From positions 1-64,000 of the forward strand of contig JAJDAN010000028.1 of NCBI GenBank assembly GCA_029261855.1: a stretch of 64,000 nucleotides of DNA. The letters run 5' to 3'. This stretch comes from Deltaproteobacteria bacterium. GTDB taxonomy: Bacteria > Myxococcota_A > UBA9160 > UBA4427. Position 1 is the first letter of the stretch. Every line of letters starts with the position of its first letter. Shown here piece after piece: positions 1 to 64,000 of the stretch. Under the pieces are notes generated by a model. The model ran no database searches. It was given only the letters and a program-made list of their open reading frames with translations, and had not been told where the DNA came from. A program made the translations under genes and the position numbers.

Positions 1-86
1 GCGAAGACGCGCTCGTCGAAGCGCGGCCGGAAGCTCTCCGGCCGACTGTCCGGGTCCCGCAGATCCACCACGTCATTGCCGAGCAC
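1..86 (-). CDS. 4'-phosphopantetheinyl transferase, N-terminal fragment (runs off the left edge)
   Basis: Reading the minus strand from a GTG at 86 gives a peptide containing NDVVDLRDPD and then RFDERVF. This is the N-terminal signature of the AcpS/Sfp-superfamily phosphopantetheinyl transferases found beside bacterial type II FAS and PKS genes. Such enzymes transfer 4'-phosphopantetheine from CoA to the conserved serine of an acyl carrier protein. A GGAG-like ribosome site lies about 8 bases upstream, and the start overlaps the end of the acyltransferase gene by 14 bases. It is the last gene visible in the fatty-acid-like operon and would activate the ACP encoded two genes upstream. Only about 28 residues are visible, so the family call rests on one motif. 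Confidence 0.6.
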   Translation of the reverse strand, partial: MLGNDVVDLRDPDSRPESFRPRFDERVF

Positions 87-903
87 GGAAATACTCCGCT
101 TCCATGCGCATCAGCTCGCGCACGATCTGCAGCGCGAGATCTCGCGAACGCCGCACACCCCGGGCATCGCTCTTCGGCTCGATGCAGTTGATCGACACGT
201 CCATCACGTCACCTCGAGCCGGATAGTCGCCCCAGGTCTCCTGGCGACGTCCACGCAAATAGACACAGAGCACCCGGCAACGCGGCACAGCGCCCACGAT
301 CCGCCCGACACCCCAGGCCGCCGCGTTCTCTTCGACGCGCCCCGAGCGGCTTCGGCCCGCCTCCGGAAAGAGCAGGGCCGTCTCGCCGCGCCCGAGCAGG
401 TACTTCACCCGCTCGAGCACGTCGCCCACGCCTTCGCGGGCACCGCCGCGCGTGATCGGAATGCATTTGGCGACGTAGATCAGCATCCGGGAGAGCGGCG
501 TCCTCGCGAAGTTCGTGCTCTCGGGCGTGTTCCAGGGCAGCTCGTCGAAGTGGCGCAGCCAGTAGAAGGCCGAGCCCAGTGCCCAGGCGACCAGGAAGGA
601 GTCGATCAACGTGAGGTGGTTCGCGCAGACGAGCATCGGCGCGTCCGACTGCCGTCGGATGGCGCGGTAGCGGGCCCGGATCGACCTCGCCTGGGCGATG
701 CGATAGCCGAAGCGGAATCGCATCACGAGGGCCGAGACGCCGATCCAGAGCGGCGCCGCCAGCCAGCTCACGCGTCTCTGTCGGACATGCTGCCGGGCAT
801 GCCGAGCCGCCAGCCCGGAGTCGACCCGCGCCTCCGGCGTGCCCGACGCGCCCGCCCCGATGCGATCCGATCGAGGCTGGCTCCCGCTCGGCCCGCTCCC
901 CAC
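73..903 (-). CDS. PlsC-type lysophospholipid acyltransferase
   Basis: This 276-residue protein has the two core acyltransferase motifs: NHLTLID (residues 95-101, the HX4D catalytic pair) and FPEAGRS (179-185, the phosphate-binding FPEGTRS equivalent). A hydrophobic stretch near 47-60 suggests membrane association at the inner leaflet. The family moves an acyl chain from acyl-ACP or acyl-CoA to a glycerol-phosphate or related acceptor. The GTG start at 903 follows GGAGG at a 5-base spacing. Placed directly after the ACP gene in an operon of acyl-chain enzymes, it is the likely step that unloads the finished chain onto a lipid acceptor. The acceptor cannot be read from the sequence. Confidence 0.85.
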   Translation of the reverse strand: MGSGPSGSQPRSDRIGAGASGTPEARVDSGLAARHARQHVRQRRVSWLAAPLWIGVSALVMRFRFGYRIAQARSIRARYRAIRRQSDAPMLVCANHLTLIDSFLVAWALGSAFYWLRHFDELPWNTPESTNFARTPLSRMLIYVAKCIPITRGGAREGVGDVLERVKYLLGRGETALLFPEAGRSRSGRVEENAAAWGVGRIVGAVPRCRVLCVYLRGRRQETWGDYPARGDVMDVSINCIEPKSDARGVRRSRDLALQIVRELMRMEAEYFRARQ

Positions 904-936
904 GCATTCCTCCGATCCGCCCTGCCCGGGACCGGA

Positions 937-1182
937 CTAGAGCTTCCCCGAGATCAGGTTCACCGCGTCGCCCACGGTGTTGACCTGGTCCACGTCCTCG
1001 TCGGCGATCTCGATGTCGAAGTCGTCCTCGAAGGCGATCACCACATCGACGAGCCGGGCCGAGTTGACCTTGAGATCATCGAGGATGCTGGTCTCCATGC
1101 CCACCGAAGTCAGTGCCTCATCGTTCTTCACCCAGGGGGTGAGAATCTTCACGACCCGCTCGAAGACTTCCGTCTCTTCCAT
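937..1182 (-). CDS. Acyl carrier protein of a secondary FAS-II operon
   Basis: This small acidic 81-residue protein has the four-helix ACP pattern. The phosphopantetheine attachment site reads VNSAR around Ser41 instead of the usual DSL, so the Asp before the serine is Asn and the following Leu is Ala. The downstream acidic helix (residues 46-62) that docks FAS partners is retained. The start follows an AAAGGGGAAG ribosome site. It lies between the FabF-type synthase and the acyltransferase and should carry the growing chain for the operon's enzymes. The non-standard motif suggests a specialised carrier rather than the housekeeping AcpP. Confidence 0.88.
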   Translation of the reverse strand: MEETEVFERVVKILTPWVKNDEALTSVGMETSILDDLKVNSARLVDVVIAFEDDFDIEIADEDVDQVNTVGDAVNLISGKL

Positions 1183-1262
1183 TGTGCTTCCCCTTTGTCC
1201 TTCTTCTTCGTTCCGCCCAGAGCGGTCGATCGCTGGATCCTAGCCCCGGAAGGGGCGGATGG

Positions 1263-2561
1263 TCAGGCTTCCCACTTCCGGTAGGCCAGGCAGGCGTTGA
1301 CGTCCCCGAAACCGAAGCCGGCCTTCAGGAGCGTCTTCAGGTTCGGCGCTTCCTGCACGCTGTGCGGGATCGCGGCCCCGTAGGCCTCGATCTCGGGATG
1401 CAAGTCGTCGCAATTGATGCACGGGTGCAGGAACCCGCCGCGAAGCATCAAGATGCTCGCCACGGATTCCACCGCCCCGGCGGCTCCGAGGGTGTGGCCG
1501 ACCATGCCCTTCGTGGCGGTGATCGTGGGCATGTTCCCGGGCTCGCGCCCCAGCGCCTTGGCCCAGGACGCAATCTCCTTGGGATCGGCACCCGTGGCGG
1601 TGAGGTGTCCGTTCACGGCATCCACTTCAGACGCGTCGATGCCGGCATCGGCGAGGGCGAGGCCGATACAGCGCTGCACGCTTTCGGGGTTCGGCGCCGT
1701 CATGCTGCCACCCCCGCGGTGACCACCGCAGTTGATACCCGCGCCCAGGATCTCGGCGTAGATCTCGGCACCCCGGGCTTGCGCGCTGTCGAGGGACTCG
1801 ACCATCAGCACACCCGCGCCCGCGCCAGGGACGAAGCCGCCCGCCGATGCAGACAGCGGCCGCGACGCTTTCTCGGGCTCTTCGTTGAAGTCACGACACA
1901 GCACGCGCATGGCGTCGAAGCCGGCCCAGATGTAGTGACTGGCCGCCTCGGCACCACCGCACAGCATGCGCTCGGCCAGGCCATCGCGGATACGCTCGAA
2001 GCCCATGGCAACGGCCTCGGCGCCGGTGCTGCATGCCGAGGAGTTGGTCGTCACCTGGTTTCCGAGCGCGAAGATCCCGGACAGACGCGCCGACACGCCG
2101 CTCGCCATCACCTGCTCGACGGAAGTCGAACCCAGGCGTCGAACCTTCCCCGCGTCGGTGAGAGGGACGACCTTTTCGGCCGTCGTGTCCATGCCGCCGA
2201 TACCGGTGCCCACGATGCAACCCGTATCCCAGTTCACGCGGTCGTCGTCCTGGGCGGGGCGCTCGAAGCCAGCGTCCTGCCAGGCCTCGAGCGCGGCCAG
2301 CGCGGCGTAGCGGTGGCTCATGTTCATGGCCATCAGCAGATCTTCGGAAAAGGCGGCCTCGGCCAGCTCGTCGACACCCTGGGGCGTCCCGGCCACCCGG
2401 CAACCGAAGCCCTTCTCTTCCATGATCTCCTGGTAGCGGATGCCCGACTGGCCCTTGCGCAGGGCCATCTCGAAGTCGCGAGTGCCGTTGCCGTTGGGCG
2501 CGATGACGCCAAGCCCGGTGATCACGACCCGACGGGTCTTCTGGGTCCGCTCGCTGGTCAT
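1263..2561 (-). CDS. Beta-ketoacyl-ACP synthase, FabF/KAS II type
   Basis: This 432-residue condensing enzyme carries out decarboxylative Claisen extension of acyl-ACP with malonyl-ACP. The thiolase-fold catalytic residues are visible: Cys177 in SSACSTG, His319 in NGHLTATGADP and His356 in GHTLGAAGAVE, with Lys351 just before it, giving the Cys-His-His triad of elongating synthases. The first His motif differs from the common HGTST. Its start overlaps the stop of the FabZ-like gene by 4 bases, so the two are translationally coupled. No chain-length-factor partner is visible, which argues for a homodimer and against an aromatic polyketide system. Confidence 0.93.
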   Translation of the reverse strand: MTSERTQKTRRVVITGLGVIAPNGNGTRDFEMALRKGQSGIRYQEIMEEKGFGCRVAGTPQGVDELAEAAFSEDLLMAMNMSHRYAALAALEAWQDAGFERPAQDDDRVNWDTGCIVGTGIGGMDTTAEKVVPLTDAGKVRRLGSTSVEQVMASGVSARLSGIFALGNQVTTNSSACSTGAEAVAMGFERIRDGLAERMLCGGAEAASHYIWAGFDAMRVLCRDFNEEPEKASRPLSASAGGFVPGAGAGVLMVESLDSAQARGAEIYAEILGAGINCGGHRGGGSMTAPNPESVQRCIGLALADAGIDASEVDAVNGHLTATGADPKEIASWAKALGREPGNMPTITATKGMVGHTLGAAGAVESVASILMLRGGFLHPCINCDDLHPEIEAYGAAIPHSVQEAPNLKTLLKAGFGFGDVNACLAYRKWEA

Positions 2562-3034
2562 CTGGGAACCCCCATTCCCGAAAGCACGCCGGAACAGACC
2601 ACGCTGCCGTCATCGAGACGCATCTCGACTTCCGAGCGAAGCTTCAGGCGACGGAAGAAGGTCTTCTTGCCGACCGTCGTGACGCGCTGGCCGGGCAGCA
2701 CGGTTCCGGAGAACTCCACGTTGGCGTCGGTGAAGACCGTGACGAGCTTCTCGAGCTCTTCCGGCGAGCGCTCGAGAGCACACAGGTAGAGGCCCAGGGC
2801 CACGACGCCCGCCTGGGCCATGGTCTCGACGAGGATCACCCCCGGCGTGATCGGGTTGCCCGGAAAGTGGCCACGGTAGAAGTCCGCGTCCTCGGGGAAG
2901 CGATAGCTCGCCACGATGTGATCGGCGTCGAGCTCGTGGATCTCGTCGATGAAGCGGAAGGGGTCTTGCTGGGGCACGCGCGCCAGCACCTCTTCCTTCG
3001 AAAGGTCAGCCACCGTACATGCCTCCGTTGACAT
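2558..3034 (-). CDS. FabZ-like 3-hydroxyacyl-ACP dehydratase
   Basis: This 158-residue hotdog-fold dehydratase removes water from 3-hydroxyacyl-ACP to give trans-2-enoyl-ACP. The FabZ signature GHFPGNPITPGVILVE is present, with His56 and Glu70 as the catalytic pair, and the length matches the family. It overlaps the ketoreductase gene upstream by 29 bases and the synthase gene downstream by 4. The operon also carries a FabA-like dehydratase, so two dehydratases of different subfamilies serve the same carrier. This one is probably the general dehydratase. Confidence 0.9.
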   Translation of the reverse strand: MSTEACTVADLSKEEVLARVPQQDPFRFIDEIHELDADHIVASYRFPEDADFYRGHFPGNPITPGVILVETMAQAGVVALGLYLCALERSPEELEKLVTVFTDANVEFSGTVLPGQRVTTVGKKTFFRRLKLRSEVEMRLDDGSVVCSGVLSGMGVPR

Positions 3035-3740
3035 GGATGACCGTTCCGTTCACGTAGCTGCCCCGGGTCGCGAGGAAGGTGACCACGTCCGCGATCTCGG
3101 CGGTCGTGCCCGTGCGGCCCAGGGGGATGCGCGCGAGGATCGACGCCTTCACCTCTTCGGGAAGCTCCTCGGTCATGTCCGTGTCGATGAAGCCGGGTGC
3201 GATCGAGTTGACGAGGATGTCCTTGCCCGCCATCTCCTGGGCGAGGCTCTTGGTGAACGCGTCGAGACCGGCCTTGGCCATGGTGTACGGGATCTGCCCC
3301 GGATTCCCGGTGTGGCCGACGACGCTCGAGATGTTGATGATGCGACCGCTGCCCCTCCGGAACATGAAGCGGCGCAGGATCATCTTCGTGAGATACCAGG
3401 TGCCGCGCTCGACGCTTCGGACCGCGTCGTAGTCATCGAGCTTCATGGTGAGCACGGGCGCGTTGACGTTGTAGCCGGCGTTGTTCACCAGCACGTCGAC
3501 CTGCCCGGCCTCGTCCTTCAGCTGCTTGATGAGTGCGTCGATCTGCTCGGCATCCGAGATGTCTGCCTTCAGCGCGAAGCCCCCCGGAAGCTCCGCCACG
3601 AGCTTCTGTGCCTTCTCTTCGCTGGAGCGATAGTGGACGCCCACGCGGAAGCCGGCCGCAGCCAACGCGCGACAGCATTCGGCGCCGATGCCGGTTCCGC
3701 CCCCGGTCACCAGGGCTACGGGCGCGCTCGACTCGTTCAT
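3006..3740 (-). CDS. FabG-type 3-oxoacyl-ACP reductase (SDR)
   Basis: This 244-residue classical short-chain dehydrogenase has the cofactor loop TGGGTGIG at 12-19, NNAG at 86-89, and a catalytic set of Ser near 138, Tyr152 and Lys156 (YTMAK, the FabG YSASK equivalent). It reduces 3-oxoacyl-ACP to 3-hydroxyacyl-ACP, with NADPH in the family. The C-terminal part contains the usual VNSIAPGFIDTDM loop. The start overlaps the end of the FabA-like gene by 4 bases. It belongs to the same coupled operon and provides the first reduction of each cycle. Confidence 0.93.
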   Translation of the reverse strand: MNESSAPVALVTGGGTGIGAECCRALAAAGFRVGVHYRSSEEKAQKLVAELPGGFALKADISDAEQIDALIKQLKDEAGQVDVLVNNAGYNVNAPVLTMKLDDYDAVRSVERGTWYLTKMILRRFMFRRGSGRIINISSVVGHTGNPGQIPYTMAKAGLDAFTKSLAQEMAGKDILVNSIAPGFIDTDMTEELPEEVKASILARIPLGRTGTTAEIADVVTFLATRGSYVNGTVIHVNGGMYGG

Positions 3741-4339
3741 CGTTCCATCCTGCCGCCGTGCGAGTTCTTCGACTCGATCGGGTAGTCGGGGTAGCCGATG
3801 TCCTGGAACAGCCCGACGCGGCCGCCGCTGATCTTGTAGATCTCCTCGCCGTCCACGATGACGCGCGCGTCACCCACCACCATGCACGCTCCCGCGTGCT
3901 TGATCTCGGTGTAGCGGCGCACGTCGACCTCGTAGCGGATCAGCGCGTCGTGAGGCCGGATCTGACCGAAGAAGTCGACCTCCCCGCAGCCGAGAGCCCG
4001 ACCGGTTCCGAGGCCGCCCCGCCAATTGCAGTAGAAGCCGAGCAGCTGCCAGACGCCGTCGAGCCCGAGGCAACCGGGCTGCACCGGGTCACTCACGAAG
4101 TGGCACTGGAAGAACCAGTCGTCGAGATTGACGTCCCGCTCGGCGACGATGTGGCCCTTGCTCTTGTTGGCACTGATCTCCACCACCCGGTCGAGCATCA
4201 GCATCGGCGGCGTTGGCAGGCGCGCGACGAAGGTCTCGGGCGCATCCTCGACGAGTGTCCCGTGCGCGAAGGCAAGCAGCTCGGGCTTGTCGAAGTGGTC
4301 CCGGGCCTTGAAGGCCTCGTAGCTCAGCTTCTCTTTCAT
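3737..4339 (-). CDS. FabA-like 3-hydroxydecanoyl-ACP dehydratase
   Basis: This 200-residue protein closely resembles FabA. CHFVSDPVQPGCLGLD carries His80 and Asp94, the same 14-residue spacing as the catalytic His70/Asp84 of E. coli FabA. A GRALGCGEVDFFGQI stretch follows. FabA enzymes dehydrate 3-hydroxyacyl-ACP and can isomerise trans-2 to cis-3 enoyl chains, which introduces a double bond. Whether this protein isomerises cannot be read from sequence. Alongside a FabZ-like enzyme, it raises the possibility that the operon makes unsaturated or branched-pathway acyl chains. It is about 28 residues longer than E. coli FabA, mostly at the two ends. Confidence 0.88.
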   Translation of the reverse strand: MKEKLSYEAFKARDHFDKPELLAFAHGTLVEDAPETFVARLPTPPMLMLDRVVEISANKSKGHIVAERDVNLDDWFFQCHFVSDPVQPGCLGLDGVWQLLGFYCNWRGGLGTGRALGCGEVDFFGQIRPHDALIRYEVDVRRYTEIKHAGACMVVGDARVIVDGEEIYKISGGRVGLFQDIGYPDYPIESKNSHGGRMER

Positions 4340-4363
4340 CTTGGCTTCATCTCGGTCGTCCGC

Positions 4364-5383
4364 CTAGCTCGCGCTTTGGTCCTGATTCCGGAAGCGGATC
4401 AGGTAGCGGGACCAGGCGACGCCGGACCCCACACCCACCATCGCGACGTCGTCACCAGGGCCCCACTTTTCCCAGCGCATGGATGCCACGCAGGAGGAGC
4501 TCGACGAGCCGCTATTGCCGTACCAGTCCACGTTGAAGTGGTGGCGGTCCTCCGGGATCTCGCAACGTCGACAGACAGTCTCGAGCATCCGCAGATTGGC
4601 CTGGTGTCCGATGAAGTGGAAGTTGCGGCTCGGCTCCTCGTAGGCGGCCTGCAGCTCCTTCACGAACATCGTCGTCTTCTTGATGGCGAACATCTGTACC
4701 TGGCGGCCTTCCTGGTAGAAGTGACCCAGTCGGGGCACGACGATCAGGTCGGCGGACAGGGGATTGCCGGCGAAGACCGAGTCGTGGATCTCCGCGCGAC
4801 CCGGATGCCGGGTGGAGATCACTGCCGCCACCGAGCCGTCTCCCCACAGCACCGCCGAGGCGCGGTCGTTGTAGTCGACGGTGCGCGTCATGACGTCGGC
4901 CGCGATCAGCAGCAGATAGGGCGGTAGCTTGTCCGGCTGCATCATCGAGAGCACGTTCATGCCGGCGAAGAAGCTGGTGCAGGCCGAGTTCACGTCGATG
5001 GACGGGACGTCGATGTTCAGCTCTTTCGAGATGTTGCAGGCTTCTGCGGGCGACACCGTATCGGGCGCGCAACCCCCACCCACCACCATGCCGATGTCGG
5101 ACAGGCTGATACCCGCGCGCTCACAGGCCAGTCGAGCGGCCTGGGCCGCGAGCCCGGCGTTCGAGATGTACGACGCCTCGATGGCGCCGCGCGGGTCCGC
5201 GTTCCGCGTCTCGCGGATGTAGTCGAGGTCCATGGCGGTGCGGCGGGACCGGATCCCGACGCGCTCCATGATCCACTCGTCCGAGGTCCCGATGTCGAGG
5301 GACTCGAGGAACTTGTTGTCGACCTCGTTCTTCGGGTGCGCGTGGCCCAGCCCGTGCAGCTGCAGATTCGGAAGTGTACTCAT
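4364..5383 (-). CDS. Beta-ketoacyl-ACP synthase III (FabH-like)
   Basis: The ATG at 5383 overlaps the stop of the upstream reductase as ATGA and gives a 339-residue protein of normal KAS III length; the frame extends further upstream but that part is not protein-like. The catalytic triad is present: Cys135 in VNSACTSFF, His260 in IGHQAN and Asn290 in YGNSGSSS. The family primes synthesis by condensing an acyl-CoA with malonyl-ACP. Its presence means the operon can start its own chains rather than borrow them from housekeeping FAS. The primer cannot be inferred. Confidence 0.9.
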   Translation of the reverse strand: MSTLPNLQLHGLGHAHPKNEVDNKFLESLDIGTSDEWIMERVGIRSRRTAMDLDYIRETRNADPRGAIEASYISNAGLAAQAARLACERAGISLSDIGMVVGGGCAPDTVSPAEACNISKELNIDVPSIDVNSACTSFFAGMNVLSMMQPDKLPPYLLLIAADVMTRTVDYNDRASAVLWGDGSVAAVISTRHPGRAEIHDSVFAGNPLSADLIVVPRLGHFYQEGRQVQMFAIKKTTMFVKELQAAYEEPSRNFHFIGHQANLRMLETVCRRCEIPEDRHHFNVDWYGNSGSSSSSCVASMRWEKWGPGDDVAMVGVGSGVAWSRYLIRFRNQDQSAS

Positions 5384-6324
5384 CGCGTCACTCCCGAGAT
5401 GTGCTCGCCGCCGTCCACGCGGATGACGTCGCCGTTGATCCAGGCCGCCTCGTCCAGGGACAGCAGGTAGATGACGTTCGCCACGTCCCGGGGCAGGGTC
5501 AGACGGCCCATGGGATTCCGGAGTCGTGCCTGGGCCTTGAGGATGTTGCTGCCGGGGATCGCGGCCAGTGCCGGCGTCTCCGTGACGCCCGCCTGGATGA
5601 TGTTGCAGCGGACGCCATGGGGGCCGAACTCCGTCGCGATCGATCGGCAGAGTGCCTCGAGGGCGACCTTCGCCGCCGACACCGCCGCATAGCCCTTCCA
5701 CGCGACCTCGTTGCCCTCACTCGTGAGGCCGAAGATCCGGGCGTCGTCCGAGAAGAGCCCCCGGGTGAACAGACCCTGGGTCCAACCGAGCAGGCTCGTA
5801 CCCATGCTCAAGATGGTGCGAGCGAAGTCCTCTTCGTCGAGGTAGCGGTCCTCGTATTTCGGGGCGTGCGACACCGTGTGGACGCCGTCCTCACCATCGG
5901 CGAGCAGCTCGTCGGCGGCCTCCGCCAGCTTCCCGCCGTCGATTCCCAGCTTCGCGGCCAGACGGTCGCCGGCGGTGCGGGGGGTGATCTTCTCGGGCGC
6001 GATCAACTTGAGATTGCCGAACGCGATGGAATGGAGCAGCACCCGCACGCGGCCGGTCCCACCGAGGGTCTCTTGGATCTCCTCGAGGACTTCGTTCCGC
6101 TTCTCGGACGAGATGGCATCGACGTTCCAGGTCCGGAGCGACGGCGCGACCCCGCGCAGCTTCTCGAACTCGGGCTCGATGTTCTTCATCGCGCTTCGCC
6201 GATCACGATGGACGATGAGAAGGTTCATTCCCTTCTCACCCAGCTTTCGGGCCGTCGCGAGACCGAAGCCGCTGGAGCCACCCAGGATCAACGCCCAGCT
6301 GTCGTTGGGGAAATCACTCGCCAC
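5380..6324 (-). CDS. FabI-type enoyl-ACP reductase (SDR)
   Basis: This 314-residue SDR has a GGSSGFGL nucleotide loop at 15-22 and a LLHSIAFG motif like the VHSIAFA of FabI. The catalytic residues are Tyr212 and Lys219 in YAAVSAAK. The Y-x6-K spacing is diagnostic of enoyl reductases, against Y-x3-K in ketoreductases. It is longer than FabI because of extra sequence around 110-165. The GTG start at 6324 follows AGGAG at about 7 bases. It is the first gene of the minus-strand FAS-like operon and would complete full reduction of each cycle, so the product need not be a polyene. Confidence 0.85.
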   Translation of the reverse strand: MASDFPNDSWALILGGSSGFGLATARKLGEKGMNLLIVHRDRRSAMKNIEPEFEKLRGVAPSLRTWNVDAISSEKRNEVLEEIQETLGGTGRVRVLLHSIAFGNLKLIAPEKITPRTAGDRLAAKLGIDGGKLAEAADELLADGEDGVHTVSHAPKYEDRYLDEEDFARTILSMGTSLLGWTQGLFTRGLFSDDARIFGLTSEGNEVAWKGYAAVSAAKVALEALCRSIATEFGPHGVRCNIIQAGVTETPALAAIPGSNILKAQARLRNPMGRLTLPRDVANVIYLLSLDEAAWINGDVIRVDGGEHISGVTR

Positions 6325-6500
6325 TGCCCACTCCTCGTGATAGCGAGGCTTCCCCGGAATGTACCCCCAGAGGGGTCCACCCCGGCTCGCGGTTGCAGCT
6401 CCGTCGTACCGCGCCTCGGGCAGACGCTAGGCCCGGCCGCAGAGGGCACGAAGGAGGGGAAGCTACTCGATCGATCAGGGGGTTGAGTGCGAAATTAGTG
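6325..6500. other. Intergenic region upstream of the FAS-like operon
   Basis: This interval between the helicase terminator and the first operon gene should hold the operon promoter, read on the minus strand. I see no convincing -35/-10 pair, no riboswitch-like fold and no small open frame with a ribosome site. The AGGAG at the left end belongs to the reductase start. Confidence 0.4.
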
Positions 6501-6527
6501 CAAAAAAGCGCCGGCGGGAGCCGCCGG
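6501..6527 (-). terminator. Intrinsic terminator of the DinG-type helicase gene
   Basis: The perfect 7-bp inverted repeat CCGGCGG / CCGCCGG (6511-6517 and 6521-6527) has a 3-base loop. On the minus strand it is followed within three bases by six T residues. It lies 34 bases past the helicase stop codon and separates that gene from the FAS-like operon. Confidence 0.9.
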
Positions 6528-6560
6528 AACGTTCGCTGTTTCGCAGTCAGCGGGGACCCA

Positions 6561-9542
6561 TTATGACTCAGGGTCACCGCCAGTCAACCGTTCTGCCGAC
6601 TCGGCGCCCAGCCCGATCTCGCTCAATATGATTGGTAGTTTTTCACCACAGTCCGCGCTGGGAACCACTTGCACCTCGACTCCCGGAGGCAGAGCGCGTC
6701 GCAGCTTCGAGAAGTAGCCGCGGTCGGTACGACCGTCGACGATCACGACGATGCCGCGGTCTTCTTCGGTGCGGATCAGCCGCCCGGTCATCTGCTTGAG
6801 GTGCAGCAGCATCTTCCCGAGCGAGAAGCGGTCGAATGCGTCGAGCCCCTGGTCCCGCAGGCGGTCCTCCCGCCGGCGACGCAGCTCGTTGGGGACGTCG
6901 AACGGCAGCTTCTCGATCACCACCGCCTGGAGCGCCGTCCCGGGAATGTCGAGTCCCTGCCAGAACGTGCGGGCCCCCAGCAAAACCGCGCCGCCCTTGG
7001 CCCGGGCGAAGCGGTCGACCAGCGCTCGCGGGTCGTCGCTCGCTCGGCGCGGAGTCAGGATCTCGATGCCTTCGCCGCGCAGCAGCTGCGACAGGCGCTC
7101 GGCAACCTGGCTCATCCGGCGCAGGCTGGTGAAGAGCCCGAGGGTCCGGCCGCCGAGCCGGCGCGCGAGCTGGGCGATGACGCGGGCGGTTTCTTCTACC
7201 AGGTCGTCCGCACCCTCGAGCGCCACCACACGCATGTGCTCGCGGTACGGGAAGGGGCTCTCTGCCGAAACCTTGCCCACGTCTCGGATGCGCTCTTCGA
7301 TCTCGAGCTCACCGAGCGCCGCGAAGGCGTCGCCCCCCACGAACAGGCTGGCGGACAGGATCGCCGCGGAATCGAGTCGCGACAGGAAGCCCTCGTGAAA
7401 CGGCTCGGCCGGCGAGACCGCGCGGATCGACAAGGTCCAACGATCGTAGGGCCGCTCGACGTCCTCGAATGCGGCGACCACGTCTTCCGATTCATCCTCG
7501 AACGCGACGCGCAGCGCATTCGCCGCGGCCCGCAGCTCCCCGGCCGTGCGTTCGGTTTCGCTCGGGGCGGAGGGCGGTGCCGCGCCCTCGTCGTCGGACG
7601 ACCCCTTGCTGCGTTGCTGGTCTTCCTCTTCCGCGGCGGCCGCGATCTCGAGCAGCCGGTCCCCGGTGCGTGCGGCCAGGTCTGCAGCGTCGGGGAAGAG
7701 ATCGCCCGCGGCGGCGGGCAGCTCGACCTCTCCGAAGTCGCCGGCGCGCTCGGAAAGAGACCTGCCCAGAGCCGTGAGATCCTGGCGAAGGTCGCGCCGC
7801 CAGCCCGCGGACGGAGGGTCGCTCCGCCCCGGCCGACCGCGACCGCCCATCTCTCCGCGCATGGACCCACGACTGCGGCGACCCCGCGGTCGCGGCGGCG
7901 GAAACAGCTCGTCGACCCGCTCGAGCAGTTCCTGGGGGCGCACGGTGGTGGCGTATACCTCGTCCGCCACACCGGCGAGTTCGTGTCCCTCGTCGATGAT
8001 GACGTCCTGGAACTTCGGATAGTCGGGAGGCCAGCGCAGCAGCAGATCGTGGTTGGCGACGATCAGATGCGCGCGTGCCAGAGCGGCGCGCCGGCGACCG
8101 AAGGGACACTCGCGCTGCCGCGCGCAGTCTTCCCGCGAGCATTGCTCGGCGCGGAACGCCACCGAGCGCCGCAGCATGTCGCGCAGGACCGGCTGGCGGA
8201 AGAAGAAGGCGCCGGGCAGGGTACCCACCTCGCCGTGGGGCCGCGTGCGCGCGCAGGCCAGCAGCACCGCGTAGGCGAGGCGATCCTCCGCTAGCAGGCT
8301 CTCGTCCGAGCCTTCGGCGAGCACGTCCTTCAAGCGGCGCTCGCACAGATAGTTGGCGCGACCCTTGATGGACAGGGCGCGGAGCTGCGGGTAGCCGAGG
8401 AAGCGCGCGGCGGCGGCGATGTCCTTGTGGAGCAGCTGGTCCTGCAACAGCTTCGTGCGGGTCGAGATCACCAGGGGCGGGCGCTTCGTGTCGCCTTCGG
8501 CAGGCGCCTTGCGCGACATCACGTAGGGAATCGCCGCGGCCAGGTAGGCGAACGACTTGCCCACGCCGGTACCGCCCTCGAGCAGCAGCGTCCCGCTGCC
8601 CGCCAGGTTGCGGACGAAGTGGCGCGCCAGCTCGATCTGCTCCTCGCGCACCCGGTAGCCCGGCAGGTAGCGACGTCCGCGCTCGACATCGGCGAGGGCG
8701 GCGACGATGGCCTCCTCGTCGAACGGGACGGGACTCTCTGCAGTCTCGCCCTCCTCGACCCCGATCTCGACAAAGTCGAAGGGATCGGCGACGGCCTCGC
8801 CCCCTTTCGTGGGTGCCGCGTCGAAGGCTTCGGTGGTGGGCGCCGCCAGCGCCTTTGCGAAGAGGCCCGGCGCACCCGACACCAGGGACGACCATCCGGA
8901 GCGCGGTGCAAAGCGCTCGAAGGCGCGACGCGCAACGCCGTAGCGCGCTTCGCCGTCCTGTGCGCCGCGAGCGACCCGCGACATCACGCGCAGCGTGTCG
9001 AGCGCGTCGTCGAGGGCGCGGTGTCTCTCTTCAGTCCCGAGCAACAGGCGCGTGAACGACTCGAGCCGCAGGTCCGGGGTGTCCGGGTGCGTGATCTGGA
9101 GAAGATCCTGGGTGTCGAGGTAGCGGCTGTCGGCCAGGCTCGAGTCGACGTACTTCGACAGGAAGTGACGTTCGAAGGCGGCGTTGTGCGCGATCAGGGT
9201 GCGACCCGCCAGGATGCCGGCCACCTCCCGCGCGACCTGCTCGATCCCCGGCGCGTCCTCGAGGTCGGCGTCCGTCAGCCCCGTGAGCCGCTGGACCACG
9301 AGCGGCACGAGGCCCCGCGGCCGGACCAGACCGTCGACCACTCGCAGCTCGGTGCTGCCCGGGTCGAGCAGCACCAGGCCGACCTCGACGATCTCGGCCT
9401 TGGCGTTCTCCGCCAGCCCGGTGGTCTCGAGGTCGACGACAGCAATCGGGCCCGTCGCGTCGAGAAACGGCGCGAGCGCACCCGGGTCGATCCCGAAGGC
9501 AGCCGCGTCGCTACGTCGTGAGCGCAGTGTCCCGCTGTTCAG
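6561..9542 (-). CDS. DinG-family DNA helicase with N-terminal DnaQ-like 3'-5' exonuclease
   Basis: The N-terminal exonuclease domain shows Exo I (VVDLETTGL), Exo II (AHNAAFERHF) and Exo III (HRALDDALDT), so the metal ligands are complete. The XPD/DinG helicase half has Walker A (GGTGVGKS), a Cys cluster (CSREDCARQRECPF) with an earlier Cys, suggesting an Fe-S domain, motif II DEGH, and motif VI (QMTGRLIRTEEDRG). Such proteins unwind DNA or DNA-RNA hybrids 5' to 3'. The first standard start (GTG at 9374) would delete the Exo I motif. No ATG, GTG or TTG lies upstream in frame before a stop, so I extend to a CTG at 9542, downstream of an AAGGGCGGGA stretch. CTG at 9527 is an alternative. The stop codon is secure; the start is not. 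Confidence 0.87.
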   Translation of the reverse strand: MNSGTLRSRRSDAAAFGIDPGALAPFLDATGPIAVVDLETTGLAENAKAEIVEVGLVLLDPGSTELRVVDGLVRPRGLVPLVVQRLTGLTDADLEDAPGIEQVAREVAGILAGRTLIAHNAAFERHFLSKYVDSSLADSRYLDTQDLLQITHPDTPDLRLESFTRLLLGTEERHRALDDALDTLRVMSRVARGAQDGEARYGVARRAFERFAPRSGWSSLVSGAPGLFAKALAAPTTEAFDAAPTKGGEAVADPFDFVEIGVEEGETAESPVPFDEEAIVAALADVERGRRYLPGYRVREEQIELARHFVRNLAGSGTLLLEGGTGVGKSFAYLAAAIPYVMSRKAPAEGDTKRPPLVISTRTKLLQDQLLHKDIAAAARFLGYPQLRALSIKGRANYLCERRLKDVLAEGSDESLLAEDRLAYAVLLACARTRPHGEVGTLPGAFFFRQPVLRDMLRRSVAFRAEQCSREDCARQRECPFGRRRAALARAHLIVANHDLLLRWPPDYPKFQDVIIDEGHELAGVADEVYATTVRPQELLERVDELFPPPRPRGRRSRGSMRGEMGGRGRPGRSDPPSAGWRRDLRQDLTALGRSLSERAGDFGEVELPAAAGDLFPDAADLAARTGDRLLEIAAAAEEEDQQRSKGSSDDEGAAPPSAPSETERTAGELRAAANALRVAFEDESEDVVAAFEDVERPYDRWTLSIRAVSPAEPFHEGFLSRLDSAAILSASLFVGGDAFAALGELEIEERIRDVGKVSAESPFPYREHMRVVALEGADDLVEETARVIAQLARRLGGRTLGLFTSLRRMSQVAERLSQLLRGEGIEILTPRRASDDPRALVDRFARAKGGAVLLGARTFWQGLDIPGTALQAVVIEKLPFDVPNELRRRREDRLRDQGLDAFDRFSLGKMLLHLKQMTGRLIRTEEDRGIVVIVDGRTDRGYFSKLRRALPPGVEVQVVPSADCGEKLPIILSEIGLGAESAERLTGGDPES

Positions 9543-9543
9543 G

Positions 9544-11208
9544 CTAGACGTAGATCCCGCCCTTGAACTCCCGGTCCTGCCGGATCATCACGTTGACCAG
9601 GGCGGGCTTGCCCGACGCGGCAGCGCGCTCGAGTGCAGGACGCAGATCTTCCGGGTGCTCGACGAGTTCGCCGTGGCCTCCGAGCGCCTCGACGACCTTG
9701 TCGTAGCGAGTCGGGTTGAGCAGCGTGCCGTCTAGCTTGTCCCAGCCGATCATCGCGCCCTGGGGTCGCATCATCTGACCCCACGCGGCGTCGTTGCCGA
9801 CCACGCCGATGATGGGCAGGCCGAAGCGAACGGCCGTGTCGAACTCGAAGCCGTTGAGGCCGAAGGACCCGTCGCCGTAGACGATCACCACGCGCTTGTC
9901 CGGATGCGCGAGCTGCGCCGCCAGAGCGAAGGGCATCCCCACACCGAGAGTTCCGAGCGGTCCGGGATCCATCCACGCGCCCTCGCGCTTCACCGGCAGG
10001 ATCTTCGCAGCGGTCGCGACGATGTCGCCGCCGTCGCCGATGACGATGGGATCCGTCAGCGTCTCGAGCCAGTCGCGAACCTCGCGGCACATGCGCTGGG
10101 GGTCGACGGGCGACTCGTCGCTGTCGAGCGCCGCCTGGACCTTGGCCTCGGCCTCGTTTTCGATCGCGCGAAGCTGGTCGCGCCAGGGAGAGAAGTCGAG
10201 CTTGACTCCCTGGTTCTTCATTTCCTGGGAGAGCAGCTCGAAGCTGCAGGCCAGGTTGCCGACGAGCGGGATGTCCGTCTGTCGGTTCATCCCCATCAGC
10301 ACCGCGTCCATGTCGAGCTGGATGATGGTCGCGTCCTTCGGGATCGAAGCCCCGAAGCGCATGCGGAAGTCGAGCAGGGTGCCGGCCAGCACGATGCAAT
10401 CGATCTGCTTCATGGCGTCGCGGCGGGAACGATTCAAGAACTCGGGCGAGTCCGGCGGGACCGTTCCGCGTCCCATGCCGTTCGTGTAGGTCGGCATGTG
10501 CGTCTCGGCGATGAACTCGTTCATCGCAGGTGAGGCGCGCGACCACTTCACGCTGGTACCCGCCATCAGCATCGGTCGTTCGGCGCGGGACAACGCCTCG
10601 ATGGCAGCGCGCACCTCGCGAATGTCGGGCGAGATACGCGGCGCCTCGGTGCGGATCTTCGGGACCGGCGCGCTCTCGCGAGGCACCTGGTTCATGAAGA
10701 TGTCCATCGGGATCTCGAGGAAGGCCGGTCCCGGCGTCCCCGACACCGCGTGTCGGATCGCCAGCTCGACGTATTCCGGGATGCGGTAGGTCTCGTAGCA
10801 GGCGTCGGCGTACTTCGTGATGGGACGCATCACACCGATGTGATCCATTTCCTGCAGACTGCCGCGCCGCAGGTTGTTGAACGGTCCTTGACCGCCGAAG
10901 ACCAGGATGGGCGAATTCGCCCGCCAGGCGTTGGCGACACCCGTGACCCCATCGGTGACGCCGGGGCCCGCGGTGATCGCGGCGACGCCGATCTTGCCCG
11001 GGTTGCAACGCGCCCAGGAGTCCGCGGCGTGAACGGCCGCCTGCTCGTGACGCACGTCGATGATGCGAATGCCCTCGTCCATGCAGCCTTCGTAGAGCGG
11101 CATGATGTGGCCACCCGCGAGGGTGAAGATGACTTCGACGCCGGCCTCTTTGAGGGCTCGCGCGGCCAGCTGACCGCCATGGGCTGTCGCTGTCTGGGAA
11201 TCGGACAT
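9544..11208 (-). CDS. ThDP-dependent enzyme, IlvG-like acetolactate synthase large-subunit family
   Basis: This 554-residue three-domain ThDP enzyme has the activating Glu55 (RHEQAAVHAAD). Its C-terminal ThDP/Mg motif starts with GDGSFG and ends with NDAAWGQ. Overall layout and phrases such as TLAGGHIMPLYEGC and GGHGELV recall the mycobacterial IlvG-type protein more than catabolic oxalyl-CoA decarboxylases. Acetolactate synthases condense two pyruvates, or pyruvate with 2-ketobutyrate, for branched-chain amino acids. No small regulatory subunit or other ilv gene is nearby, so 2-hydroxyacyl-CoA lyase or another ThDP activity remains possible. The helicase gene follows immediately. Confidence 0.75.
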   Translation of the reverse strand: MSDSQTATAHGGQLAARALKEAGVEVIFTLAGGHIMPLYEGCMDEGIRIIDVRHEQAAVHAADSWARCNPGKIGVAAITAGPGVTDGVTGVANAWRANSPILVFGGQGPFNNLRRGSLQEMDHIGVMRPITKYADACYETYRIPEYVELAIRHAVSGTPGPAFLEIPMDIFMNQVPRESAPVPKIRTEAPRISPDIREVRAAIEALSRAERPMLMAGTSVKWSRASPAMNEFIAETHMPTYTNGMGRGTVPPDSPEFLNRSRRDAMKQIDCIVLAGTLLDFRMRFGASIPKDATIIQLDMDAVLMGMNRQTDIPLVGNLACSFELLSQEMKNQGVKLDFSPWRDQLRAIENEAEAKVQAALDSDESPVDPQRMCREVRDWLETLTDPIVIGDGGDIVATAAKILPVKREGAWMDPGPLGTLGVGMPFALAAQLAHPDKRVVIVYGDGSFGLNGFEFDTAVRFGLPIIGVVGNDAAWGQMMRPQGAMIGWDKLDGTLLNPTRYDKVVEALGGHGELVEHPEDLRPALERAAASGKPALVNVMIRQDREFKGGIYV

Positions 11209-11249
11209 GATCGGGGGGCTCCAGTCGTGTGGGGACGCTTCACGGTATC

Positions 11250-11290
11250 AAAAAAGACAGGGCGGATCCGCTACGCGGATCCGCCCTGTC
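11250..11290 (-). terminator. Intrinsic terminator of the pal-like gene
   Basis: A perfect 16-bp stem (11256-11271 with 11275-11290) closes a 3-base loop. On the minus strand it is followed directly by six T residues (11255-11250). It lies 42 bases beyond the stop of the Pal-like lipoprotein gene and is the strongest terminator in the window. Confidence 0.95.
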
Positions 11291-11331
11291 GAGACTGCAT
11301 TGCTCTCGATTGCCCTCGGCGGGCAGCGGGA

Positions 11332-11862
11332 CTAGCGAACCTGGAAGTCCACCCGCCGGTTGTAGCGCCAGGCTTCCTCGCTGTGACCGGCGACGGCGGG
11401 CTTCGCCTCGCCGAACGACACCGTGCGCATCTGAGAAGCCGGTACACCGAGATTCTCGAGGTACTGCTTGACGGACATCGCGCGGCGCTCACCGAGCGCC
11501 AGGTTGTACTCCTCGGAGCCCCGCTCGTCGGTGTTGCCCTCGAGCCGAACCGCAGCGCCACTCGTGCGAAGCTGATCGCCGTTCGATCGCAGGACCGGGC
11601 GCGCATCGGCCCGGATGTTCGCCTTGTCGAAGTCGAAGTAGACCGTCTGCAAGTCGAGTACGACTGCCTCGACGATCTCGGTCTCGACTACTTCCACTAC
11701 TTCCACTTCTTCCTGGTCCGCCTGCTGGAACTCGCTTCCGGTGTCGGTCGTGTCCGCGTCTTCGGAAGTCGTCGTGCAGCCCGTCATTCCGCCAAAGGCG
11801 GCCAGGGCGACCACGGCGGCAATCGTTGCCAGCCGGGTCGAAAAACCAGTTCGTCGAGTCAT
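11332..11862 (-). CDS. pal: Pal-like OmpA-family peptidoglycan-associated lipoprotein
   Basis: This 176-residue protein has a signal peptide ending in a lipobox-like GMTGC, an acidic low-complexity linker rich in Glu and Val (about 45-68), and a C-terminal OmpA domain with VYFDFDKANIR and NTDERGSEEYNLALGERRA, the canonical peptidoglycan-binding signature. Pal anchors the outer membrane to the cell wall and works with Tol-TolB. The tol genes are not adjacent here. The start follows GAGGGGAACG. A strong terminator lies downstream, so it is probably a single-gene unit or the last gene of one. Confidence 0.88.
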   Translation of the reverse strand: MTRRTGFSTRLATIAAVVALAAFGGMTGCTTTSEDADTTDTGSEFQQADQEEVEVVEVVETEIVEAVVLDLQTVYFDFDKANIRADARPVLRSNGDQLRTSGAAVRLEGNTDERGSEEYNLALGERRAMSVKQYLENLGVPASQMRTVSFGEAKPAVAGHSEEAWRYNRRVDFQVR

Positions 11863-11891
11863 CGTTCCCCTCGGATATTTGAAAGCCCCAC

Positions 11892-11952
11892 CCCCGGGGC
11901 GCTAAGGCGCAAATGATCGGCGTTCCTTGGGGCTAACGCAAGCGCCCCGGGG
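11892..11952 (-). repeat. GC-rich inverted repeat downstream of asd
   Basis: Arms of 11 bp (11892-11902, CCCCGGGGCGC, and 11942-11952) flank a 39-base loop between the asd stop and the pal start. It could slow transcription after asd, but no T-run follows either arm, so an intrinsic terminator is not established. Confidence 0.35.
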
Positions 11953-11963
11953 AAGAACCGCTT

Positions 11964-13052
11964 TCAGGCCAGCCCCTGGTGGACCAGGATCTCCGCCGTG
12001 AGCACGGCCCCCTTGGCCGCGCCCATCTTCGTATTGTGCGAAAGCAGGACGAACTTCACACCGTTCTCGAGAACTGTGTCTTCCCGGACCCGCCCGATGC
12101 TGGTCGTCATGCCGTCGTTGAGCTGTCGATCGGCCTTCGGCTGCGGCCGGAATGGATCCTCGGTCACAGAAATCAGGGCCGGAGGACCGCTGGGCAGCGC
12201 CAGATCGCAGAAATCGGCCCCGAACGATCGGAAGCTGTCCTTGATCTCGTCGATGCTGCCCGGCTCGCCGAGCGCCACCGAAGCGCAGATCGTGTGCCCG
12301 TCCCGGACCTGGACGCGGTTGCAGTGGGCCGATACCACGATGTCGAGCGGAACGATCTCGTCCCCCTCGAGCCGGCCGAGGATCTTGGCCGTCTCGTCCT
12401 GCACCTTCTCCTCTTCCTTCGGGATGTAGGGGATCACGTTGTCGAGGATGTCGGTCCCCAGGACCCCGGGGCTGCGGCCCGCTCCGGAAAGAGCCTGCAT
12501 CGACGTGGCGATCACCTGCTTGACGCCGAAGCGCCGGGCCAGCGGCGCCAGCGCCATGGCGAGACCGGTGGTGGTGCAGTTCGGGATCGGAACCACGAAG
12601 CCCTTCCAGCCCCGATCCCGCTGCTGCCGCTTGACGATCGCCGAGTGCTCGATGTTCACCCCCGGGATCATGATGGGGACGTCGGGCTCGTAGCGGAAGG
12701 CGGAGGCCGTCGACACCACCGGGACGTGGGCAGCAAAGCGCGGCTCGAGCTCCTTGGCGGCGTCGCTCTCGACGGCGGTGAAGACCAGGTCGATGTCGGA
12801 CAGGTCGAGCTTCGCGGCGTCGACGACCGTCTGGTCGGCGAAGCGCGCGGGCAGCGGCTCCTCGCAGCCCCACTGAACCGAGCCACCGGGCGTGGAGATC
12901 GCGTCCGTGTAGCGCTTGCCCGCACTGCGGGGGCTCGCGGCCAACGTCGTCAGCTCGAACCAGGGATGGTCGGCGAGGGAGACGAGAAACTGTTGACCCG
13001 CAACCCCCGTAGCGCCGACGAGGGCCACGCGACGACGGCGATCCTCACTCAT
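11964..13052 (-). CDS. asd: Aspartate-semialdehyde dehydrogenase
   Basis: This 362-residue protein has an N-terminal NADP-binding loop (VGATGVAGQ), the catalytic Cys159 in PNCTTTG and the acid/base His243 in SAHCNRVQVRDGHT. These features fit the archaeal-type/LysY-like branch of the family. It reduces aspartyl-4-phosphate to aspartate semialdehyde, the branch point to lysine, diaminopimelate, threonine and methionine, in the cytoplasm. The start follows GGAGTGTCGCA. No other aspartate-pathway gene is next to it. Confidence 0.93.
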   Translation of the reverse strand: MSEDRRRRVALVGATGVAGQQFLVSLADHPWFELTTLAASPRSAGKRYTDAISTPGGSVQWGCEEPLPARFADQTVVDAAKLDLSDIDLVFTAVESDAAKELEPRFAAHVPVVSTASAFRYEPDVPIMIPGVNIEHSAIVKRQQRDRGWKGFVVPIPNCTTTGLAMALAPLARRFGVKQVIATSMQALSGAGRSPGVLGTDILDNVIPYIPKEEEKVQDETAKILGRLEGDEIVPLDIVVSAHCNRVQVRDGHTICASVALGEPGSIDEIKDSFRSFGADFCDLALPSGPPALISVTEDPFRPQPKADRQLNDGMTTSIGRVREDTVLENGVKFVLLSHNTKMGAAKGAVLTAEILVHQGLA

Positions 13053-13145
13053 TGCGACACTCCAGGTGCTTCGACCGGGGCCCGTGAATTCCCGCAGGGA
13101 CTCTCCCTGGAAAAGGGCCTCAACTCGGCTAAGCGACCGGCAGGT

Positions 13146-13805
13146 TTAGCGAATCGTGAGGGCTCCGACCATCAGATTCCGCAGCGCGCGGTCGTCCGGA
13201 TGACGTTCGAGAGCTTCCGCGAGCAGTCCGATGGCTGCCTCGGTCTGGCCTTCGACCAGCAGCAGGGACGCGGCGGCGGCGAACGGGGCCGGCGAAGACG
13301 GATCGACGACAATCGCTTCCCGGTAGTGGGCGATGGCAGCCTTCGGTTTGCCGGCGCTCGCCTCGGCGGCGCCGCGGGCGGCGAGCACCTCCGCCAGCCG
13401 TGCGTTCGCGCCCGGGCAGGCTTCGGCCCGGGCGCGCCGCGCCGCGTCCTCGGCTGCCGCTGGGGCGGAGCGTCCCAGCCGCGCCTGAGTGGCCAGGGCA
13501 AGCGCCGGGCAGGGATTCACCGGACCGGCTCCCAGGGTCTCGATGCGCGACACCGTGTCGAGCGCGGCCTCGGCCTCACTGTTCGCGACCTGCGCGGCCA
13601 GCAGTCCGTAGAGAGCGCGCGGATCCCGAGGCATCACTGCGAGGGCAAGCTGGTAGGCGGCCACCGCGGTCTCCGGGTCTCCGACGGCAAGGGCCGTCTC
13701 TCCTTCCTGCAGGTAGGGCAGGCCGGGATCGGGCGGCGGGCCAGCCGCGCAGGCCAGGGCCATCGGCAGCAGGGCCAGGAAACGAATCGGGGATCCAGGG
13801 TGCAC
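13146..13805 (-). CDS. TPR-repeat lipoprotein
   Basis: A GTG at 13805 gives a 219-residue protein with a short signal peptide and lipobox (MALAC) followed by Ala-rich tetratricopeptide-like repeats. Two units are clear: one near the N-terminus (around TAVAAYQLALAVMPRDPRAL) and one near the C-terminus (AIAHYREAIVVDPSSPAPF). TPRs are protein-binding helical hairpins, and the lipobox places the protein in the outer or inner membrane facing the periplasm. The frame stays open far upstream, but that part runs antisense to thiI and is not protein-like. Partners are unknown. Confidence 0.72.
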   Translation of the reverse strand: MHPGSPIRFLALLPMALACAAGPPPDPGLPYLQEGETALAVGDPETAVAAYQLALAVMPRDPRALYGLLAAQVANSEAEAALDTVSRIETLGAGPVNPCPALALATQARLGRSAPAAAEDAARRARAEACPGANARLAEVLAARGAAEASAGKPKAAIAHYREAIVVDPSSPAPFAAAASLLLVEGQTEAAIGLLAEALERHPDDRALRNLMVGALTIR

Positions 13806-13844
13806 GACCCCATGATGCCCCGGTCTCGCACTATCTTCCCGTTC

Positions 13845-15323
13845 ATGCCCCGCATCCTGGTCCGCTATAGCGGCGATCTCACCACGAAGGCGCGCGCCAC
13901 CCGGCAGCGCTTCGCCACGCGCCTCGCGCGAAACCTGAAGGACGCCCTGGGTGACCACCGCAAGGGCGCCGAGGTCATCCGCACCCGGGACCGGATCCTG
14001 ATCGAGCTGCCGCATGCCATCGATCCGACCCCGCTGACCCATGTGTACGGCGCCCAGACGATCTCGGTCGCAGAACGCCGGGAATGGCAGAGCCTGCAGG
14101 ACCTGGTCGACGCCGGGCGCGAGATCTTCGGCGAGGCCGTGCGCGGCAAGCGCTTCGCGGTGCGCGCGCGGCGAGTGGGTGACCGCGCGCAGATCGGGCT
14201 GGCGTCCAAGGACCTCGAGCGCGCGCTCGGCACCGAGCTCGGCCGCGAGGCCGCCGGTGTCGACCTCGACCACCCCGAGGTGACCGCGCACATCGAAGTG
14301 CTGCCCGGCGAGGCCTTCTTCTTCCGAGAGCGGCTTCCGGCACCCGGAGGCCTGCCGCTCGGCTGCGAGGGCAACGCAGTCGCGCTGATTTCCGGCGGCT
14401 TCGACTCGATGGTGGCGGCCTGGCTGATGCTCAAGCGCGGCATCCATCTCGACTACGTGTTCTGCAACCTCGGCGGCCGGGCCCACCAGCTCGAAGCGGT
14501 TCGGGTCATGAAGGTGCTCGCCCGCGACTGGTCGTTCGGCAGCCGTCCGCACCTGCACGCCATCGACTTCGATGCCGTCAGCCGGGAGCTGCAGGCGAAA
14601 GTCTCCCAGCGCTTCTGGCAGGTCAGCCTGAAGCGGCTCATGCTGCGGGCCGCCGAGCAGGTCGCGCGCGACCGGGATGCGGCGGCGATCGTCACCGGCG
14701 ACGCGGTCGGTCAGGTTTCGTCCCAGACCCTGCGCAACATGGCCACGATCTCCGAGGCCACCCAGCTGCCCATCCTGCGGCCCCTGGTCGGCTTCAACAA
14801 GGACGAGATCCTCGCCATCGCGCGCAGGATCGGAACCTACGATCTCTCGAAGAAGGTCGGCGAGTACTGCGCGATGGTGCCCAGCAAGCCCGCGACCGCA
14901 GCCAGCCTCGCGCACATCCAGCACGAAGAAGCCGACCTCGACGGGAGCATCCTCGAACGCGCCGTCGCCGAACGCAGCATCTTCGACCTGCGCGAACTCG
15001 ATCTCGAAGCCATGGAGGTGCCGGACCTCGAGGCCAACGACATCCCGCCGGGCGCCGCGATCCTCGACCTGCGGTCGAAGGCTGCCTATCTGCACTGGCA
15101 CTATCCCGACGCCCTGTTCATGGACTTCACCAGCGCGCTGCGCGCGTACCCGTCCATGCCCAAGGACCAACCCTACGTGGTGTACTGCGAGTTCGGCCTG
15201 AAGAGCGCCCACCTGGCAGAACTGATGCGACGGGAAGGTTTCGATTCGAGGCACTTCAAGCGCGGCCTTGGCGACGTGCTATCCCTCGCGAAGTCGAAGG
15301 GCATTGCGACGCCTGTTGCGTAG
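13845..15323 (+). CDS. thiI: tRNA 4-thiouridine synthase ThiI
   Basis: This 492-residue protein has the full-length ThiI order: ferredoxin-like/THUMP region (about 1-165), PP-loop ATPase with SGGFDSM, the VTGDAVGQVSSQTLRN segment, and a C-terminal rhodanese domain with VVYCEFGLKSAHLA supplying the active Cys. It adenylates U8 of tRNA and transfers sulfur to give s4U; in many bacteria it also delivers sulfur for thiazole synthesis. The ATG at 13845 is chosen because homologues begin just before the IL-RYSG-type strand; ATGs at 13812 and 13815 are less likely. It is divergent from the TPR lipoprotein gene. Confidence 0.93.
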   Translation: MPRILVRYSGDLTTKARATRQRFATRLARNLKDALGDHRKGAEVIRTRDRILIELPHAIDPTPLTHVYGAQTISVAERREWQSLQDLVDAGREIFGEAVRGKRFAVRARRVGDRAQIGLASKDLERALGTELGREAAGVDLDHPEVTAHIEVLPGEAFFFRERLPAPGGLPLGCEGNAVALISGGFDSMVAAWLMLKRGIHLDYVFCNLGGRAHQLEAVRVMKVLARDWSFGSRPHLHAIDFDAVSRELQAKVSQRFWQVSLKRLMLRAAEQVARDRDAAAIVTGDAVGQVSSQTLRNMATISEATQLPILRPLVGFNKDEILAIARRIGTYDLSKKVGEYCAMVPSKPATAASLAHIQHEEADLDGSILERAVAERSIFDLRELDLEAMEVPDLEANDIPPGAAILDLRSKAAYLHWHYPDALFMDFTSALRAYPSMPKDQPYVVYCEFGLKSAHLAELMRREGFDSRHFKRGLGDVLSLAKSKGIATPVA

Positions 15324-15338
15324 GCTGGGTTCGAGCCC

Positions 15339-17066
15339 ATGAGGGTCCCGACGACCCGAACACGCCGCGAGTTCCTGCAGGGCGCAGCCGCGACACTGCT
15401 TGCCGCCAGCCTGGAACCACTCGCGCCCCGCTACGCGTGGGCGACGGCGGACGCGACACCCGACACGATCGACGGTCGGACCCGCACGGACATGACGATC
15501 GGCCGTCAGGCGCTTCCCTTCGGCGGTCGGCAGGGCGACACCATCAGCGTGAACGGGTCCGTTCCCGGCCCGCTCGTTCGCCTGAAAGAAGGCGAGCGCG
15601 TCACACTGCGGGTCCGCAACGACCTCGACGTGGACAGCTCCATCCACTGGCATGGCTTGCTGGTCCCGAGCGACATGGACGGCGTCCCCGGTCTCAGCTT
15701 CGCGGGCATCCGTGCGAACACGACCTTCACCTACGCGTACGACGTCCGACAGAGCGGAACCTACTGGTACCACAGCCATTCGGGGCTTCAGGAGCAGTCG
15801 GGGCACTACGGTCCCCTGGTGATCGACCCCATCGATCCGGATCCCTTTGTGTACGACCGCGACTACGTCGTCCTGCTGTCGGACTGGACCTTCGAAGACC
15901 CTCACCGGGTGCTCTCGAACCTCAAGACCATGGGCGGCTACTACAACTACCAGCGCCAGACGCTGGTCGGACTCGCGCAGGAAGTCGCCGCGGGCAACTG
16001 GCGCGAAGCACTGTCGAGCCGCCTGGCCTGGGCCGCGATGCGCATGGATCCAACGGACATCGCCGACGTCACCGGGGCGACCTACACCTACCTGATGAAC
16101 GGTCTTGCCCCAGAGTCGAACTGGACGGGGATCTTCCGCAAGGGCGAGCGCATCCGCCTCCGCTTCATCAACGGTTCGGCCATGAGCTACTTCGACGTCC
16201 GCATCCCCGGTCTCCCGCTGACGGTCGTCCAGGCCGATGGTCAGAACCTGAAGCCCGTTACCGTCGACGAGTTCCGGATCGCCGTCGCCGAGACCTACGA
16301 CGTGATCGTGACACCGGGCGAAGACCGCGCCTACACGGTCTTCGCCGAGTCCATGGACCGCAGCGGCCATGCGCGAGGCACCTTGGCGCCGCGTGCAGGC
16401 ATGCAGGCTCCCGTCCCCGAAAGGCGCCCGCGCCCGCTCCGAACCATGGCCGACATGGGGGTGGGTCACATGGGTCACACGGCAGCACCCGAGGCTGCCA
16501 AGCCGGACCCGGGCAGCGGCCACCCGCCCGAGCACCGGATGGGCGGTACCGGCTCGACCCACGATCACGCGGCCATGATGGGTCACGCCAGGGCGGAGGC
16601 GTCGCCGGGCAACCGCCTGGCGGAACCGGGTGTCGGCCTCGGCGAGGACGGGCGCAGGGTCCTCGTCTATCGCGACCTCGAGGGACTGACTCCCTTCTAC
16701 GACCAACGCGAACCCGATCGCGTCATCGAGCTCCACCTCACGGGCAACATGGAACGCTACATCTGGTCCTTCGACGGCGAGAAGTTCAGCGAGGTCACCG
16801 AGCCGATCGCGTTCCGCCACGGCGAGCGCCTGCGCCTGACCCTGGTCAACGACACGATGATGGAGCACCCGATCCACCTGCATGGCATGTGGATGCAGCT
16901 CGAGAACGGCGCGGCGACGCTTCCCCTCAAGCACACGCTCAACGTCAAACCCGCCGAGCGACTCTCGGCGCTCATCTCGGCGGACGCACCGGGCAACTGG
17001 GCCTTCCACTGCCACCTCCTCTACCACATGGAAATGGGCATGTTCCGAGTCGTAAGCGTCTCGTGA
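15339..17066 (+). CDS. copA: CopA-type multicopper oxidase (Tat-exported)
   Basis: This 575-residue protein starts with a twin-arginine signal (RRREF-type, here TRRE followed by FLQG), implying export folded with copper. All four copper-binding blocks are visible: HWHGLLVP, WYHSHSG, HPIHLHGMWMQ and HCHLLYHMEMGM. A Met/His-rich segment around 365-415 (MADMGVGHMGH, HDHAAMMGH) resembles the Cu-storage region of CopA/PcoA. The enzyme oxidises Cu(I) in the periplasm and gives copper tolerance. copB follows with a GTGA overlap, a classical copAB arrangement. Confidence 0.95.
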   Translation: MRVPTTRTRREFLQGAAATLLAASLEPLAPRYAWATADATPDTIDGRTRTDMTIGRQALPFGGRQGDTISVNGSVPGPLVRLKEGERVTLRVRNDLDVDSSIHWHGLLVPSDMDGVPGLSFAGIRANTTFTYAYDVRQSGTYWYHSHSGLQEQSGHYGPLVIDPIDPDPFVYDRDYVVLLSDWTFEDPHRVLSNLKTMGGYYNYQRQTLVGLAQEVAAGNWREALSSRLAWAAMRMDPTDIADVTGATYTYLMNGLAPESNWTGIFRKGERIRLRFINGSAMSYFDVRIPGLPLTVVQADGQNLKPVTVDEFRIAVAETYDVIVTPGEDRAYTVFAESMDRSGHARGTLAPRAGMQAPVPERRPRPLRTMADMGVGHMGHTAAPEAAKPDPGSGHPPEHRMGGTGSTHDHAAMMGHARAEASPGNRLAEPGVGLGEDGRRVLVYRDLEGLTPFYDQREPDRVIELHLTGNMERYIWSFDGEKFSEVTEPIAFRHGERLRLTLVNDTMMEHPIHLHGMWMQLENGAATLPLKHTLNVKPAERLSALISADAPGNWAFHCHLLYHMEMGMFRVVSVS

Positions 17067-17854
17067 ACGCGCACACCACGCTACGGGCGGCTCTCGGCGG
17101 CGTCGCAGTCGTGCTGCTGCTGTGTGTTTCCGACGCCCGAGCCGGCGATGCACCGCCGACAGACGCAGGTGTGCCGGAAGCGGACTGGCCCGAGCCCATG
17201 GACACGTCGATGACGTTCTACTGGCTGCAGCTCGACCAGCTCGAGTGGCGACTCAACGACGGACCCGATGTTTTCCGCTGGGACCTGCAGGGCTGGTGGG
17301 GAAGCGACGAGAACAAGCTGTGGCTGAAGAGCGAAGGCGAACAGAACACCACGGGGCGCTCGGGCGGGGACGCGGAGATCCAGCTCCTCTATAGCCGGAT
17401 GATCTCGTCTTTCTTCGACGCTCAGCTCGGGCTTCGCGAAGACATCCTGAACGGCCCGGGCGAGGACCGGGAACGGACCTTCGCGGTCCTCGGGTTCGAG
17501 GGGCTCGCTCCCTACTGGTTCGAGGTCGAGCCCGCCGTCTACGTGAGCCACAAGGGCGATGTGTCTTTCCGACTCACCAGCTCCTACGAGCTGAACCTGA
17601 CGCAGAGACTCGTCGCCCAGCCGCGTCTCGAGGTGAACGCCGCGGTCCAGAAGGTTCGGAATTTCGGTGTCGGCAGCGGGATCAACGATGTCGAGCTGGG
17701 ACTCCGGCTGCGCTACGAAGTCCGACGAGAAATCGCGCCCTACGTCGGAATCAACTGGCTGCGGCTCGTCGGAGACACGGCCGACCTCGCTCGCGACGAC
17801 GAAGAAGACAGGGACGTGTTGTCTTTCGTCGCGGGCGTTCGCTTCCAGTTCTGA
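17063..17854 (+). CDS. copB: CopB outer-membrane copper resistance protein
   Basis: A GTG at 17063 overlaps the copA stop (GTGA) and gives a 263-residue protein with a Sec signal peptide, a WPEPMDTSM segment and a C-terminal beta-barrel region. The alternating strands end in a terminal Phe (VRFQF), as expected for outer-membrane proteins. CopB/PcoB proteins bind or sequester copper at the outer membrane with CopA. It lacks the long Met-rich N-terminal extension of some PcoB proteins. Confidence 0.88.
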
Positions 17855-17865
17855 ACGGAGAAGAC

Positions 17866-18342
17866 ATGAATGCACGCAGACTCGCGCTCGTGGTCCTCGC
17901 CCTGGGGATCGGGATCCAGCTCGTCCCGTACGGACACGACCGCACGAACCCAGCGGTTTCCGCCGAGCCCACGTGGGATTCTCCGCGCACGCGCGAGCTG
18001 TTCTTCCGCGCCTGCAAGGACTGCCACAGCAACGAGACCGTCTGGCCGTGGTACAGCTCGATCGCGCCGGGCTCGTGGCTCGTCCGCTATGACGTCGACG
18101 AAGCCCGCGAACACTTCAACGTGTCGGAATGGGGTCGCGAGAAGAACCACGGCGACGAGGCTGCCGAGGAAGTCCGCGACGGAGAGATGCCGCTCTGGTA
18201 CTACCTGCCCGCCCATCCCGAAGCCCGGTTGTCCCCCGACGAGACCGCCGAGTTGATCGCGGGACTCGAGAAGACCTTCGGCACGGAAGAGGGCGCCGAA
18301 CCCGAGGGCGACTCGCACGACGACGGCCACGAAGCTCACTGA
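17866..18342 (+). CDS. Haem-binding domain protein (single CxxCH, periplasmic)
   Basis: This 158-residue protein has an N-terminal signal/anchor, then [18 protein letters not shown], a c-type haem site in the context of the small haem-binding-domain family, and an acidic His-rich tail (HDDGHEAH). The family is usually annotated only as haem-binding. It starts 11 bases after copB and is probably co-transcribed with copAB. I infer an electron-acceptor or copper-linked redox role next to CopA; no direct evidence shows this. Confidence 0.8.
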
Positions 18343-18839
18343 CCGACGGTCTGGCGTCCTCCGCGCCACAGCGCCGGCAGGAACGCGCGCGGGACCCAGG
18401 CGGTGAACGCGGCGCCGGCGACGATGCCCGTCGCGGTCGCCAGGTGATCGACCACCGATCGCATCCGCAGCGACGCGCCTCCTTCGAAGTCGGCATTGAG
18501 CAGCAGCGGCCCGACGATCGCGTAGGCGGGAAGTGCGGCGAGCACGAGACCCGCCAGCAGGCGACCGCGCTTTTCGACGACGCCGGGCAGCAGCCGAACC
18601 ACCCCCGGCCAGAAGGCAAGGGTCAGGACCATGCAGGGCATCAGGCCGCGGAAGCACACCAGCTTGAAGTAGAAGGGCAGCATGATCTGGAAGGCCTTCA
18701 GGTTCTCGGCGTCGACCGAGCCGAGAACACGCGCGAGCCCGTAGATCCCGAAGACGACGGCCCCGAAGCCGATCACCAGCAGCAGAGCCGCGCTCGCGAG
18801 CCAGAGCAGCGCGCGCGCGACGCCCCCGCTTGCTAGCAA
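18336..18839 (-). CDS. Hypothetical multi-pass membrane protein
   Basis: A TTG at 18839, overlapping the stop of the PEP-CTERM gene, gives about 167 residues with roughly four hydrophobic helices ([46 protein letters not shown] and a C-terminal [11 protein letters not shown]). I do not recognise the family. No ATG or GTG precedes the first helix in frame, so the TTG start by coupling is the best choice but uncertain. It is convergent with the haem-binding gene and overlaps it by 7 bases. Confidence 0.55.
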
Positions 18840-21655
18840 CGACGGCGCTTCTGGCCGAGCCAGCCGAGCAGGCCGACGCCGGCGATCGTCATGGCGACCA
18901 CACCGGGCTCGGGAACAGGGCGGGCGATCGCGAGGTCCATGTCTCCTTCGATGAAGCCGCCGCTCGTGACCGTCGTGGCGACGCCGGTCAGGGGGTCCAC
19001 GTGCAGGATGGCGCCTCCCGTACAAGAAGGCGAGCAGCTGCCCGCGTCCCCGACGTAGATCTCCCCATCGCCGTCCACCACCACTGCGACGGGCCGGACG
19101 AAGGGGGCACCCGTCGAGAAGGGCGTGGCAATGCCGCTCGTCGCGTCGATGCGATGCAGTCCGACACCGCCGGCGAGCGCGACCCCGACACCCAGGACGG
19201 TGTTCTCGTCCTCGACGAAGAGATCCAGCCAGATGTCCTGGGTGAATCCGGACTTGAGCAACACCGCGGTCTGGGTCCCCGTATCAACCTCGAAGACCCC
19301 GTCGCCAAACAGACTGAAGCCGGAGGTCAGCAGGTTCTCGTCCCCGTCGAGGGCGAGGGTGTCGCCCGCGAGGGTTCCGAGCACGGGGATCGGGCCCGCG
19401 GTGGGCACCGCCAGGAAGCTGCTCTTCGCGCCGATGGCCGACGGATTCCAGAGCACCTGCGAGATCCCCGTCGACTCGAGCACGTAGGGATCGCCGCTCG
19501 TAGGAAAGACCAGCTGCAACGACTCGGCGCTCGAGAGCGGGGGACTCGCCAGACGCTGGGCACCCGTGCCGAAGTCGATCTCGACCAGGCCCGCCGGGTC
19601 GGCAACCACGGGCGTGCCATCGTCCCGGACCGCGATGCCCTGAGGCGCGGAGAGGAACGCGGCTTCGCTGACCAGGCCCTGGATCCCTGTTGCCGGGTCG
19701 ACCGAGAACGCAACCCGCGAAGTGCGATCCACCACCAACAGATCGCCCGCCACGAAGTCCGGAGGCGACTCCGTGTCATCGCCGACGGAGTTGCAGTGCG
19801 GGTCCGCGAGATCCGTGTCGCCATTGCCGTCGTTGTCGATGCCGTCTCCGCACTGCGGCGCCTCGATGCCGTCGGCCGCGGACTCGCAGCGCGGGTACGC
19901 GGCCGGATAGTCGACCTTGCCGTCGGCGTCGTTGTCGATTCCGTCGCTGCATTCCGGAGCCTCGGCCTGGTCGTCGAGATCGTCGCAATCGGCGTCCGCC
20001 GGGAAGTCGGTGTCGCCGTCGGCGTCGTTGTCGAGACCGTCGTTGCAGTCCGGAAGCTCCGACTGGTCATGGGCGGCGACGCAGTCCGTGTCGTCGCCGA
20101 AGTCGACCTGGGTGTCGCCGTCGTTGTCGACGCCATCGTCGCAGGCGGGGTCCTCGACGCCCTGGTCTGGCGACGCGCAGCCCGGGTCAGCAGGGTGATC
20201 GACCTGGCCGTCCCCGTCGTTGTCGATGCCGTCGCTGCAGTCCGGCAGCTCCGTCGCGTCGGTCGCGGACGTACAGCCCGCGTCCGCGGGGTGATCGACC
20301 TGGCCGTCCCCGTCGTTGTCGATGCCGTCACTGCAGTCGAAGGTCTCCGACAGGTCGACAGGGCTCGTGCACTCGAGGTCGTCCGGGAAGTCGATGTCGC
20401 CATCGAGATCGTCGTCGTCGCCGTTGCGACAGGCCGGGTCCGACAGCAGCGCCACCCAACCCTCGGGGTCGCCTGCCGGATTCGTGCCCTCGCCCACGAT
20501 CGCGAACTCTCCGTCGAGTCCGATATCCGACACGCCGCTCGCGGACTTCAGCGTCCAGCCCGAAAGGTCGAGCCCGTAGTCGGCAGCGAGCACTTCGCCG
20601 AGGTCGCGCATGCCATTCACCGCGTCCCAGATGAACGCACGATCGGCGCCCTGGGCATTGCGGGCGCGGCCGACGACGACCGAGCCGTCCCCGTTGACCG
20701 CCAGCGCGTCACTCGAAGCAGAAGGTGCGCCCGGCAGGGCGCCGAGTAGCTCCACGGTCGCATAACCGGCGCCCGTCCAGCGCACGGCTTCGAGGCTGGT
20801 GGTCGCCGACGGGTTCGTGTTCGCGAAGCCCACCACCGTCGAGGCGTCGGCCGAGACGGCGCGACCACCGCTTCGGGTCAGCGCACCCGCCACGCCGACG
20901 AGGGCCTGCATGCCGCCGCCCGAGGTCCACCAGAAACCCTGGGGACCGCTGTTGCTGTCGGCCTCACCCACGATCGTCGCACCGGTCTGCGACGCAGCGT
21001 GCGCGACGGAGAACTCCGCAGGTCCGGGCAGGTCGCCGAGATTGCTGATGCCGGTCCCGCCGCCGCTCCAGCGCGACGCGTCGAGATGGGGGTCACCGAA
21101 CAGGCTCTTCGCGAGGCCCGAACCCACGACGACCAGCCCGTCCCCGGAGAGGCCGCCGGCGGCGGTCGACGGGTCGCAGCTCGAACACGAGAAGGTGCCG
21201 AGGGCGACCATGCCTCCGCCCGACGTCCAACGGAAGGCGCGCGCACCGTCTCCGTTGTCGCTGGTGCCGGCGACCACGGACCCGTCCGCGGACACGCCGG
21301 TCGCCTCGCTGTCGGGTGACGAGCCGCTGAGAAAGCCGAGCCCGACGAGACCGCCCGCGTCCGTCCAGCGGAACGCCTCCATGCCGGCGCTGCCGATGCT
21401 GTAGCCGACGACGACGGCCCCGTCCGCAGAGACCGCGGCGGCGGCACTGCGGACCTCGCCCCCGGGCAGGTCGCCAACGCCCTCGAACGAAGGCAGGGGT
21501 TGCGCGTGCCCCGCCGACGCGACGGTCGCGACCCCGAACGCGGCTGCGGCCCAGAGCGCCCAGGCGGACCCGAGACGCGCGAAGGCCGTTCGGAAAAATG
21601 CAGGCGGGCCCCCGCTCCGAACGGATAGCAAGGAGAGGGGGCCCGCGGCGGTCAC
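18833..21655 (-). CDS. PEP-CTERM secreted protein: HAF repeats, Asp-rich tandem repeats, propeller-like domain
   Basis: From N to C this approximately 940-residue protein has a signal peptide (cleavage near SAGHA); HAF-type repeats (phrases like VVGYS, AFRWT, GGMVALG) to about 370; seven CxDGxDNDxDGxxD-type units (about 405-620) resembling calcium-binding type-3 repeats; a propeller-like region (about 640-910); and a sorting tail PVPEPGVVAM, a hydrophobic helix and KRRRC. Such proteins are exported and processed by an exosortase, often in exopolysaccharide-producing cells. The exosortase gene is not in the window. The GTG start at 21655 lies in a hairpin and lacks a ribosome site; TTG at 21631 is an alternative. 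Confidence 0.85.
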   Translation of the reverse strand: MTAAGPLSLLSVRSGGPPAFFRTAFARLGSAWALWAAAAFGVATVASAGHAQPLPSFEGVGDLPGGEVRSAAAAVSADGAVVVGYSIGSAGMEAFRWTDAGGLVGLGFLSGSSPDSEATGVSADGSVVAGTSDNGDGARAFRWTSGGGMVALGTFSCSSCDPSTAAGGLSGDGLVVVGSGLAKSLFGDPHLDASRWSGGGTGISNLGDLPGPAEFSVAHAASQTGATIVGEADSNSGPQGFWWTSGGGMQALVGVAGALTRSGGRAVSADASTVVGFANTNPSATTSLEAVRWTGAGYATVELLGALPGAPSASSDALAVNGDGSVVVGRARNAQGADRAFIWDAVNGMRDLGEVLAADYGLDLSGWTLKSASGVSDIGLDGEFAIVGEGTNPAGDPEGWVALLSDPACRNGDDDDLDGDIDFPDDLECTSPVDLSETFDCSDGIDNDGDGQVDHPADAGCTSATDATELPDCSDGIDNDGDGQVDHPADPGCASPDQGVEDPACDDGVDNDGDTQVDFGDDTDCVAAHDQSELPDCNDGLDNDADGDTDFPADADCDDLDDQAEAPECSDGIDNDADGKVDYPAAYPRCESAADGIEAPQCGDGIDNDGNGDTDLADPHCNSVGDDTESPPDFVAGDLLVVDRTSRVAFSVDPATGIQGLVSEAAFLSAPQGIAVRDDGTPVVADPAGLVEIDFGTGAQRLASPPLSSAESLQLVFPTSGDPYVLESTGISQVLWNPSAIGAKSSFLAVPTAGPIPVLGTLAGDTLALDGDENLLTSGFSLFGDGVFEVDTGTQTAVLLKSGFTQDIWLDLFVEDENTVLGVGVALAGGVGLHRIDATSGIATPFSTGAPFVRPVAVVVDGDGEIYVGDAGSCSPSCTGGAILHVDPLTGVATTVTSGGFIEGDMDLAIARPVPEPGVVAMTIAGVGLLGWLGQKRRRC
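19800..20435 (-). repeat. Seven in-frame Asp/Cys-rich repeat units within the PEP-CTERM gene
   Basis: Seven units of about 30-33 codons each read like CSDGIDNDGDGQVDHPAD followed by a Cys. Units two and three are nearly identical at DNA level, which suggests recent duplication. The Asp/Asn ladder looks like calcium-binding loops. Cys pairs at the unit ends may form disulfides. Confidence 0.85.
21594..21646 (-). terminator. Hairpin plus T-run overlapping the start of the PEP-CTERM gene
   Basis: A 10-bp perfect inverted repeat (21604-21613 and 21637-21646) with a 23-base loop is followed five bases later on the minus strand by five T residues (21598-21594). It is 69-111 bases past the stop of the lipoprotein gene and could terminate that gene, yet it lies inside the first codons of the next. 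It may instead act as an attenuator. Confidence 0.5.
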
Positions 21656-21714
21656 GTATCGACTTCTACTTTTCCAGCTTCAGCAACGCAACCAGCTTGG
21701 TTCAAGGGAAATGT

Positions 21715-22431
21715 TCAGGGGCCCGCGAGGAAGGCATCGCACTCGTCGAGGAGCACGCCGCCCGGGAACTCGTTGGCCGTATTCATCGTGATGTTTCCGT
21801 CGATGCCGATCATCAGGGGCGACCCGAGGATCTCGACCTCGATCACATCACTGAACTGCTGCTCGACGCTGAGCCCGCCGTCGGCGTTCCCGAAAGCAAG
21901 ACCGAGCAGGTCGGCCAGGCTCAGCTCCGCGGTGTCCGCGAAGTCGAGAGCGAACGAGAAACCGTCGGGGATCAGCGCGAGGATCGCAGGATTGGTGGGC
22001 AGGATGTTCGTTCCCAGCTGCATGTCGAAGCTGATCAGCCCGTCCCAGATGTCGACCAGGACGGTGCCGCCGCCGGGGGCGCTCTCGTCCACGACGGTGC
22101 ACAGGGTGCCGGTCGGCGTCCCGAGGATGTTGATCGACGTTCCGCCGAAGAGCAGATCCGTCACCTCGATGATCCCGGAGAAGGGCAGGTGGAAGAGCAG
22201 CTCGATGAGACCGATGTCCATGGTCATGAGCGTCTCGACGCCACCTTCCATCTCGGTGGTACCGAGGGGTAGGCCGGCGGGCTCGAGGGTGAGCGAAATG
22301 GAGCTTGCAGAGCTGTCGAGAGCCAGGGTCATGGGCACCTCGATCTTCCCACAGCCGACCGAGGCCATGGCGAAAGCAGCGAGCATCCCCAGGAAGAGAC
22401 CCTTCTGGCGGAGCATTCCGAATGAGCGCAT
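21715..22431 (-). CDS. Hypothetical secreted lipoprotein
   Basis: This 238-residue protein starts after GGGAGGTCC and carries a signal peptide with lipobox ASVGC near residue 27. The mature part is rich in Leu, Ile and Gly with few charges and has many short beta-prone segments (LTLEPAGLPLG, IIEVTDLLFGG, MQLGTNILPT). I do not recognise a family. An outer-membrane or periplasmic surface protein is likely from the lipobox. It precedes the PEP-CTERM gene on the same strand. Confidence 0.7.
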   Translation of the reverse strand: MRSFGMLRQKGLFLGMLAAFAMASVGCGKIEVPMTLALDSSASSISLTLEPAGLPLGTTEMEGGVETLMTMDIGLIELLFHLPFSGIIEVTDLLFGGTSINILGTPTGTLCTVVDESAPGGGTVLVDIWDGLISFDMQLGTNILPTNPAILALIPDGFSFALDFADTAELSLADLLGLAFGNADGGLSVEQQFSDVIEVEILGSPLMIGIDGNITMNTANEFPGGVLLDECDAFLAGP

Positions 22432-22632
22432 GGATTGGACCTCCCGTTGAGCATGCGTCTGAGGGCCCTTATACGTCGCCCGTCAAGAAATGGGAAGAAG
22501 AAAATAAAATCCATGCTTCAAAAAGATATTTCTCTATGAATACGGACAGATAGACGCTGTCCGGGGGTCCACCGGAGGGTGTCGGGGAAGGGGGTCGACG
22601 AAGGACCGGCGGCCTGGGAGCAGGGAACCGCC

Positions 22633-23244
22633 TCAGTTCAGGAAGGCGCGGACCAGCAGCTCCATGATGGTCGGATGCAGCTGGTCGAGCTCGTCGCCGC
22701 GGCCTTCGCTGTAGTAGCGGAAGGCCATGCCCTCGATGCCGGTCAGGACCAGCTCGATATAGACCCGATCTGCCGGCTTGGCGGTATGCCCGGACTCATG
22801 CCACAGCAGCAGCTCCGCGAGCACGAGATCGGTGATCTCGCGAACGTACTCGCGCCGGACTTCGCGAACGCTCTGACCGGCCCGCCCGCCCAGGGATTCG
22901 ACGTCCACCGGGACCCGGGAGAACAGATCGAGGAAGAGCTGTAGCCCCCGATCGATGCGCTCGACGGGGTGTCCGGTTCGGGCGAAGAGATCGCGCAGAT
23001 CCACCAGCAGATCTGCACCGGCCCGCTGCACGATCGTCGCCACGAGGTCCTCTTTCGAGTCGAAGAACTCGTAGAACGACCGGGACGACATGCCCGCTTC
23101 GGCGACGATGTCGGCGACCCGGGTGTCGTCGAACTTCTTCTTCTCGAACGCGCGGTTGGCCGCCTCGATCAAGCGATTTCGCTGCACGTCCTTGGGAATT
23201 GCGGGGCGGCCACGCTTCTTTCGCTCGGGCTCGGGCTCACTCAT
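22633..23244 (-). CDS. TetR-family transcriptional regulator
   Basis: This 203-residue protein has a basic N-terminus (KKRGRPAI) and a TetR helix-turn-helix (VADIVAEAGMSSRSFYEFFDSKEDL, about 43-67), followed by an all-helical ligand domain. It is divergent from the acyl-CoA dehydrogenase pair with only 84 bases between starts, which makes those genes its likely targets and acyl-CoA or a related lipid its likely ligand, as for FadR-like TetR proteins. The ligand is inferred from context only. Confidence 0.88.
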   Translation of the reverse strand: MSEPEPERKKRGRPAIPKDVQRNRLIEAANRAFEKKKFDDTRVADIVAEAGMSSRSFYEFFDSKEDLVATIVQRAGADLLVDLRDLFARTGHPVERIDRGLQLFLDLFSRVPVDVESLGGRAGQSVREVRREYVREITDLVLAELLLWHESGHTAKPADRVYIELVLTGIEGMAFRYYSEGRGDELDQLHPTIMELLVRAFLN

Positions 23245-23328
23245 TCGAATTCCCTTGGGGAGGGCGGTAAGAGCCTATCACATGCCTCCTTCTTCTATAT
23301 CCTGGACCGCCCCACACCGGAGGACCTC

Positions 23329-24504
23329 ATGGACCTGCATTTCACCCCCGAGCAGGAGCAATTTCGCCGCGAGCTGCGGGCCTGGCTGGACGCGAACCTC
23401 GAACGTTCCTGGACGGAGGAGACGCGCGACCCGAACCACGACGCCGACTCCCTCGTCGAGCTGCGGCGGGTCTGGCAGCGCAAGCTCAACGCCGCCCGCT
23501 ACATCGGCATGGGCTGGTCCGAAGAATGGGGCGGACGCGGCGCGAGCGAAGTCGAAGAGGCGATCCTGCAGGAAGAGCTCACCCGCGCCGACGCGCCCCA
23601 GGTGCCGAACTTCCTGGGCATCTCGCTGCTGGGCCCGGCGCTAATCCACCACGGCACCGAAGAGCAGCGGCGCCGCTTCATCCCGAAGATGCTCAACTGC
23701 GAAGAGATCTGGTGTCAGGGCTTCAGCGAGCCGAGTTCGGGCAGCGACCTCGCTTCCCTGCGCACCCGGGCCGAGCCCGACGGCGACGACTTCCGCATCA
23801 CCGGACAGAAGGTGTGGACCACCTTCGGCCCCTGGGCGGACTGGATCTTCGTGCTCGCCCGCACGGACATGGACGATCGCTACGGAGGCATCAGCTTCTT
23901 CCTCGTCCCCATCGATCAGGACGGCGTCGAGATGCGCCCGATCCGGCAGATCACCGGAGAGTCCGAGTTCGGAGAGGTCTTCTTCGACGGTGCCCTCGCG
24001 AAGCGCGAGCACCTGGTTGGCGAGCTGGGCGAAGGCTGGCGCATCGCGATGACGGTGCTCGGCTACGAGCGCGGTGCCGCCACCCTCGCGAAGCCCGCCG
24101 AGTACGACGTCCAGCTCGACGGCCTGGTCGCGGGCCTGCGCGCATCCGGCAAGCTCGACAGGCCGGACGTGCGCGAGCAGCTCGGGCGGCTGGTGATCGA
24201 GAACGAGGTCATGCGCAGCAACGGATTGCGCACCCTCGCGCAGCTGGCCTCCGGTCACGCACCCGGTCCGGAATCGTCCATCGAGAAGATCTTCTGGTCC
24301 GAGTACGCACAGCGGCTGTCCGACAGCGCCCTCGACCTGCTCGGCCCGGAAGCCCAGCTCGCGACGCGCGCGCAGAAGACCGGGTCCGACGTCGACTGGG
24401 CCTATCAGTACCTCTGGAGTCGGGCGGGGACGATCTACTCGGGATCCTCGGAGATCCAGCGAAACATCATCGCCAAGCGCGTCCTGCGCATGCCCACGGC
24501 CTGA
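23329..24504 (+). CDS. Acyl-CoA dehydrogenase, large-type subunit of a probable heterotetramer
   Basis: An ATG at 23329 after CGGAGG gives a 391-residue protein of full acyl-CoA dehydrogenase length. The FAD/substrate motif GFSEPSSGSDLASL and the C-terminal SSEIQRNIIAKRVL FAD segment are present. The position of the MCAD-type catalytic Glu reads IYSGSS, so that Glu is missing; a Glu in LGYERGA could serve as in other subfamilies. A second acyl-CoA dehydrogenase gene follows 44 bases on. The arrangement resembles the alpha2beta2 enzymes of actinobacterial steroid side-chain degradation. Confidence 0.9.
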   Translation: MDLHFTPEQEQFRRELRAWLDANLERSWTEETRDPNHDADSLVELRRVWQRKLNAARYIGMGWSEEWGGRGASEVEEAILQEELTRADAPQVPNFLGISLLGPALIHHGTEEQRRRFIPKMLNCEEIWCQGFSEPSSGSDLASLRTRAEPDGDDFRITGQKVWTTFGPWADWIFVLARTDMDDRYGGISFFLVPIDQDGVEMRPIRQITGESEFGEVFFDGALAKREHLVGELGEGWRIAMTVLGYERGAATLAKPAEYDVQLDGLVAGLRASGKLDRPDVREQLGRLVIENEVMRSNGLRTLAQLASGHAPGPESSIEKIFWSEYAQRLSDSALDLLGPEAQLATRAQKTGSDVDWAYQYLWSRAGTIYSGSSEIQRNIIAKRVLRMPTA

Positions 24505-24548
24505 CGCGGGCCGGACCTCTGAAACAGCAAGAGCAAGGAGAGACCCGC

Positions 24549-25610
24549 ATGCAGTTCGATCTCGACGAGGACCGCGCCCTGCTGAAGAGCTCCACCCGGG
24601 AGCTGCTCGAGAAGGAATCCGCGCTCGCCGACGCGCGCACGGTGATCGAGGAATCGGCCGAGGGCTACGACAAGGCGCTCTACGCCCAGCTCGGCGAGCT
24701 CGGCTACGGGTCGCTGCTGCTGACCGAGGACGAAGGCGGTATGGGCGTGCTCGCCTTCGCCGCCGTGCTAGAGGAAATGGGACGGGTCGCGTTCCCGGGC
24801 CCGTTCCTCGACCTGGCCCTCGCGGTGCGCCTGCTGTCTCAGAGCGAGGCTCCCGAGGCCGCGGAATGGGCCGAACGCGCCGCCGCCGGGGAGGCCCTGG
24901 TGGTGCTGGCCCGACTCGACGCGACGAGCGGCAGTCCGACCCGCTTCACAGGCGGACGGGTGCAGGGCACGAAGCGCTTCGTACCCTTCGGCGCCCACGC
25001 AGACGCACTCCTCGTCGAGACCGGCGAGGGGCTCGTGCTCGTGCCGAGACCCGGCGCGGGCTGGAACGCCGTCGCGCAGCCGACCATCGACCACGCGCAG
25101 CGCTTCGCCGAGGTGCGTTTCGATGACGCCGGCAGCCTGGTCGCTGCGAGCGACGCCGCGCGCACGCTGCTCGAGGACGCCGATCGACTCGGCGCCATCG
25201 GCGCGTCCGCGCTACTGCTCGGCTTGATGGACCGGTCCCTCGAGCTGACCGTCGCCTACACGATGGAGCGTGAGGCCTTCGGCGCGCCCATCGCGAGCTT
25301 CCAGGCCCTGCAGCATCGCTGCGCCGACGGCTTGCTCCAGACCGAGAGCACCCGGTCCGCCGTCTACCGCGCCGCCTGGGCGGCGGACGAGACCCCGGAC
25401 GATGCGGGCTTCCTGGCGGCCGTCGCCAAGGCCTGGGCCGGTCCCGCCGCGCGCTACGTCTGCGGCCAGGCCATCCAGCTGCACGGCGGCGTCGGCTTCA
25501 CCTGGGAGTACGACCCGCACGTCTACCTGAAACGCGTCAAGACCCTCGAGCAGTTCTACGGCGCAACGCGCGACCAGCTCGAGAACGCGCTCCAGTCGCG
25601 GGGCCTCTGA
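24549..25610 (+). CDS. Acyl-CoA dehydrogenase, small-type partner subunit
   Basis: This 353-residue protein starts after AAGGAG. It keeps the C-terminal dehydrogenase helices with MEREAFGAPIASFQALQH (the Arg that contacts FAD) and GGVGFTWEYDPH. The middle beta domain is divergent and lacks the TEPxxGSD motif found in its partner. Proteins of this shape pair with a full-length subunit to share FAD and active-site residues between chains. It oxidises a CoA thioester at the alpha-beta bond; the natural substrate is unknown. It is convergent with the next gene, 7 bases apart. Confidence 0.87.
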   Translation: MQFDLDEDRALLKSSTRELLEKESALADARTVIEESAEGYDKALYAQLGELGYGSLLLTEDEGGMGVLAFAAVLEEMGRVAFPGPFLDLALAVRLLSQSEAPEAAEWAERAAAGEALVVLARLDATSGSPTRFTGGRVQGTKRFVPFGAHADALLVETGEGLVLVPRPGAGWNAVAQPTIDHAQRFAEVRFDDAGSLVAASDAARTLLEDADRLGAIGASALLLGLMDRSLELTVAYTMEREAFGAPIASFQALQHRCADGLLQTESTRSAVYRAAWAADETPDDAGFLAAVAKAWAGPAARYVCGQAIQLHGGVGFTWEYDPHVYLKRVKTLEQFYGATRDQLENALQSRGL

Positions 25611-25617
25611 GTCGACC

Positions 25618-28242
25618 TCACCTCGACTCGACCGCGCCCTTCGCTTCGAGATACGCGCGAGCGGGCGCGTTGCCCGGGTCGAGCTCGAGGACTCGTCGAA
25701 ACAGCGCGACGGCGTGAGGCTCGCGGTATGCGTAGTGCGAGTAGACCGATGCCAGGCCGTAGTAGAAGCCCGCGCGCAAGGGCTCGGGAAGCACCAGCGG
25801 GGGCACGGCTCCCCGCGCCGCCCCCACCAACGAAGCCGCTCGCTCTTCGACTCCCGCGTGGGGGTCCGTGTAGAGGTGCCGGGGCAGCGAGAACTCGAGA
25901 ACCGGCCGATCGTCGGTGTGCAGGGGCCCGTCGCCAACGAAGCGCAGCAGATCCGCGCCCCCCACGAGCCGGAGGTTCAGGAAGTGGAAGATCGTCTCGA
26001 TTCCGGCGCGCTTCAGGGACGCCGGGTCGGAGTGCGACGCGAGCCGATCGAAGAGCCGCTCGGCGTCGATCGCGATGGGTCGTTTGGAGCAGATCAGCAC
26101 CAGATCCGTGGGCTCGTCGTGAGGCGCCCAGACGCTCACGTCCTCGAATACGTCCGTCACGGTGCGAAGGGCGATCTTCAACTCGTCGGGTGTTATGCGG
26201 TAGTTCTGCATCCAGATCGCGGCGACGCCACCGTCGGCGAGTCGGTCGGCGACACGCGCGAAGTACTCCCGTGTGAAAAGGCTGGAGGCGCCGCTGATCC
26301 AGGGGTCCGAAACCCCTGAAACGATGACGTCGTAGGACGCCTCGCCGACTGCAAGAAAGCTGCGGCCATCGGCCTGGAATAGCCGAACCCGGGGATCGCT
26401 CAGCGCGTCGTCGTGCGCCTCGGAGAAGTAGCTGGCGGCCTCGACGACCGCGGGCTCGATCTCCACCACGTCGACCTGCTCGACCGGGTAATCGAGCATC
26501 GCTCCCAGACTGACTCCCGTACCGAGGCCGACGAGCAACGCGCGACTCGGCTTCGGATGCAGCAGCATCGGAACGTGACCGAGCAGTGACCAGCTCGGCG
26601 CGTTGTCACCCACGCTGCCTTCCCACTTGCCGTTGGCCTGGTAGGCAATCCAGCTGCCGTCGCTCGCGCGTCGTACCGAGATCACCGCGTGCACGCCTTC
26701 GCGGTAGTAGAGAAGCTCATCGGTGGCTTCGCCCTGCCGGTAGGAACGCAAGAAGGGGTTGATCGCCGCCTGGTTCACATAGGGACCAAGCGTCATGCGT
26801 CGCGCATCCCAGCCCGGGACCAGCACGACGCAGACAGCGAACGCCAACGCGACGAGTGCCGCGCGCCAGGGCGATCGCTTGGTCGAGCGCCCCTGCTCGG
26901 GTTGGACCAGCAGCGCGCAGCCAAGGCTCGCGCTCAGCGCGGCCACGACGACGATCGAAGCCTGAATCCCGATGGCGGGCTGGAGGACGAAGCCGGCGAC
27001 GAGCGCACCACCGATCGACCCGAGCGTATTGGCGAGATAGAGATCGCCTACCTCCCGGCCCAGGGTCTCCGGGCGGCTCACACGGAGATGTGCCGCGATG
27101 GGAAGCGACGCACCGAGGCAGACGGTGGGTACGAACATCAGGGCGAAAGGGATCGACGACTGCAGCAGCGTAAGGGCCCAGAAGTCGGTCCCGACCGCCG
27201 CGAAGAGAGAAAGAAAGACGTCCGGCAGGCGACTGAAGAGAGGAATGGCGGCGAGGATCGAGAAGGCGAGCACCATCTGCAGTGCGGCGAGTGAGCGCAC
27301 CGCGCTGCCGCGGCGAAGCAGCCTTGGCGCGAGCAGCTCGCTTCCCAGCGCGAGCCCGGTGAGGAAGGTGCAGAGCATCACGGTGAAGGCGTAGACCGAA
27401 GACCCGAGAACGAGCGTCAGGACCCGGAACCACAACACCTCGCAAGCGAGCGCCGCAAAGCCGGAACCGGTCGCCACGACCAGGACGAGGGTCCGCAGCC
27501 GGCCAGGGATCGCGGGCGTGCGCGCCGCCTTGGCGCGGCGGTCGCGCTCGGCGACGGGCCTGACGGCGGCGGGAGCCGCGCGCGCCAGCAAGATGACACC
27601 CGCACCGATCACAACATCCAGTACGCCCGTCGCGGTCAAGGTCCCCGTGATTCCGAGCCAACGCAGCGCCGCGAATCCGGCCACCGCACAACCCACCACG
27701 CCGCCGAAGGTGTTCACCGCATAGAGCCGGCTGAAGTCGAACCCCAGGCGTGCCCCACTCGTCGCGACTCCGCGAACGACGAGTGGAAGCGTGGCGCCGG
27801 CCATCAGGGTCGGGGGCAGGAGAACCGCGGCCGCCAGCAGGAAGTGCTCGAGCTGGAAGGCCGCGTGGGCGAGATCCGACGGCCGAAGCCGGCTCGTCGC
27901 CACTCCGCCCATCCAATCGAAGAGGGCCGGGGTCGCCAGGCAGTAGATCCCGATCGCGATCTCGAGTGCACCGAAGAGCCGTAGCGGTCGTGAGACCCGG
28001 TCGGCGATGCGGCCTCCGAGTCCGCTGCCGAGGCCGAGTCCCAGCATGAAGACGCTGAGAACCGTCGAGACCGCGTACTGGGTGCTCCCGAAATGCAGCT
28101 CCAGCAGCCGGGCCCAGCTCGTCTCGTAGACGAGCGCGGTCGCCCCCGTCGAGAAGAAGCAGAGGATGACCCAGGCCGGCGCGGCCGTGGTCTCCGAATG
28201 CGGGCGGTCGCGTTCCAGAGGTCTTCGCCGCCGCCTCGCCAT
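25618..28242 (-). CDS. Transporter-like / spermidine-synthase-like fusion protein
   Basis: An ATG at 28242 after GGAGGCGG is preferred to the upstream TTG and gives 874 residues. The N-terminal half has about 10-14 hydrophobic helices with an MFS-like glycine-rich loop (LGSGLGGRIADRVSRPL). The cytoplasmic half has a Rossmann methyltransferase/spermidine-synthase fold with LLVGLGTGVSLGAM and VVEIEPAVVEAA. A short helical tail follows. These fusions are widespread in uncultured bacteria without a proven reaction. An aminopropyl transferase and exporter for polyamines is possible but unproven. Confidence 0.82.
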   Translation of the reverse strand: MARRRRRPLERDRPHSETTAAPAWVILCFFSTGATALVYETSWARLLELHFGSTQYAVSTVLSVFMLGLGLGSGLGGRIADRVSRPLRLFGALEIAIGIYCLATPALFDWMGGVATSRLRPSDLAHAAFQLEHFLLAAAVLLPPTLMAGATLPLVVRGVATSGARLGFDFSRLYAVNTFGGVVGCAVAGFAALRWLGITGTLTATGVLDVVIGAGVILLARAAPAAVRPVAERDRRAKAARTPAIPGRLRTLVLVVATGSGFAALACEVLWFRVLTLVLGSSVYAFTVMLCTFLTGLALGSELLAPRLLRRGSAVRSLAALQMVLAFSILAAIPLFSRLPDVFLSLFAAVGTDFWALTLLQSSIPFALMFVPTVCLGASLPIAAHLRVSRPETLGREVGDLYLANTLGSIGGALVAGFVLQPAIGIQASIVVVAALSASLGCALLVQPEQGRSTKRSPWRAALVALAFAVCVVLVPGWDARRMTLGPYVNQAAINPFLRSYRQGEATDELLYYREGVHAVISVRRASDGSWIAYQANGKWEGSVGDNAPSWSLLGHVPMLLHPKPSRALLVGLGTGVSLGAMLDYPVEQVDVVEIEPAVVEAASYFSEAHDDALSDPRVRLFQADGRSFLAVGEASYDVIVSGVSDPWISGASSLFTREYFARVADRLADGGVAAIWMQNYRITPDELKIALRTVTDVFEDVSVWAPHDEPTDLVLICSKRPIAIDAERLFDRLASHSDPASLKRAGIETIFHFLNLRLVGGADLLRFVGDGPLHTDDRPVLEFSLPRHLYTDPHAGVEERAASLVGAARGAVPPLVLPEPLRAGFYYGLASVYSHYAYREPHAVALFRRVLELDPGNAPARAYLEAKGAVESR

Positions 28243-28325
28243 CGAGCCGCCTCCACCGAAAGCAATCAAACGAGCAAATGGGTGTTAAAGGACCCGATCA
28301 AGTGCGTGATCGCGAGAAATTTTTG

Positions 28326-28366
28326 TTGACACTGAAGTGTAATCAGTGAGTACAATCATATTCACT
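28326..28366 (+). promoter_or_regulatory. Promoter with overlapping dyads upstream of the second TetR gene
   Basis: TTGACA (28326-28331) and TACAAT (28351-28356) are 19 bases apart. Two inverted repeats overlap them: ACACT-GA-AGTGT (28329-28340) and AGTGA/TCACT (28345-28349 and 28362-28366). This is a plausible autorepression operator for the TetR protein that starts at 28367. Confidence 0.55.
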
Positions 28367-29011
28367 ATGGATGAAAACGAAGTCAAGCCTCTCAAGCCCA
28401 CCAAGCGACCCCGTCGGAAGCCGCGCACCCCGAATCCCGAGGTGCGAGAACGCCTTCTCGCCGCAGCGAACGATCTGAGCACCGAACGCGGTCCCACCGA
28501 CATGCGGATCGACGAGGTGGCCGAGCGGGCAGGCGTCTCTGTCGGGACCTTCTACCTCTACTTCGACGGCAAGGACGATCTCTTCACCAGCCTCGTCGTC
28601 GACCACACCGCGCGCCTGCGGGAGCGCCTCTCCAAGGCGATGGCGGCCACGCCCCCTGGCAGCGACCCCGGGCAGCACCGGCTCGACGCGTACCTCGACT
28701 TCGTCGACGAGAACCAGCAGGCGTTCCTGTACTTCCTGCGCGCGGGAAGCATGGAAACCAACGTCGGAGATCTCAACAGCTGGGCCTTCGCCCAGCACGC
28801 CCTGGATGCCCGGCCCCTGATCGAGATGCTGCTGCCGGTAGGCAAGGCCAGCGAGATCGAACGGGAGCTGCTGATCCAGGCGACGTTGTCCGTCACACAG
28901 CATCTGGCCGGCTACTGGCTCCGGAACCAGGATCGAATCACGCGCGAAGACATCAAGCAGATCTTGGGGACGATGACCGGAGCGGTCATCGCTCACCTGA
29001 ACGCGCGCTAG
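28367..29011 (+). CDS. TetR-family transcriptional regulator
   Basis: The ATG at 28367 is chosen because the upstream GTG (28346) lies inside the promoter. The protein is 214 residues with a basic arm (KPTKRPRRKPR), a TetR helix-turn-helix (RIDEVAERAGVSVGTFYLYF, about 45-64) and a helical effector domain. It precedes the secreted PHM-like gene by 173 bases on the same strand and is divergent from the transporter/spermidine-synthase gene, so either may be its target. Dyads over its own promoter suggest autoregulation. Confidence 0.88.
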   Translation: MDENEVKPLKPTKRPRRKPRTPNPEVRERLLAAANDLSTERGPTDMRIDEVAERAGVSVGTFYLYFDGKDDLFTSLVVDHTARLRERLSKAMAATPPGSDPGQHRLDAYLDFVDENQQAFLYFLRAGSMETNVGDLNSWAFAQHALDARPLIEMLLPVGKASEIERELLIQATLSVTQHLAGYWLRNQDRITREDIKQILGTMTGAVIAHLNAR

Positions 29012-29184
29012 CCCTGCCCGGACGTCGATGCGGCCCCGGGGAGGACGTCGACCGAGTAGGTCCGGTCGACTGGGAAAGGGAACAAGAAGACAGCACCGAA
29101 GGCAGTTGGATCGCCTTATTCGCAAGCACACCCCCGACGTGGACACGTGAGGGCGGGTCAGCGTCTGGGACAAAGGAGAAGGAA

Positions 29185-30285
29185 ATGCGCAGAAGCTCAC
29201 GTCTCATCATGACCGCCGCCTCGATCTGCTGGCTCCTCGGGGCCGGTGGACTGGCAAGCGCGGAAACCACGACCGTTCTATGGGGACCGTTTCCCATGCC
29301 TCCGGCGACCTCCGAAGGACCGGGAGATCTCGAGGGGATCTCAGGCACGTCGGGGCTCGCATCGTTCGTCGCGGGATTGCTCGGTGCCGAGGTCGATATC
29401 GGTCCCATCCCGAAGCCGTGTAGCAATTGCTACATCACGGCTGTTCGACCGAACATGGTCGACGCGAACGGCGACACCCTGAACTTCAACACCGGCGGCA
29501 TGCTCCACCACGTCCTGGTCGCCAACATCGACGAGCCCGACGTGTTCTGTCGTCCGGGCTTCTCCGGTGCCATCAATCTGATGGGATTGTTCGCCGGCGG
29601 CAACGAGCGTTTCTTCGCCGCAGGCAACGAGCGCACGCACTTCACCGAGCAGCCGGGCTACGGGTATCGCGTCGACTCGGGTGACGACTGGGTACTCGTC
29701 TACCACCTCATGAACATGCAGCCCGTGGCGCGCGACTTCTACTTCGAGATCGAGTTCGACCACGTCTCGAGTGGCGTCGAGGCGACGCGGCCGATGTGGG
29801 TCGACTTCGACCAGTGCGACGACTCGGAGCGCGACTCGCCGGTGGGCTACTCCGACGTCAACAAGTGGCAGTGGAAGTCCGACCGTTCGGGCTACATCCG
29901 AACGATCGGCGGCCATGTCCACGATCAGGGAATCAGCATTGCCTGGGAGAACGTCAGCCGCGGCAGCAACATCTACACCTCCGTCGCGGGCTATGCGGCC
30001 GGTGCCGGATCGGCGCCGGTGGGCCCTGGGTCTGGGACGGACGCGATGCATCCGACCGACTACAACATCGTCGGCTCCGACCCGCTGGGACTGGGCAGCT
30101 ACATGGGTCACATCGCGGACATGACCGTCGGATACCCGAACGGCCGCATCAAGAAGAAGAACAACATGGTGACCCACACGCAGTACCACCACAGCCAGAC
30201 CCCCGGTGAGGGGGAAGGTGACATGGGGATCATGATCGCCAGCTTCGACGAGGATTTCTGTATCACCGACTTCTGGTGCTTCTGA
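29185..30285 (+). CDS. Secreted protein with PHM/DBM-like copper-ligand spacing
   Basis: This 366-residue protein starts after AAAGGAGAAGG and has a Sec signal peptide (cleavage near LASAE). It contains HH at 108-109 (GGMLHHVLV), His174 (LVYHLMNMQP) and HxH at 244-246 (GGHVHDQG), with Met residues at 347 and 350 (GDMGIM). In animal peptidylglycine monooxygenase the copper ligands are His107/108/172 and His242/244 plus a later Met, almost the same spacing. Six or more Cys could form disulfides in the mature protein. I infer a type II copper monooxygenase-like protein outside the cytoplasm. Related actinobacterial secreted proteins are, as far as I know, unnamed. Confidence 0.75.
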   Translation: MRRSSRLIMTAASICWLLGAGGLASAETTTVLWGPFPMPPATSEGPGDLEGISGTSGLASFVAGLLGAEVDIGPIPKPCSNCYITAVRPNMVDANGDTLNFNTGGMLHHVLVANIDEPDVFCRPGFSGAINLMGLFAGGNERFFAAGNERTHFTEQPGYGYRVDSGDDWVLVYHLMNMQPVARDFYFEIEFDHVSSGVEATRPMWVDFDQCDDSERDSPVGYSDVNKWQWKSDRSGYIRTIGGHVHDQGISIAWENVSRGSNIYTSVAGYAAGAGSAPVGPGSGTDAMHPTDYNIVGSDPLGLGSYMGHIADMTVGYPNGRIKKKNNMVTHTQYHHSQTPGEGEGDMGIMIASFDEDFCITDFWCF

Positions 30286-30314
30286 TCTAGTCGGAGATTC
30301 TCGTCGGGAAAAGC

Positions 30315-30347
30315 GGGAGGAGGGGGGCTGCCGGTCTCCCTCCTCCC
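30315..30347 (+). terminator. Hairpin without T-run after the PHM-like gene
   Basis: The 10-bp arms GGGAGGAGGG (30315-30324) and CCCTCCTCCC (30338-30347) close a 13-base loop 30 bases after the stop. No T-run follows, so it may act as an mRNA 3' stabiliser or weak terminator rather than a full stop. Confidence 0.4.
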
Positions 30348-30391
30348 CGTCCCAGCCGAACGTCGCTCGTGCCGGAACGGAACCGAACAAG

Positions 30392-30988
30392 ATGAAGCAG
30401 AAAGCCACGTTGGCGGTCCTCGTTCTCCTTTCCGCGGTCACGCTGACCTGGACTCTGTCGCCTCCGGGTCCGACCGCGCCGTCGACGGCAGCGCCGGTTT
30501 CGGCTCCAGCGCCGGCTACCCGCCCCGTGCCGATCCCGCCGCCGGAAGCGCGCGAAAGCCTCGTCTACCGCCGCCCCTCGCCGGAGGTCGTGGAGGAACT
30601 CTCCCGCAATCCCGAGACCGCGAAGCGGCTTCGCGAGCACGAGAAGCAGCTCGCCGCAACGCAGCGCTTCAGCGATGCCGTCGACGAAGGCAACTTCGAC
30701 GCAGAGGACCTGAACCGATCCGTCGTGTCCTTCTTCAAAACGATGGAGCTCGAGCCCGTCCTCGACGAGGAATCGATGATTCTCGGTCTCGAGATCCAGC
30801 ACATCTATTCGACCAGTCCGCTGCGCGAGACGTCGATCGTCGCGGGAGACCGGATCACCCACATCAACGACGAAGCCCTGCGCGACCCGGCAGACCTCCC
30901 GGCGCTCCTCGAAGGGCTCGAGCGTGACATGACACTGTGCGTCGACCGCGACGGCCGACACCACTGCGAGCGAATCTCTCTCGACTGA
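30392..30988 (+). CDS. PDZ-like, GspC-like periplasmic protein
   Basis: This 198-residue protein has an N-terminal membrane anchor, a long Pro/Ala-rich linker (about 25-55), a helical segment (60-110), and a C-terminal PDZ-like fold with the pattern ...SIVAGDRITHINDEAL typical of PDZ domains and the C-domain of type II secretion protein GspC. No other secretion genes are near. The anchor places the PDZ domain in the periplasm, where it probably binds a partner's C-terminus. The start has only a weak ribosome site. Confidence 0.6.
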   Translation: MKQKATLAVLVLLSAVTLTWTLSPPGPTAPSTAAPVSAPAPATRPVPIPPPEARESLVYRRPSPEVVEELSRNPETAKRLREHEKQLAATQRFSDAVDEGNFDAEDLNRSVVSFFKTMELEPVLDEESMILGLEIQHIYSTSPLRETSIVAGDRITHINDEALRDPADLPALLEGLERDMTLCVDRDGRHHCERISLD

Positions 30989-31005
30989 GCCCGGCTCGAG
31001 CGAGG

Positions 31006-31269
31006 TCAGACCAGCTCCGCACCGATACCGGCGGCTCGGAGTGACGCCTCGTCGGGACCCCGTCCCGCACAGCACGCGGCGATCGCTCCATCGATGACGA
31101 CCGTAGGAACGGACTGGATCCCGAGCTGCCGCGAGCGCGCCGCGACGTCCGCATCGTTCATGTCGAGCACCGACACTTCGCACGACGGGCACGCGATGCT
31201 CTGGACAAGAGCGATGGTGGCCTGGCAGCTCGGGCAACCTGCTGAGAATATTTCGACTGTTCGGGTCAT
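31006..31269 (-). CDS. Thioredoxin/glutaredoxin-like small protein of the mer-type operon
   Basis: An ATG at 31269, overlapping the previous stop as ATGA and preceded by AGGAG, gives 87 residues. The N-terminal beta-alpha unit has GCPSCQ, then a second Cys pair region SIACPSCEV, then QSVPTVVIDG, whose cis-Pro (SVPT) is the thioredoxin-fold hallmark, and ACC near the C-terminus. It is probably a cytoplasmic metal- or disulfide-handling protein. It is the third gene of a MerR-controlled operon, in the place where MerP or a reductase would normally be. Confidence 0.78.
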   Translation of the reverse strand: MTRTVEIFSAGCPSCQATIALVQSIACPSCEVSVLDMNDADVAARSRQLGIQSVPTVVIDGAIAACCAGRGPDEASLRAAGIGAELV

Positions 31270-31733
31270 GATCTCGTCTCCTGTTCGAATCCCGGTGTAG
31301 GGGGCCCCGTCACACAACGGGAGCAAGCTCCCGTTTGCCTCGAGAGCGGCCACGTGTTCCAGACGGATGCCGCGAGGAGCAGCGTGATCCCGAGGTAGAG
31401 CGCGAGATCGCTCACGAAGACGAACTTTCCGCCGAGCCCCGCGATCGCTCCGGCGACCCCGAGCAGGAGCGGACCGAAGCCCCTATGCGTTGGCGCTCGG
31501 TAGGCCAGCGCAGCCAGAGCCAGCACGAGAAGCACCACTGCGACGGGCAGCAGAACACGTTCGGAGAACAAGAAGCCCAGCCCGAGCGATCCGAGAAACG
31601 CGGCGTAGGCCGGCCAGCAAGCGGGGCAGGTGCCGATCGGAAGCAGGAAGACTCCGCTCGCCGGTATGGAAGCGATGAGCCTCCCGAATCGGGGCGACTG
31701 CGTCGTGTCGGCTTCGACAGGTCCGTTCCTCAT
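31266..31733 (-). CDS. MerC-like membrane protein
   Basis: An ATG at 31733 overlaps the merR stop (ATGA) and gives 155 residues with about four hydrophobic helices. The first carries PIGTCPACWPAYAAFLG, a Cys pair inside the membrane as in MerC/MerT mercury-uptake proteins. Another Cys pair (GACSRCV) is near the C-terminus. It lies between MerR and the thioredoxin-like protein, with 4-base overlaps on both sides. I infer mercury or soft-metal transport; the exact Mer subfamily is not certain. Confidence 0.7.
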   Translation of the reverse strand: MRNGPVEADTTQSPRFGRLIASIPASGVFLLPIGTCPACWPAYAAFLGSLGLGFLFSERVLLPVAVVLLVLALAALAYRAPTHRGFGPLLLGVAGAIAGLGGKFVFVSDLALYLGITLLLAASVWNTWPLSRQTGACSRCVTGPPTPGFEQETRS

Positions 31734-32140
31734 CCGGCCACCTCGTCCGCCATGGCTTCGAGGATCGGACAGTCGGTCACGGGGCCTCTGCCGGAACACT
31801 GGGCGACGAGTCCTTCGAGCGCGGCCTTCATCCGGCGCAGATCCCTCAGCTTGTCTTCGATGTCCTCGAGCTTCGAGACGGCTCGGTGTCTGACCGTGCT
31901 GCAGCGGGCGTCCGAGGCGGTGCGAAGCGCGAGCAACTCGTCGACCTCGTCGAGCTTGAAGCCGAGTCCCTGGGCTCGCTTGATGAAGCGAACTCGCGGA
32001 ACGGTCTCGGCGGGATAGGCCCGGTAGTTGGACGCCGTGCGCGGTGGCTTCTCCACCAGCCCTCGCCGCTCGTAGTACCGAAGCGTCTCGACGTGTACTC
32101 CCGCGAGCCGCGCCACGTCCCCGATTTTCAGCTCGGACAT
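31730..32140 (-). CDS. merR: MerR-type mercury-responsive regulator
   Basis: The second of two adjacent ATGs (32140) is 7 bases from AGGAG and gives 136 residues. The N-terminal winged helix (LKIGDVARLAGVHVETLRYY) is followed by the dimer helix. Cys80, Cys115 and Cys124 (QCSGRGPVTDC) match the Hg(II)-binding Cys82/117/126 of Tn501 MerR with identical spacing. This is therefore likely a true mercury sensor, not a CueR or ZntR homologue. It is first in its own operon, in front of the MerC-like and thioredoxin-like genes. Confidence 0.88.
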   Translation of the reverse strand: MSELKIGDVARLAGVHVETLRYYERRGLVEKPPRTASNYRAYPAETVPRVRFIKRAQGLGFKLDEVDELLALRTASDARCSTVRHRAVSKLEDIEDKLRDLRRMKAALEGLVAQCSGRGPVTDCPILEAMADEVAG

Positions 32141-32171
32141 CATCGATCTCCTCGGTCGGGTCGAGTAGGGC

Positions 32172-32203
32172 AGTCTACAGCCCGTACCTGGGTACGAGGT
32201 CAA
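32172..32203 (-). promoter_or_regulatory. MerR-type promoter and operator
   Basis: On the minus strand TTGACC (32203-32198) and TAGACT (32177-32172) are 20 bases apart, the over-long spacer typical of MerR-activated promoters. The spacer contains the dyad CGTACC/GGTACG (32183-32196), which matches the core of the Tn501 mer operator. It drives the merR-led operon. Confidence 0.75.
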
Positions 32204-32271
32204 GGGGCCTTTGTTGCCGACCCGCGTCGTGTCGCCAGCGCCGAGGACAGCGACGTGCTACCGGCTGCCGA

Positions 32272-33066
32272 ATGGCGAACAGCTCGCGTGCATGGAAGGG
32301 AAGCCTCGCGATCGAGCCGGGGCGGGCGGCCTTCATTGGGCGCGCAGGTGACACGCAGCAGCACCGCCACCATGCGATCCAGGTCGCCGTAGCGCTCGAG
32401 AATCCCATCCGCCTGGAAATCGGAACCGAGGGGAGCGTTCCATGTCGGGCGGTGGCCGTCGGCGCGGACGTAGCTCACGCGATCGACTGCGGAGGGGACT
32501 GGATCGGCCTGTATTACCTCGAGGCGGATTCGGAACCAGGTCGGATCCTCGACGGAGCCCTCCGCCCTCCCGGCTGGACGATTCTCGACGAGTCCGTCGC
32601 CGACGTCCTGGAGACGGCCTTCCAACGTTTCGCATCCTCGCAGGCCGGCGCGGGCCTGTCGTCACTCTCTGGCCGGGTAGCCGAGGCACTCGGCCTCGAT
32701 CACGCAGCCGTCCCGCCCCGGCCAAGCGAGGTGGTCGATGCCGCGATCCGGACGCTGGACGAGCTCGTCCCCGACGAGGTGCGGGTAGCCGAGCTCGCGC
32801 AAGGCCTCGGTGTCCGGCAGCGGGATCTATCGGCGGCGTTCCGGCAAGGGACTGGCCTGTCGATCCGTTCGTACGTGTTGTGGCTGCGCCTGCAACGCGC
32901 GGTTCGGGCGCTGTCGACCGGGGACAACCTGACGCGGGCGGCGCTCAGCGCGGGGTTCTCCGACAGCGCGCATCTGTCCCGCGTCTTCCGCGAGACCTTC
33001 GGCGTTTCCCCTTCAGTCGGGATCGGCCGGACCCGGATCTCTACCCGGATCCCTTCGCCCTCCTGA
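32272..33066 (+). CDS. AraC-family transcriptional regulator
   Basis: An ATG at 32272 gives 264 residues. The N-terminal effector half includes GDTQQHRHHAIQVAVALE, a cupin-like His-rich strand. The C-terminal half has two AraC helix-turn-helix motifs (VAELAQGLGVRQRDLSAAF and LTRAALSAGFSDSAHLSRVF). The effector is unknown. It is divergent from merR and convergent with the hydroxylase gene, overlapping it by 26 bases. Upstream in-frame sequence is antisense to merR and is not counted. Confidence 0.85.
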   Translation: MANSSRAWKGSLAIEPGRAAFIGRAGDTQQHRHHAIQVAVALENPIRLEIGTEGSVPCRAVAVGADVAHAIDCGGDWIGLYYLEADSEPGRILDGALRPPGWTILDESVADVLETAFQRFASSQAGAGLSSLSGRVAEALGLDHAAVPPRPSEVVDAAIRTLDELVPDEVRVAELAQGLGVRQRDLSAAFRQGTGLSIRSYVLWLRLQRAVRALSTGDNLTRAALSAGFSDSAHLSRVFRETFGVSPSVGIGRTRISTRIPSPS

Positions 33067-33895
33067 ACGGCTCGACGAGTTGTTCCAGATAGCTCGACGG
33101 ATAGTCAGGTCGGTCGGCGACCCCCAGCTCGTCCGACTCGAAGGGCGCTCGCTCTTCATAGTGGAAGGTCCCGAGCAGGTGGTCCCACACCGTCGTGAAC
33201 AGGCCGAAGTTGACGTCGCCGAGATGCGGGTCCTTCTGATGATGGAAGCGATGCACTTCGTTGGTTGCCAGCAGCCAACGGAAGGGGCCCATCCGGTAGT
33301 CGACGTTGGAATGCTGCAACAACAGCTGGATCGCGACGCAGAACACCGCGGCGGTCCCGACGTCCGCGGGCAGTCCGAGAAGGATCAGGGGAAGGGTTCC
33401 CGCGAAGGTCTCGATCGATTGGTGGACCGGGTGCTTCATCAGGCCGTTGAACCCGTACATCCGCTTGACGCTGTGATGCACGGCGTGGAAACGCCAGAGG
33501 ATCGAGAATCGGTGACTCGCGAGGTGTGCGAGCGTTACGCCCAGGTCGAGGACGAGCACCGCCGAGACGACCTGCAGCCAGAAGGGCCAGTCGCGAGGCC
33601 AGGCACCGTCGACCGACACGAGGGTCGCGACGATCGGCAGCAGCAGGAGTGTCGAGAAGTTGGCCGCCTCATTCACAATGGCATGCAGGGTGTCTCGTCG
33701 GGTATCCGCATGCGAACGACTCCAGTCCCTCTGGTAGGGAAGCACTCGTTCCGCGAGGAAGGAGAAGCCAATCGCAACCAGCAGAAGAGCAACGAGGGCC
33801 GGGATCGGAGCTCCTCTGCCCACGAGCCAGATGCCCGCGCCGTTCATCCCCAACAGGAAGAAGGGCGCATAGAGAGTTCGAACGATCGCGCGCAC
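33041..33895 (-). CDS. Sterol desaturase / fatty acid hydroxylase family membrane protein
   Basis: A GTG at 33895, preceded by a perfect AGGAGG, gives 284 residues with about four transmembrane helices. The di-iron His motifs of the family are visible: HLASH, HAVHH and HRFHHQKD, plus an isolated HSN. These enzymes hydroxylate or desaturate lipids or sterol-like molecules in the inner membrane using O2. The gene follows the MMPL exporter, which suggests a lipid or terpenoid substrate handled by both. Substrate unknown. Confidence 0.85.
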   Translation of the reverse strand: MRAIVRTLYAPFFLLGMNGAGIWLVGRGAPIPALVALLLVAIGFSFLAERVLPYQRDWSRSHADTRRDTLHAIVNEAANFSTLLLLPIVATLVSVDGAWPRDWPFWLQVVSAVLVLDLGVTLAHLASHRFSILWRFHAVHHSVKRMYGFNGLMKHPVHQSIETFAGTLPLILLGLPADVGTAAVFCVAIQLLLQHSNVDYRMGPFRWLLATNEVHRFHHQKDPHLGDVNFGLFTTVWDHLLGTFHYEERAPFESDELGVADRPDYPSSYLEQLVEPFRRAKGSG

Positions 33896-33993
33896 GGGTG
33901 ACCTCCTGCGTCGTGTCGCGTGCCAGGGTCCCGGACCTTCCGCGATCGGGCTTGAACGTTCTGGATGGCCCAGCAACGGGCCCTCGACGGGGC

Positions 33994-36474
33994 CTAGAGC
34001 GGGTGTGCGGTCCCGCCCCGGTGCCCCGGACAATCGGCGCCGCACGGAGCCGCCAGTGCGACGAGCGCCGGCAGCATGACGATGTCCGCCAGGAAGGCGA
34101 GGACGACCCCGATGCCACAGAGCATCCCGAAGGCGGCGACGTTCGAAAGCGAGGCTCCCATGAACGCGAGGAAGCCGATCGCGAGCACCACCGATGTCAC
34201 CAGCATGGCTCGGCCGGTGGTGACCAGGGTCTCGCGGATCGCCTGCAGGGCGCAGCCCGTCTCGATGCGGTAGCGGGCGAAGTTGTGGGCGAAGTGGATC
34301 GTGTCGTCGACGACGACTCCGATCAGGATGCCCCCGACGAGCATCGAACTCACGTCGAGCGGCAGATCCATCCATCCCATCAGCCCCAGCACCAGCAGGA
34401 TCGGCGTCAGATTCGGCAGGGTGCTCAGCAGCCCCAGCCGCAGCTGCCCGATGAGCAGCAGCATCAGCACTGCGATGACCGAGAACGCAATCGCGTAGGA
34501 ACGCGCCATGCTCGTGAAGAGCAGGTCGAAGGTCTCGCCGGCGAGCATCAGCTGCCCAGTGGGCCGGCTCGAGATCTTCCCCTGGAGACCGCGTTCCGTG
34601 AGGACCTGCGTCGCCACACCCTCGACTGCCGCCGAGAAGCGTGGGTAGTAGAGCGCATCGACGAAGGGAACGGTCATCGCGATACGCGTGGTCGTCAGAC
34701 CCGAATTGGCGAGTCGCGCGAGATCGTCGGGCGCCGCGCTCTCGAACAAGAGCAGCTCCTGGCTCACGGCTTCGCGCGAGGTCGGAAGCCCCAGCGTTGC
34801 CAACGGATCGTCACTGAGTGCGCGGTGGGTCTCCTCGACGACGTCGACGATCGACAGGCTCTGACCGACCGCGACTTCGCCCACCCGGAGTTGCAGCGCG
34901 CGATCTTCGATCGCGCCAATCGCTTCGAGCACGGCGGGTTCGCGCAGATCGACGCCCGGCGAAAGCTCGACAAGCAGCTCGAGTGGCTCGGCGCCGCGCA
35001 AGGAGACGTTCAACGCTTCGGTCGCGAGGCGGATCGAGTCGTCCTCCGGGAGCCAGCGCAGATCGTCTTGCGAGAATCGGAGCGTTGCCGCACCCGCGCC
35101 GGCTACGATCCACAATGCGGCCACGACCGCGAGGACGCTGCGCGGATGACGGCTTCCAGTGCGACCGAGCCCGAGCAGCAGCGCGTCGATCCGTGCCATC
35201 GTGGGACGGGCGCCACCTGCACGCGAGCGCTGCTTTCCGCTGTACGCGAGCAGCACGGGAAGCAGTGTCGTACTGAGCAGTAGCGCCAACGCGACCCCCA
35301 CTGGGGCCGCCCGGCCGAGGTCGATGACCGGCTGGAGCTCGGCTGCCTGGAACGCCGCCATACTGGCAGCGGTGGTCAGGCTCGTCAGCACCACCGCAAG
35401 TCCCGAGTGCCCCATCGCCCAGCGAATCGACTCGGGCAGCGGGAATCCGCCTTCTTGCCGCTTGTAGAACATCGCCTGGATGTGGATTGCGTCGGCAACG
35501 CCAATCGCCACGAGCAGGCTGGGCAGGATCTCGGTGACGGCCGTGATGGGAAGACCGACCCAGCCCATCCAACCGAGCGTGCCCGCGACGGATAGCCCCA
35601 CCACGAGCAGCGGATGGATGGTCGCCCAGAAACTGCGAAACAGCAGGAAGAGAAGAAGTGCGGTGAGACCCACGGACACGGATACGAAGACGACGATGTC
35701 CCGGGTCAACATCTCGCCGATCCGATGCGCGAGCAGGGGTGTGCCCGCGACGAAGATCTCGGTCGACCGCGGTGCATGCTCGCCCACGATTCGATCGATC
35801 TCGCGAGCAAGATGGCGGGACTGGGCGGTCGAAAGCAGCTCGCCCTTCGACGCGCGGGCGGCGGCACCCGCGTCGTCCTCGAAGCCGCCCAGCAGAGACG
35901 AGTCGACTTCGGCTCCCTGGCCTCGCTCGCTGATGTCAGACAGCGCCCCGTCGAGCTCGATCACGATGGCCGTGGCTGAGCCGTCGGCGGCGATGATCAC
36001 GTTGCGATACAGCGGATTCTCGCGGACACGGCGACGAAGTCGTTCGAGCCCGGCTTCCGAAGCCGGAATCTCGTCCATCAGCCCTTCCGACACGAGCGCG
36101 TCGGCGGTCCCCACGAGGTGTCTCGCGTTCACGAGACTCGTCAGATCGTCGAGGTAGGGAAGCTGATCCTCGAGAGCGCCGTGAAGCACGACCAGTTCTT
36201 CCAGGAAGTCGACGTCGTACAGCTCGCGCGGTCGGAGCAACACGACCACGCGCTCACCGGACCCGAACTGGGCCCGGAAGTACGCATAGAGCTCTTGCGC
36301 CGGATTGTCGCGCGGCAGGTAGCTCTCGAAGGACGTCTCGATCTGTAGCCACTGCAATCCGACGGCGAGCCCGCCGACGAGAAGCAGGCTCGCGACGACG
36401 ACGAAGTGGCGCCAGCGGAGCACCCAGCCAGCCCACCATTCGAAGACCCGCTCGATGTCAGCGCGCAGCCTCAC
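33994..36474 (-). CDS. RND-superfamily MMPL-type exporter
   Basis: This 826-residue protein has two symmetrical halves, each with one N-terminal helix, a periplasmic loop and a bundle of five to six helices (for example around IGVADAIHIQAMFYKRQ and IGVVVDDTIHFAHNFAR). The fold and length match the MMPL/HpnN-like predicted exporters that move lipids or hopanoids, not the 1,000-residue heavy-metal pumps elsewhere in the window. The GTG start has only a weak ribosome site. It sits between the molybdoenzyme and the hydroxylase genes. Confidence 0.85.
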   Translation of the reverse strand: MRLRADIERVFEWWAGWVLRWRHFVVVASLLLVGGLAVGLQWLQIETSFESYLPRDNPAQELYAYFRAQFGSGERVVVLLRPRELYDVDFLEELVVLHGALEDQLPYLDDLTSLVNARHLVGTADALVSEGLMDEIPASEAGLERLRRRVRENPLYRNVIIAADGSATAIVIELDGALSDISERGQGAEVDSSLLGGFEDDAGAAARASKGELLSTAQSRHLAREIDRIVGEHAPRSTEIFVAGTPLLAHRIGEMLTRDIVVFVSVSVGLTALLLFLLFRSFWATIHPLLVVGLSVAGTLGWMGWVGLPITAVTEILPSLLVAIGVADAIHIQAMFYKRQEGGFPLPESIRWAMGHSGLAVVLTSLTTAASMAAFQAAELQPVIDLGRAAPVGVALALLLSTTLLPVLLAYSGKQRSRAGGARPTMARIDALLLGLGRTGSRHPRSVLAVVAALWIVAGAGAATLRFSQDDLRWLPEDDSIRLATEALNVSLRGAEPLELLVELSPGVDLREPAVLEAIGAIEDRALQLRVGEVAVGQSLSIVDVVEETHRALSDDPLATLGLPTSREAVSQELLLFESAAPDDLARLANSGLTTTRIAMTVPFVDALYYPRFSAAVEGVATQVLTERGLQGKISSRPTGQLMLAGETFDLLFTSMARSYAIAFSVIAVLMLLLIGQLRLGLLSTLPNLTPILLVLGLMGWMDLPLDVSSMLVGGILIGVVVDDTIHFAHNFARYRIETGCALQAIRETLVTTGRAMLVTSVVLAIGFLAFMGASLSNVAAFGMLCGIGVVLAFLADIVMLPALVALAAPCGADCPGHRGGTAHPL

Positions 36475-36597
36475 TCGCTTCGCATGCTCGTCTCCGCCTG
36501 GGTGAGAAGCCCAGCGCTGTGTCCCTGGAAGTACGGAGCCGGTGCGGGCAGGGTGACCGGTGCCCGGTCGGCCCGAAGCGTTCGTCGGATGGGCGGG

Positions 36598-38748
36598 TCA
36601 GGTCGGCTGCGCGTCCGATTCCGGCAGCGGGACGATCCGGCACGGCGTCCCGTTGAAGACGGGCATTCCGGTGAAGCGGTCTCGGACCCGGTCGCTGTGC
36701 AGGTGATTGACGTTCACGCCGGGGTAGCGGCGAGTGGCGGAGGTTCCGGTCTTGTATCGGTGCCCCCAGAACTGGTGGATCGCGACGACGCCCCGCCGGA
36801 CGTCCGGCGAGAGTCGTGCCTCGATCTCGATCTCTCCGGCTGCGGACGCGACCCGAACGAGCTGTCCCTCCCGAATGCCCAGCTTTGCCGCATCCTCGGG
36901 ATGCAGGGTCGCCCAGTTACCCCGGAGCTTGTCCGCGAGGGCCTCGATGTGATGCGTCCAGCTGTTGTAGCTCGCGAGCCGACGCGCTCCCGAGATCAGG
37001 ACGAACGGGAAGTCGACGCGGGCCTCCGGTGGATCGGCGAGAGACTCGCGAAGCGCGCCGACGAACTCCGGCGGGGCCAGGTGCAGTTTGCGGTCGTCGG
37101 TGCGAATCGTGTCTGTGAAGAACCGCCCGAGGACCAGCTCACCAAGCTCCATTCCGGCGTCTTTGCGCTGCAGCGAACCCAGACCTGTCTTGCCCAGGAG
37201 CAGATACCGGTAGAGCATGGACTCACTGAACTCGAAGCCGACCGCCTCCATCCAGCGCGCCGCACGATCGAGCCGCGGATCGTTCAGGAACGGTACTCCG
37301 GCGGCCCGCGATAGGTCCTTGACGATCTGCCACTCGCTACGCGCTTCGCCGCGGGGCTCGATCAACTTTGGCTTCCACTCGAGATAGGGTCTCGGCTCGA
37401 AGTTGGAGGTCAGGAAGTGCAGGCCACCCTTCTCGTAGAGGGTCGCAGCGGGCAAAGCGTAGTCCGCGAACGCGCAGGTATCGGACGGGAAGATGTCGAT
37501 GCAGACGAGCAGGTCGAGGCGCCGCAGTGCGGCCTCGATCCTCTTCGTGTCCGGGAAGGTGATGACCGGATTTCCCGCGACCACGACGAGAGCGCGGATA
37601 CGATCGGGACTCTCCGAAAGGACGTCGTCAGCGAACACAGACGCAGGCGGCCCTCCGAAGATCTGCGGGTAGCGGCCGACGCGGGAAGGCGCCGGATTTC
37701 GCCGGCGACTGAATCGCTCGATGAGCGAGGGCACATCGAATGCGCCGGGGTTGAAGTAGACGCCCCCAGCGCGATCCACGTTTCCCGTGATGGCATTGAG
37801 TGCCAGGACTGCCCATTCCGTCAGGGTCGTGTTGAAGCTCGTCTGGACGCCGACTCGAGTCGTCGCGAACGCTGCATCGGCCTGGGCGAACGACTCCGCG
37901 GTCCGATCGATGACGTCTCGCGGAATCCCGGTGAGGTCCGCGACCCAGGCGGGATCGACTTGTGAGCACACGTCGCGCCATGCGTCGACACCCGTGGCGT
38001 GCCGCTCGACGAAGCGGCGATCGTGCAGGCCGCGATCGAGAATGCGCCGGATCATGGCTACGAGCAGAAAGAGATCCGTCCCTGGTCGAATCGCCAGGTG
38101 CTCATCGGCGACGCGAGCGGTTTCGGTTCGCCGTGGATCGACGACAACGACGCGTCCTCCCCGCTTCCGGATGCCCGCTAGTGCAGCACCCACGTGAGGA
38201 CGGCGCTGCAACAGCGTCATCCCCTGGGTGACGAGGGGATTCGTCCCGAGAAGCAGCGCGAACGACGCGCGATCCGCGTCCGGCTGGAGGATCAGATTCT
38301 CGTTGCCGAGCACGCGATGCGCGACGGCCCCGCGATCCGTGTACTCGAGCGAGAGGACGTTGAACGAGTTCGGCGATCCGAATGCATGGCAGAACGTGTT
38401 GGCGAGCGTGATCGAGACGCTGTCCGCGGCATTGCCCCAGTAGGTTGCAATCGACCGGGGTCCGTGCTCTTTCCGGATCTTCTGCAGCCGCTCCCCGATG
38501 TCGCGGGTTGCGTCCTCCCAGGCAACCGCCTCGAGCCCCGCTGGCCCCTGGGCCATGGGGCGCAAGAGGCGTTCCGGGTGATTCACGTAGTCGGGCACGT
38601 GCATTCCCTTGATGCACGCGTATCCCTTGGTGATGGGGTGATCCGGGTTCGGGCGAATCCCAGTCAGCCGCCCCTCGGAGACGTCGATCTCGACGCCACA
38701 GAAGGGCTCGCAAGCGCCGATCTTGCACGTGGTTCGATGGCGTTCCAT
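36598..38748 (-). CDS. Molybdopterin oxidoreductase, formate-dehydrogenase-like family
   Basis: This 716-residue protein starts after GGAGG. Cys8, Cys13, Cys17 and Cys45 (the last in YACIKG) form an N-terminal 4Fe-4S site. MGD-binding segments include NPLVTQGM, VVVDPRRTETA and the C-terminal LHPEDAAKLGI. No Tat signal is present, so it is cytoplasmic. At the position of the Cys/Sec ligand of FdhF, counted from the conserved Ala and Gly of AVAHRVLG, I find Glu135 (SLEYTDRG), with no Cys nearby. The substrate is unknown. A gene for a membrane or electron-transfer subunit is not adjacent. Confidence 0.87.
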   Translation of the reverse strand: MERHRTTCKIGACEPFCGVEIDVSEGRLTGIRPNPDHPITKGYACIKGMHVPDYVNHPERLLRPMAQGPAGLEAVAWEDATRDIGERLQKIRKEHGPRSIATYWGNAADSVSITLANTFCHAFGSPNSFNVLSLEYTDRGAVAHRVLGNENLILQPDADRASFALLLGTNPLVTQGMTLLQRRPHVGAALAGIRKRGGRVVVVDPRRTETARVADEHLAIRPGTDLFLLVAMIRRILDRGLHDRRFVERHATGVDAWRDVCSQVDPAWVADLTGIPRDVIDRTAESFAQADAAFATTRVGVQTSFNTTLTEWAVLALNAITGNVDRAGGVYFNPGAFDVPSLIERFSRRRNPAPSRVGRYPQIFGGPPASVFADDVLSESPDRIRALVVVAGNPVITFPDTKRIEAALRRLDLLVCIDIFPSDTCAFADYALPAATLYEKGGLHFLTSNFEPRPYLEWKPKLIEPRGEARSEWQIVKDLSRAAGVPFLNDPRLDRAARWMEAVGFEFSESMLYRYLLLGKTGLGSLQRKDAGMELGELVLGRFFTDTIRTDDRKLHLAPPEFVGALRESLADPPEARVDFPFVLISGARRLASYNSWTHHIEALADKLRGNWATLHPEDAAKLGIREGQLVRVASAAGEIEIEARLSPDVRRGVVAIHQFWGHRYKTGTSATRRYPGVNVNHLHSDRVRDRFTGMPVFNGTPCRIVPLPESDAQPT

Positions 38749-38815
38749 CGCGGTGACCTCCCACCGAGACGATGGAGCTTCCCGCTCCGAGGGCTTGAAG
38801 AACTTGGTCCTGATG

Positions 38816-39679
38816 TCAGGGACGAGGATGGGCGCCGCTGGCTGCCAGGGCGACGAGCTCGCCGGTCATTCCAGCCTCGGTGTGTCCCGGAATCGTGCAG
38901 AGCACCGGATAGACTCCTGGCTGGTCGAGCCGATAGATCGCCGCCTGGGTGGCGCGGGGTGCGGCGTGGAGATGCACCCAGTCGTGCTCACCGTCGGCGG
39001 TCTTCACGGCGAGGGAGTGCTCCGCACCCCCGAGATTCTCGAGCTCGATCCGCGTGGGCACACCGGCGCGGACCTCGATCCGCCGCGGCTCGAAGCGCAT
39101 GAGATCCACGGCCCGGACGCGAACCGTTTCCTGCGCCGGCCCGTCCACCATTCCCTGCGGCGGGTCCATGTGTGTGTGAGTGTGCGGCTTGCCTTCGGAG
39201 TGGCTCGAGTGATCTCCGGAATCGTGGCCTGCCGCTCCCAGTGCGCCGGCCGGATACTGGACCCGGATCAGCTCGAGCAACCCGCTCAACCTCGAGAGTT
39301 CCTTCTCCGTCCTGGCCGCGTCCCCCGCGTCCGCCGCTTTGTGGAGCGAGAGAGCGACGCGTTCGACCTGCTTCGCCGCGCCCTTGACGCGGGCCAGCTT
39401 CGAGGCGGGAAGATCCTGGGATTGCGCGAGCAGCGCGTCCATCAGTCCGGCGAGGCGCTCGGCCTTGGCATGAACCTCCCCCAGCGCGCCGCGTTTGACG
39501 TCGCCGGCAATTTCGTCACGCGTGGAGCCGAGGGCCGACCAGGCGCTGGGCAGACTCGAAGACTCCGCCGATCCGCCGGCATGAGCGCCGTGCCCGTGCC
39601 CGGAATCCGCACTGACGACCGAAGCGGCCAGCCCGATCGCGAACGCTGCAAGAGTTCCGATCGAGATCATTTTCGACAT
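38816..39679 (-). CDS. Periplasmic cupredoxin-domain protein
   Basis: This 287-residue protein starts after GGAGG and has a Sec signal peptide. A helical domain (about 40-150) is followed by a His-rich linker (HDSGDHSSHS, HTHTHMD) and a C-terminal cupredoxin fold. A His in AEHSLAV with Cys261, His266 and Met271 (CTIPGHTEAGM) supplies the type 1 copper set. It probably carries or senses copper in the periplasm. It lies immediately downstream of the czcCBA-type operon, 33 bases from the pump gene. Confidence 0.85.
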   Translation of the reverse strand: MSKMISIGTLAAFAIGLAASVVSADSGHGHGAHAGGSAESSSLPSAWSALGSTRDEIAGDVKRGALGEVHAKAERLAGLMDALLAQSQDLPASKLARVKGAAKQVERVALSLHKAADAGDAARTEKELSRLSGLLELIRVQYPAGALGAAGHDSGDHSSHSEGKPHTHTHMDPPQGMVDGPAQETVRVRAVDLMRFEPRRIEVRAGVPTRIELENLGGAEHSLAVKTADGEHDWVHLHAAPRATQAAIYRLDQPGVYPVLCTIPGHTEAGMTGELVALAASGAHPRP

Positions 39680-39712
39680 ATGTTCTTTCCTCCATGCTTG
39701 GGTTGAGCCGTG

Positions 39713-42700
39713 TCACGAGGCGATCTGCCCCGAGGAACCGGGCTCGGCTGTGTTGCCTGGGCCGCTCCCGGGACTCGCGTCGAGCGGGTCGCCACTCTCG
39801 CGAGCCAGGTAGTGCTCCGCAGCCTTCCTTCCGAAGCGGAAGAACACGACGGGAGTGACCGCCATGTCCAGTAGCGTCGAACTCAAGAGCCCACCGATGA
39901 TCACGACCGCCACCGGGTACAGGATCTCCTTGCCGGGCTCACCGGCGGCCAACACCAGCGGAACCAGCGCGAAGCCGGAGACGAGGGCGGTCATCGTCAC
40001 CGGCACGAGCCGCTCGAGCGACCCGCGGATGATCATCGCGCGGTCGAAGCGCTCCCCTTCATCCTCCATCAGATGGAGATAGTGGGAGATCATCATGATG
40101 GTGTTTCGGGAGGCGATACCCGCAAGGGTGATGAGGCCGACCAGGGTCGCAACGGAGATCGTACCGACCATCGCATAGGTCAGAACGAGACCGCCGATGA
40201 AGGCGAGTGGGATGTTGAGCAGCACCTGGGCGACGATCATCACGCTTCGAAAGTGCGTGTAGAGCAGCAAGAACATCACTCCGAAGGTAAAGAGACTCAG
40301 CGTCGCAATGAGTCGCGTCGCGGCCTGCTGGCTCTCGAACTGGCCCTCGAAGCTCACGGAGTAGCCCGCCGGCAAGTCCACGGATGTGACCGCCGTTTGC
40401 ATGTCGGCCACGGTCGACCCGAGGTCTCGCCCCGAGACGTTCGCCGAAATGACGATGCGGCGGCGAACGTTCTCCCGGTTGATGATGTTCGGTCCCTTTG
40501 CATCCCGCACGTCGGCCAGCAAGGCGAGCGGGACCTTCTCTCCCGAAGGCGTGTCCACCAACATCTCAGCAAGTGACTCGATGTCTCCCCGAAATTGCTC
40601 CCCGTACCATACGTAGAGGTCGTAGGTCCGTTGCCCATCGAGAATTTGGCCGACGACGCGACCGTTGAGCGCTGTCTCGAGTTCTTCGGCCATCCCTCCC
40701 GCCGAGACGCCGTAGAGTTGCGCCCGTTCGCGATCGATTTCGATCCGGACCTGGGGAATCAGGACCTGCTTCTCGATCTGGAGATCCACGACTCCGGGCA
40801 CCCGGCCGAGCGCCACCTCGACCTCGGCGGCCTTCGCGCGCAGCAGGCCCAGATCGTCGCCGAAGATCTTGACGGCAACCTGGGCGCGCACGCCGGAAAG
40901 CATGTGGTCCAAACGATGGGAGATGGGCTGTCCGACATTGAGCGCGGTCCCGGGGATCTGCCCGAGCTTCTCCCGGATCTCCTCGAGGATCTCTTCCCGG
41001 GAGCGCTCCGACTCGCGGAGATCGACGTCGATCTCGGTGTAGTGGACACCCTCGGCATGCTCGTCGAGTTCGGCACGCCCCGTACGCCGACCGGTATGGT
41101 CGATCTCGAGGACCGTGAGAAGCAGCCGCTCTGCGATCGCCCCGGTCCGGTTCGACTCCTCGAGAGAAGTCCCGGGCGCGACGAGGATGTTGACCGTAGC
41201 GGTCCCCTCGTTGAACTCAGGCAGGAACTCCTTTCCCATCAGTGGGTAGAGGGCGAAGGACCCGACCACGAGAAGCGCGGTCGCAGCGAGGGACCAGCCC
41301 GGATTGCGCAGCGCCGGCTCGAGCAGGACTCGGCGATCGAAGTCCTTGAGGTGGCGAACGAGCCAGCTGTCGGATTCCGTTTCCATCCGCTTCATGCCGG
41401 GCAGGAGGTACGAGCAAAGGGCGGGAATCACGGTCACCGACACGACGAAGGACGCCGCCATCGCGACGATCGTGGCGACACCGATCGGCGCGAAGAGCCG
41501 GCCTTCGATGCCCGCCAGCCCGAATAGCGGTACGAATACGAGAATGACGAGGAGCGTCGCGTAGAGGATCGAGTTGCGGATTTCACCCGATGCGTCCGCG
41601 ATCACACGGAGGACGGGTCGCGGCACCGCCGCGTGGCGGTTCTCCCGTAGCCGCCTGAAGACGTTCTCGACGTCCACGATCGCATCGTCCACCACCATGC
41701 CGATGGCGACCGCGAGCCCGCCGAGCGTCATCGTGTTGATCGACAGACCCACGATGTCGAAGAAGATCACCGTGGTCACGAAGGAGAGCGGGATCGCCGT
41801 CAAGGTGATGAACGTCGTGCGAACATTCATCAGGAACAGGAACAAGATGATGACGACCATGATGCCGCCGTCGCGGATCGCTTCCTCGACGTTCGCGACC
41901 GCCGCCTCGATGAAGTTCGCCTGCTTGAAGAGGACGCGGACCTCCACATCCTGCGGAAGGTCCCGCTCGATCTCGGCGAGGGCTTCCTCGACGAGAGCCG
42001 AAAGGGCGACCGTATCGACACCGGGCTGCTTCTGTACCGAGATCATCACCGCAGGACGGCCGTCTACGCCGGCGTCCCCGCGCATGATCTGCTTGTCGAT
42101 TCGCAGGTCGGCCACATCGCCCAGCCGAATCGGAATGCCGTCCCGGACCGTGAGGACGGTCGCGCGAATCTCATCGAGGTCCGCGGTACGCGCGATGTTG
42201 CGCACCAGTGACTCCCGCGTCTCGGACGCGATGAATCCACCCGGCGTATTGATCTGGGAGCGCTCGGTCGCGTCCACGACATCCTGGAGGCTGACCCCAT
42301 AGGCGGCCATACGCTCCGGATCCGCGAGGACCTGGTGTTGCCGCACGCCCCCTCCAATCGGGATCACCTGCGACACGCCCGGCAGGGTCAGGAGCCGCTG
42401 CCGGATGACCCAGTCGGCGATGCTGCGCAGCTCCATCGGTGCCGTCGTCCCGTCGCGGCTCGAGACACCGATCAGCAGGATCTCTCCCATGATCGAGGAG
42501 ACGGGTCCCATGAACGGTGCAGCGCCCTCCGGCAGCTTCTCGGCGGCCAGCTGAAGGCGTTCCTGGACCAGCTGCCTCGCGCGGTAGATGTCCATTCCCC
42601 AGTCGAACTCGACGAACAGGATCGAGAGCCCGATTCCGGAGTTCGAACGCACCCGGAGCACGCCCGGCGCGCCGTTCACCGCGGTCTCGAGCGGCCAGGT

Positions 42701-42895
42701 GACGAGGGTCTCGACCTCTTCCGGGGCCAGACCCGGCGCCTCCGTGAGGATGGTGACGAGCGGTCGGTTGAGGTCTGGAAAGACGTCTACCGGAAGGTCC
42801 CGGATGACGAGAACGCCGTAGACCAGAACGATCACCGAGGCCGCAATGACGAAGAGGCGGTTTCGCAGCGAGAACTCGATCAGGCGGTTCAACAT
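39713..42895 (-). CDS. Heavy-metal efflux RND pump (CzcA/CusA family)
   Basis: An ATG at 42895, two bases after the adaptor gene's stop, gives 1,060 residues with the RND layout of two six-helix halves and two periplasmic loops. The TM4 motif reads GMVVDDAIVDVEN, which is neither the DFG-type of CzcA nor the GAMVDAAIVMVEN of CusA. The Met triad of Cu(I)-transporting CusA is absent (one site reads TATVNILVAPG). A divalent metal is the more likely substrate, but this is inference. It works with the adaptor and channel encoded just upstream. Confidence 0.92.
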   Translation of the reverse strand: MLNRLIEFSLRNRLFVIAASVIVLVYGVLVIRDLPVDVFPDLNRPLVTILTEAPGLAPEEVETLVTWPLETAVNGAPGVLRVRSNSGIGLSILFVEFDWGMDIYRARQLVQERLQLAAEKLPEGAAPFMGPVSSIMGEILLIGVSSRDGTTAPMELRSIADWVIRQRLLTLPGVSQVIPIGGGVRQHQVLADPERMAAYGVSLQDVVDATERSQINTPGGFIASETRESLVRNIARTADLDEIRATVLTVRDGIPIRLGDVADLRIDKQIMRGDAGVDGRPAVMISVQKQPGVDTVALSALVEEALAEIERDLPQDVEVRVLFKQANFIEAAVANVEEAIRDGGIMVVIILFLFLMNVRTTFITLTAIPLSFVTTVIFFDIVGLSINTMTLGGLAVAIGMVVDDAIVDVENVFRRLRENRHAAVPRPVLRVIADASGEIRNSILYATLLVILVFVPLFGLAGIEGRLFAPIGVATIVAMAASFVVSVTVIPALCSYLLPGMKRMETESDSWLVRHLKDFDRRVLLEPALRNPGWSLAATALLVVGSFALYPLMGKEFLPEFNEGTATVNILVAPGTSLEESNRTGAIAERLLLTVLEIDHTGRRTGRAELDEHAEGVHYTEIDVDLRESERSREEILEEIREKLGQIPGTALNVGQPISHRLDHMLSGVRAQVAVKIFGDDLGLLRAKAAEVEVALGRVPGVVDLQIEKQVLIPQVRIEIDRERAQLYGVSAGGMAEELETALNGRVVGQILDGQRTYDLYVWYGEQFRGDIESLAEMLVDTPSGEKVPLALLADVRDAKGPNIINRENVRRRIVISANVSGRDLGSTVADMQTAVTSVDLPAGYSVSFEGQFESQQAATRLIATLSLFTFGVMFLLLYTHFRSVMIVAQVLLNIPLAFIGGLVLTYAMVGTISVATLVGLITLAGIASRNTIMMISHYLHLMEDEGERFDRAMIIRGSLERLVPVTMTALVSGFALVPLVLAAGEPGKEILYPVAVVIIGGLLSSTLLDMAVTPVVFFRFGRKAAEHYLARESGDPLDASPGSGPGNTAEPGSSGQIAS

Positions 42896-42897
42896 GC

Positions 42898-43992
42898 CTA
42901 GCGAGCCTCGGCAGCGGTGCGGGCTCGCCGGCGTTTCCACAGCACCCCAACGGCAATCCCGACGACGACCAGGGCTGCAAGACCCCAGCGCGTAGTGGGT
43001 CCGGTCTCGGTCTCAGGGCGTGGCGCGGTGTCGATCTCGGGAGGAGCGCCCGGCTGCTCGGTCGGCGTGAGGTACTGAAGGGAGTAGTTCCCCTCGTCGA
43101 CGACGCGCTCGCCGGGAGAGAGCCCCTCCACTACCTCGACGAAGCGGTCATTGGAAACGCCGAGCAGGAGGGGGCGGCGCTCGAAGAGCTCGTCGTTCTC
43201 CTCGTCCTGCACGAACACGTAGAGCCGCCCCGCCTCGCCGAGGACCGCACGCCGCGGGATCGCCAGCGCAAACTCGGCCCCCCCGGTGATCAGGCTGAGA
43301 GTGGTGCGCATGTGCGGTCGCAGCCGGCCGTCCGTGTTGATCACGCGCACGTAGACGGCAAGCGAGCGACTGGCCGGATCGAGCTTGCCCCCGAGCCGCT
43401 CGACCACGCCGTCGAAGAACTCCTCCGGATAGCTCGGGACCCGCACCCGCACTCTCTGACCGATCGAAACCTGACCGATCTGGCCTTCAAAGACGCGACC
43501 GACCGCGAGCACCTCGCTGAGATTGGCCACCTCGAACAGGTGCCGATTCGGCTCCACCTCGTCGCCTACGACGACATGCCGGTCCGTGACCACACCTCCG
43601 ACCGGCGAGCCGTAGCGGGCGCGCGGGGGCGGATCGCCGAGCTGAAGACTCTCGACCTCGACGAGCTGCTGGCCCTTCTCTACGCGCTCTCCCTCTCGGG
43701 CGTAGACTGCCGACACCCGCCCGGGGATGCGACTCGACACGGCCCCCGAGCGGGCAGGGTCGGCCTGGATCTCGCCGATGACGCGGAGAGTCGTCTCGAC
43801 CGAACGCAGCTCGGCCTCCGCGAGCGTCAGCCCCAGATTGCGCTGCGCGACCTCCGAGACTTCGACCGGGCCGGCAACGGGACCCCCACCGGACTCACTG
43901 CCCGGAGCAGCCGCGTGGTCTTCACCCTCGTGTGCGAGGACGGCGCCGGCAAAACTCAACAGGACAGCGCTCGCAAGAAGAATGGACTTCAT
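42898..43992 (-). CDS. RND efflux periplasmic adaptor (CzcB/CusB family)
   Basis: The ATG at 43992 overlaps the outer-membrane channel gene's stop by one base and gives 364 residues. It has a signal peptide (VLAHEGEDHA), lipoyl/hairpin and beta-barrel regions (IPGRVSAVYAREGERVEKGQ), and a C-terminal transmembrane helix (LAALVVVGIAVGVLW), which is unusual for an adaptor. It bridges the inner-membrane pump and the outer-membrane channel. It has no heavy-metal-binding HMBD such as the one in the second system's adaptor. Confidence 0.9.
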   Translation of the reverse strand: MKSILLASAVLLSFAGAVLAHEGEDHAAAPGSESGGGPVAGPVEVSEVAQRNLGLTLAEAELRSVETTLRVIGEIQADPARSGAVSSRIPGRVSAVYAREGERVEKGQQLVEVESLQLGDPPPRARYGSPVGGVVTDRHVVVGDEVEPNRHLFEVANLSEVLAVGRVFEGQIGQVSIGQRVRVRVPSYPEEFFDGVVERLGGKLDPASRSLAVYVRVINTDGRLRPHMRTTLSLITGGAEFALAIPRRAVLGEAGRLYVFVQDEENDELFERRPLLLGVSNDRFVEVVEGLSPGERVVDEGNYSLQYLTPTEQPGAPPEIDTAPRPETETGPTTRWGLAALVVVGIAVGVLWKRRRARTAAEAR

Positions 43993-45296
43993 CACCGACT
44001 TCCTCCCCGGACTCGCGGGTCGTTCAGGTATGGGCTCGTTCCGGCCGCCACTTCCAGCGCGATGTGGGCCTGTCGCAGGTCGCCCAGGAGATCGAGGTAG
44101 AAGGCCCGGCTCTCGTTGTACTGGCGTTGCGCCTGCAGCAGCGCGGCGATGCCCACCAGGCCCTGGCGATAGCCCCGTTCGAGCAACGCCTGCGTGCGAG
44201 TCGCTTCCGGCAGGATCTGGTGGATGTAGGCGTCGACGCTCTCGCGAAGGGTCCGCACACGCGACTCGGCTGCTCGAACCTCTTCCTCGATGCGGAGAAC
44301 CAGCGCCTCCCGAGAGCGCCGCGATCGCCGCAGCTCTGCGGCCGCCGCCGCGACGCGGCCTTGCTGCCGGTTCCAGAGCGGAAGCGGCACGCGCAGGCCG
44401 AAGCGGAGGAGCGAGTCCTCCTCGGTGGCCACCGGACCGTCGAAGACCTGCCGGTCGAACTCGTAGCCGAACCCGACGGTCCAATCCTCCCAGGCCTCCG
44501 CCTGCGCCAGTCTCCGGTCGGCATCGGCTCGCTCGATCTGCTTCGACGCCGCGTCGAGATCGGGGCGTGCAGAGCTGGCGGTGGTGGTCGAGTCAGGAGG
44601 AGCTGCCAGCAGAATCGGACCGGGGTCGATCTCACCGACCGGGGTCAGCGGATCCCGTGGATTGCGCCCCATGAGCCGCGCCAGGCTACCCGCGGCGATC
44701 TCCCGGTCGCGCTTCAAGCGCTGCCCCTCCTGCTCGAGACGCAGACGCTCGATCCGCAGCAGACCTACCTCGGCGGCGGACGCCTCGGCGGCGGCGAAAC
44801 GTCCCTCGGTCGCCTGCTCGACCTCGAGAACCGACGCGGTCAGTTGACGATTGACGACGCGCTGCTCATCGAGCGTTCGGACCCGGTAGAACGCACTCTC
44901 GACGTCGGCGATCAGGCGCCGCACGAAGTCATGCACCTCGGCTTCCGCGATCGCCACGCCCTGCGAGGCCACGTCCTTCTCGCGGGCCAGGCGCGCGGTG
45001 ACTGGGAAGCGCTGCGCGAGGCCCACTGAAGCGGCCCGCTCGCCCGCGGACTCGAAGGCGAAGTCGTCCGCGTACGCGACTTCCAGCTCGGGGTTCTCGA
45101 GCCTACCGGCTTGCAGCCGAAGACCTCGCGCGACGTCGATCGTGGCGCGTGCCGCCTGAAGATCGCGATTGCCAGCAATCGCCTCGCGCACCGCGTCGTC
45201 GGCCGAGAAGGCGCGCGATGATGTCTCAGAACTCGCAGGGGCCGAAGCCCCGAAGATCAGCGCGGCCGCGAGGGCTGCGCTCGAAAGCAGTCGCAT
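43992..45296 (-). CDS. Outer-membrane efflux channel (CzcC/TolC family)
   Basis: This 434-residue protein starts after GGAGGTCCT. It has a signal peptide and two long coiled-coil halves characteristic of TolC-like channels (for example DVESAFYRVRTLDEQRVV and QGLVGIAALLQAQRQYNES). With the adaptor and pump it forms a tripartite metal efflux system. It is the first structural gene of the operon, after the small His-rich leader protein. Confidence 0.9.
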   Translation of the reverse strand: MRLLSSAALAAALIFGASAPASSETSSRAFSADDAVREAIAGNRDLQAARATIDVARGLRLQAGRLENPELEVAYADDFAFESAGERAASVGLAQRFPVTARLAREKDVASQGVAIAEAEVHDFVRRLIADVESAFYRVRTLDEQRVVNRQLTASVLEVEQATEGRFAAAEASAAEVGLLRIERLRLEQEGQRLKRDREIAAGSLARLMGRNPRDPLTPVGEIDPGPILLAAPPDSTTTASSARPDLDAASKQIERADADRRLAQAEAWEDWTVGFGYEFDRQVFDGPVATEEDSLLRFGLRVPLPLWNRQQGRVAAAAAELRRSRRSREALVLRIEEEVRAAESRVRTLRESVDAYIHQILPEATRTQALLERGYRQGLVGIAALLQAQRQYNESRAFYLDLLGDLRQAHIALEVAAGTSPYLNDPRVRGGSR

Positions 45297-45369
45297 AGGA
45301 CCTCCAGGTTCGGGAGTGCCCCGAATTTCTCCGGGGAGCGCCTGTGAAAGGCGTCGAACCTGGCGGTGC

Positions 45370-45831
45370 TCAGATCAGTAGCGGTCGGCGTGTCCGCGAG
45401 TAGGGAAGATTCGGAGGTTCACGGAGCCGAATTCGCGCGCGACGCTGGACCACCGCGACCTGGGGTCGCGCCTCGCGAAGAGCCGGAAGCACGAAGGCGA
45501 CCCACTTCGGACGAGGCTGAGGGTTGCTCGTCAGGGCGGCGCCGGTCGGCGCAGCCTCGCCATCGTCACAGCAGATCGGTTCGGACGGGTCGTTGCCGGG
45601 AGATGCGGGGTGTCCAGCCCCCCTGGCGGCCTCGCGGTGATGCGCGGCGGGGTGATGCTCTTCCGACGCGTGAGCATGCGAGTGCGCGTGACCGCGGCCC
45701 TGGGATGCCTGTGTCTGCTCGTGCGACGTCGAGGAGTGGGGAGCACATTCGGCGCCGCCGCTGGGCAGGAGCCAGCAGATCGTCAGCACCGAAAGTATCC
45801 ACGCGCGGCTTCGCATCTCGTCAGAGTCCAT
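45370..45831 (-). CDS. Small His-rich secreted protein (CzcI/CopL-like)
   Basis: This is a 153-residue frame from ATG 45831, or 148 residues from ATG 45816, which suits the signal peptide better. After the signal comes a His-rich stretch (GHAHSHAHASEEHHPAAHH), a Cys pair (ICCDDG) and a C-terminus PPNLPYSRTRRP like that of CopL/CzcI proteins. Such proteins often sit first in metal-efflux operons and bind metal or modulate expression. The call rests on composition and context. Confidence 0.6.
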   Translation of the reverse strand: MDSDEMRSRAWILSVLTICWLLPSGGAECAPHSSTSHEQTQASQGRGHAHSHAHASEEHHPAAHHREAARGAGHPASPGNDPSEPICCDDGEAAPTGAALTSNPQPRPKWVAFVLPALREARPQVAVVQRRARIRLREPPNLPYSRTRRPLLI

Positions 45832-46029
45832 CGTCCGCCGCCCCAGGCGGCTTGAGTGGGCCACATACCCGGCCCGATCGGGCTCGCTCAACATGCGTAC
45901 AGTCGACGTCCCGAGTGTCGGAACATCTCGACGAGATCGCGGAAGTGGGCCGCCGCCTCAAGCAGATCGACCGACCGGGACCCGCGTGACCGCGTCCTGA
46001 AGCGTCGCCCCCAGGAAGCGACCCGGGAG

Positions 46030-46974
46030 TCACCGCAAGACTCCGGATTCCCGCAACTCCTGTGAGAGGCGTGTTGCCTCGCGGAGCTGCTCTTCGCTCA
46101 GCTTCGCCTCGAGGTCTTTGCGTAGCTCTCTTGCCTCGGGGACCCTGGCCTCCGCCAGGCTCGCCCAGACATAGGCGCGTACGGGATCCTGCCTCACACC
46201 ACGCCCCTGTTCGTAGGCGAAAGCCAGCGCCGCCTCGGCAAGGTGGTTGCCCGCGCTTGCGGCTTCCCGGTACCAGCGGAGGGCCTCGGCTTCATCCCGC
46301 TGAACGCCCTCGCCACTCGCGTACATGTGGCCGAGATGAAGCTGCGCCGCCGCCTCTCCGCCTGCGGCCGCCTCGTGGAACCAGAGGACCGCGCCGGCCT
46401 CATCACCGGGGACGCCGATTCCCCACGGATACATGTGGCCGATGTTGCTTCCGGCGTCCCGATGGCCGTGGTTGCGAGGCTCTTTGATCCACCTCAACGT
46501 GCGCTCATCGTCGGCCATCGATTCGGTGTACCCGAACATGTGGCCGAGATGCGGCTGCATCCGCGGGTCCCAGCCCTCGACCGATTTCCGATACCACTCG
46601 AGGGCGAGGCCGTCGTCCCTCTCGACGCCGTGCCCGAAGACGTACATCACCGCGAGGTTCCTCTGCGCTTCGGGGTTCCCCGCCTCTGCGGCCGTCCGGT
46701 ACCAGCGCACGGCCTCGCCGTCGTCGATGGTGACTCCATCGCCGTGTGCATAGACGTTCCCCAAACGGACCTGAGCCTCAGAACTCCCCCCTGTGGCGTC
46801 TTCGAGAAGGCGACTCACTGAGTCCGGAGTCAACCTCGCGGCGGCCTCACCCTGAACCTGACGTGGTCCGAGATGCTCCGAGGTACCGGGGGCGGAGGGG
46901 GCTCCGGTACAGCCCAGAGCCAGGCTCAGGACGGCGGGTATCGCTGCGATTCGTCTCGGCTGTCGCCAGGGCAT
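46030..46974 (-). CDS. Sel1-repeat lipoprotein
   Basis: This 314-residue protein has a lipobox (LALGC, near residue 22) and about five to six Sel1-type repeats of about 36 residues, for example AQVRLGNVYAHGDGV, AQRNLAVMYVFGHGV and AQLHLGHMYASGEGV. Sel1 repeats are TPR-like scaffolds for protein binding. The protein is likely periplasmic or outer-membrane anchored. It is separated from the His-rich leader gene by about 200 bases and may not share its promoter. Confidence 0.88.
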   Translation of the reverse strand: MPWRQPRRIAAIPAVLSLALGCTGAPSAPGTSEHLGPRQVQGEAAARLTPDSVSRLLEDATGGSSEAQVRLGNVYAHGDGVTIDDGEAVRWYRTAAEAGNPEAQRNLAVMYVFGHGVERDDGLALEWYRKSVEGWDPRMQPHLGHMFGYTESMADDERTLRWIKEPRNHGHRDAGSNIGHMYPWGIGVPGDEAGAVLWFHEAAAGGEAAAQLHLGHMYASGEGVQRDEAEALRWYREAASAGNHLAEAALAFAYEQGRGVRQDPVRAYVWASLAEARVPEARELRKDLEAKLSEEQLREATRLSQELRESGVLR

Positions 46975-47047
46975 TCAACGGCTCCCCAGTCAATACTTGC
47001 TATCGGAGGACTACGGCCGGAAACCGGTTGGGTGACCGCGAACCCGA

Positions 47048-47935
47048 TCAGCTCGCCAGGGCCGTCAGGGAGGACGCAATGAGGTTCGATACGTCGATCC
47101 CGTTCGTTGGATGGGGCACGCTGTTCGTCGTCACGATGCGACCGGCGCCCGCGGCGACCAGCTCGGAATGCGCCGTTCCCGCGAAGATTCCGTGCACGCC
47201 GACACAGACAGGGGGAGGTAGGCCTGCCACCGCTAGACAGCGGACGGCCTGGACCATCGTCCGGCCGGAGGACACGATGTCGTCCAGAACAACCGGCGTC
47301 CGGTCCCGGTAGCCGCCGACATCCGGGAGGGAGATCTCGACATCGCGATCTCCACGCCGGAGCTTCGTCGACACCACGTAGGGCGAGCGACTCGGCCGCG
47401 CGACATCCGCGACCCACTGCGCACTCTCCTCGTCCGGCCCAACGAGCAAGGGACGCTCTACGTTCGCCGCGATCCATGAGGCGAGAAGCGGCGCTGCGTG
47501 CAGGACCCAGGTCCGGATGCGGTAGAGCTCTCCCAACGTGCGATACCGGTGCAAGTGGGGATCGAGCGTCACGAGCCAGTCGAAGCGCGAGGAGAGGAGG
47601 TCGGCGAAGATCCGCGAGGTGACTGCTTCGCCGTCCTGAAACCGGCGGTCCTGGCGCATGTACGCGAGGTAGGGCGCAACGAGCCCGACCCGAGCCGCAC
47701 CGAATTCGCGCACGGTATCGGCGGCAAAGAGGAGCGGCAGCAGCTTGGCATCCGGCCGGTCGAGTGTGCACACGAGGAAGACATTCTTGCGGCAGCAATC
47801 TGCCTGTACACGCAGGTAGGTCTCTCCGTCCGGGAAGGTCCGGGTTCCCAGGGACGCCACTTCCCAGCGCGTTCTTTGCGCGAGGCTAGCGGCGAGCGGC
47901 TCGTTGCCCGGCAGCGGTAGAACGAGGGAGGTCAC
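47048..47935 (-). CDS. Ribose-phosphate pyrophosphokinase-like protein
   Basis: This 295-residue protein has the PRPP-synthetase motifs: FPDGETYLRV (ATP/Mg), PYLAYMRQDRRFQDGE, a catalytic-loop STKLRRGD and the PRPP-binding VVLDDIVSSGRTM. Standard enzymes make PRPP from ribose 5-phosphate and ATP. It is shorter than the usual 310-residue PrsA and its GTG start overlaps the phosphorylase stop by 4 bases. Such a pairing suggests nucleotide salvage rather than general PRPP supply. Confidence 0.88.
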   Translation of the reverse strand: MTSLVLPLPGNEPLAASLAQRTRWEVASLGTRTFPDGETYLRVQADCCRKNVFLVCTLDRPDAKLLPLLFAADTVREFGAARVGLVAPYLAYMRQDRRFQDGEAVTSRIFADLLSSRFDWLVTLDPHLHRYRTLGELYRIRTWVLHAAPLLASWIAANVERPLLVGPDEESAQWVADVARPSRSPYVVSTKLRRGDRDVEISLPDVGGYRDRTPVVLDDIVSSGRTMVQAVRCLAVAGLPPPVCVGVHGIFAGTAHSELVAAGAGRIVTTNSVPHPTNGIDVSNLIASSLTALAS

Positions 47936-49437
47936 GGACCGGTCGTCATTCGCAGGAGGTCCCGATTCGCGTCGAAGAAGCTCCGCGCGTATGCGAGCTC
48001 CCCGGGAGTCTCGGCGTGGAGCTCGAACAGGGTTTGCCCCACCTGGACCTCGTCACCGAGTCTCGCGAGGAGCCGGATTCCGGCCGCTGGCGAGCTCGGC
48101 GCGCCGGCGAGCTTCGCGGCACGAGCCAAGCGCCGATTGTCGATCGCCGAGATTGTGCCCCCAGCGGAAGCAAGGAAATCCCAGCGATGCCCCGAGACGG
48201 GCGGCTCTCTCATCCCGCCCTGTGCCTCGAGGATCGCCTGGAGCTTTCGCCAGGCGATCCCGCTCTGGAGAGTTTCCTCGGCCAGGGCGCCACCGGCACC
48301 GCGCGGGCAGTGTGCGACCGCTTCGAGCACCTCACCCGCGAGCGTGACAGCACGCCGCCGCAGGTCTTCGGGCGCGTCCGCGTCGCAGCGCATGACAGCG
48401 AGTACGTCCCGTGCCTCGAGTGCGGGACCAATTCCGCGACCGACGGGTTGGCTGCCGTCGGTCAGCACGACCCGCAGCTCGAGCCCGAACTCTCGCGCGA
48501 CCTGAGTCAGCAGTCGGCTCAGGGCACTCGCAGCGATCGGATCGCGCACCTTCGCCGAAGGGCCGACGGGAATGTCGATCACCACATGTGTCGACCCCGC
48601 CGCCACCTTCTTGGAAAGGATCGATGCGACGAGCTGGGCTTCACTGTCGATATCGAGCGCTCGCTCGACGCGGATCAGGGTGTCATCGACCGGGCTGAGC
48701 TGGACCGAGCCACCCCAGACGAGACAGCCTCCGTGGCGATCCACGACATTCCTCATCGCGGAGAGATCGAGGTTCACCGGGGCCATCGTCGCCACGGTAT
48801 CGGCCGTCCCCGCCGGAGAGGTGATCGCGCGCGAGGATGTCTTCGGGATGCACACGCCCCGTGCCGCGACGATCGCGACCACGATCGGGGTCGTTCGGTT
48901 CCCGGGGAGACCGCCCACGCAATGCTTGTCCGCAACCACTTCGCGATCCCAGTGGAGTCGCTCTCCCACGGCGACCATCTCGTGCGTCAGCGCCACGACC
49001 TCTCGCATGGTCATTCCGGCAGAGGTGCAGGCGGTGAGAAGGGCGGCGATCTCGACGTCGGTATAGCGACCCGCAGCGATATCGTTCACGATCGCAGCGA
49101 TGTCCTCGGCCTCGAGTGTCCGGCCGTGGATCTTGGCGCGGACGGGTCGCAAGGAGGCGACCGTAGGCGCATGAGAGAAACGGGCCGTCGGCCGGGGCCG
49201 GTTCGCCAGCCGCTCCCATGCAGACTCCGATAGCCCGGCCTCGCCCGGCTTCAGCAATTCCCCGCGCACCACGTTGAGGGTTGCCAGTCCAGACGCCTCG
49301 TCCGTTTCGATCAGAACACGCGAGTGCGCGGTGAACCCCTCGGACCGACAAACGTCGCAGTCGGAACGCATGTACACGACGGGCTCCTGGTGAGTGTCGA
49401 TCCCGAGGCGAACCAAACGCAGTCGCTGTCCTGCCAT
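47932..49437 (-). CDS. AMP/thymidine phosphorylase family protein (NMP phosphorylase-like)
   Basis: This 501-residue protein has an extra N-terminal domain (about 1-90), as in archaeal AMP phosphorylases, then a phosphorylase core with KHCVGGLPGNRTTPIV (VGGxPGN rather than the TGGVGD of thymidine phosphorylase) and SRAITSPAGTADTVATM. The C-terminal domain holds a QVGQTLFELH hairpin. AMP phosphorylase releases a base and makes ribose 1,5-bisphosphate. It starts upstream of the PRPP-synthetase-like gene and both are likely in one transcript. Confidence 0.87.
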   Translation of the reverse strand: MAGQRLRLVRLGIDTHQEPVVYMRSDCDVCRSEGFTAHSRVLIETDEASGLATLNVVRGELLKPGEAGLSESAWERLANRPRPTARFSHAPTVASLRPVRAKIHGRTLEAEDIAAIVNDIAAGRYTDVEIAALLTACTSAGMTMREVVALTHEMVAVGERLHWDREVVADKHCVGGLPGNRTTPIVVAIVAARGVCIPKTSSRAITSPAGTADTVATMAPVNLDLSAMRNVVDRHGGCLVWGGSVQLSPVDDTLIRVERALDIDSEAQLVASILSKKVAAGSTHVVIDIPVGPSAKVRDPIAASALSRLLTQVAREFGLELRVVLTDGSQPVGRGIGPALEARDVLAVMRCDADAPEDLRRRAVTLAGEVLEAVAHCPRGAGGALAEETLQSGIAWRKLQAILEAQGGMREPPVSGHRWDFLASAGGTISAIDNRRLARAAKLAGAPSSPAAGIRLLARLGDEVQVGQTLFELHAETPGELAYARSFFDANRDLLRMTTGP

Positions 49438-49554
49438 CGCTCGGGACTACGTGTGAGACCAAGCCAGGGTGACGTCCGCCCCAGGCCCGACTCGCCGCGA
49501 GGGCCCTGATGCCAGCGCGATGTCACCTCGGCGTCCCCGGGCCCGTATCGCCGG

Positions 49555-50001
49555 ATGATGGGACCCATGCGCCGTCATCGAACCAGCCAATTGGGGGTAT
49601 CCGTAGCGCTCGCCCTGTCGATTGGACTCGCGATCGCCGTGGCTTCGCGCGAGACAGAACCCGAACGAGTACAACGTCTGGGCGCGGCTCTTTACGACCG
49701 GCACTGTGGCTCCTGCCACGGCGCCGAGCTGGAGGGCGAGGCGAACTGGAAGATGCGGCTTCCCGACGGTAGCTATCCCGCGCCTCCCCACGACGCCAAC
49801 GGTCACACATGGCACCACGACGACGAGTACCTGTTCTCCGTCACCCGGGACGGAGGTCGGCCGAGGGGACCCGACTGGCCGAGCGGAATGCCCGGCTTCC
49901 GCCAAAGCCTGACGGACCAGGAGATCCGGTCGATTCTCGCGTTCATCAAGAGCACCTGGCCGGATCCGATCCGGGCGAGTCAGGCGAAACGAAATCGCTA
50001 G
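49555..50001 (+). CDS. Monohaem c-type cytochrome
   Basis: This 148-residue protein has an N-terminal signal (VSVALALSIGLAIAV), one CGSCH haem site near 52-56 and a distal Met region (PSGMPGFRQSLTD). It is a class I cytochrome c of the periplasm, probably an electron shuttle. ATG 49555 is used; ATG 49567 is an alternative with a better signal peptide. It is divergent from the phosphorylase gene with 117 bases between starts. Confidence 0.85.
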   Translation: MMGPMRRHRTSQLGVSVALALSIGLAIAVASRETEPERVQRLGAALYDRHCGSCHGAELEGEANWKMRLPDGSYPAPPHDANGHTWHHDDEYLFSVTRDGGRPRGPDWPSGMPGFRQSLTDQEIRSILAFIKSTWPDPIRASQAKRNR

Positions 50002-50018
50002 ACATGCGGGGGCCTGCC

Positions 50019-50600
50019 ATGGCACGGCGACGCGTCGCGCTCCGATCACTCGCCTTCTGGGCCGCGCTCTCCACGCTCTTCGTCTGGACGGCTTGCACCG
50101 CTGGGCGCCTGCCCGTCGAGTACTCGGAGTATCGGGAAACGGAGAACTTCGACAACTACCGGTACTTCGCCGTGCTCGAGGCTGGCTCGGAAAGCCAGCA
50201 ACGGACGCAGCCCGAGGAGCACGAACTTCACCAGTTGATCCAACGCGCCCTTCTCGAAGAGCTGGGGCGCCAGGGGTATACGCTTGCCTCTAGGGAGAGC
50301 CCTGACTTTCTGGTCGCCTTTCACTGCCGCACGCGAGAAGAGCTGCACACGAGCTTTGTCGATCAGGCGTGGTATTTCGAGGGTGACGACGTGATCGCCA
50401 AGCCGATCACTCCTCGTCGCGTCGTCTCGACGATTCGAAGGGGCTCGGTCGTCGTCGACTTCCTCAGCCCTGACCGTCGCCGCACCTGGCGCGGTGTCGC
50501 ACGGGGCAGCATTTCTCCGGATGCGACCCGTGACGATCTCGAGCGGATCGTTGCCCGCTCGATTCGCGAGATCCTCGCCGAGTTCCCACCGCCCCCGTAG
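50019..50600 (+). CDS. DUF4136-like lipoprotein
   Basis: This 193-residue protein (ATG 50019; ATG 50004 is possible) has a signal peptide with lipobox VWTAC. The conserved pattern of a Phe/Tyr-rich strand (NYRYFAVLE), IQRALLEELGRQGY and SPDFLVAFHC fits the DUF4136 family of envelope lipoproteins. The function of the family is unknown. It follows the cytochrome gene by 17 bases. Confidence 0.72.
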   Translation: MARRRVALRSLAFWAALSTLFVWTACTAGRLPVEYSEYRETENFDNYRYFAVLEAGSESQQRTQPEEHELHQLIQRALLEELGRQGYTLASRESPDFLVAFHCRTREELHTSFVDQAWYFEGDDVIAKPITPRRVVSTIRRGSVVVDFLSPDRRRTWRGVARGSISPDATRDDLERIVARSIREILAEFPPPP

Positions 50601-50678
50601 CCCCGGCAGCGGGCTCCGGGAGCCTTTGAGAGTCACGACGAGCACGGTCGTCCGTACTGCAAGAGGAGGCGGAGATCC

Positions 50679-51374
50679 ATGGACGCGAAGATCAAACGAC
50701 TGGTGCTTCTCTCCCTGACCCTGGCGGTGCTCATCACGCTCGGCGCGTGCGGCCAGTTCGGCGGAGGCACGGCCCCGGATGACATGAGTGCCGAAGAACA
50801 CCGGCGGCACTCGGATGAGCATCAGACCCGCGCGCGTGACCACGAAGACCGCTACGACCCGGACGTCCTCGTCGAGGCCTACCCGGGTGCGCCGGGGTGG
50901 GGGGACGAGTATGCCAACCGGTATCGCGGCGACTACTACTGGGATGACCGGAGCTACAACCCGACGGCTCGCCACCTGGCACATGCGAACCGGCACGAGG
51001 GCCACGCGCGCGAGCACCTTGCGGCCGCGCAGGCCCTCGAGCAGTTCGAGGAAGCGCAGTGTCGTTCGTTTCCGCCCGAGACTCGAGCGGTGTGTCCACT
51101 GATCGACCAGGTCGCGGCAGTCGAGGACATCGAAGGTGGCAGCCGGATCCGCTTCGTCGACGGCGTCGACGTCAACGCGGCCGTCGCCCATCTCCGCTGT
51201 CACCTGGCGTTCGCCCGCTCGCAGGCTCGCTCGGGGATGGAGACCTGCCCACTGTATCTCGAAGACGTGCAGATCCTGCGGGTCGGGATCGGGCCGGAGG
51301 TCGATCTCGTGACAGGTCAGCGAGGCGATGTCGCGGACCTTCGGAGCCGGCTTCATGACCACGTTGCACCGTGA
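50679..51374 (+). CDS. Hypothetical His-rich lipoprotein
   Basis: This 231-residue protein starts after AGAGGAGGCGGA and has a lipobox (TLGAC). A His/Asp-rich region (EEHRRHSDEHQ, ARHLAHANRHEGHAREH) could bind metal. The C-terminal part contains several Cys and a RIRFVDGVDVNAAV segment. I recognise no family. The frame continues open past its TGA directly into the next membrane-protein gene, which suggests close coupling. Confidence 0.68.
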   Translation: MDAKIKRLVLLSLTLAVLITLGACGQFGGGTAPDDMSAEEHRRHSDEHQTRARDHEDRYDPDVLVEAYPGAPGWGDEYANRYRGDYYWDDRSYNPTARHLAHANRHEGHAREHLAAAQALEQFEEAQCRSFPPETRAVCPLIDQVAAVEDIEGGSRIRFVDGVDVNAAVAHLRCHLAFARSQARSGMETCPLYLEDVQILRVGIGPEVDLVTGQRGDVADLRSRLHDHVAP

Positions 51375-51407
51375 CCGGTCGCAAGAGCGGCCATCAGGGC
51401 TTCGAAG

Positions 51408-52118
51408 CTGAGTGCGATCAAGCAGACTCCGACGGCATCGTCGCCAGCAGCGACGCGAGATGCGATTCGCGACGGCGTCCGGGAGGCGATTCGGCAAGCC
51501 CTGAGCGAGGATCTCGACCGCTCGAACCGCCAGACCCTCACGAGACTCGCGGTCGCGGGCGGCGCGGGCGTGCTGCTCGCAGTCGCCACCGCTCTCTGCT
51601 TCGCGACCGATCGGGCCGAACCGCCTGCGGCGTGGCAACTTGCGATCTGCGTAGCGGCCTGGGCTGGGCTTCTGGGCCTGGCGCTGGGGGCGGTATCTCT
51701 TCGTATTCTCCCCAGGTCGATTCCGGTTCGCGAGGCCGTGTTCGTTGGCTTCACGGGGCTTGTGCTGACGTCGGTCCTTGCCCTGGTCGCACCCGATACG
51801 CGGCTTCTCGAGTGGGAAGTCTCGATGCAGAGCCGACAGGTCGTCGACGGGGTCGGGCCCATCGGCATCGCATTCGCATCGGGCATGCTCGGGGGCCTCG
51901 TCGCGGGGGCCCTGGGCGCGATCGCAGCGACGGTCTGCGGATTCGATCTACGCCCGGGGTGGGGCTACGCCGCAATGTTCCTCTCGTTGCTGCTCCTGCC
52001 CGCCGTCGCACTGATGACCCACGACGACCCGATTTCGGTGTCATCCGTTTGGAGCGCAGGCGTCGTAGGGGGTGCCTTTGCCGGGGTCCGGATGGGTGCA
52101 TGGTGTCGCTTCCGGTGA
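51408..52118 (+). CDS. Multi-pass membrane protein, paralogue of the sigma-factor partner
   Basis: The stop at 52118 and the body are clear: about six hydrophobic helices with WAGLLGLALGAVSL and SGMLGGLVAGALGAIAATVC. The first standard start, GTG 51570, omits a protein-like N-terminus (DAIRDGVREAIRQALSEDL). No ATG, GTG or TTG lies upstream before the preceding TGA. A CTG at 51408 gives 236 residues, close to the 237 of the convergent paralogue whose N-terminus reads DSIREGVRSGI. The function is unknown; an anti-sigma-like role is inferred from the paralogue's context. Confidence 0.6.
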   Translation: MSAIKQTPTASSPAATRDAIRDGVREAIRQALSEDLDRSNRQTLTRLAVAGGAGVLLAVATALCFATDRAEPPAAWQLAICVAAWAGLLGLALGAVSLRILPRSIPVREAVFVGFTGLVLTSVLALVAPDTRLLEWEVSMQSRQVVDGVGPIGIAFASGMLGGLVAGALGAIAATVCGFDLRPGWGYAAMFLSLLLLPAVALMTHDDPISVSSVWSAGVVGGAFAGVRMGAWCRFR

Positions 52119-52162
52119 CGACTGCGACAACCCGCTGCGTCTCGCGGCGCGCGCGAGGCCGA

Positions 52163-52876
52163 TCAGGGCGTCGTCGTTCGGCGTGCCACGCGAGCGCCAA
52201 CCCAGGCTCCCCAGACGACCCCCATGTACGCGCCTGCTGCAGTTCCTGCGATCCAACCGCAGAAGACCGCAATCGAGGTGTCGAACGATTGCAGGACGAC
52301 ACCCGGAGCGAGCAGAAGGACCAGGGCCGCCGCCGGGAGCAGACGCGTCCCGGCCGAGGGCGCCTGGTCCTTGGGAACGACAAGCGACGACAGCAACCCG
52401 ATGGCGAGTGTCGCGACGAACCCGAAGCACAGGGCGCTGGCGGCCGACCCCCACGTCGTCGCGACCGCCGCGCCGACCCCGAACCCTGACCACCAAGCGA
52501 GGAAGTGCTGGTCTGGACACGCGATCCCGCAGATCCCCGCGAGACCGAGGCCGAGGAGTCCAACCGCGGCAGAACGGGCGAGGGGAAGCCTTGGCGTTCG
52601 TAGCTGCAAGAACGCTACCGAGAACGCGACAACGAGCAGCCCGGCCCAGACACTGCTGAATACGACCACGTGCCAGGGCGGGTGGTGGTCATAGGGATGG
52701 GCGGCTACCAGGAGAGTCGCACCCAGGCCACCCGCGACACCCGCGAACCCAGCAGCGAGCAGCAGCCTTGCGGCCCGCCCTCCGCGCAGCTCGACATCCT
52801 GCCGGATCGTTGCCAGGATGCCCGACCGCACGCCCTCGCGGATCGAATCCGGTGCCCTCTCGTTCTCGGCTTCCAA
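52163..52876 (-). CDS. Multi-pass membrane protein encoded behind an ECF sigma factor
   Basis: This 237-residue protein starts with TTG after GGGAG and has about six transmembrane helices (for example LLLAAGFAGVAGG, WAGLLVVAFSVAFLQL and VFCGWIAGTAAGAYMG). It follows the ECF sigma gene by 36 bases on the same strand, the usual place for an anti-sigma factor. It resembles the DUF1109/NrsF type of integral-membrane anti-sigma proteins in layout only. It is homologous to the convergent gene at 51408-52118. Confidence 0.72.
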   Translation of the reverse strand: MEAENERAPDSIREGVRSGILATIRQDVELRGGRAARLLLAAGFAGVAGGLGATLLVAAHPYDHHPPWHVVVFSSVWAGLLVVAFSVAFLQLRTPRLPLARSAAVGLLGLGLAGICGIACPDQHFLAWWSGFGVGAAVATTWGSAASALCFGFVATLAIGLLSSLVVPKDQAPSAGTRLLPAAALVLLLAPGVVLQSFDTSIAVFCGWIAGTAAGAYMGVVWGAWVGARVARRTTTP

Positions 52877-52912
52877 CTCTACTCCCGACGCTCCGGAGAT
52901 GACGGCCGACCT

Positions 52913-53491
52913 TCAGCGCGCGGATACGCTGACAGGAGACTCGACGAGTGTCGCGCGAAGGCGCTGGATCGCACGGGAGGCCATCTTCTTGACAGCGTCC
53001 GCCGACTTCCCGAGATGCTCCGCGAGCTCGGGGTAGCCGACCCCCTCGATCTTTGCAGACAGCACCACGTAGCGCTCCTCGGGAGAGAGCATCGCGAGCA
53101 GCTGGTCGACCTGCTCGAGGTCCGCAAGCTGCTGTTCGCTTCCAGCGCCCTTGGTGTGGGGATCGCGGTCGGCCATGGGAACCTCGCAGCGGCGAAAGGC
53201 GCGGCGGTGGTCGTCGATGAGGAGCCGGTTGGCGATCTGAAAGAACCATGGGGTGAACGGACGGCTGGGCTCGTACCGAGCCCGCGCACCGTGGATCCGC
53301 AGGAACAACTCCTGGTACAGATCCTCGGCGCGTTGGGGAGATCCCGTCCGACGGAGGAAGAAGACGTATGCCCGGGGCTCGTAGCGACGAAAGAGCTCGT
53401 CGAAGGCTTCCACGTCTCCCGCGGCGTAGCGAGCCATGAGTACTTCATCCTGTTCTTTCCGGCGTACCGCAGCTTGCGCTGTCATGCGCAT
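52913..53491 (-). CDS. ECF-type RNA polymerase sigma factor
   Basis: This 192-residue protein starts at ATG 53491 after GGGAGGGCATCGAG. Region 2 (FDELFRRYEPRAYVFFLRRT and RAEDLYQELFLRIH) and region 4 (LSPEERYVVLSAKIEG, then YPELAEHLGKSADAVKKMA) are intact, with no region 3. It probably responds to an envelope or metal stress and is controlled by the membrane protein downstream. It is divergent from the antiporter gene. Confidence 0.92.
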   Translation of the reverse strand: MRMTAQAAVRRKEQDEVLMARYAAGDVEAFDELFRRYEPRAYVFFLRRTGSPQRAEDLYQELFLRIHGARARYEPSRPFTPWFFQIANRLLIDDHRRAFRRCEVPMADRDPHTKGAGSEQQLADLEQVDQLLAMLSPEERYVVLSAKIEGVGYPELAEHLGKSADAVKKMASRAIQRLRATLVESPVSVSAR

Positions 53492-53706
53492 CTCGATGCC
53501 CTCCCGAGCGATCAGCGGAATACGGGTGCACTCGGCGTGCCATCCAAGAACAGGCTCCAGGCCGGTCTCCGGGATGAAGAACGCGGGGAAATGTGGAATA
53601 GAGGTACAGACGGACCGGAGCGGAGTCTACTCGACACATCCAGATCGGCCCGCTGGCCGTTCGCGAATTGGTGGGTGTCCGGGGGACTGATGAGTCAACT
53701 CGCCCG
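53492..53706. other. Intergenic region between the ECF sigma gene and the antiporter gene
   Basis: This divergent promoter region has no recognisable open frame. I see no clear sigma-70 boxes. Its right end carries the antiporter's AGGAGG ribosome site (53707-53712). Confidence 0.4.
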
Positions 53707-53717
53707 AGGAGGTGATC

Positions 53718-54899
53718 GTGGAACTTCATTGGCTGCTCCCCGTCGTTCTGATCACCGCCAAGCTTCTCGGGGGCGCGGCCCGACGGTGCGGCTTCCCTGC
53801 GGTGGTCGGAGAAATCACTGCTGGGATCGTACTCGGACCTTCCCTCCTCGGTCTGGTCGAGCTGCCGGCACATGGGGAGACGACCTCGCCCCTTCTCGCG
53901 CTCGCACAGATCGGGCTCTGCGCCCTCCTGTTTCGCATCGGTCTCGAAACGGACCTCGAGAACGCCCGCCGGATGATCGGCCGGGCAGCCGCGCTCGGGA
54001 TGGTCGGGATGCTGCTACCGCTGCTCCTCGGCGCGCTCGCGGCTGCCGCGCTGGGTGTCTCGCTACTTCCCGCGCTCTTCGTCGGCGCCACGCTCACCGC
54101 CACGAGCATCGGCGTTACCGCCGCAGTTCTCGAAGAGCTCGAGGCCAGTGCAAGCCGAGCCGCGACCCTGATCCTCGGAGCCGCGGTCGTCGATGACGTC
54201 CTCGGGCTGATCCTGCTGGCGGCCCTGATCGGAGTCAGCTCCGCGAACGGGGCCGTCGGCCTCGCGCTCGCAGTAGCGGTCGGACAGGCGGTGCTCTTCC
54301 TGGTCGTGGCGCTCTCGCTCGGTCGCCCGCTCACCGAGGCAACGCTGCGGCTGACGCGCTGGACCCGTTCACAGGGCACGCTCTTCGCGCTCGTGTTCAG
54401 CGCCTTGCTTCTGACGGCCTGGGTCGCAAAGCTCGTCGGCTTGGAGTTCATCATTGGTGCCTACGCGGCGGGTCTCGCGCTCGCACGACACCCCGAACGC
54501 GAATGGCTCCGGTCAGAGTTCCGGCCGGTCGTCGAGCTCTTCACCCCGGTGTTCTTCGTGCTCGTCGGCAGCGCGATCGCGATCGACAGCTTCTCGACGA
54601 CGAGCGCCTCGGGCCGCCTCACGCTGTCGCTCGCCGGCGTCCTCTTCGTCGCCGCGGTCGCCGGCAAGCTTTTCGCCCCGATGGCCATCCCGAAGCTCGG
54701 CGCCCCACCACTCGCGGTGGGAAGCGCCCTCGTGCCGCGCGGCGAGGTTGGGCTCGTCTTTGCCCAGGTGGGCCTCGGCGAGGGGGTACTCTCCCCCGAC
54801 CTCTTCGCAGCCCTCGCTTTGGTGATCATCGCGACGACTCTGGTGGGCCCCTTGCTTCTGCGCCGGTTCTGGCCCACCGACCCGCCGCTCGTCGCGTGA
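53718..54899 (+). CDS. Monovalent cation:proton antiporter (CPA2/KefB type)
   Basis: This 393-residue protein has about 12 transmembrane helices. GTG 53718 is chosen because AGGAGG lies 5 bases upstream and overlaps the alternative GTG 53712. The CPA2 motif AAVVDDVLGLILL carries two adjacent Asp residues that bind cations. GEITAGIVLGPSLLG and PRGEVGLVFAQVGLG are also conserved. It exchanges Na+ or K+ for H+ at the inner membrane. No regulatory NAD-binding tail is present. Confidence 0.9.
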   Translation: MELHWLLPVVLITAKLLGGAARRCGFPAVVGEITAGIVLGPSLLGLVELPAHGETTSPLLALAQIGLCALLFRIGLETDLENARRMIGRAAALGMVGMLLPLLLGALAAAALGVSLLPALFVGATLTATSIGVTAAVLEELEASASRAATLILGAAVVDDVLGLILLAALIGVSSANGAVGLALAVAVGQAVLFLVVALSLGRPLTEATLRLTRWTRSQGTLFALVFSALLLTAWVAKLVGLEFIIGAYAAGLALARHPEREWLRSEFRPVVELFTPVFFVLVGSAIAIDSFSTTSASGRLTLSLAGVLFVAAVAGKLFAPMAIPKLGAPPLAVGSALVPRGEVGLVFAQVGLGEGVLSPDLFAALALVIIATTLVGPLLLRRFWPTDPPLVA

Positions 54900-55012
54900 G
54901 TGCTCGGCCCGGTCACGCTTGCGCGCGGTATTCGTACTAACCTCACGCTAACCTGGCGCCCTGGTATGGGCGGCCGGGGCGCGAGTCCCAAGACGAGAAC
55001 AGGAGAACACCA

Positions 55013-55366
55013 ATGAACCGCATCATCGCAACACTGAGCACGGGGCTGGCGCTGGCGCTGACTCCGGTGGGCGCCTGGGCAGACTCGCCCTCGCCCCAGT
55101 CGGGCGTCCAGCATCTCGAGCATCTGATGATCGACAACGCGGACACACCCGCAGAGCACCAGGCGCTGGCCCGCTACTACCGCATGAAGGCCAACGAGGC
55201 GCGAGACCTCGCCGCCGAGCACCGCGCCATGGCCAAGGGATACAACGGGAAGCCCGGCGAACTCCGACGGATGAAGAAGCACTGCGATCGCATCGCCGAG
55301 CTCAACGACGAGCTGGCAACCCAGTACGACGATCTCGCCAAGGGCGAGGACGCCGCGGCGAAGTAG
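55013..55366 (+). CDS. Small secreted helical protein
   Basis: This 117-residue protein starts after AGGAGAACACCA and has a signal peptide (cleavage near GAWAD). The mature part is helical with charged heptad-like stretches (LARYYRMKANEARDLAAEH and LNDELATQYDDLAKGE) and one Cys. It is likely periplasmic. I do not recognise a family; the fold resembles small stress-related coiled-coil proteins. Confidence 0.65.
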   Translation: MNRIIATLSTGLALALTPVGAWADSPSPQSGVQHLEHLMIDNADTPAEHQALARYYRMKANEARDLAAEHRAMAKGYNGKPGELRRMKKHCDRIAELNDELATQYDDLAKGEDAAAK

Positions 55367-55390
55367 CCATCAAGCGGCGCGCTCGGAACT

Positions 55391-55422
55391 CGACGCCGGT
55401 CGCGGAGCCGCGACCGGCGTCG
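55391..55422. terminator. Perfect hairpin between convergent genes
   Basis: A 15-bp stem (55391-55405 with 55408-55422) with a 2-base loop sits between the small secreted protein and the convergent K+ channel gene. T-runs are weak (only a TTT nearby), so it is probably a bidirectional terminator or attenuator. Confidence 0.6.
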
Positions 55423-55460
55423 CTGCGTTTCGGGAAGCGTGCGAGAACTCACCCGGACCA

Positions 55461-55937
55461 TCATCGATGCACGCAAACCGAGAAGTAGTGACCCAGGGCA
55501 ACCCCCACGAAGGAGATTCCCGCCAGCCCTTCCGCTGCAGCGAGCGCCTTGCCGAGAGGCGCGATCGGCGCGAGGTCTCCATATCCGACCGTCGTGATGG
55601 TCGTGACGCTCAAGTACAGCGACTCGAAGAATACCTCGTGCAGGCGCTGAACGTGGACCTCGAGGGTCGCGGGATCACCGGCAGACCAGAGAGTCGGCAT
55701 GCCCGCAAAGCCAGGCTCGACGCTCCCAACCTGCACGAGCGCGTAGGCACTCGCAAACAGGACGATCAGGGCGCCGTAAGCTTCGAGCAGCCCGAGGAGT
55801 CGGAACTGCAGACCGTCCCGCAAGACCCAGCGAACGATCCAGACGACGCCGGCGATGGGTACGACCACACCGAGGGCGAAGAGCCAGACCATGACGGACG
55901 CGTGGGGAACGGTCGCCTCGACCGACCCGCCATGCAT
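55461..55937 (-). CDS. Two-transmembrane K+ channel (Ion_trans_2 type), 5' end probably truncated
   Basis: This 158-residue frame has two main hydrophobic helices and the selectivity filter TVGYGD in a pore loop (SLYLSVTTITTVGYGD). The ATG at 55937 is the only standard start, but the frame upstream reads a good extra helix (ALTLLLCLVPYLGLRV) and a Gly/Ser-rich stretch without any ATG, GTG or TTG, so the real gene probably starts earlier. See the C9G7 entry for the likely cause. The protein conducts K+ across the inner membrane. Confidence 0.82.
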   Translation of the reverse strand: MHGGSVEATVPHASVMVWLFALGVVVPIAGVVWIVRWVLRDGLQFRLLGLLEAYGALIVLFASAYALVQVGSVEPGFAGMPTLWSAGDPATLEVHVQRLHEVFFESLYLSVTTITTVGYGDLAPIAPLGKALAAAEGLAGISFVGVALGHYFSVCVHR

Positions 55938-56122
55938 TCCGCCCGCCAGATAGACCCGAAGCCCGAGGTAGGGGACGAGACACAGGAGGAGGGTCAGTGC
56001 CGCAATGCGTTTCTGTGCAGAGAGCGAGGGGGACTCCTTCCCGGGCGAACCGGCACCACCACCCCCCCCCGGGGGGGCAGGTTTGAGGGTGCGCGCCTAC
56101 CGCTTGCTCCTCTCGTCGTCAT
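55938..56122 (-). other. Probable missing N-terminus of the K+ channel with a C9G7 tract
   Basis: The tract C9G7 (56062-56077) lies between an ATG at 56122, which opens a different frame on the minus strand, and the channel frame. Adding one base, or removing two, in the run would join them into one protein starting MTTRGASG and continuing into the extra helix. This may be an assembly error in a homopolymer or a real phase-variable tract. Confidence 0.5.
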
Positions 56123-56309
56123 CCGCCGCGCCAGACCAGCTACGGGTCAGCTCGGTCAAAAGTGACACGTCCCGTCACGAGTGGGCGCGCAGCACGTATT
56201 CTTGGACCTGTCGCGCTGGACGAAACCGTCTGTAGCTTCGATTTTCTCTCGATCGCCGGGGAGTGCGAGTTCTCCGGCGTCGGAGCCAACTGCGGACGGG
56301 AGCGAACGG

Positions 56310-57602
56310 ATGAGGGGACGACCGGCGCGTGCTTCCTGGTGGATGCCGCTGGCGGCGAGCCTGCTACTGCTCGGCGCTGCCGACGGCACGTTCGAAACGC
56401 CCCCCGATCCCCTACCGCTGAGTTGGTGTCTGGAGCGCGCCCGCACTACGAATCCGTCCTTGGACATCGCCCGCTCGGCCGCCGAGGCGGCGAGCACGCG
56501 CGTGTATCCAGCAGGCGCCCTTCCGGACCCGCGCTTTCGCTACGAGCTGAGCAACATCCCCACCGGCGACTGGGACCTCGACTCGACACCGCTTTCCGGT
56601 CAGCAGCTCGGCTTGAATCAGCACCTGCCCTTTCCCGGGTTGCTCGGGCGGCGGCGTGACGCCGCAGAGTCCGCGGCGGAAGCCTCCAAGGAAGAGCTGG
56701 GAGACGAGTCCCGCCAGGTCGAAGCCGCGGTCGAGCGGGCCTGGGTCGAGCTCGGCTTCGCGCAGCGGGCACTCGATGTCACGCGAGAGAACGTCGGCCT
56801 GCTGCGCCAACTCGCGAAGATCGCCGAGGCGAAGTACCGGGTGGGCGAAGGACTGCAGCAGGACGTGATTCGCGCGCAGGTCGCGCTCACCGAGCTGCTG
56901 GACGAGGAGCTTCGCCGAGAATCCGCGATCCGGTCCGCAGAAGCGGGGCTCGCCAATCTTCTCGACCTGAGATTCGAGAACTCCTTGCCGCGAACCACTT
57001 CTCCGCACGAGCCGGCGCCGCTTCCGAACATGGCTGCGCTGCTCGACGATCTCGAGAAAACGAGCCCGCGTCTTCGCGCGCTCGCGCAACGAGTCGACGA
57101 GGCCGAGCATCGCAAACGCGTGGCAGAGCTCGAAGGGTATCCGGACTTCGACCTGGGCGTCGGCTACCGGATCCGCCAGAAAGCGAGGGGCGACCCGGTG
57201 AACGGAGACGACTTCGTCGGTGCGAGCGTTACCATTCGCCTGCCGATCGACCGTCACAAGTGGAGCGAGCACGTTGCGGAACAAGGTGCGCTCCTGCGCC
57301 GAAGCCAGGCGGAGTATCGGATGTTCCGGTCGGCTCTGCGTGACCGCCTTCGTTCGAGCTACGCCGAGCTGGAACGCGCGGACCGGGAAATCGAGCTGCT
57401 CGAGGGCGGCCTCGTCCCGCAGGCGCGCCAGTCCCTGGACTCGAGTCGCTCGGGGTACTCGGTGGACAAGGTCGACTTTCTGAGCCTGATCGACAGCCAG
57501 GTTCGGCTGCTGAACGCGCAGCTGCGCCTCGAGCGCGCGATCGCGGACCGGCGCAGCGCGTTCGCGGCTGTCGAGGCGACCGTAGGAGCATCGTTGCGAT
57601 GA
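56310..57602 (+). CDS. Outer-membrane channel of a CusCBA-type pump (TolC family)
   Basis: An ATG at 56310 after GGGAGCG gives 430 residues with a signal peptide (PLAASLLLLGAADG) and two TolC coiled-coil repeats. Typical phrases are PLSWCLERARTTNPSL, VERAWVELGFAQRALD and VDFLSLIDSQVRLLNAQLRL. It would form the outer-membrane exit duct for the Cu/Ag pump encoded downstream. The adaptor gene follows with a 4-base overlap. Confidence 0.9.
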   Translation: MRGRPARASWWMPLAASLLLLGAADGTFETPPDPLPLSWCLERARTTNPSLDIARSAAEAASTRVYPAGALPDPRFRYELSNIPTGDWDLDSTPLSGQQLGLNQHLPFPGLLGRRRDAAESAAEASKEELGDESRQVEAAVERAWVELGFAQRALDVTRENVGLLRQLAKIAEAKYRVGEGLQQDVIRAQVALTELLDEELRRESAIRSAEAGLANLLDLRFENSLPRTTSPHEPAPLPNMAALLDDLEKTSPRLRALAQRVDEAEHRKRVAELEGYPDFDLGVGYRIRQKARGDPVNGDDFVGASVTIRLPIDRHKWSEHVAEQGALLRRSQAEYRMFRSALRDRLRSSYAELERADREIELLEGGLVPQARQSLDSSRSGYSVDKVDFLSLIDSQVRLLNAQLRLERAIADRRSAFAAVEATVGASLR

Positions 57603-58981
57603 AGATCGGGCACTGGATCATGCTGGCGGTGCTACTCGCAGCCGTCGGGGCCGCGGGCTGGTGGGCTGGCACCCAGAGGACGCAAGGTCCTCAAACGGAG
57701 ACGGAGTCCGCGAGCGACGGTCCCTGCCCCGGTGGTGCGAAGCCCGCGTACTGGAAGGCGCCTATGGACCCGAGCTACATCCGAGACTCGCCGGGCAAGA
57801 GCCCGATGGGCATGGACATGGTGCCCGTCTGCCCCGGTGCCGCCCCGGTAGGCAGCGACGTCCAGATCGATCCCTCACTGGTCCAGAGCATGGGCGTGCG
57901 CGCCGCCCCGGTGGAGCGTCGCGACCTTGGGCGGCGCGTCCGCACGCTGGGTCGGGTCGACTACGACGAGCGCCTCGTCGCTCACGTGCATACGAAGATC
58001 CAGGGATGGATCGAGAAGCTCTCCGTCGAGTACGAAGGAGAGATGGTCAAGAAAGGACAGCCTCTGCTCGACATCTACTCGCCCGAGCTCGTCTCGACCC
58101 AGGAGGAGCTGCTCCTGGCTTCGCGCTATCGCGACTCGACCAGCGGGAGTCGATTCGAGGACATCTCACGGGGGGGCGAGGATCTATTCGAAGCGACGCG
58201 ACGCCGTCTCGAACTCTGGGACATCCCCGACCGCGACATCGAGCGCTTGCTGGAAACCGGCACGGTCCGCAAGAACCTCACCCTGTACGCGCCGACCGGG
58301 GGAGTCGTCACGAAGCTGATGGCGCGCGAGGGGATGGAGGTCGCGCCCAATCACAATCTCTACACGATTGCCGACCTCTCTCGTGTATGGGTCTATGCAG
58401 ACGTCTACGAGTACGAGCTGCCCTGGGTGAAAGAGGGTCAGCGGGCGGTCATCGACCTGAGCTACCTGCCGGGCCGCAAGTTCGAGGGCACCGTGACCTA
58501 CGTGTATCCGTTCCTGGAACCGAAGACGCGTACGGCCCGCGTCCGGATCGAACTCGCGAACCTGGACATGCTCTTCAAGCCGGATATGTACGCGAACGTC
58601 ACGATCGAGACCGAGACTCGCAAAGACGTTCTCGCGGTACCGGACGAGGCGATCATCCGGTCCGGCCGGCGCACGCTGGCCGTGGTCGCCATGGGAGAGG
58701 GAAGCTTCTCGCCGCGTGAAGTGGTCCTGGGGATCGACTCGGGTGACGGCTGGGTAGAGGTGCAGAGCGGGCTCGCCGAGGGCGACAGCGTCGTGACCTC
58801 AGGCCAGTTCTTGATCGACAGCGAGAGCAAGCTGCGCGAAGCCGTCCAGAAGATGCTCTCGCCAGGCCATAGCGCGACGGGAGAGGGCGAGGGGTCCGCC
58901 GACGCCGACCCCCACGCTGGACATTCGACGGGTGACGCTCCACCGACTCCCGGGGAGCACGTAGGGCACGGCAAGGAGTAG
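57599..58981 (+). CDS. cusB: Periplasmic adaptor of a CusCBA-type pump with heavy-metal-binding domain
   Basis: This 460-residue protein has an N-terminal signal/anchor and then a heavy-metal-binding domain (YWKAPMDPSYIRDSPGKSP and MGMDMVPV) with Met residues, as in CusB-type proteins that take Cu(I) or Ag(I). Alpha-hairpin, lipoyl and beta-barrel regions follow (IYSPELVSTQEELLLASR and ADVYEYELPWVKEGQ). A Gly/His/Asp-rich tail (DPHAGHSTGD) may also bind metal. It overlaps the channel gene and is 3 bases from the pump gene. Confidence 0.9.
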   Translation: MKIGHWIMLAVLLAAVGAAGWWAGTQRTQGPQTETESASDGPCPGGAKPAYWKAPMDPSYIRDSPGKSPMGMDMVPVCPGAAPVGSDVQIDPSLVQSMGVRAAPVERRDLGRRVRTLGRVDYDERLVAHVHTKIQGWIEKLSVEYEGEMVKKGQPLLDIYSPELVSTQEELLLASRYRDSTSGSRFEDISRGGEDLFEATRRRLELWDIPDRDIERLLETGTVRKNLTLYAPTGGVVTKLMAREGMEVAPNHNLYTIADLSRVWVYADVYEYELPWVKEGQRAVIDLSYLPGRKFEGTVTYVYPFLEPKTRTARVRIELANLDMLFKPDMYANVTIETETRKDVLAVPDEAIIRSGRRTLAVVAMGEGSFSPREVVLGIDSGDGWVEVQSGLAEGDSVVTSGQFLIDSESKLREAVQKMLSPGHSATGEGEGSADADPHAGHSTGDAPPTPGEHVGHGKE

Positions 58982-58984
58982 CGG

Positions 58985-61900
58985 ATGCTGCGAAAGATCA
59001 TCGAGGGCTCCGCGCGCAACCCGCTGCTCGTCGGCCTCGGGACGGTGGTCCTGATCGTGTGGGGCGCTTACGCCACCTACAACATGCCGCTCGACGCGAT
59101 CCCGGACCTCTCGGACGTCCAGGTGATCGTGTTCACCGAGTACCCCGGACAGGCGCCACAGGTCGTCGAAGACCAGGTCACCTACCCGCTCACGACCTCG
59201 ATGCTCGCCGTCCCCTTCGCCAAGACCGTCCGGGGCTACTCGTTCTTCGGCTTCTCGTTCGTCTACGTGATCTTCGAAGACGGAACGGATCTGTACTGGG
59301 CGCGCTCGCGTGTTCTCGAGTATCTCAACTTCGTAGCGGGACGCCTCCCACCAGGTGTGACTCCCAGCCTCGGTCCGGATGCAACAGGCGTCGGCTGGGT
59401 GTACGAGTACGCTCTGGTAGACCGGACGGGAGCGCACGATCTCGCCGAGCTCCGGTCGATTCAAGATTGGTATCTTCGATACGAGCTGCAGACGGTTCCC
59501 GGTGTCGCGGAAGTCGCTTCGTTGGGCGGCTTCGTCCGGCAATACCAGGTCGAGGTCGACCCGAACGCGCTCGCCGCCTACGGCATCCCACTCGGCCAGG
59601 TTCACCGCGCGATCCAGCGAAGCAACAGCGACGTCGGTGGGCGCCTGATCGAGATGGCCGAGACCGAGTTCATGGTTCGTGGACGGGGGTACATCGAATC
59701 GATCGACGACATCGATCAGATTGCGATCGGAACCGACGGGCGCGGCACGCCGGTCCTCCTTCGCGATGTCGCCAACGTGCACATCGGGCCGGAGTTGCGG
59801 CGCGGACTGGCCGACCTGAACGGCGAGGGCGAAGTCGCGTCGGGCATCGTCGTGATGCGCTTCGGCGAGAATGCGCTCGAGGTGATTCGGAACGTGAAGG
59901 CCAAGCTCGAAACACTCAAGGCAGGACTTCCCGAGGGAGTGGAGATCGTCGCGGTCTACGACCGCGCCGGATTGATCGAGAGGGCGATCAAGACCCTTCG
60001 CGAGAAGCTCCTCGAGGAAATCGGCATCGTCGCGCTGGTCTGTGTGATCTTCCTCTTTCACCTGCGAAGTGCCTTTGTCGCGGTGCTGACCCTGCCCTTG
60101 GGCATCCTGATTTCCATCATCATCATGTACCACCAGGGCATCAACGCGAACATCATGTCCCTCGGAGGCATAGCGATCGCGATCGGTGCGATGGTCGACG
60201 CTGCCATCGTCATGGTCGAGAACGCACACAAGCACCTCGAACGCGATCAGGGCGAGAAGCCGAGAACCGAGATCCTGATCGAGGCCGCCGCGGAGGTCGG
60301 CCCCTCGCTCTTCTTCTCGCTGTTGATCATCACCGTCTCGTTCATTCCCGTCTTCAGTCTGCAGGCACAGGAAGGGCGCCTCTTCTCTCCGCTGGCCTTC
60401 ACGAAGACCTACGCGATGGCGGGGGCGGCGATGTTGGCGATCACGGTCGTGCCGCTACTGATGATCTGGTTCATCCGAGGCAAGATCATCGCGGAGAACC
60501 GCAACCCGCTGAACCGCTTTCTCTTGTGGCTCTATGCTCCGGTCATCCGCTTCGTTCTCAGGCAAAAGGCCATCGTGCTCGTGGGAGCGCTCGTGATCCT
60601 GCTGGCGACCCTGGTCCCGCTGCGTCAACTCGGGTCGGAATTCATGCCGCCGCTGAACGAGGGCGACCTCCTCTACATGCCGACGACCCTTCCGGGCATT
60701 TCGATCACGAAGGCGCGAGAGATCCTTCAGCAAACCGACCGCATGATCCGCCAGTTTCCTGAGGTCCATCATGTCTTCGGCAAGATCGGTCGAGCCGAGA
60801 CGGCCACCGACCCGGCGCCGCTTTCGATGATCGAGACCACGATCACGCTCAAGCCACCCGAGGAATGGCGGCCGGGCATGACGATCCAGAAGTTGATCGC
60901 CGAGCTCGACCAGGCGGTTCGCCTGCCAGGCGTGACGAACGCCTGGACGATGCCGATCAAGACCCGCATCGACATGCTCTCCACCGGAATCAAGACACCG
61001 GTCGGTCTCAAGGTGGCCGGGCCGGACCTAACGACGCTCCAGGCGCTCGGGCAGGAGATCGAGGCCATCCTGCGAGAGGAACCCGGCACGCTCAGCGTGT
61101 TCGCCGAACGGGTGGTCGGCGGGAACTACCTCGATTTCGAGATCGACCGACGCGAGATCGCCCGCTACGGCCTGACCGTGGGTGACGTTCAGGACGTGAT
61201 CCAGATGGCGATCGGAGGTCGCAACGTGACCTTCACCGTCGAGGGTCTGGAGCGCTACCCCGTAAATCTCCGATACTCGCGGGAGCTGCGGGACAACCTG
61301 ACGATGCTCCGACGCGTCCTCGTGCCGACGCCGACGGGCGCGCAGATACCCCTCGAGCAGCTCGCACGGCTCGAGATCAAGAAGGGCCCACCCTCGATCA
61401 AGAGCGAGAACGCGCGACTCAACGCATGGATCTACGTGGACCTCGACGGCGTCGACGTCGGCACCTGGGTGGCCCGGGCGAAGACGACGCTCGAACGCGA
61501 GCTCGAGCTGCCGGCCGGATACAGCCTCTTCTGGAGTGGGCAGTACGAGTACATGGAGCGCGCTGCCCAGCGCCTGCAAATCGTCGTACCCATCACCCTC
61601 GGCGTCATCTTCCTGTTGCTGTATCTCAACTTCCGCAATCTCTCGGACACACTGATCGTGATGATGACGCTCCCCTTTGGCCTGGTCGGGGGCGTCTGGC
61701 TGCTGTGGACGCTCGACTACGATCTGAGCGTTGCGGTCGGTGTCGGGTTCATCGCCTTGGCGGGTGTCTCGGCGGAGCTCGGGGTGATTCTGCTCGTCTT
61801 CCTCGAAGAGGCTGTCTCGCGCTTCAAGCGAGAGGGTCGGCTCGAAACGCGTGCGGACCTTCAAGAGGCCGTGCGCGAGGGTGCCGGTCTCCGCGTGCGC

Positions 61901-62113
61901 CCCATCATGATGACCGTCACCTCTACGATCGTGGGCCTGCTCCCGATCATGTGGGGGACGGGAACCGGCTCGGAGACCATGCGCCGAATCGCCGCGCCCA
62001 TGGTCGGCGGACTCGTATCCGCGACACTCTTGACCCTGATCGTGATTCCGGTCGTCTTCGCACTCGTTCGGAGCCGCAGCCTGCCCGTCGCGGTCGCGAG
62101 CGACGATCACTAG
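58985..62113 (+). CDS. cusA: Cu(I)/Ag(I) RND efflux pump (CusA)
   Basis: This 1,042-residue RND protein has the CusA-type TM4 motif GAMVDAAIVMVEN. The three Met residues that bind Cu(I) in E. coli CusA (573, 623, 672) are present at 565 (LLYMPTTLPG), 615 (PLSMIETT) and 664 (RIDMLSTGIKTP), each shifted by exactly 8. It therefore very likely exports monovalent copper or silver from cytoplasm and periplasm. The start follows GGAGTAGCGG. It completes the channel-adaptor-pump operon and complements copAB upstream in the window. Confidence 0.95.
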   Translation: MLRKIIEGSARNPLLVGLGTVVLIVWGAYATYNMPLDAIPDLSDVQVIVFTEYPGQAPQVVEDQVTYPLTTSMLAVPFAKTVRGYSFFGFSFVYVIFEDGTDLYWARSRVLEYLNFVAGRLPPGVTPSLGPDATGVGWVYEYALVDRTGAHDLAELRSIQDWYLRYELQTVPGVAEVASLGGFVRQYQVEVDPNALAAYGIPLGQVHRAIQRSNSDVGGRLIEMAETEFMVRGRGYIESIDDIDQIAIGTDGRGTPVLLRDVANVHIGPELRRGLADLNGEGEVASGIVVMRFGENALEVIRNVKAKLETLKAGLPEGVEIVAVYDRAGLIERAIKTLREKLLEEIGIVALVCVIFLFHLRSAFVAVLTLPLGILISIIIMYHQGINANIMSLGGIAIAIGAMVDAAIVMVENAHKHLERDQGEKPRTEILIEAAAEVGPSLFFSLLIITVSFIPVFSLQAQEGRLFSPLAFTKTYAMAGAAMLAITVVPLLMIWFIRGKIIAENRNPLNRFLLWLYAPVIRFVLRQKAIVLVGALVILLATLVPLRQLGSEFMPPLNEGDLLYMPTTLPGISITKAREILQQTDRMIRQFPEVHHVFGKIGRAETATDPAPLSMIETTITLKPPEEWRPGMTIQKLIAELDQAVRLPGVTNAWTMPIKTRIDMLSTGIKTPVGLKVAGPDLTTLQALGQEIEAILREEPGTLSVFAERVVGGNYLDFEIDRREIARYGLTVGDVQDVIQMAIGGRNVTFTVEGLERYPVNLRYSRELRDNLTMLRRVLVPTPTGAQIPLEQLARLEIKKGPPSIKSENARLNAWIYVDLDGVDVGTWVARAKTTLERELELPAGYSLFWSGQYEYMERAAQRLQIVVPITLGVIFLLLYLNFRNLSDTLIVMMTLPFGLVGGVWLLWTLDYDLSVAVGVGFIALAGVSAELGVILLVFLEEAVSRFKREGRLETRADLQEAVREGAGLRVRPIMMTVTSTIVGLLPIMWGTGTGSETMRRIAAPMVGGLVSATLLTLIVIPVVFALVRSRSLPVAVASDDH

Positions 62114-62177
62114 ACGCGCGCGACGGGTGTGAGGCGAGCCTTGTCACCGTCGGGCTTCTCGCCCCGTAGAACGGGTC

Positions 62178-62627
62178 ATGGATCTCTGGGAAGCGGTGAC
62201 TAGTCTTGTTCGTCGCGACGCGAAGCTCGCGGTGGACAAGACTGGCGCTTCGGCCGATCTCGAGCTGCAGGCCGCAACCGCGATCATCCTGCTCGAGGCC
62301 GCCCACGGCGATGAAGTCTACGCTTGGAGCGAGCACCGTGCGATCACGCGTGGGCTCGAGCGGGCATTCGGAATCGGAAGGGAGGAGGTCGTCGAGCTGC
62401 TCGGCCGCGCGGAAGAAATTCGCCCGCCCGTCGTCACCCTCGCAGACGTCACCGCCCTGATCGCGGAGCGATTCACGAAGGCCCAGCGCTTCGAGATCGT
62501 CCGGCTGGTCTGGAAGGTGATCGAGGCAGATCATGTGGTCGATGACTGGGAGACCGTCCTCGCCGACCATGTCGCCCGTGCCGTGGGGCTGACCGCGGAG
62601 GAAGCCCGGCGGGCCCGAGAAGGCTAG
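62178..62627 (+). CDS. TerB-like protein
   Basis: This 149-residue all-helical protein has acidic pairs typical of the TerB/DjlA N-terminal domain (AAHGDEVYAWSEHRAI and IEADHVVDDWETVLADH), which bind a metal ion in the family. TerB proteins are linked to tellurite and general stress resistance, usually at the membrane. Only this one member of a ter system is present. It is convergent with the cytochrome gene, 36 bases apart. Confidence 0.82.
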   Translation: MDLWEAVTSLVRRDAKLAVDKTGASADLELQAATAIILLEAAHGDEVYAWSEHRAITRGLERAFGIGREEVVELLGRAEEIRPPVVTLADVTALIAERFTKAQRFEIVRLVWKVIEADHVVDDWETVLADHVARAVGLTAEEARRAREG

Positions 62628-62663
62628 CGCTCGGGACGTCCCAGGCGTCCATGCGGTCGATGG

Positions 62664-63245
62664 TCAACGGGCCGCGCGCAGGGCCTCCAGGATCGCGCTG
62701 GTCTCCGCGTCGCTCAGGCCGTACAGAGGCATGAGCGTCTTCGCATTGTGTTCACGCGGTGTCTGGATCTGGACACGAATCCAGTCGGCTTGCCGCCGCT
62801 CGAAGAGCCCTCGCAGACTCGGCCCGATGCTCCCTCCGGCGTCTCCGATCACGTGACATCCGCGGCAACCGTAGCGTTCGATCAGCTCGGAGCCCGAGAG
62901 CCCAGCCGCTGGAACGACAGCCGCGAGCCGCCCGAGCCGGCGCGGGGGCGGGGGCGGGTTGTTGCTGGCGCGCAGAAACGCCTCGATGGTTCGCGCCTGT
63001 TCGCCGGGGAGACCCGCAATGACGCGCATGTGGGTGACGATCAGAGGCCAGTGTGCGTCGGAGTACTCGGCGGGCCCCCGCGCGTTGTGGCAACGCCCAC
63101 AGTTGTCGGAATAGAGCCGCGCGCCGCGTGCCAAGTCCGGCGGCGCCTTCTCGGCCTCGTTGGCCGCCGCGGATGTCGCCGCCAGGACCACGACCAGCAA
63201 CGCCCTCAGGACGAGCGACGCGTTCGGGCGTCTCAGTCGAAGCAT
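62664..63245 (-). CDS. Dihaem c-type cytochrome
   Basis: An ATG at 63245 after GGAGGTGAACAG gives 193 residues with a signal peptide (LLVVVLAATSAAA) and two haem sites: DNCGRCHNARGP and YGCRGCHVIGD. A Pro-rich linker (NNPPPPP) separates the two domains. It is a periplasmic electron carrier. It follows the porin gene on the same strand by 34 bases and may be part of the same unit. Confidence 0.9.
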   Translation of the reverse strand: MLRLRRPNASLVLRALLVVVLAATSAAANEAEKAPPDLARGARLYSDNCGRCHNARGPAEYSDAHWPLIVTHMRVIAGLPGEQARTIEAFLRASNNPPPPPRRLGRLAAVVPAAGLSGSELIERYGCRGCHVIGDAGGSIGPSLRGLFERRQADWIRVQIQTPREHNAKTLMPLYGLSDAETSAILEALRAAR

Positions 63246-63279
63246 CTGTTCACCTCCCAACACGGCAGCGCGCGGATCC

Positions 63280-64000
63280 CTAGAATCCATACGAGAACTG
63301 AAGGAAGAAGCGGTCTTCCCCTCCCTTGCCACTGTTCAACTCGTAGCTGAGCTTGAGCGGAGCGGATTCGTAGACCCAGAAGTTCAGGCCCAAAGCGAGC
63401 TGCCTTCGTTCGTTCGGAGCGTAGTCGGTGATCTGGCCCCATCGGACCACAGGCTCGACACGCCCGACCTGTCCCCACCATTCGCCGCTGTCCAGGATCA
63501 GGTTGTCCAGCCGGTACGATGCCTGGACGTAGTATCCCTGGGTGCTCGGACTCGAATCCTCGAACTCCTGCGACAGGCGAACGTACTCTGCCCGCCACTC
63601 GACGCCCTTGAAGTCATACCAGAGATCGGCGCCCACGAGGTTGTAGCGATCGCCGGAGCCAGCGACCTTGCCGGTCTGATAGGAGGCACCCACTTCTAGA
63701 TTGGGAATCGGAAGGAATCCGACCCGAGCCCCGTACCCGACGTCACTACTCGAGTTGGGAGTGCTCTTGAAGTCGAAATCGAGCGGGACGTCCTCGTCGT
63801 CCTCTTCCTCGATCGTGGGTGCATTCACGACATAGACCGCGTAGTTGAACTTCGACGAGTCACTCCACAGCGTGGCACCCCCGCTCACGATCGCACCGAC
63901 CTGGCTCACCACCGGGATGATCCCGACCTCGCCGTGCCCGCCGTAGATCGGGGGTGGCGATGGCAGCTTGTTGATCCAGGAAGGATGCAGGCGCTGTCCG
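63280..64000 (-). CDS. Outer-membrane porin-like protein, partial (runs off the right edge)
   Basis: The frame is open to the right edge, so the start is missing; about 239 residues are visible. Alternating aromatic beta-strands (WRAEYVRLSQEFEDS and GYYVQASYRLDNLIL) and a terminal Phe (FFLQFSYGF) indicate a beta-barrel. Upstream of the first visible start the frame still reads protein-like (LHPSWINKLPSPPPIYGGHG), resembling FeS-dependent porin-type proteins only weakly. It may take up a substrate used by the cytochrome pathway. Confidence 0.8.
   Translation of the reverse strand, partial: GQRLHPSWINKLPSPPPIYGGHGEVGIIPVVSQVGAIVSGGATLWSDSSKFNYAVYVVNAPTIEEEDDEDVPLDFDFKSTPNSSSDVGYGARVGFLPIPNLEVGASYQTGKVAGSGDRYNLVGADLWYDFKGVEWRAEYVRLSQEFEDSSPSTQGYYVQASYRLDNLILDSGEWWGQVGRVEPVVRWGQITDYAPNERRQLALGLNFWVYESAPLKLSYELNSGKGGEDRFFLQFSYGF

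Follow-up and report, generated by a model that had tools for sequence, protein, structure and literature searches.

A predicted secreted dicopper monooxygenase of the PHM/DBM fold, related to plant SURNod19, in a deltaproteobacterial genome

The two copper centres of PHM, CuH and CuM, each take one reducing equivalent from ascorbate for hydroxylation, and the H172A variant is inactive and without CuH (PMC6123673). In the related enzyme DBH, O2 is believed to bind at CuM, with CuH acting as the electron-transfer site (PMC4846438). A further protein that enters the present comparison, plant Nod19, has been investigated in connection with copper stress, nodulation and viral infection but has no known biochemical function (PMC3882225, PMC10326430), and the specific function of NOD19 has been described as still elusive (PMC10326430). 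Bean Nod19 is a target of miR398, goes up in copper excess and down in copper deficiency, and shares this microRNA with the copper enzyme CSD1 (PMC3882225).

We analysed a stretch of 64,000 nucleotides (the window) from a deltaproteobacterial genome, in which a sequence-only reading had proposed a gene for a secreted protein with the histidine and methionine pattern of PHM/DBM copper monooxygenases. The open reading frame is real, and HH108/109, H174, H244/H246 and M347 are all present at the positions claimed for them (Table 1). The complete set of histidines comprises residues 108, 109, 152, 174, 193, 244, 246, 289, 309, 331, 335 and 336. A signal peptide and several Cys had also been claimed; the N-terminus is indeed signal-peptide-like and the mature part contains six Cys, of which C79, C82, C122 and C211 are common to many relatives and C359 and C365 are confined to the clade of the window protein. 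Judging by its sequence, the protein is probably exported. The window genome (6.96 Mb in 91 contigs) holds a single copy of the gene.

Table 1. Features of the PHM-like gene, its product and its neighbours (positions in the window; residue numbers of the unprocessed protein)
Feature	Position	Strand	Basis or remark
Fused MFS/spermidine-synthase-like protein	25618-28269	-	same place in G280
TetR-type regulator upstream, possible operon member	28346..29011	+	TetR_N E 5e-13; order and strand kept in G280
PHM-like (SURNod19-like) secreted protein gene, 366 aa	29185..30285	+	ORF, ATG start; 79%-identical homologue; homologues in Gammaproteobacteria and Actinomycetota
Sec-type signal peptide, residues 1-26 (MRRSSRLIMTAASICWLLGAGGLASA, cleavage before E)	29185..29262	+	inferred by reading the sequence
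N-terminal jelly-roll (CuH-type) domain, about residues 27-197, boundary approximate	29263..29775	+	AlphaFold2 model and structural matches
His108-His109, predicted CuH ligands (PHM H107/H108)	29506..29511	+	invariant in 25 homologues; paired with PHM-family HH
His174, predicted third CuH ligand (PHM H172)	29704..29706	+	paired with PHM-family His; column holds only M/H/D/E
C-terminal jelly-roll (CuM-type) domain, about residues 198-359, boundary approximate	29776..30261	+	AlphaFold2 model and structural matches
His244-x-His246, predicted CuM ligands (PHM H242/H244)	29914..29922	+	invariant in 25 homologues; paired with PHM-family HxH
Met347, predicted CuM ligand (PHM M314)	30223..30225	+	invariant in 25 homologues; paired with Met of DEMC motif
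PDZ protein, 198 aa, one apparent N-terminal membrane segment, distant from GspC	30392..30988	+	PDZ matches below cut-off here, above in homologues
Thioredoxin-like, MerC-like and MerR-like genes in a row	31006-32203	-	likely small mercury- or metal-response cluster

AlphaFold2 run on the single sequence gave an unusable model (pLDDT 28). With seven sequences, none of them taken from the genome-search loci, an all-beta model was obtained (pLDDT 67.7, pTM 0.69), in which the loops at about residues 269-285 and 290-315 have pLDDT below 50. Foldseek against solved structures returned PHM or DBH as 30 of the first 31 matches, with a best E of 6e-7. The structural aligner superimposed model residues 1-333 on PHM with a Z of 16.5 (rmsd 3.3 over 236 residues), followed by DBH at Z 15.5 and, as the next fold, PNGase F at Z 8.2, with the caveat that AlphaFold2's memory of PHM may have shaped the model. 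For the fold, the structural check proposed in the sequence-only reading thus yields a predicted pair of PHM/DBM beta-sandwich domains. The matches to PNGase F, capsid and GH172 structures were set aside as a shared double jelly-roll fold.

Single-sequence searches say little about this protein. No match was found in Pfam, NCBIfam or PHROGs, PF01082 and PF03712 included; the PDB sequence search gave nothing convincing (best hits, antibody light chains at E 0.011), and nothing came from plasmids, viral contigs or the genome-contig collection. Weak matches in the first search of the window's phylum (L003-L008) are attributed to chance, and the three inspected (L004, L005, L008) were short or lay in unrelated frames. 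The phylum sample yielded one close relative, with 79% identity, from a different family of the same order; its gene has the same neighbours as that of the window. A degenerate pattern built from the motif ER...GYGY.V...W..VY..N was then scanned over the collection of genome contigs. It found six stretches, all coding for homologues and all with the window's exact 87-base span, in an Alteromonadaceae MAG, a Moraxellaceae MAG, a Streptomyces, an Actinomycetota MAG and an Acidimicrobiales MAG (two copies). A profile of these homologues detected further members in the Streptomyces phylum (12 of 217 genomes) and in the Alteromonadaceae class (3 of 248 genomes), starting genomes included in both counts. 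When the window protein and its 79% homologue are left out of the family profile, that profile still gives the window protein 230 bits.

The family alignment comprises 25 members. Its invariant columns are H108, H109, G147, E149, W169, H244, H246, G249, M347 and I349, so that HH, HxH and Met, which make up five of the six ligands of PHM type, never vary; H152, which lies outside the proposed ligand set, is already absent from the 79%-identical homologue. The sixth position, 174, is occupied by Met in 14 members, His in seven, Asp in three and Glu in one, always a residue that would be capable of binding metal. His174 occurs in two clades, the window's own with four members (support 100/100) and a second one with three, and the states at this position require five changes on the family tree. 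Since PHM-family proteins, plant NOD19 and both His clades carry His, it is probably the ancestral residue. One Acidimicrobiales MAG of 2.2 Mb (G378, with loci L041, L044, L047, L051, L053 and L055) encodes four paralogues with PHM-like domains, several of which appear, when read by eye, to have N-terminal IPT/TIG-like repeats.

The link to PHM and DBM was sought through bacterial proteins of the PF03712 family. A profile search of 377 genomes sampled from the window's phylum found such proteins in 208, although not in the window's own genome. The statement in the sequence-only reading that a prokaryotic type II copper monooxygenase would be unusual therefore fails, because bacterial enzymes of this type are common in the phylum. 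The PF03712 proteins of the phylum sample (for example, L031 and L033) number up to nine or more per genome, and in some of them the monooxygenase domains are preceded by haem-c-like CxxCH motifs. In an alignment of 27 bacterial PF03712 proteins, the HH, H, HxH and Met are invariant, and a profile of these 27 proteins matches DBH (4e-56) and PHM (1e-47) in the PDB; the PDB search with the window family's own profile gave no match. Compared with each other, the family profile and the 27-protein profile aligned with a probability of 95.7% (E 8e-9), and all six ligand columns paired exactly: H108/H109 with H103/H104, H174 with H163, H244/H246 with H239/H241, and M347 with M312. An equivalent profile alignment scored 67.6 versus 13.8 +/- 2.8 (maximum 25.7) for 99 column-shuffled templates. 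A clear match required the profile of 25 sequences; profiles of two and four sequences gave marginal local matches (P 0.0024 and 0.025) in the right register, and the PF03712-protein profile gives the window protein 0.2 bits. The fold match, together with the column-by-column agreement of the six ligands with those in proteins of the PHM family, supports the PHM-type interpretation as regards the predicted fold and ligand set.

The claim of PHM-like spacing up to the HxH is borne out. From HH to HxH the distances are at most two residues off those of PHM, but Met347 lies 101 residues past the second His of HxH as against 70 in PHM, and the low-confidence loops of the model fall in this stretch. 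Shuffling the protein produced HH, H and HxH at PHM spacing (within three residues) in 61 of 400,000 shuffles. Spacing alone is nevertheless weak evidence, because it is also seen in three of the window's 210 open frames that reach 150 codons or more. It is conservation, not spacing, that settles the reality of the predicted ligand pattern.

The nearest named family of the window protein is plant SURNod19 (PF07712). The window protein itself has no PF07712 match; three relatives exceed the cut-off of 25 bits (L040 at 32.5, L060 at 33.4 and L054 at 38.8). The Arabidopsis NOD19 sequence used for the comparison was confirmed as PF07712 (E 9e-187 over 2-377 of 377 residues). The 25-member family profile detects this sequence at 70.7 bits in hmmsearch and aligns to it in hhalign with a probability of 97 and an E of 1e-10 over 267 columns covering both domains. 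All six ligand positions are paired between the family profile and NOD19, namely the HH, the His of NVH, the HxH and the Met. Our literature search found no paper that names Nod19 a copper monooxygenase, which is not proof of novelty.

Some relatives in Actinomycetota (L056, L063-L070) extend beyond the PHM-like domains by C-terminal tails of about 150 residues with W-H-T and C-x2-H-P-x-M-R-G motifs. In one Met174 clade, a cupredoxin-like stretch was present in nine of the nine tails read. Matches of the tails to Pfam (E 0.014-0.071) and to NCBIfam amicyanin (0.004) are all below cut-off. On motifs and subthreshold matches only, these tails may be cupredoxins, possibly acting as a built-in electron donor.

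The order TetR gene, PHM-like gene and PDZ gene is found again in genome G280, with the divergent fused MFS/spermidine-synthase-like gene alongside. In three genomes, which belong to two lineages, the PDZ gene lies next to that of the PHM-like protein. In one of these, the Moraxellaceae MAG, it follows the PHM-like gene and encodes a protein 27% identical to that of the window (E 5e-24). By genome search, the PDZ protein is present in three of the four genomes of the window clade; it was not found in the fourth (Alteromonadaceae), nor in two relatives of the window without the PHM-like gene. Downstream of the Alteromonadaceae homologue lies a gene for a CHRD-domain protein with a PEP-CTERM sorting signal (L076 3251-3841). 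In G280, the gene adjoining the PDZ gene resembles a second MFS/spermidine-synthase-like gene and not MerC/MerR, and for this reason the metal genes of the window are probably not part of the PHM-like gene unit. No gene for a reductant, copper chaperone or substrate was recognised beside the PHM-like gene.

Taken as a whole, these data make it likely, with good though not complete confidence, that the window protein is a secreted or periplasmic dicopper monooxygenase with the type II (PHM/DBM) fold, on a separate branch with plant SURNod19, its predicted sites being CuH (H108, H109, H174) and CuM (H244, H246, M347). Copper binding, activity, reductant and substrate are all matters that we infer for this protein. 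By analogy with the described enzymes, the N-terminal domain would hold CuH as the electron-transfer copper, and the C-terminal domain would hold CuM, where O2 would bind and the substrate C-H would be hydroxylated, with two electrons supplied by an external reductant. The PDZ membrane protein would probably be a tether, or a partner recruiting substrate or the secretion machinery; such a tether or secretion-adaptor role is a guess, because the resemblance to GspC is weak (E 0.005). Relatives with Met, Asp or Glu at position 174 may have an altered CuH. Since most members are without His174 and the PHM H172A variant is inactive, much of the family may not carry out PHM chemistry.

This last point bears on the alternative that we rank highest, though we consider it rather unlikely: that the window protein uses the PHM fold to store, deliver, sense or detoxify periplasmic copper and is no oxygenase. 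The third CuH ligand is Met, Asp or Glu in 18 of the 25 family members, bean Nod19 follows the copper level (PMC3882225), and MerC- and MerR-type metal genes lie 1-2 kb away on the other strand. All six ligands are however kept in the window clade, and the CuM set of HxH and Met is invariant across the family, as would be expected for O2 chemistry; the metal genes, as the different neighbour in G280 indicates, probably lie outside the unit. A double jelly-roll protein of another type, for instance a hydrolase resembling PNGase F or a member of the DUF2961/GH172 type, with its His and Met residues there for other reasons, would share an architecture common to PNGase F, PHM and DUF2961 (PMC8812541), and PNGase F was the second-best fold. 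The Z for PHM is twice that for PNGase F, and the six PHM ligands are in register with five of them invariant, which makes such a protein very improbable.

An equally small chance is left to the reading as a genuine peptidylglycine alpha-hydroxylating monooxygenase of bacteria, with glycine-extended peptides as its substrates; fold and ligand set would be the same. The residues R240, N316 and Y318 of PHM, which we take to be its contacts with the peptide carboxylate, align with G242, I349 and I351 of the window protein, and I349 is an invariant Ile in the family. Because these residues are replaced, the substrate should differ from that of PHM, and a glycine-extended peptide is probably not the substrate; of the neighbouring genes checked, none was recognisable as a lyase (PAL) gene. 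As far as the sequence tells, the protein is not PHM proper and belongs to a separate SURNod19-like branch. That the His/Met pattern arose by chance in an unrelated secreted protein is hardly credible: the long open frames of the window that meet the spacing lend this idea some colour, but it is already refuted by the invariance of ligands over 25 homologues and by the fold match, and the profile-profile match likewise speaks against it.

A broader proposal, to which we give even chances, is that, among type II copper monooxygenases, SURNod19 and a broad, mostly unannotated bacterial family together make up a branch of their own, the third alongside PHM and DBM. In this branch CuM would be invariant, the third CuH ligand would be exchanged among His, Met, Asp and Glu, and in some lineages a blue-copper-like domain fused to the protein would serve as a built-in donor of electrons; the window protein would represent an all-His clade with a PDZ membrane partner. 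The dicopper monooxygenase fold suggests a testable enzyme function for the whole family, Nod19 included, and the exchange among His, Met, Asp and Glu at CuH would amount to a natural mutagenesis series on the electron route to CuM.

In comparison with known systems, the window protein resembles PHM and DBH (PF01082 and PF03712) in its predicted two-domain fold and in having all six predicted copper ligands. It differs from them in that structural alignment gives only about 9-12% identity and a direct sequence match is absent, in the 31 additional residues between HxH and Met, and in its conserved PDZ neighbour. The tailed actinobacterial relatives (for example, L056, L063, L064 and L067) have the HH, HxH and MGI core and fit the family profile as the window protein does, but carry Met at position 174 and the cupredoxin-like tail. 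Plant NOD19 has a signal peptide (PMC10326430), as the window protein appears to have; unlike the window protein, it has insertions, one of them just past the equivalent of H174, and a C-terminal hydrophobic helix (PMC10326430).

Follow-up and report, generated by a model that had tools for sequence, protein, structure and literature searches.

A conserved bacterial pair of NMP-phosphorylase-like and PRPP-synthetase-like genes as a possible module of nucleotide turnover

NMP phosphorylases have been described in archaea; the ribose 1,5-bisphosphate (R15P) that they form there is passed on to RuBisCO. The AMP/NMP phosphorylase of T. kodakarensis (TK0352; structures 4ga4, 4ga5 and 4ga6) produces R15P from NMPs and was earlier misannotated as thymidine phosphorylase (PMC8376864, PMC9700705). 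Bacteria are known to convert R15P to PRPP, as in the PhnN phosphonate route of E. coli (PMC9700705). A gene set resembling the pair considered here is bll3117-bll3116-bll3115 of B. diazoefficiens, annotated as a thymidine phosphorylase family protein, a ribose-phosphate pyrophosphokinase and an MBL hydrolase in a predicted operon. This trio, matched to the families by annotation alone, is already known by its annotation and expression.

The window, i.e., the whole 64-kb stretch of DNA analyzed (source assembly completeness 98.6%), contains an NMP-phosphorylase-like gene and a PRPP-synthetase-like gene (product P0001), listed in Table 1. The original prediction held that they overlap, and the two minus-strand reading frames indeed have 4 bp in common. 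It had also taken the overlap as a sign of coupling. A conserved link is supported: of 66 adjacent pairs at other loci, 39 allow the same exact overlap of 4 bp (2 of the 66 being unresolved), and for this reason it is regarded as more than chance. The pair gives no signal of foreign base composition (67.2% GC vs. 66.8% in the window). No sigma-70 promoter or terminator was found in positions 46900–49700; FNR/FixK-type boxes with one mismatch occur twice in the 64 kb (2.03 expected), and none lies upstream of the pair. The reading preferred here, considered moderately probable, is that the pair constitutes an RNA/NMP turnover module handing ribose to the ribose 5-phosphate (R5P)/PRPP pool.

Table 1. 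Position of the gene pair and of its sequence features in the window.
Feature	Position	Strand	Remarks
NMP-phosphorylase-like gene	47932..49437	(-)	501 aa, ATG start; upstream member of the pair; NF003338 / TIGR02645
PRPP-synthetase-like gene (product P0001)	47048..47935	(-)	295 aa, GTG start; downstream member; NF005537 / PRK07199
4-bp start-stop overlap GTGA	47932..47935	(-)	phosphorylase stop TGA inside GTGA
Phosphorylase N-terminal domain, residues 1-92, with C27-x-x-C30	49162..49437	(-)	aligns with AMP phosphorylase N-terminal domain
Phosphorylase residues 170-183, DKHCVGGLPGNRTT, phosphate-site motif carrying P178/N180, a feature of AMP phosphorylase	48889..48930	(-)	alignment
Phosphorylase residues 198-213, PKTSSRAITSPAGTAD, AMP-phosphorylase-type loop	48799..48846	(-)	alignment
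P0001 residues 168-174, D-E-E-S-A-Q-W, altered loop next to the C1 site for R5P	47414..47434	(-)	alignment
P0001 K191-L192-R193, catalytic flexible-loop pair K191/R193	47357..47365	(-)	alignment
P0001 residues 218-226, D-D-I-V-S-S-G-R-T, ribose-5-phosphate loop	47258..47284	(-)	alignment

In profile searches the phosphorylase-like protein exceeded the cut-offs of NF003338 (656.7 bits, cut-off 434) and TIGR02645 (569.6 bits, cut-off 434.6). With TIGR03327 (AMP_phos) it reached 447.7 bits, under the cut-off of 535, and is therefore kept out of the AMP phosphorylase equivalog. The best Foldseek match of its AlphaFold model (pLDDT 90.8) is the T. kodakarensis AMP phosphorylase 4ga5 (TM 0.90), residues 1-493 of which were aligned to residues 4-498 of the model (Z 48.3, rmsd 2.5, 488 residues). 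The model has the three-domain fold of AMP/NMP phosphorylases, including the extra N-terminal domain that the original prediction had noticed; this domain of about 92 residues stands before the nucleoside-phosphorylase core. Of 89 sequences in the main bacterial group, 75 have Cys at both C27 and C30, and the other 14 have Ser/Cys there.

The AMP-phosphorylase motif VGGxPGN, also named in that prediction, is present as VGGLPGNR (residues 174-181). P178, N180 and T182 recur in the T. kodakarensis enzyme but seldom or never in 13 aligned nucleoside phosphorylases, and the second loop has K199, T200, S202, A204, I205, T206, S207, A209 and A212 in common with the archaeal enzyme, all of them different in the 13. 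Twenty-five positions discriminate: the residue of the T. kodakarensis AMP phosphorylase is present there in at least 95% of 98 bacterial sequences and in no more than 10% of the 13 nucleoside phosphorylases; at S70 and S95, two of the 25, the majority of the 13 lack an aligned residue. Kinship with AMP/NMP phosphorylases is thus borne out by family scores, fold and discriminating positions, and by sequence and model the protein appears to represent a bacterial branch of the archaeal AMP/NMP phosphorylase group, set apart from thymidine phosphorylases. The likeness to TK0352 extends over the near full-length fold, the GG-x-PGN motif and the KTSSRAITS loop. Identity, however, is 37–42%, and the T. 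kodakarensis stretch departs from the bacterial group at 19 positions which that group conserves (e.g., K171 vs. archaeal V163), with R181, T183, P208, Q268 and H284 also conserved in the bacterial group and different in the archaeal enzyme.

According to its database name, the protein would be a nucleoside (thymidine/pyrimidine) phosphorylase. Plasmid records (nine read, of 172) annotate it as 'thymidine phosphorylase family protein', and K171, absent from the T. kodakarensis enzyme, is found in 13/13 nucleoside enzymes. This reading is nevertheless very unlikely: the scores remain far under the cut-offs of TIGR02643 for thymidine phosphorylase (131.6 vs. 570.7), TIGR02644 for pyrimidine-nucleoside phosphorylase (192.9 vs. 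409.05) and a third nucleoside-phosphorylase model (139 vs. 559), the residues at the 25 discriminating positions are those of AMP phosphorylase, and among the listed structure chains only 4ga5 covers the N-terminal domain.

The pair is a widespread module, found beyond the source genome. The phosphorylase branch occurs in Proteobacteria, Bacteroidota, MAGs of other groups and plasmids. At the 80 named loci, the top of a list of at least 588 stretches and hence leaning to close relatives, the synthetase-like gene adjoins the phosphorylase gene in 66/80 and lies within 7 kb in 71/80. It is absent at nine, two of which are on contigs ending less than 1 kb upstream of the phosphorylase gene. One of the 80 is in a genome from the order to which the window itself belongs, and the genes of the unit occur in five kinds of arrangement. 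In a sample of 377 genomes of the phylum the partner is adjacent, in both gene orders, at 11 of 15 phosphorylase places. Against the module reading, 21 of 32 places of the synthetase subfamily in this sample are apart from the phosphorylase. No partner is common to all lone synthetase-like genes (11 places); among 10 flanking ORFs from five of these loci, eight matched Pfam families without an evident link to nucleotide turnover and two matched none. Four genomes of one family share flanking ORFs at their lone synthetase-like genes (L158, L159, L160, L162).

R15P, the product expected from an NMP phosphorylase, could be consumed by known enzymes. The original prediction reported neither RuBisCO nor R15P isomerase in the window and called for a search of the genome; this absence extends to the whole source genome, in which RuBisCO models PF02788 and PF00016 had 0 hits each and R15P isomerase no match over the cut-off. 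The R15P isomerase candidate (TIGR00511, 202 bits vs. cut-off 314) is MtnA (455 bits, cut-off 271), and the PhnN candidate (36 bits vs. cut-off 156) reads by sequence as guanylate kinase. The proposed first step, NMP to R15P, is the one of the archaeal NMP shunt (pentose bisphosphate pathway), but without the R15P isomerase and RuBisCO partners of TK0352, and with a PRPP-synthetase relative in the linked place. Among 45 phosphorylase-carrying genomes, hand-picked from the best 80 of at least 588 loci and including many MAGs for which a completeness figure is absent, R15P isomerase over the cut-off was found in 0 and PhnN in eight, so that R15P, if made, would have no obvious user in most of these genomes. 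In 37/45 genomes a branch databased as thymidine phosphorylase is thus found without R15P isomerase or PhnN over the cut-off. If the linked PRPP-synthetase relative closes this gap, the result would be an overlooked bacterial route of nucleotide recycling, and the rhizobial low-oxygen regulon would gain a concrete reaction.

P0001 exceeded the cut-offs of NF005537 (407.8 bits, cut-off 322) and TIGR01251 (179.2 bits, cut-off 113). Its AlphaFold model (pLDDT 94.8) is matched best by the PRPP synthetase 3mbi (TM 0.91); the structure search returned no solved structure of the NF005537/PRK07199 subfamily, only other PRPP synthetases. Unlike E. coli PhnN, P0001 matches no PhnN model, TIGR02322 being absent from the 11 NCBIfam families matched at E 0.001. 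K191, R193, D168, D218, D219, H127, R94, Q95, D96, F34, D36 and E38 are each kept by no fewer than 95% of the 92 subfamily sequences and 90% of 23 class I sequences. The 92 comprise P0001, 76 stretches longer than 750 bases taken from the 89 loci that are named or on plasmids, and 15 picked from the phylum; the 23 were recognized by motif in 25 loci, two having dropped out. By sequence, P0001 is assigned to a distinct PRPP-synthetase subfamily which keeps the known catalytic residues.

The fold, K191/R193, D168, D218/D219, H127, RQD and F34/D36/E38 are those of archaeal class III (3mbi, 1u9y, 4twb) and class I PRPP synthetases. P0001 differs from them in a DPHLHR motif with a three-residue insertion and in the 168-174 loop, where their G-G/G-A is E-S and their R (or F) is W. 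E170 occurs in 92/92 and S171 in 91/92 subfamily sequences, vs. G-G in 23/23 class I sequences and G-A/G-G in three archaeal enzymes. The glycine pair after the catalytic aspartate is a typical trait that is not known to be indispensable, and P0001 is therefore retained in the broad PRPP synthetase family. As to the conserved pair K191/R193, K194A and R196A of human PRPP synthetase are reported as inactive (PMC4363470). D218, D219 and T226 occupy the class I positions numbered D220, D221 and T228 in E. coli, which are described as R5P ligands (PMC9232217), and E. coli D170 binds Mg together with the C1-C3 hydroxyls of R5P (PMC9232217), the E-S pair of the subfamily following the equivalent aspartate at a distance of two and three positions; the E. 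coli numbering was mapped by motif, this enzyme being outside the alignment. The altered loop by the C1 site may leave room for R15P use by the synthetase-like enzyme. The E-S loop is also present in subfamily members without a phosphorylase nearby and is therefore no signature of coupling.

In the preferred turnover reading, both proteins would presumably be made from one transcript by coupled translation. In the first step the phosphorylase-like enzyme, judging strongly from family, fold and residues, would split 5'-nucleotides (NMP + Pi <-> base + R15P). In the second, an active PRPP-synthetase relative would exchange R5P with a C1-activated form, so that ribose could pass between nucleotides and the R5P/PRPP pool. 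About an even chance is given to this step being ordinary PRPP synthesis (R5P + ATP), the product AMP of which is a substrate of the first step; nearly all known R5P- and ATP-binding residues are kept, which makes ordinary chemistry the simpler reading. Direct making or use of R15P is distinctly less probable as the second step, and another or no catalytic role less probable again. Against the module, the literature gave no enzyme activity for either subfamily; nor were biochemistry of the bacterial branch or a pathway proposal for the trio found, which is weak evidence of absence with subscription papers mostly outside the scope.

Ordinary base salvage could account for the same genes: a plain PRPP synthetase (R5P + ATP) would provide the PRPP with which freed bases are reused, and phosphatases or mutases encoded elsewhere would clear R15P. 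This explanation is placed slightly below an even chance. It agrees with the fold match to PRPP synthetases and with the conserved catalytic and substrate residues (PMC9232217, PMC4363470). It also agrees with a 2026 preprint which describes many extra bacterial PRPS classes keeping catalytic residues, with classes II and IV often coexisting with class I (PMC13252144); PRK07199 may be among these classes. However, a PRPP synthetase of class I (474 bits) is already encoded in the source genome, so that a divergent second copy overlapping a phosphorylase gene asks for a reason.

Alternatively, the synthetase-like enzyme could act directly on R15P, either converting it to PRPP, as the original prediction suggested, or catalyzing R5P + ADP <-> R15P + AMP, and R15P would then be a private intermediate of the pair. 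As in PRPP synthesis, the latter reaction requires the C1 hydroxyl to attack the β-phosphate, but it needs no γ-phosphate; ADP and R5P are described together in the active site of E. coli PRPS (PMC9232217). Tight linkage with frequent 4-bp overlap, the rarity of R15P isomerase and PhnN in phosphorylase-carrying genomes and the E-S replacement in essentially the whole subfamily point in the same direction. Retention of the R5P, ATP and Mg ligands, on which the effect of E-S is inferred, and the same loop in members apart from a phosphorylase make this possibility rather unlikely. The more extended form is quite improbable: PRK07199 would be an R15P enzyme (R5P + ADP <-> R15P + AMP) with the γ-phosphate site lost, forming with NMP phosphorylase and β-CASP ribonuclease a PRPP-free route between RNA, nucleotides and R5P, used when oxygen is low and borne by metal-resistance plasmids.

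The turnover module proposed above could serve under stress, low oxygen and perhaps metal stress. In B. diazoefficiens bll3117-bll3116-bll3115 is an annotated operon with a FixK2 box, and the changes listed for the ΔfixK2 strain are -6.6 for bll3117 and -30.6 for bll3115 (PMC9104804). All three genes are listed as induced at 0.5% O2; against the module reading, the same source leaves them unmarked as direct FixK2 targets and gives them as unchanged in bacteroids (PMC6515984). The FixK2 table of PMC9104804 also lists a phosphoketolase-acetate kinase operon, and phosphoketolase-like genes are near the phosphorylase gene at 18 of the best 80 of at least 588 loci (one weak, 94 bits). Such neighbours count for the turnover module; together with the phosphoketolase-acetate kinase operon they would also fit a pyrophosphate-using phosphorylase (NMP + PPi -> PRPP + base) with a reversed partner (PRPP + AMP -> R5P + ATP), making RNA a low-oxygen energy reserve, as would the fold shared with anthranilate phosphoribosyltransferase, a PRPP user. 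Such a scheme is hardly probable, since the active-site loops match the Pi-using enzyme and nothing in the sequence points to PPi.

For the turnover module, NMPs could be supplied by RNA decay via a β-CASP ribonuclease. The original prediction described a two-gene pair; both genes are present, but the unit is often larger, the ribonuclease also being nearby in 54 of the best 80 of at least 588 loci (strand shared in 47, immediate neighbour in 40, opposite strand in 7). Against the module, it is near in only two of nine phylum phosphorylase loci with about 6 kb of flank (L170, L173), and in the source genome the RNase is apart from the pair and no phosphoketolase-like gene was found. The source-genome β-CASP RNase homologue lies on another contig (C3:132100), where a universal stress protein gene adjoins it, and shares 54% identity with the Variovorax enzyme.

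The pair proposed in the original prediction, a PRPP-synthetase-like gene overlapping an NMP-phosphorylase-like gene, is confirmed on the minus strand, with 4 bp shared (GTGA). It is real, conserved and widespread. Its members belong to known kinds of enzyme; their combination is uncharacterised. Both genes have been annotated before, and their expression has already been reported. No biochemical study of the bacterial branch was found in the literature searched, which left most subscription papers outside reach.

Features with coordinates in the window and at related loci
Feature	Sequence	Coordinates	Remark
Phosphorylase	window	47932-49437 (-)	501 residues; upstream gene of the pair
C27-x-x-C30 motif	window	49348-49359	phosphorylase N-terminal domain
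PRPP-synthetase-like protein	window	47048-47935 (-)	295 residues; downstream gene of the pair
Sel1-repeat protein	window	46030-46974 (-)	just downstream of the pair; weakly MerG-like (108 bits, cut-off 350)
RND efflux system	window	39713-45296	metal-type adaptor, outer-membrane channel
RND efflux system	window	56181-62113	metal-type adaptor, outer-membrane channel
Sigma factor	window	52913-53491	
Na/H exchanger	window	53712-54899	
TerB	window	62178-62627	
PRPP-synthetase-like fragment	L003	29-463	start of contig C71, own genome
ATP-cone + Mrr-like protein	L067	1972-2817	Pontibacter; just upstream of the unit
Phosphoketolase relative	L068	3211-5598	annotated 'xylulose 5-phosphate 3-epimerase'
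Phosphoketolase relative	L069	9415-11895	annotated 'xylulose 5-phosphate 3-epimerase'

Among curated models, the phosphorylase matches NF003338 (657 bits) and TIGR02645 (570 bits), both named 'thymidine phosphorylase'. The AMP phosphorylase model TIGR03327 ranks third, with 448 bits against a cut-off of 535. The scores to true nucleoside phosphorylase models are far under the respective cut-offs. The nearest solved relative is the AMP phosphorylase of T. kodakarensis, an enzyme once misannotated as thymidine phosphorylase, which converts NMPs to R15P (PMC8376864; PMC9700705). The AlphaFold model (pLDDT 90.8) aligns with its structure 4ga5 at an rmsd of 2.5 across 488 residues (Z 48.3). The predicted extra N-terminal domain lies inside this match; all other chains in the structure listing start only at residues 91-96. 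The T. kodakarensis stretch was aligned with 98 bacterial sequences and with 13 nucleoside phosphorylases from the phylum. In this alignment, 25 positions set the AMP phosphorylase and the bacterial group apart from the 13 nucleoside enzymes, most of which lack any residue at two of these positions. Many of the 25 fall in the GG-x-PGN and KTSSRAITS loops, the former being the AMP-phosphorylase motif of the original prediction. T. kodakarensis departs from a residue conserved in the bacterial group at 19 more positions; G34, a twentieth bacterial-conserved position, lies beyond the T. kodakarensis stretch. From the model scores, the fold match, the separating positions and the T. kodakarensis precedent, the protein is taken to be an NMP phosphorylase from a bacterial branch of its own, outside the TIGR03327 equivalog.

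The N-terminal domain carries a DCxVCRSEG-type motif. In the main bacterial group, 75 of 89 sequences have both C27 and C30, and C30 is missing from all nine phylum sequences of the other clade. The two cysteines could possibly form a metal or redox site.

The lack of RuBisCO and R15P isomerase, noted earlier for the window, extends to the whole genome, where profile searches gave no match over cut-off; PhnN gave none either. The 45 phosphorylase-carrying genomes, many of them incomplete MAGs, contain no R15P isomerase over cut-off; sub-threshold matches occur in 22 (93-215 bits, the own-genome MtnA scoring 202). PhnN is over cut-off in eight and the RuBisCO large chain in 12. Neither of the two R15P-using enzymes sought, R15P isomerase and PhnN, was found in 37 of these often incomplete genomes. 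There is thus no sign of the archaeal shunt in the own genome or the 45. R15P, if made, would be without an evident user in most of these genomes, which makes the earlier guess that the synthetase-like enzyme might use it worth testing; other users may exist.

This enzyme belongs to NF005537/PRK07199 (408 bits), and its model (pLDDT 94.8) is closest to the archaeal PRPP synthetase 3mbi (TM 0.91). The alignment covered 92 subfamily sequences, three archaeal enzymes and 23 class I enzymes from related genomes. The subfamily keeps the residues at the places of the ATP/Mg/R5P-binding F35, D37, H131, D170, D220, D221 and T228 of E. coli (PMC9232217; numbering mapped by motif) and, in the alignment, the counterpart of the essential human K194/R196 pair (PMC4363470). 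The place of E. coli T225 holds S here and S or T in the other sequences. The loop after the aspartate is changed from D-x-G-G-x-x-R to D-x-E-S-x-Q-W (E in 92/92, S and W each in 91/92), and a DPHLHR motif with a three-residue insertion is a second mark. The altered loop adjoins the C1 site and could accommodate another group at C1; stand-alone subfamily members have it just as well. By the residue evidence, ordinary PRPP synthesis remains more likely than use of R15P. A separate class I PRPP synthetase (474 bits) is encoded on contig C70 of the own genome. A third, fragmentary PRPP-synthetase-like gene was observed as well (table).

Of the 377 genomes in the phylum sample, 14 have the phosphorylase over cut-off, at 15 places in all, and an NF005537 gene adjoins it at 11 of these (phosphorylase first at seven, synthetase first at four). 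Genomes G262, G238 and G007 have no NF005537 match at E 1e-65, and in G291 the gene is on a different contig. Of the 32 NF005537 places in this sample, 21 have no phosphorylase beside them. Among the best 80 of at least 588 matching loci, 66 have the synthetase-like gene next to the phosphorylase, five more have it within 7 kb and nine show none; a beta-CASP RNase occurs in 54 (47 same strand, seven opposite; 40 directly adjacent) and a phosphoketolase-like gene in 18. Assuming a 4.4-Mb genome and ignoring relatedness, any one given gene would fall inside these two 7-kb flanks with a chance of about 0.3%. Of the 66 adjacent pairs, 39 could have exactly this 4-bp overlap, and two could not be resolved. 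Five arrangements were seen: RNase-phosphorylase-synthetase, the commonest; phosphorylase-synthetase-RNase (L071, L115, L120, L136, L137, L151); synthetase-phosphoketolase-RNase-phosphorylase (L068, L113, L122, L123); RNase-phosphorylase-phosphoketolase-synthetase (L080, L081); and synthetase-phosphorylase-RNase (L170, L173, the only two of the nine flank-fetched phylum loci L165-L173 with the RNase nearby). The order is reshuffled yet the linkage is kept, which argues for selection. At L154-L164 (families f18, f33, f25) a lone PRK07199 gene occurs, and the flanks fetched with it contain neither a phosphorylase nor an RNase; flanking ORFs are in common only among four f18 genomes.

An RND efflux system stands on each side of the window pair. 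Of nine plasmid loci covered, five (L065, L066, L068, L070, L071) have heavy-metal ATPase, multicopper oxidase, copper-binding or RND genes close by; none are shown near L067, L069 and L072, and L073 is without annotation. The phosphorylase clusters with an Acidobacteria MAG and one same-order MAG, apart from the nine phylum sequences of the other clade, and the sole other genus member in the phylum sample has no match; both would fit transfer. The base composition of the pair gives no sign of it.

A FixK2 box stands at -74 of the B. diazoefficiens operon annotated as bll3117-bll3116-bll3115. Without fixK2, bll3117 is down 6.6-fold and bll3115 30.6-fold, bll3116 being given solely in the operon column; the same table holds a phosphoketolase-acetate kinase operon (PMC9104804). 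An earlier table lists the three genes as induced at 0.5% O2 (protein log2 2.9, 4.4, 2.1; transcript 15.4, 7.7, 5.1), and neither as induced in bacteroids nor as direct FixK2 targets (PMC6515984). The relevant parts of both papers propose no function for them.

Beta-CASP and RMMBL domains were found in all four 'MBL fold' neighbours scanned, and the Variovorax one is nearest to RNase TTHA0252. The one own-genome homologue, on contig C3, is 54% identical to the Variovorax protein and directly follows a universal stress protein gene. The 'xylulose 5-phosphate 3-epimerase' genes are distant phosphoketolase relatives (136.5 bits, cut-off 777; 143.2, cut-off 962), the L069 protein having PF03894 and PF09364. 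The Pontibacter ATP-cone/Mrr-like protein has BLAST matches in Cyclobacterium (L134) and Aequorivita (L147), there too upstream of the unit.
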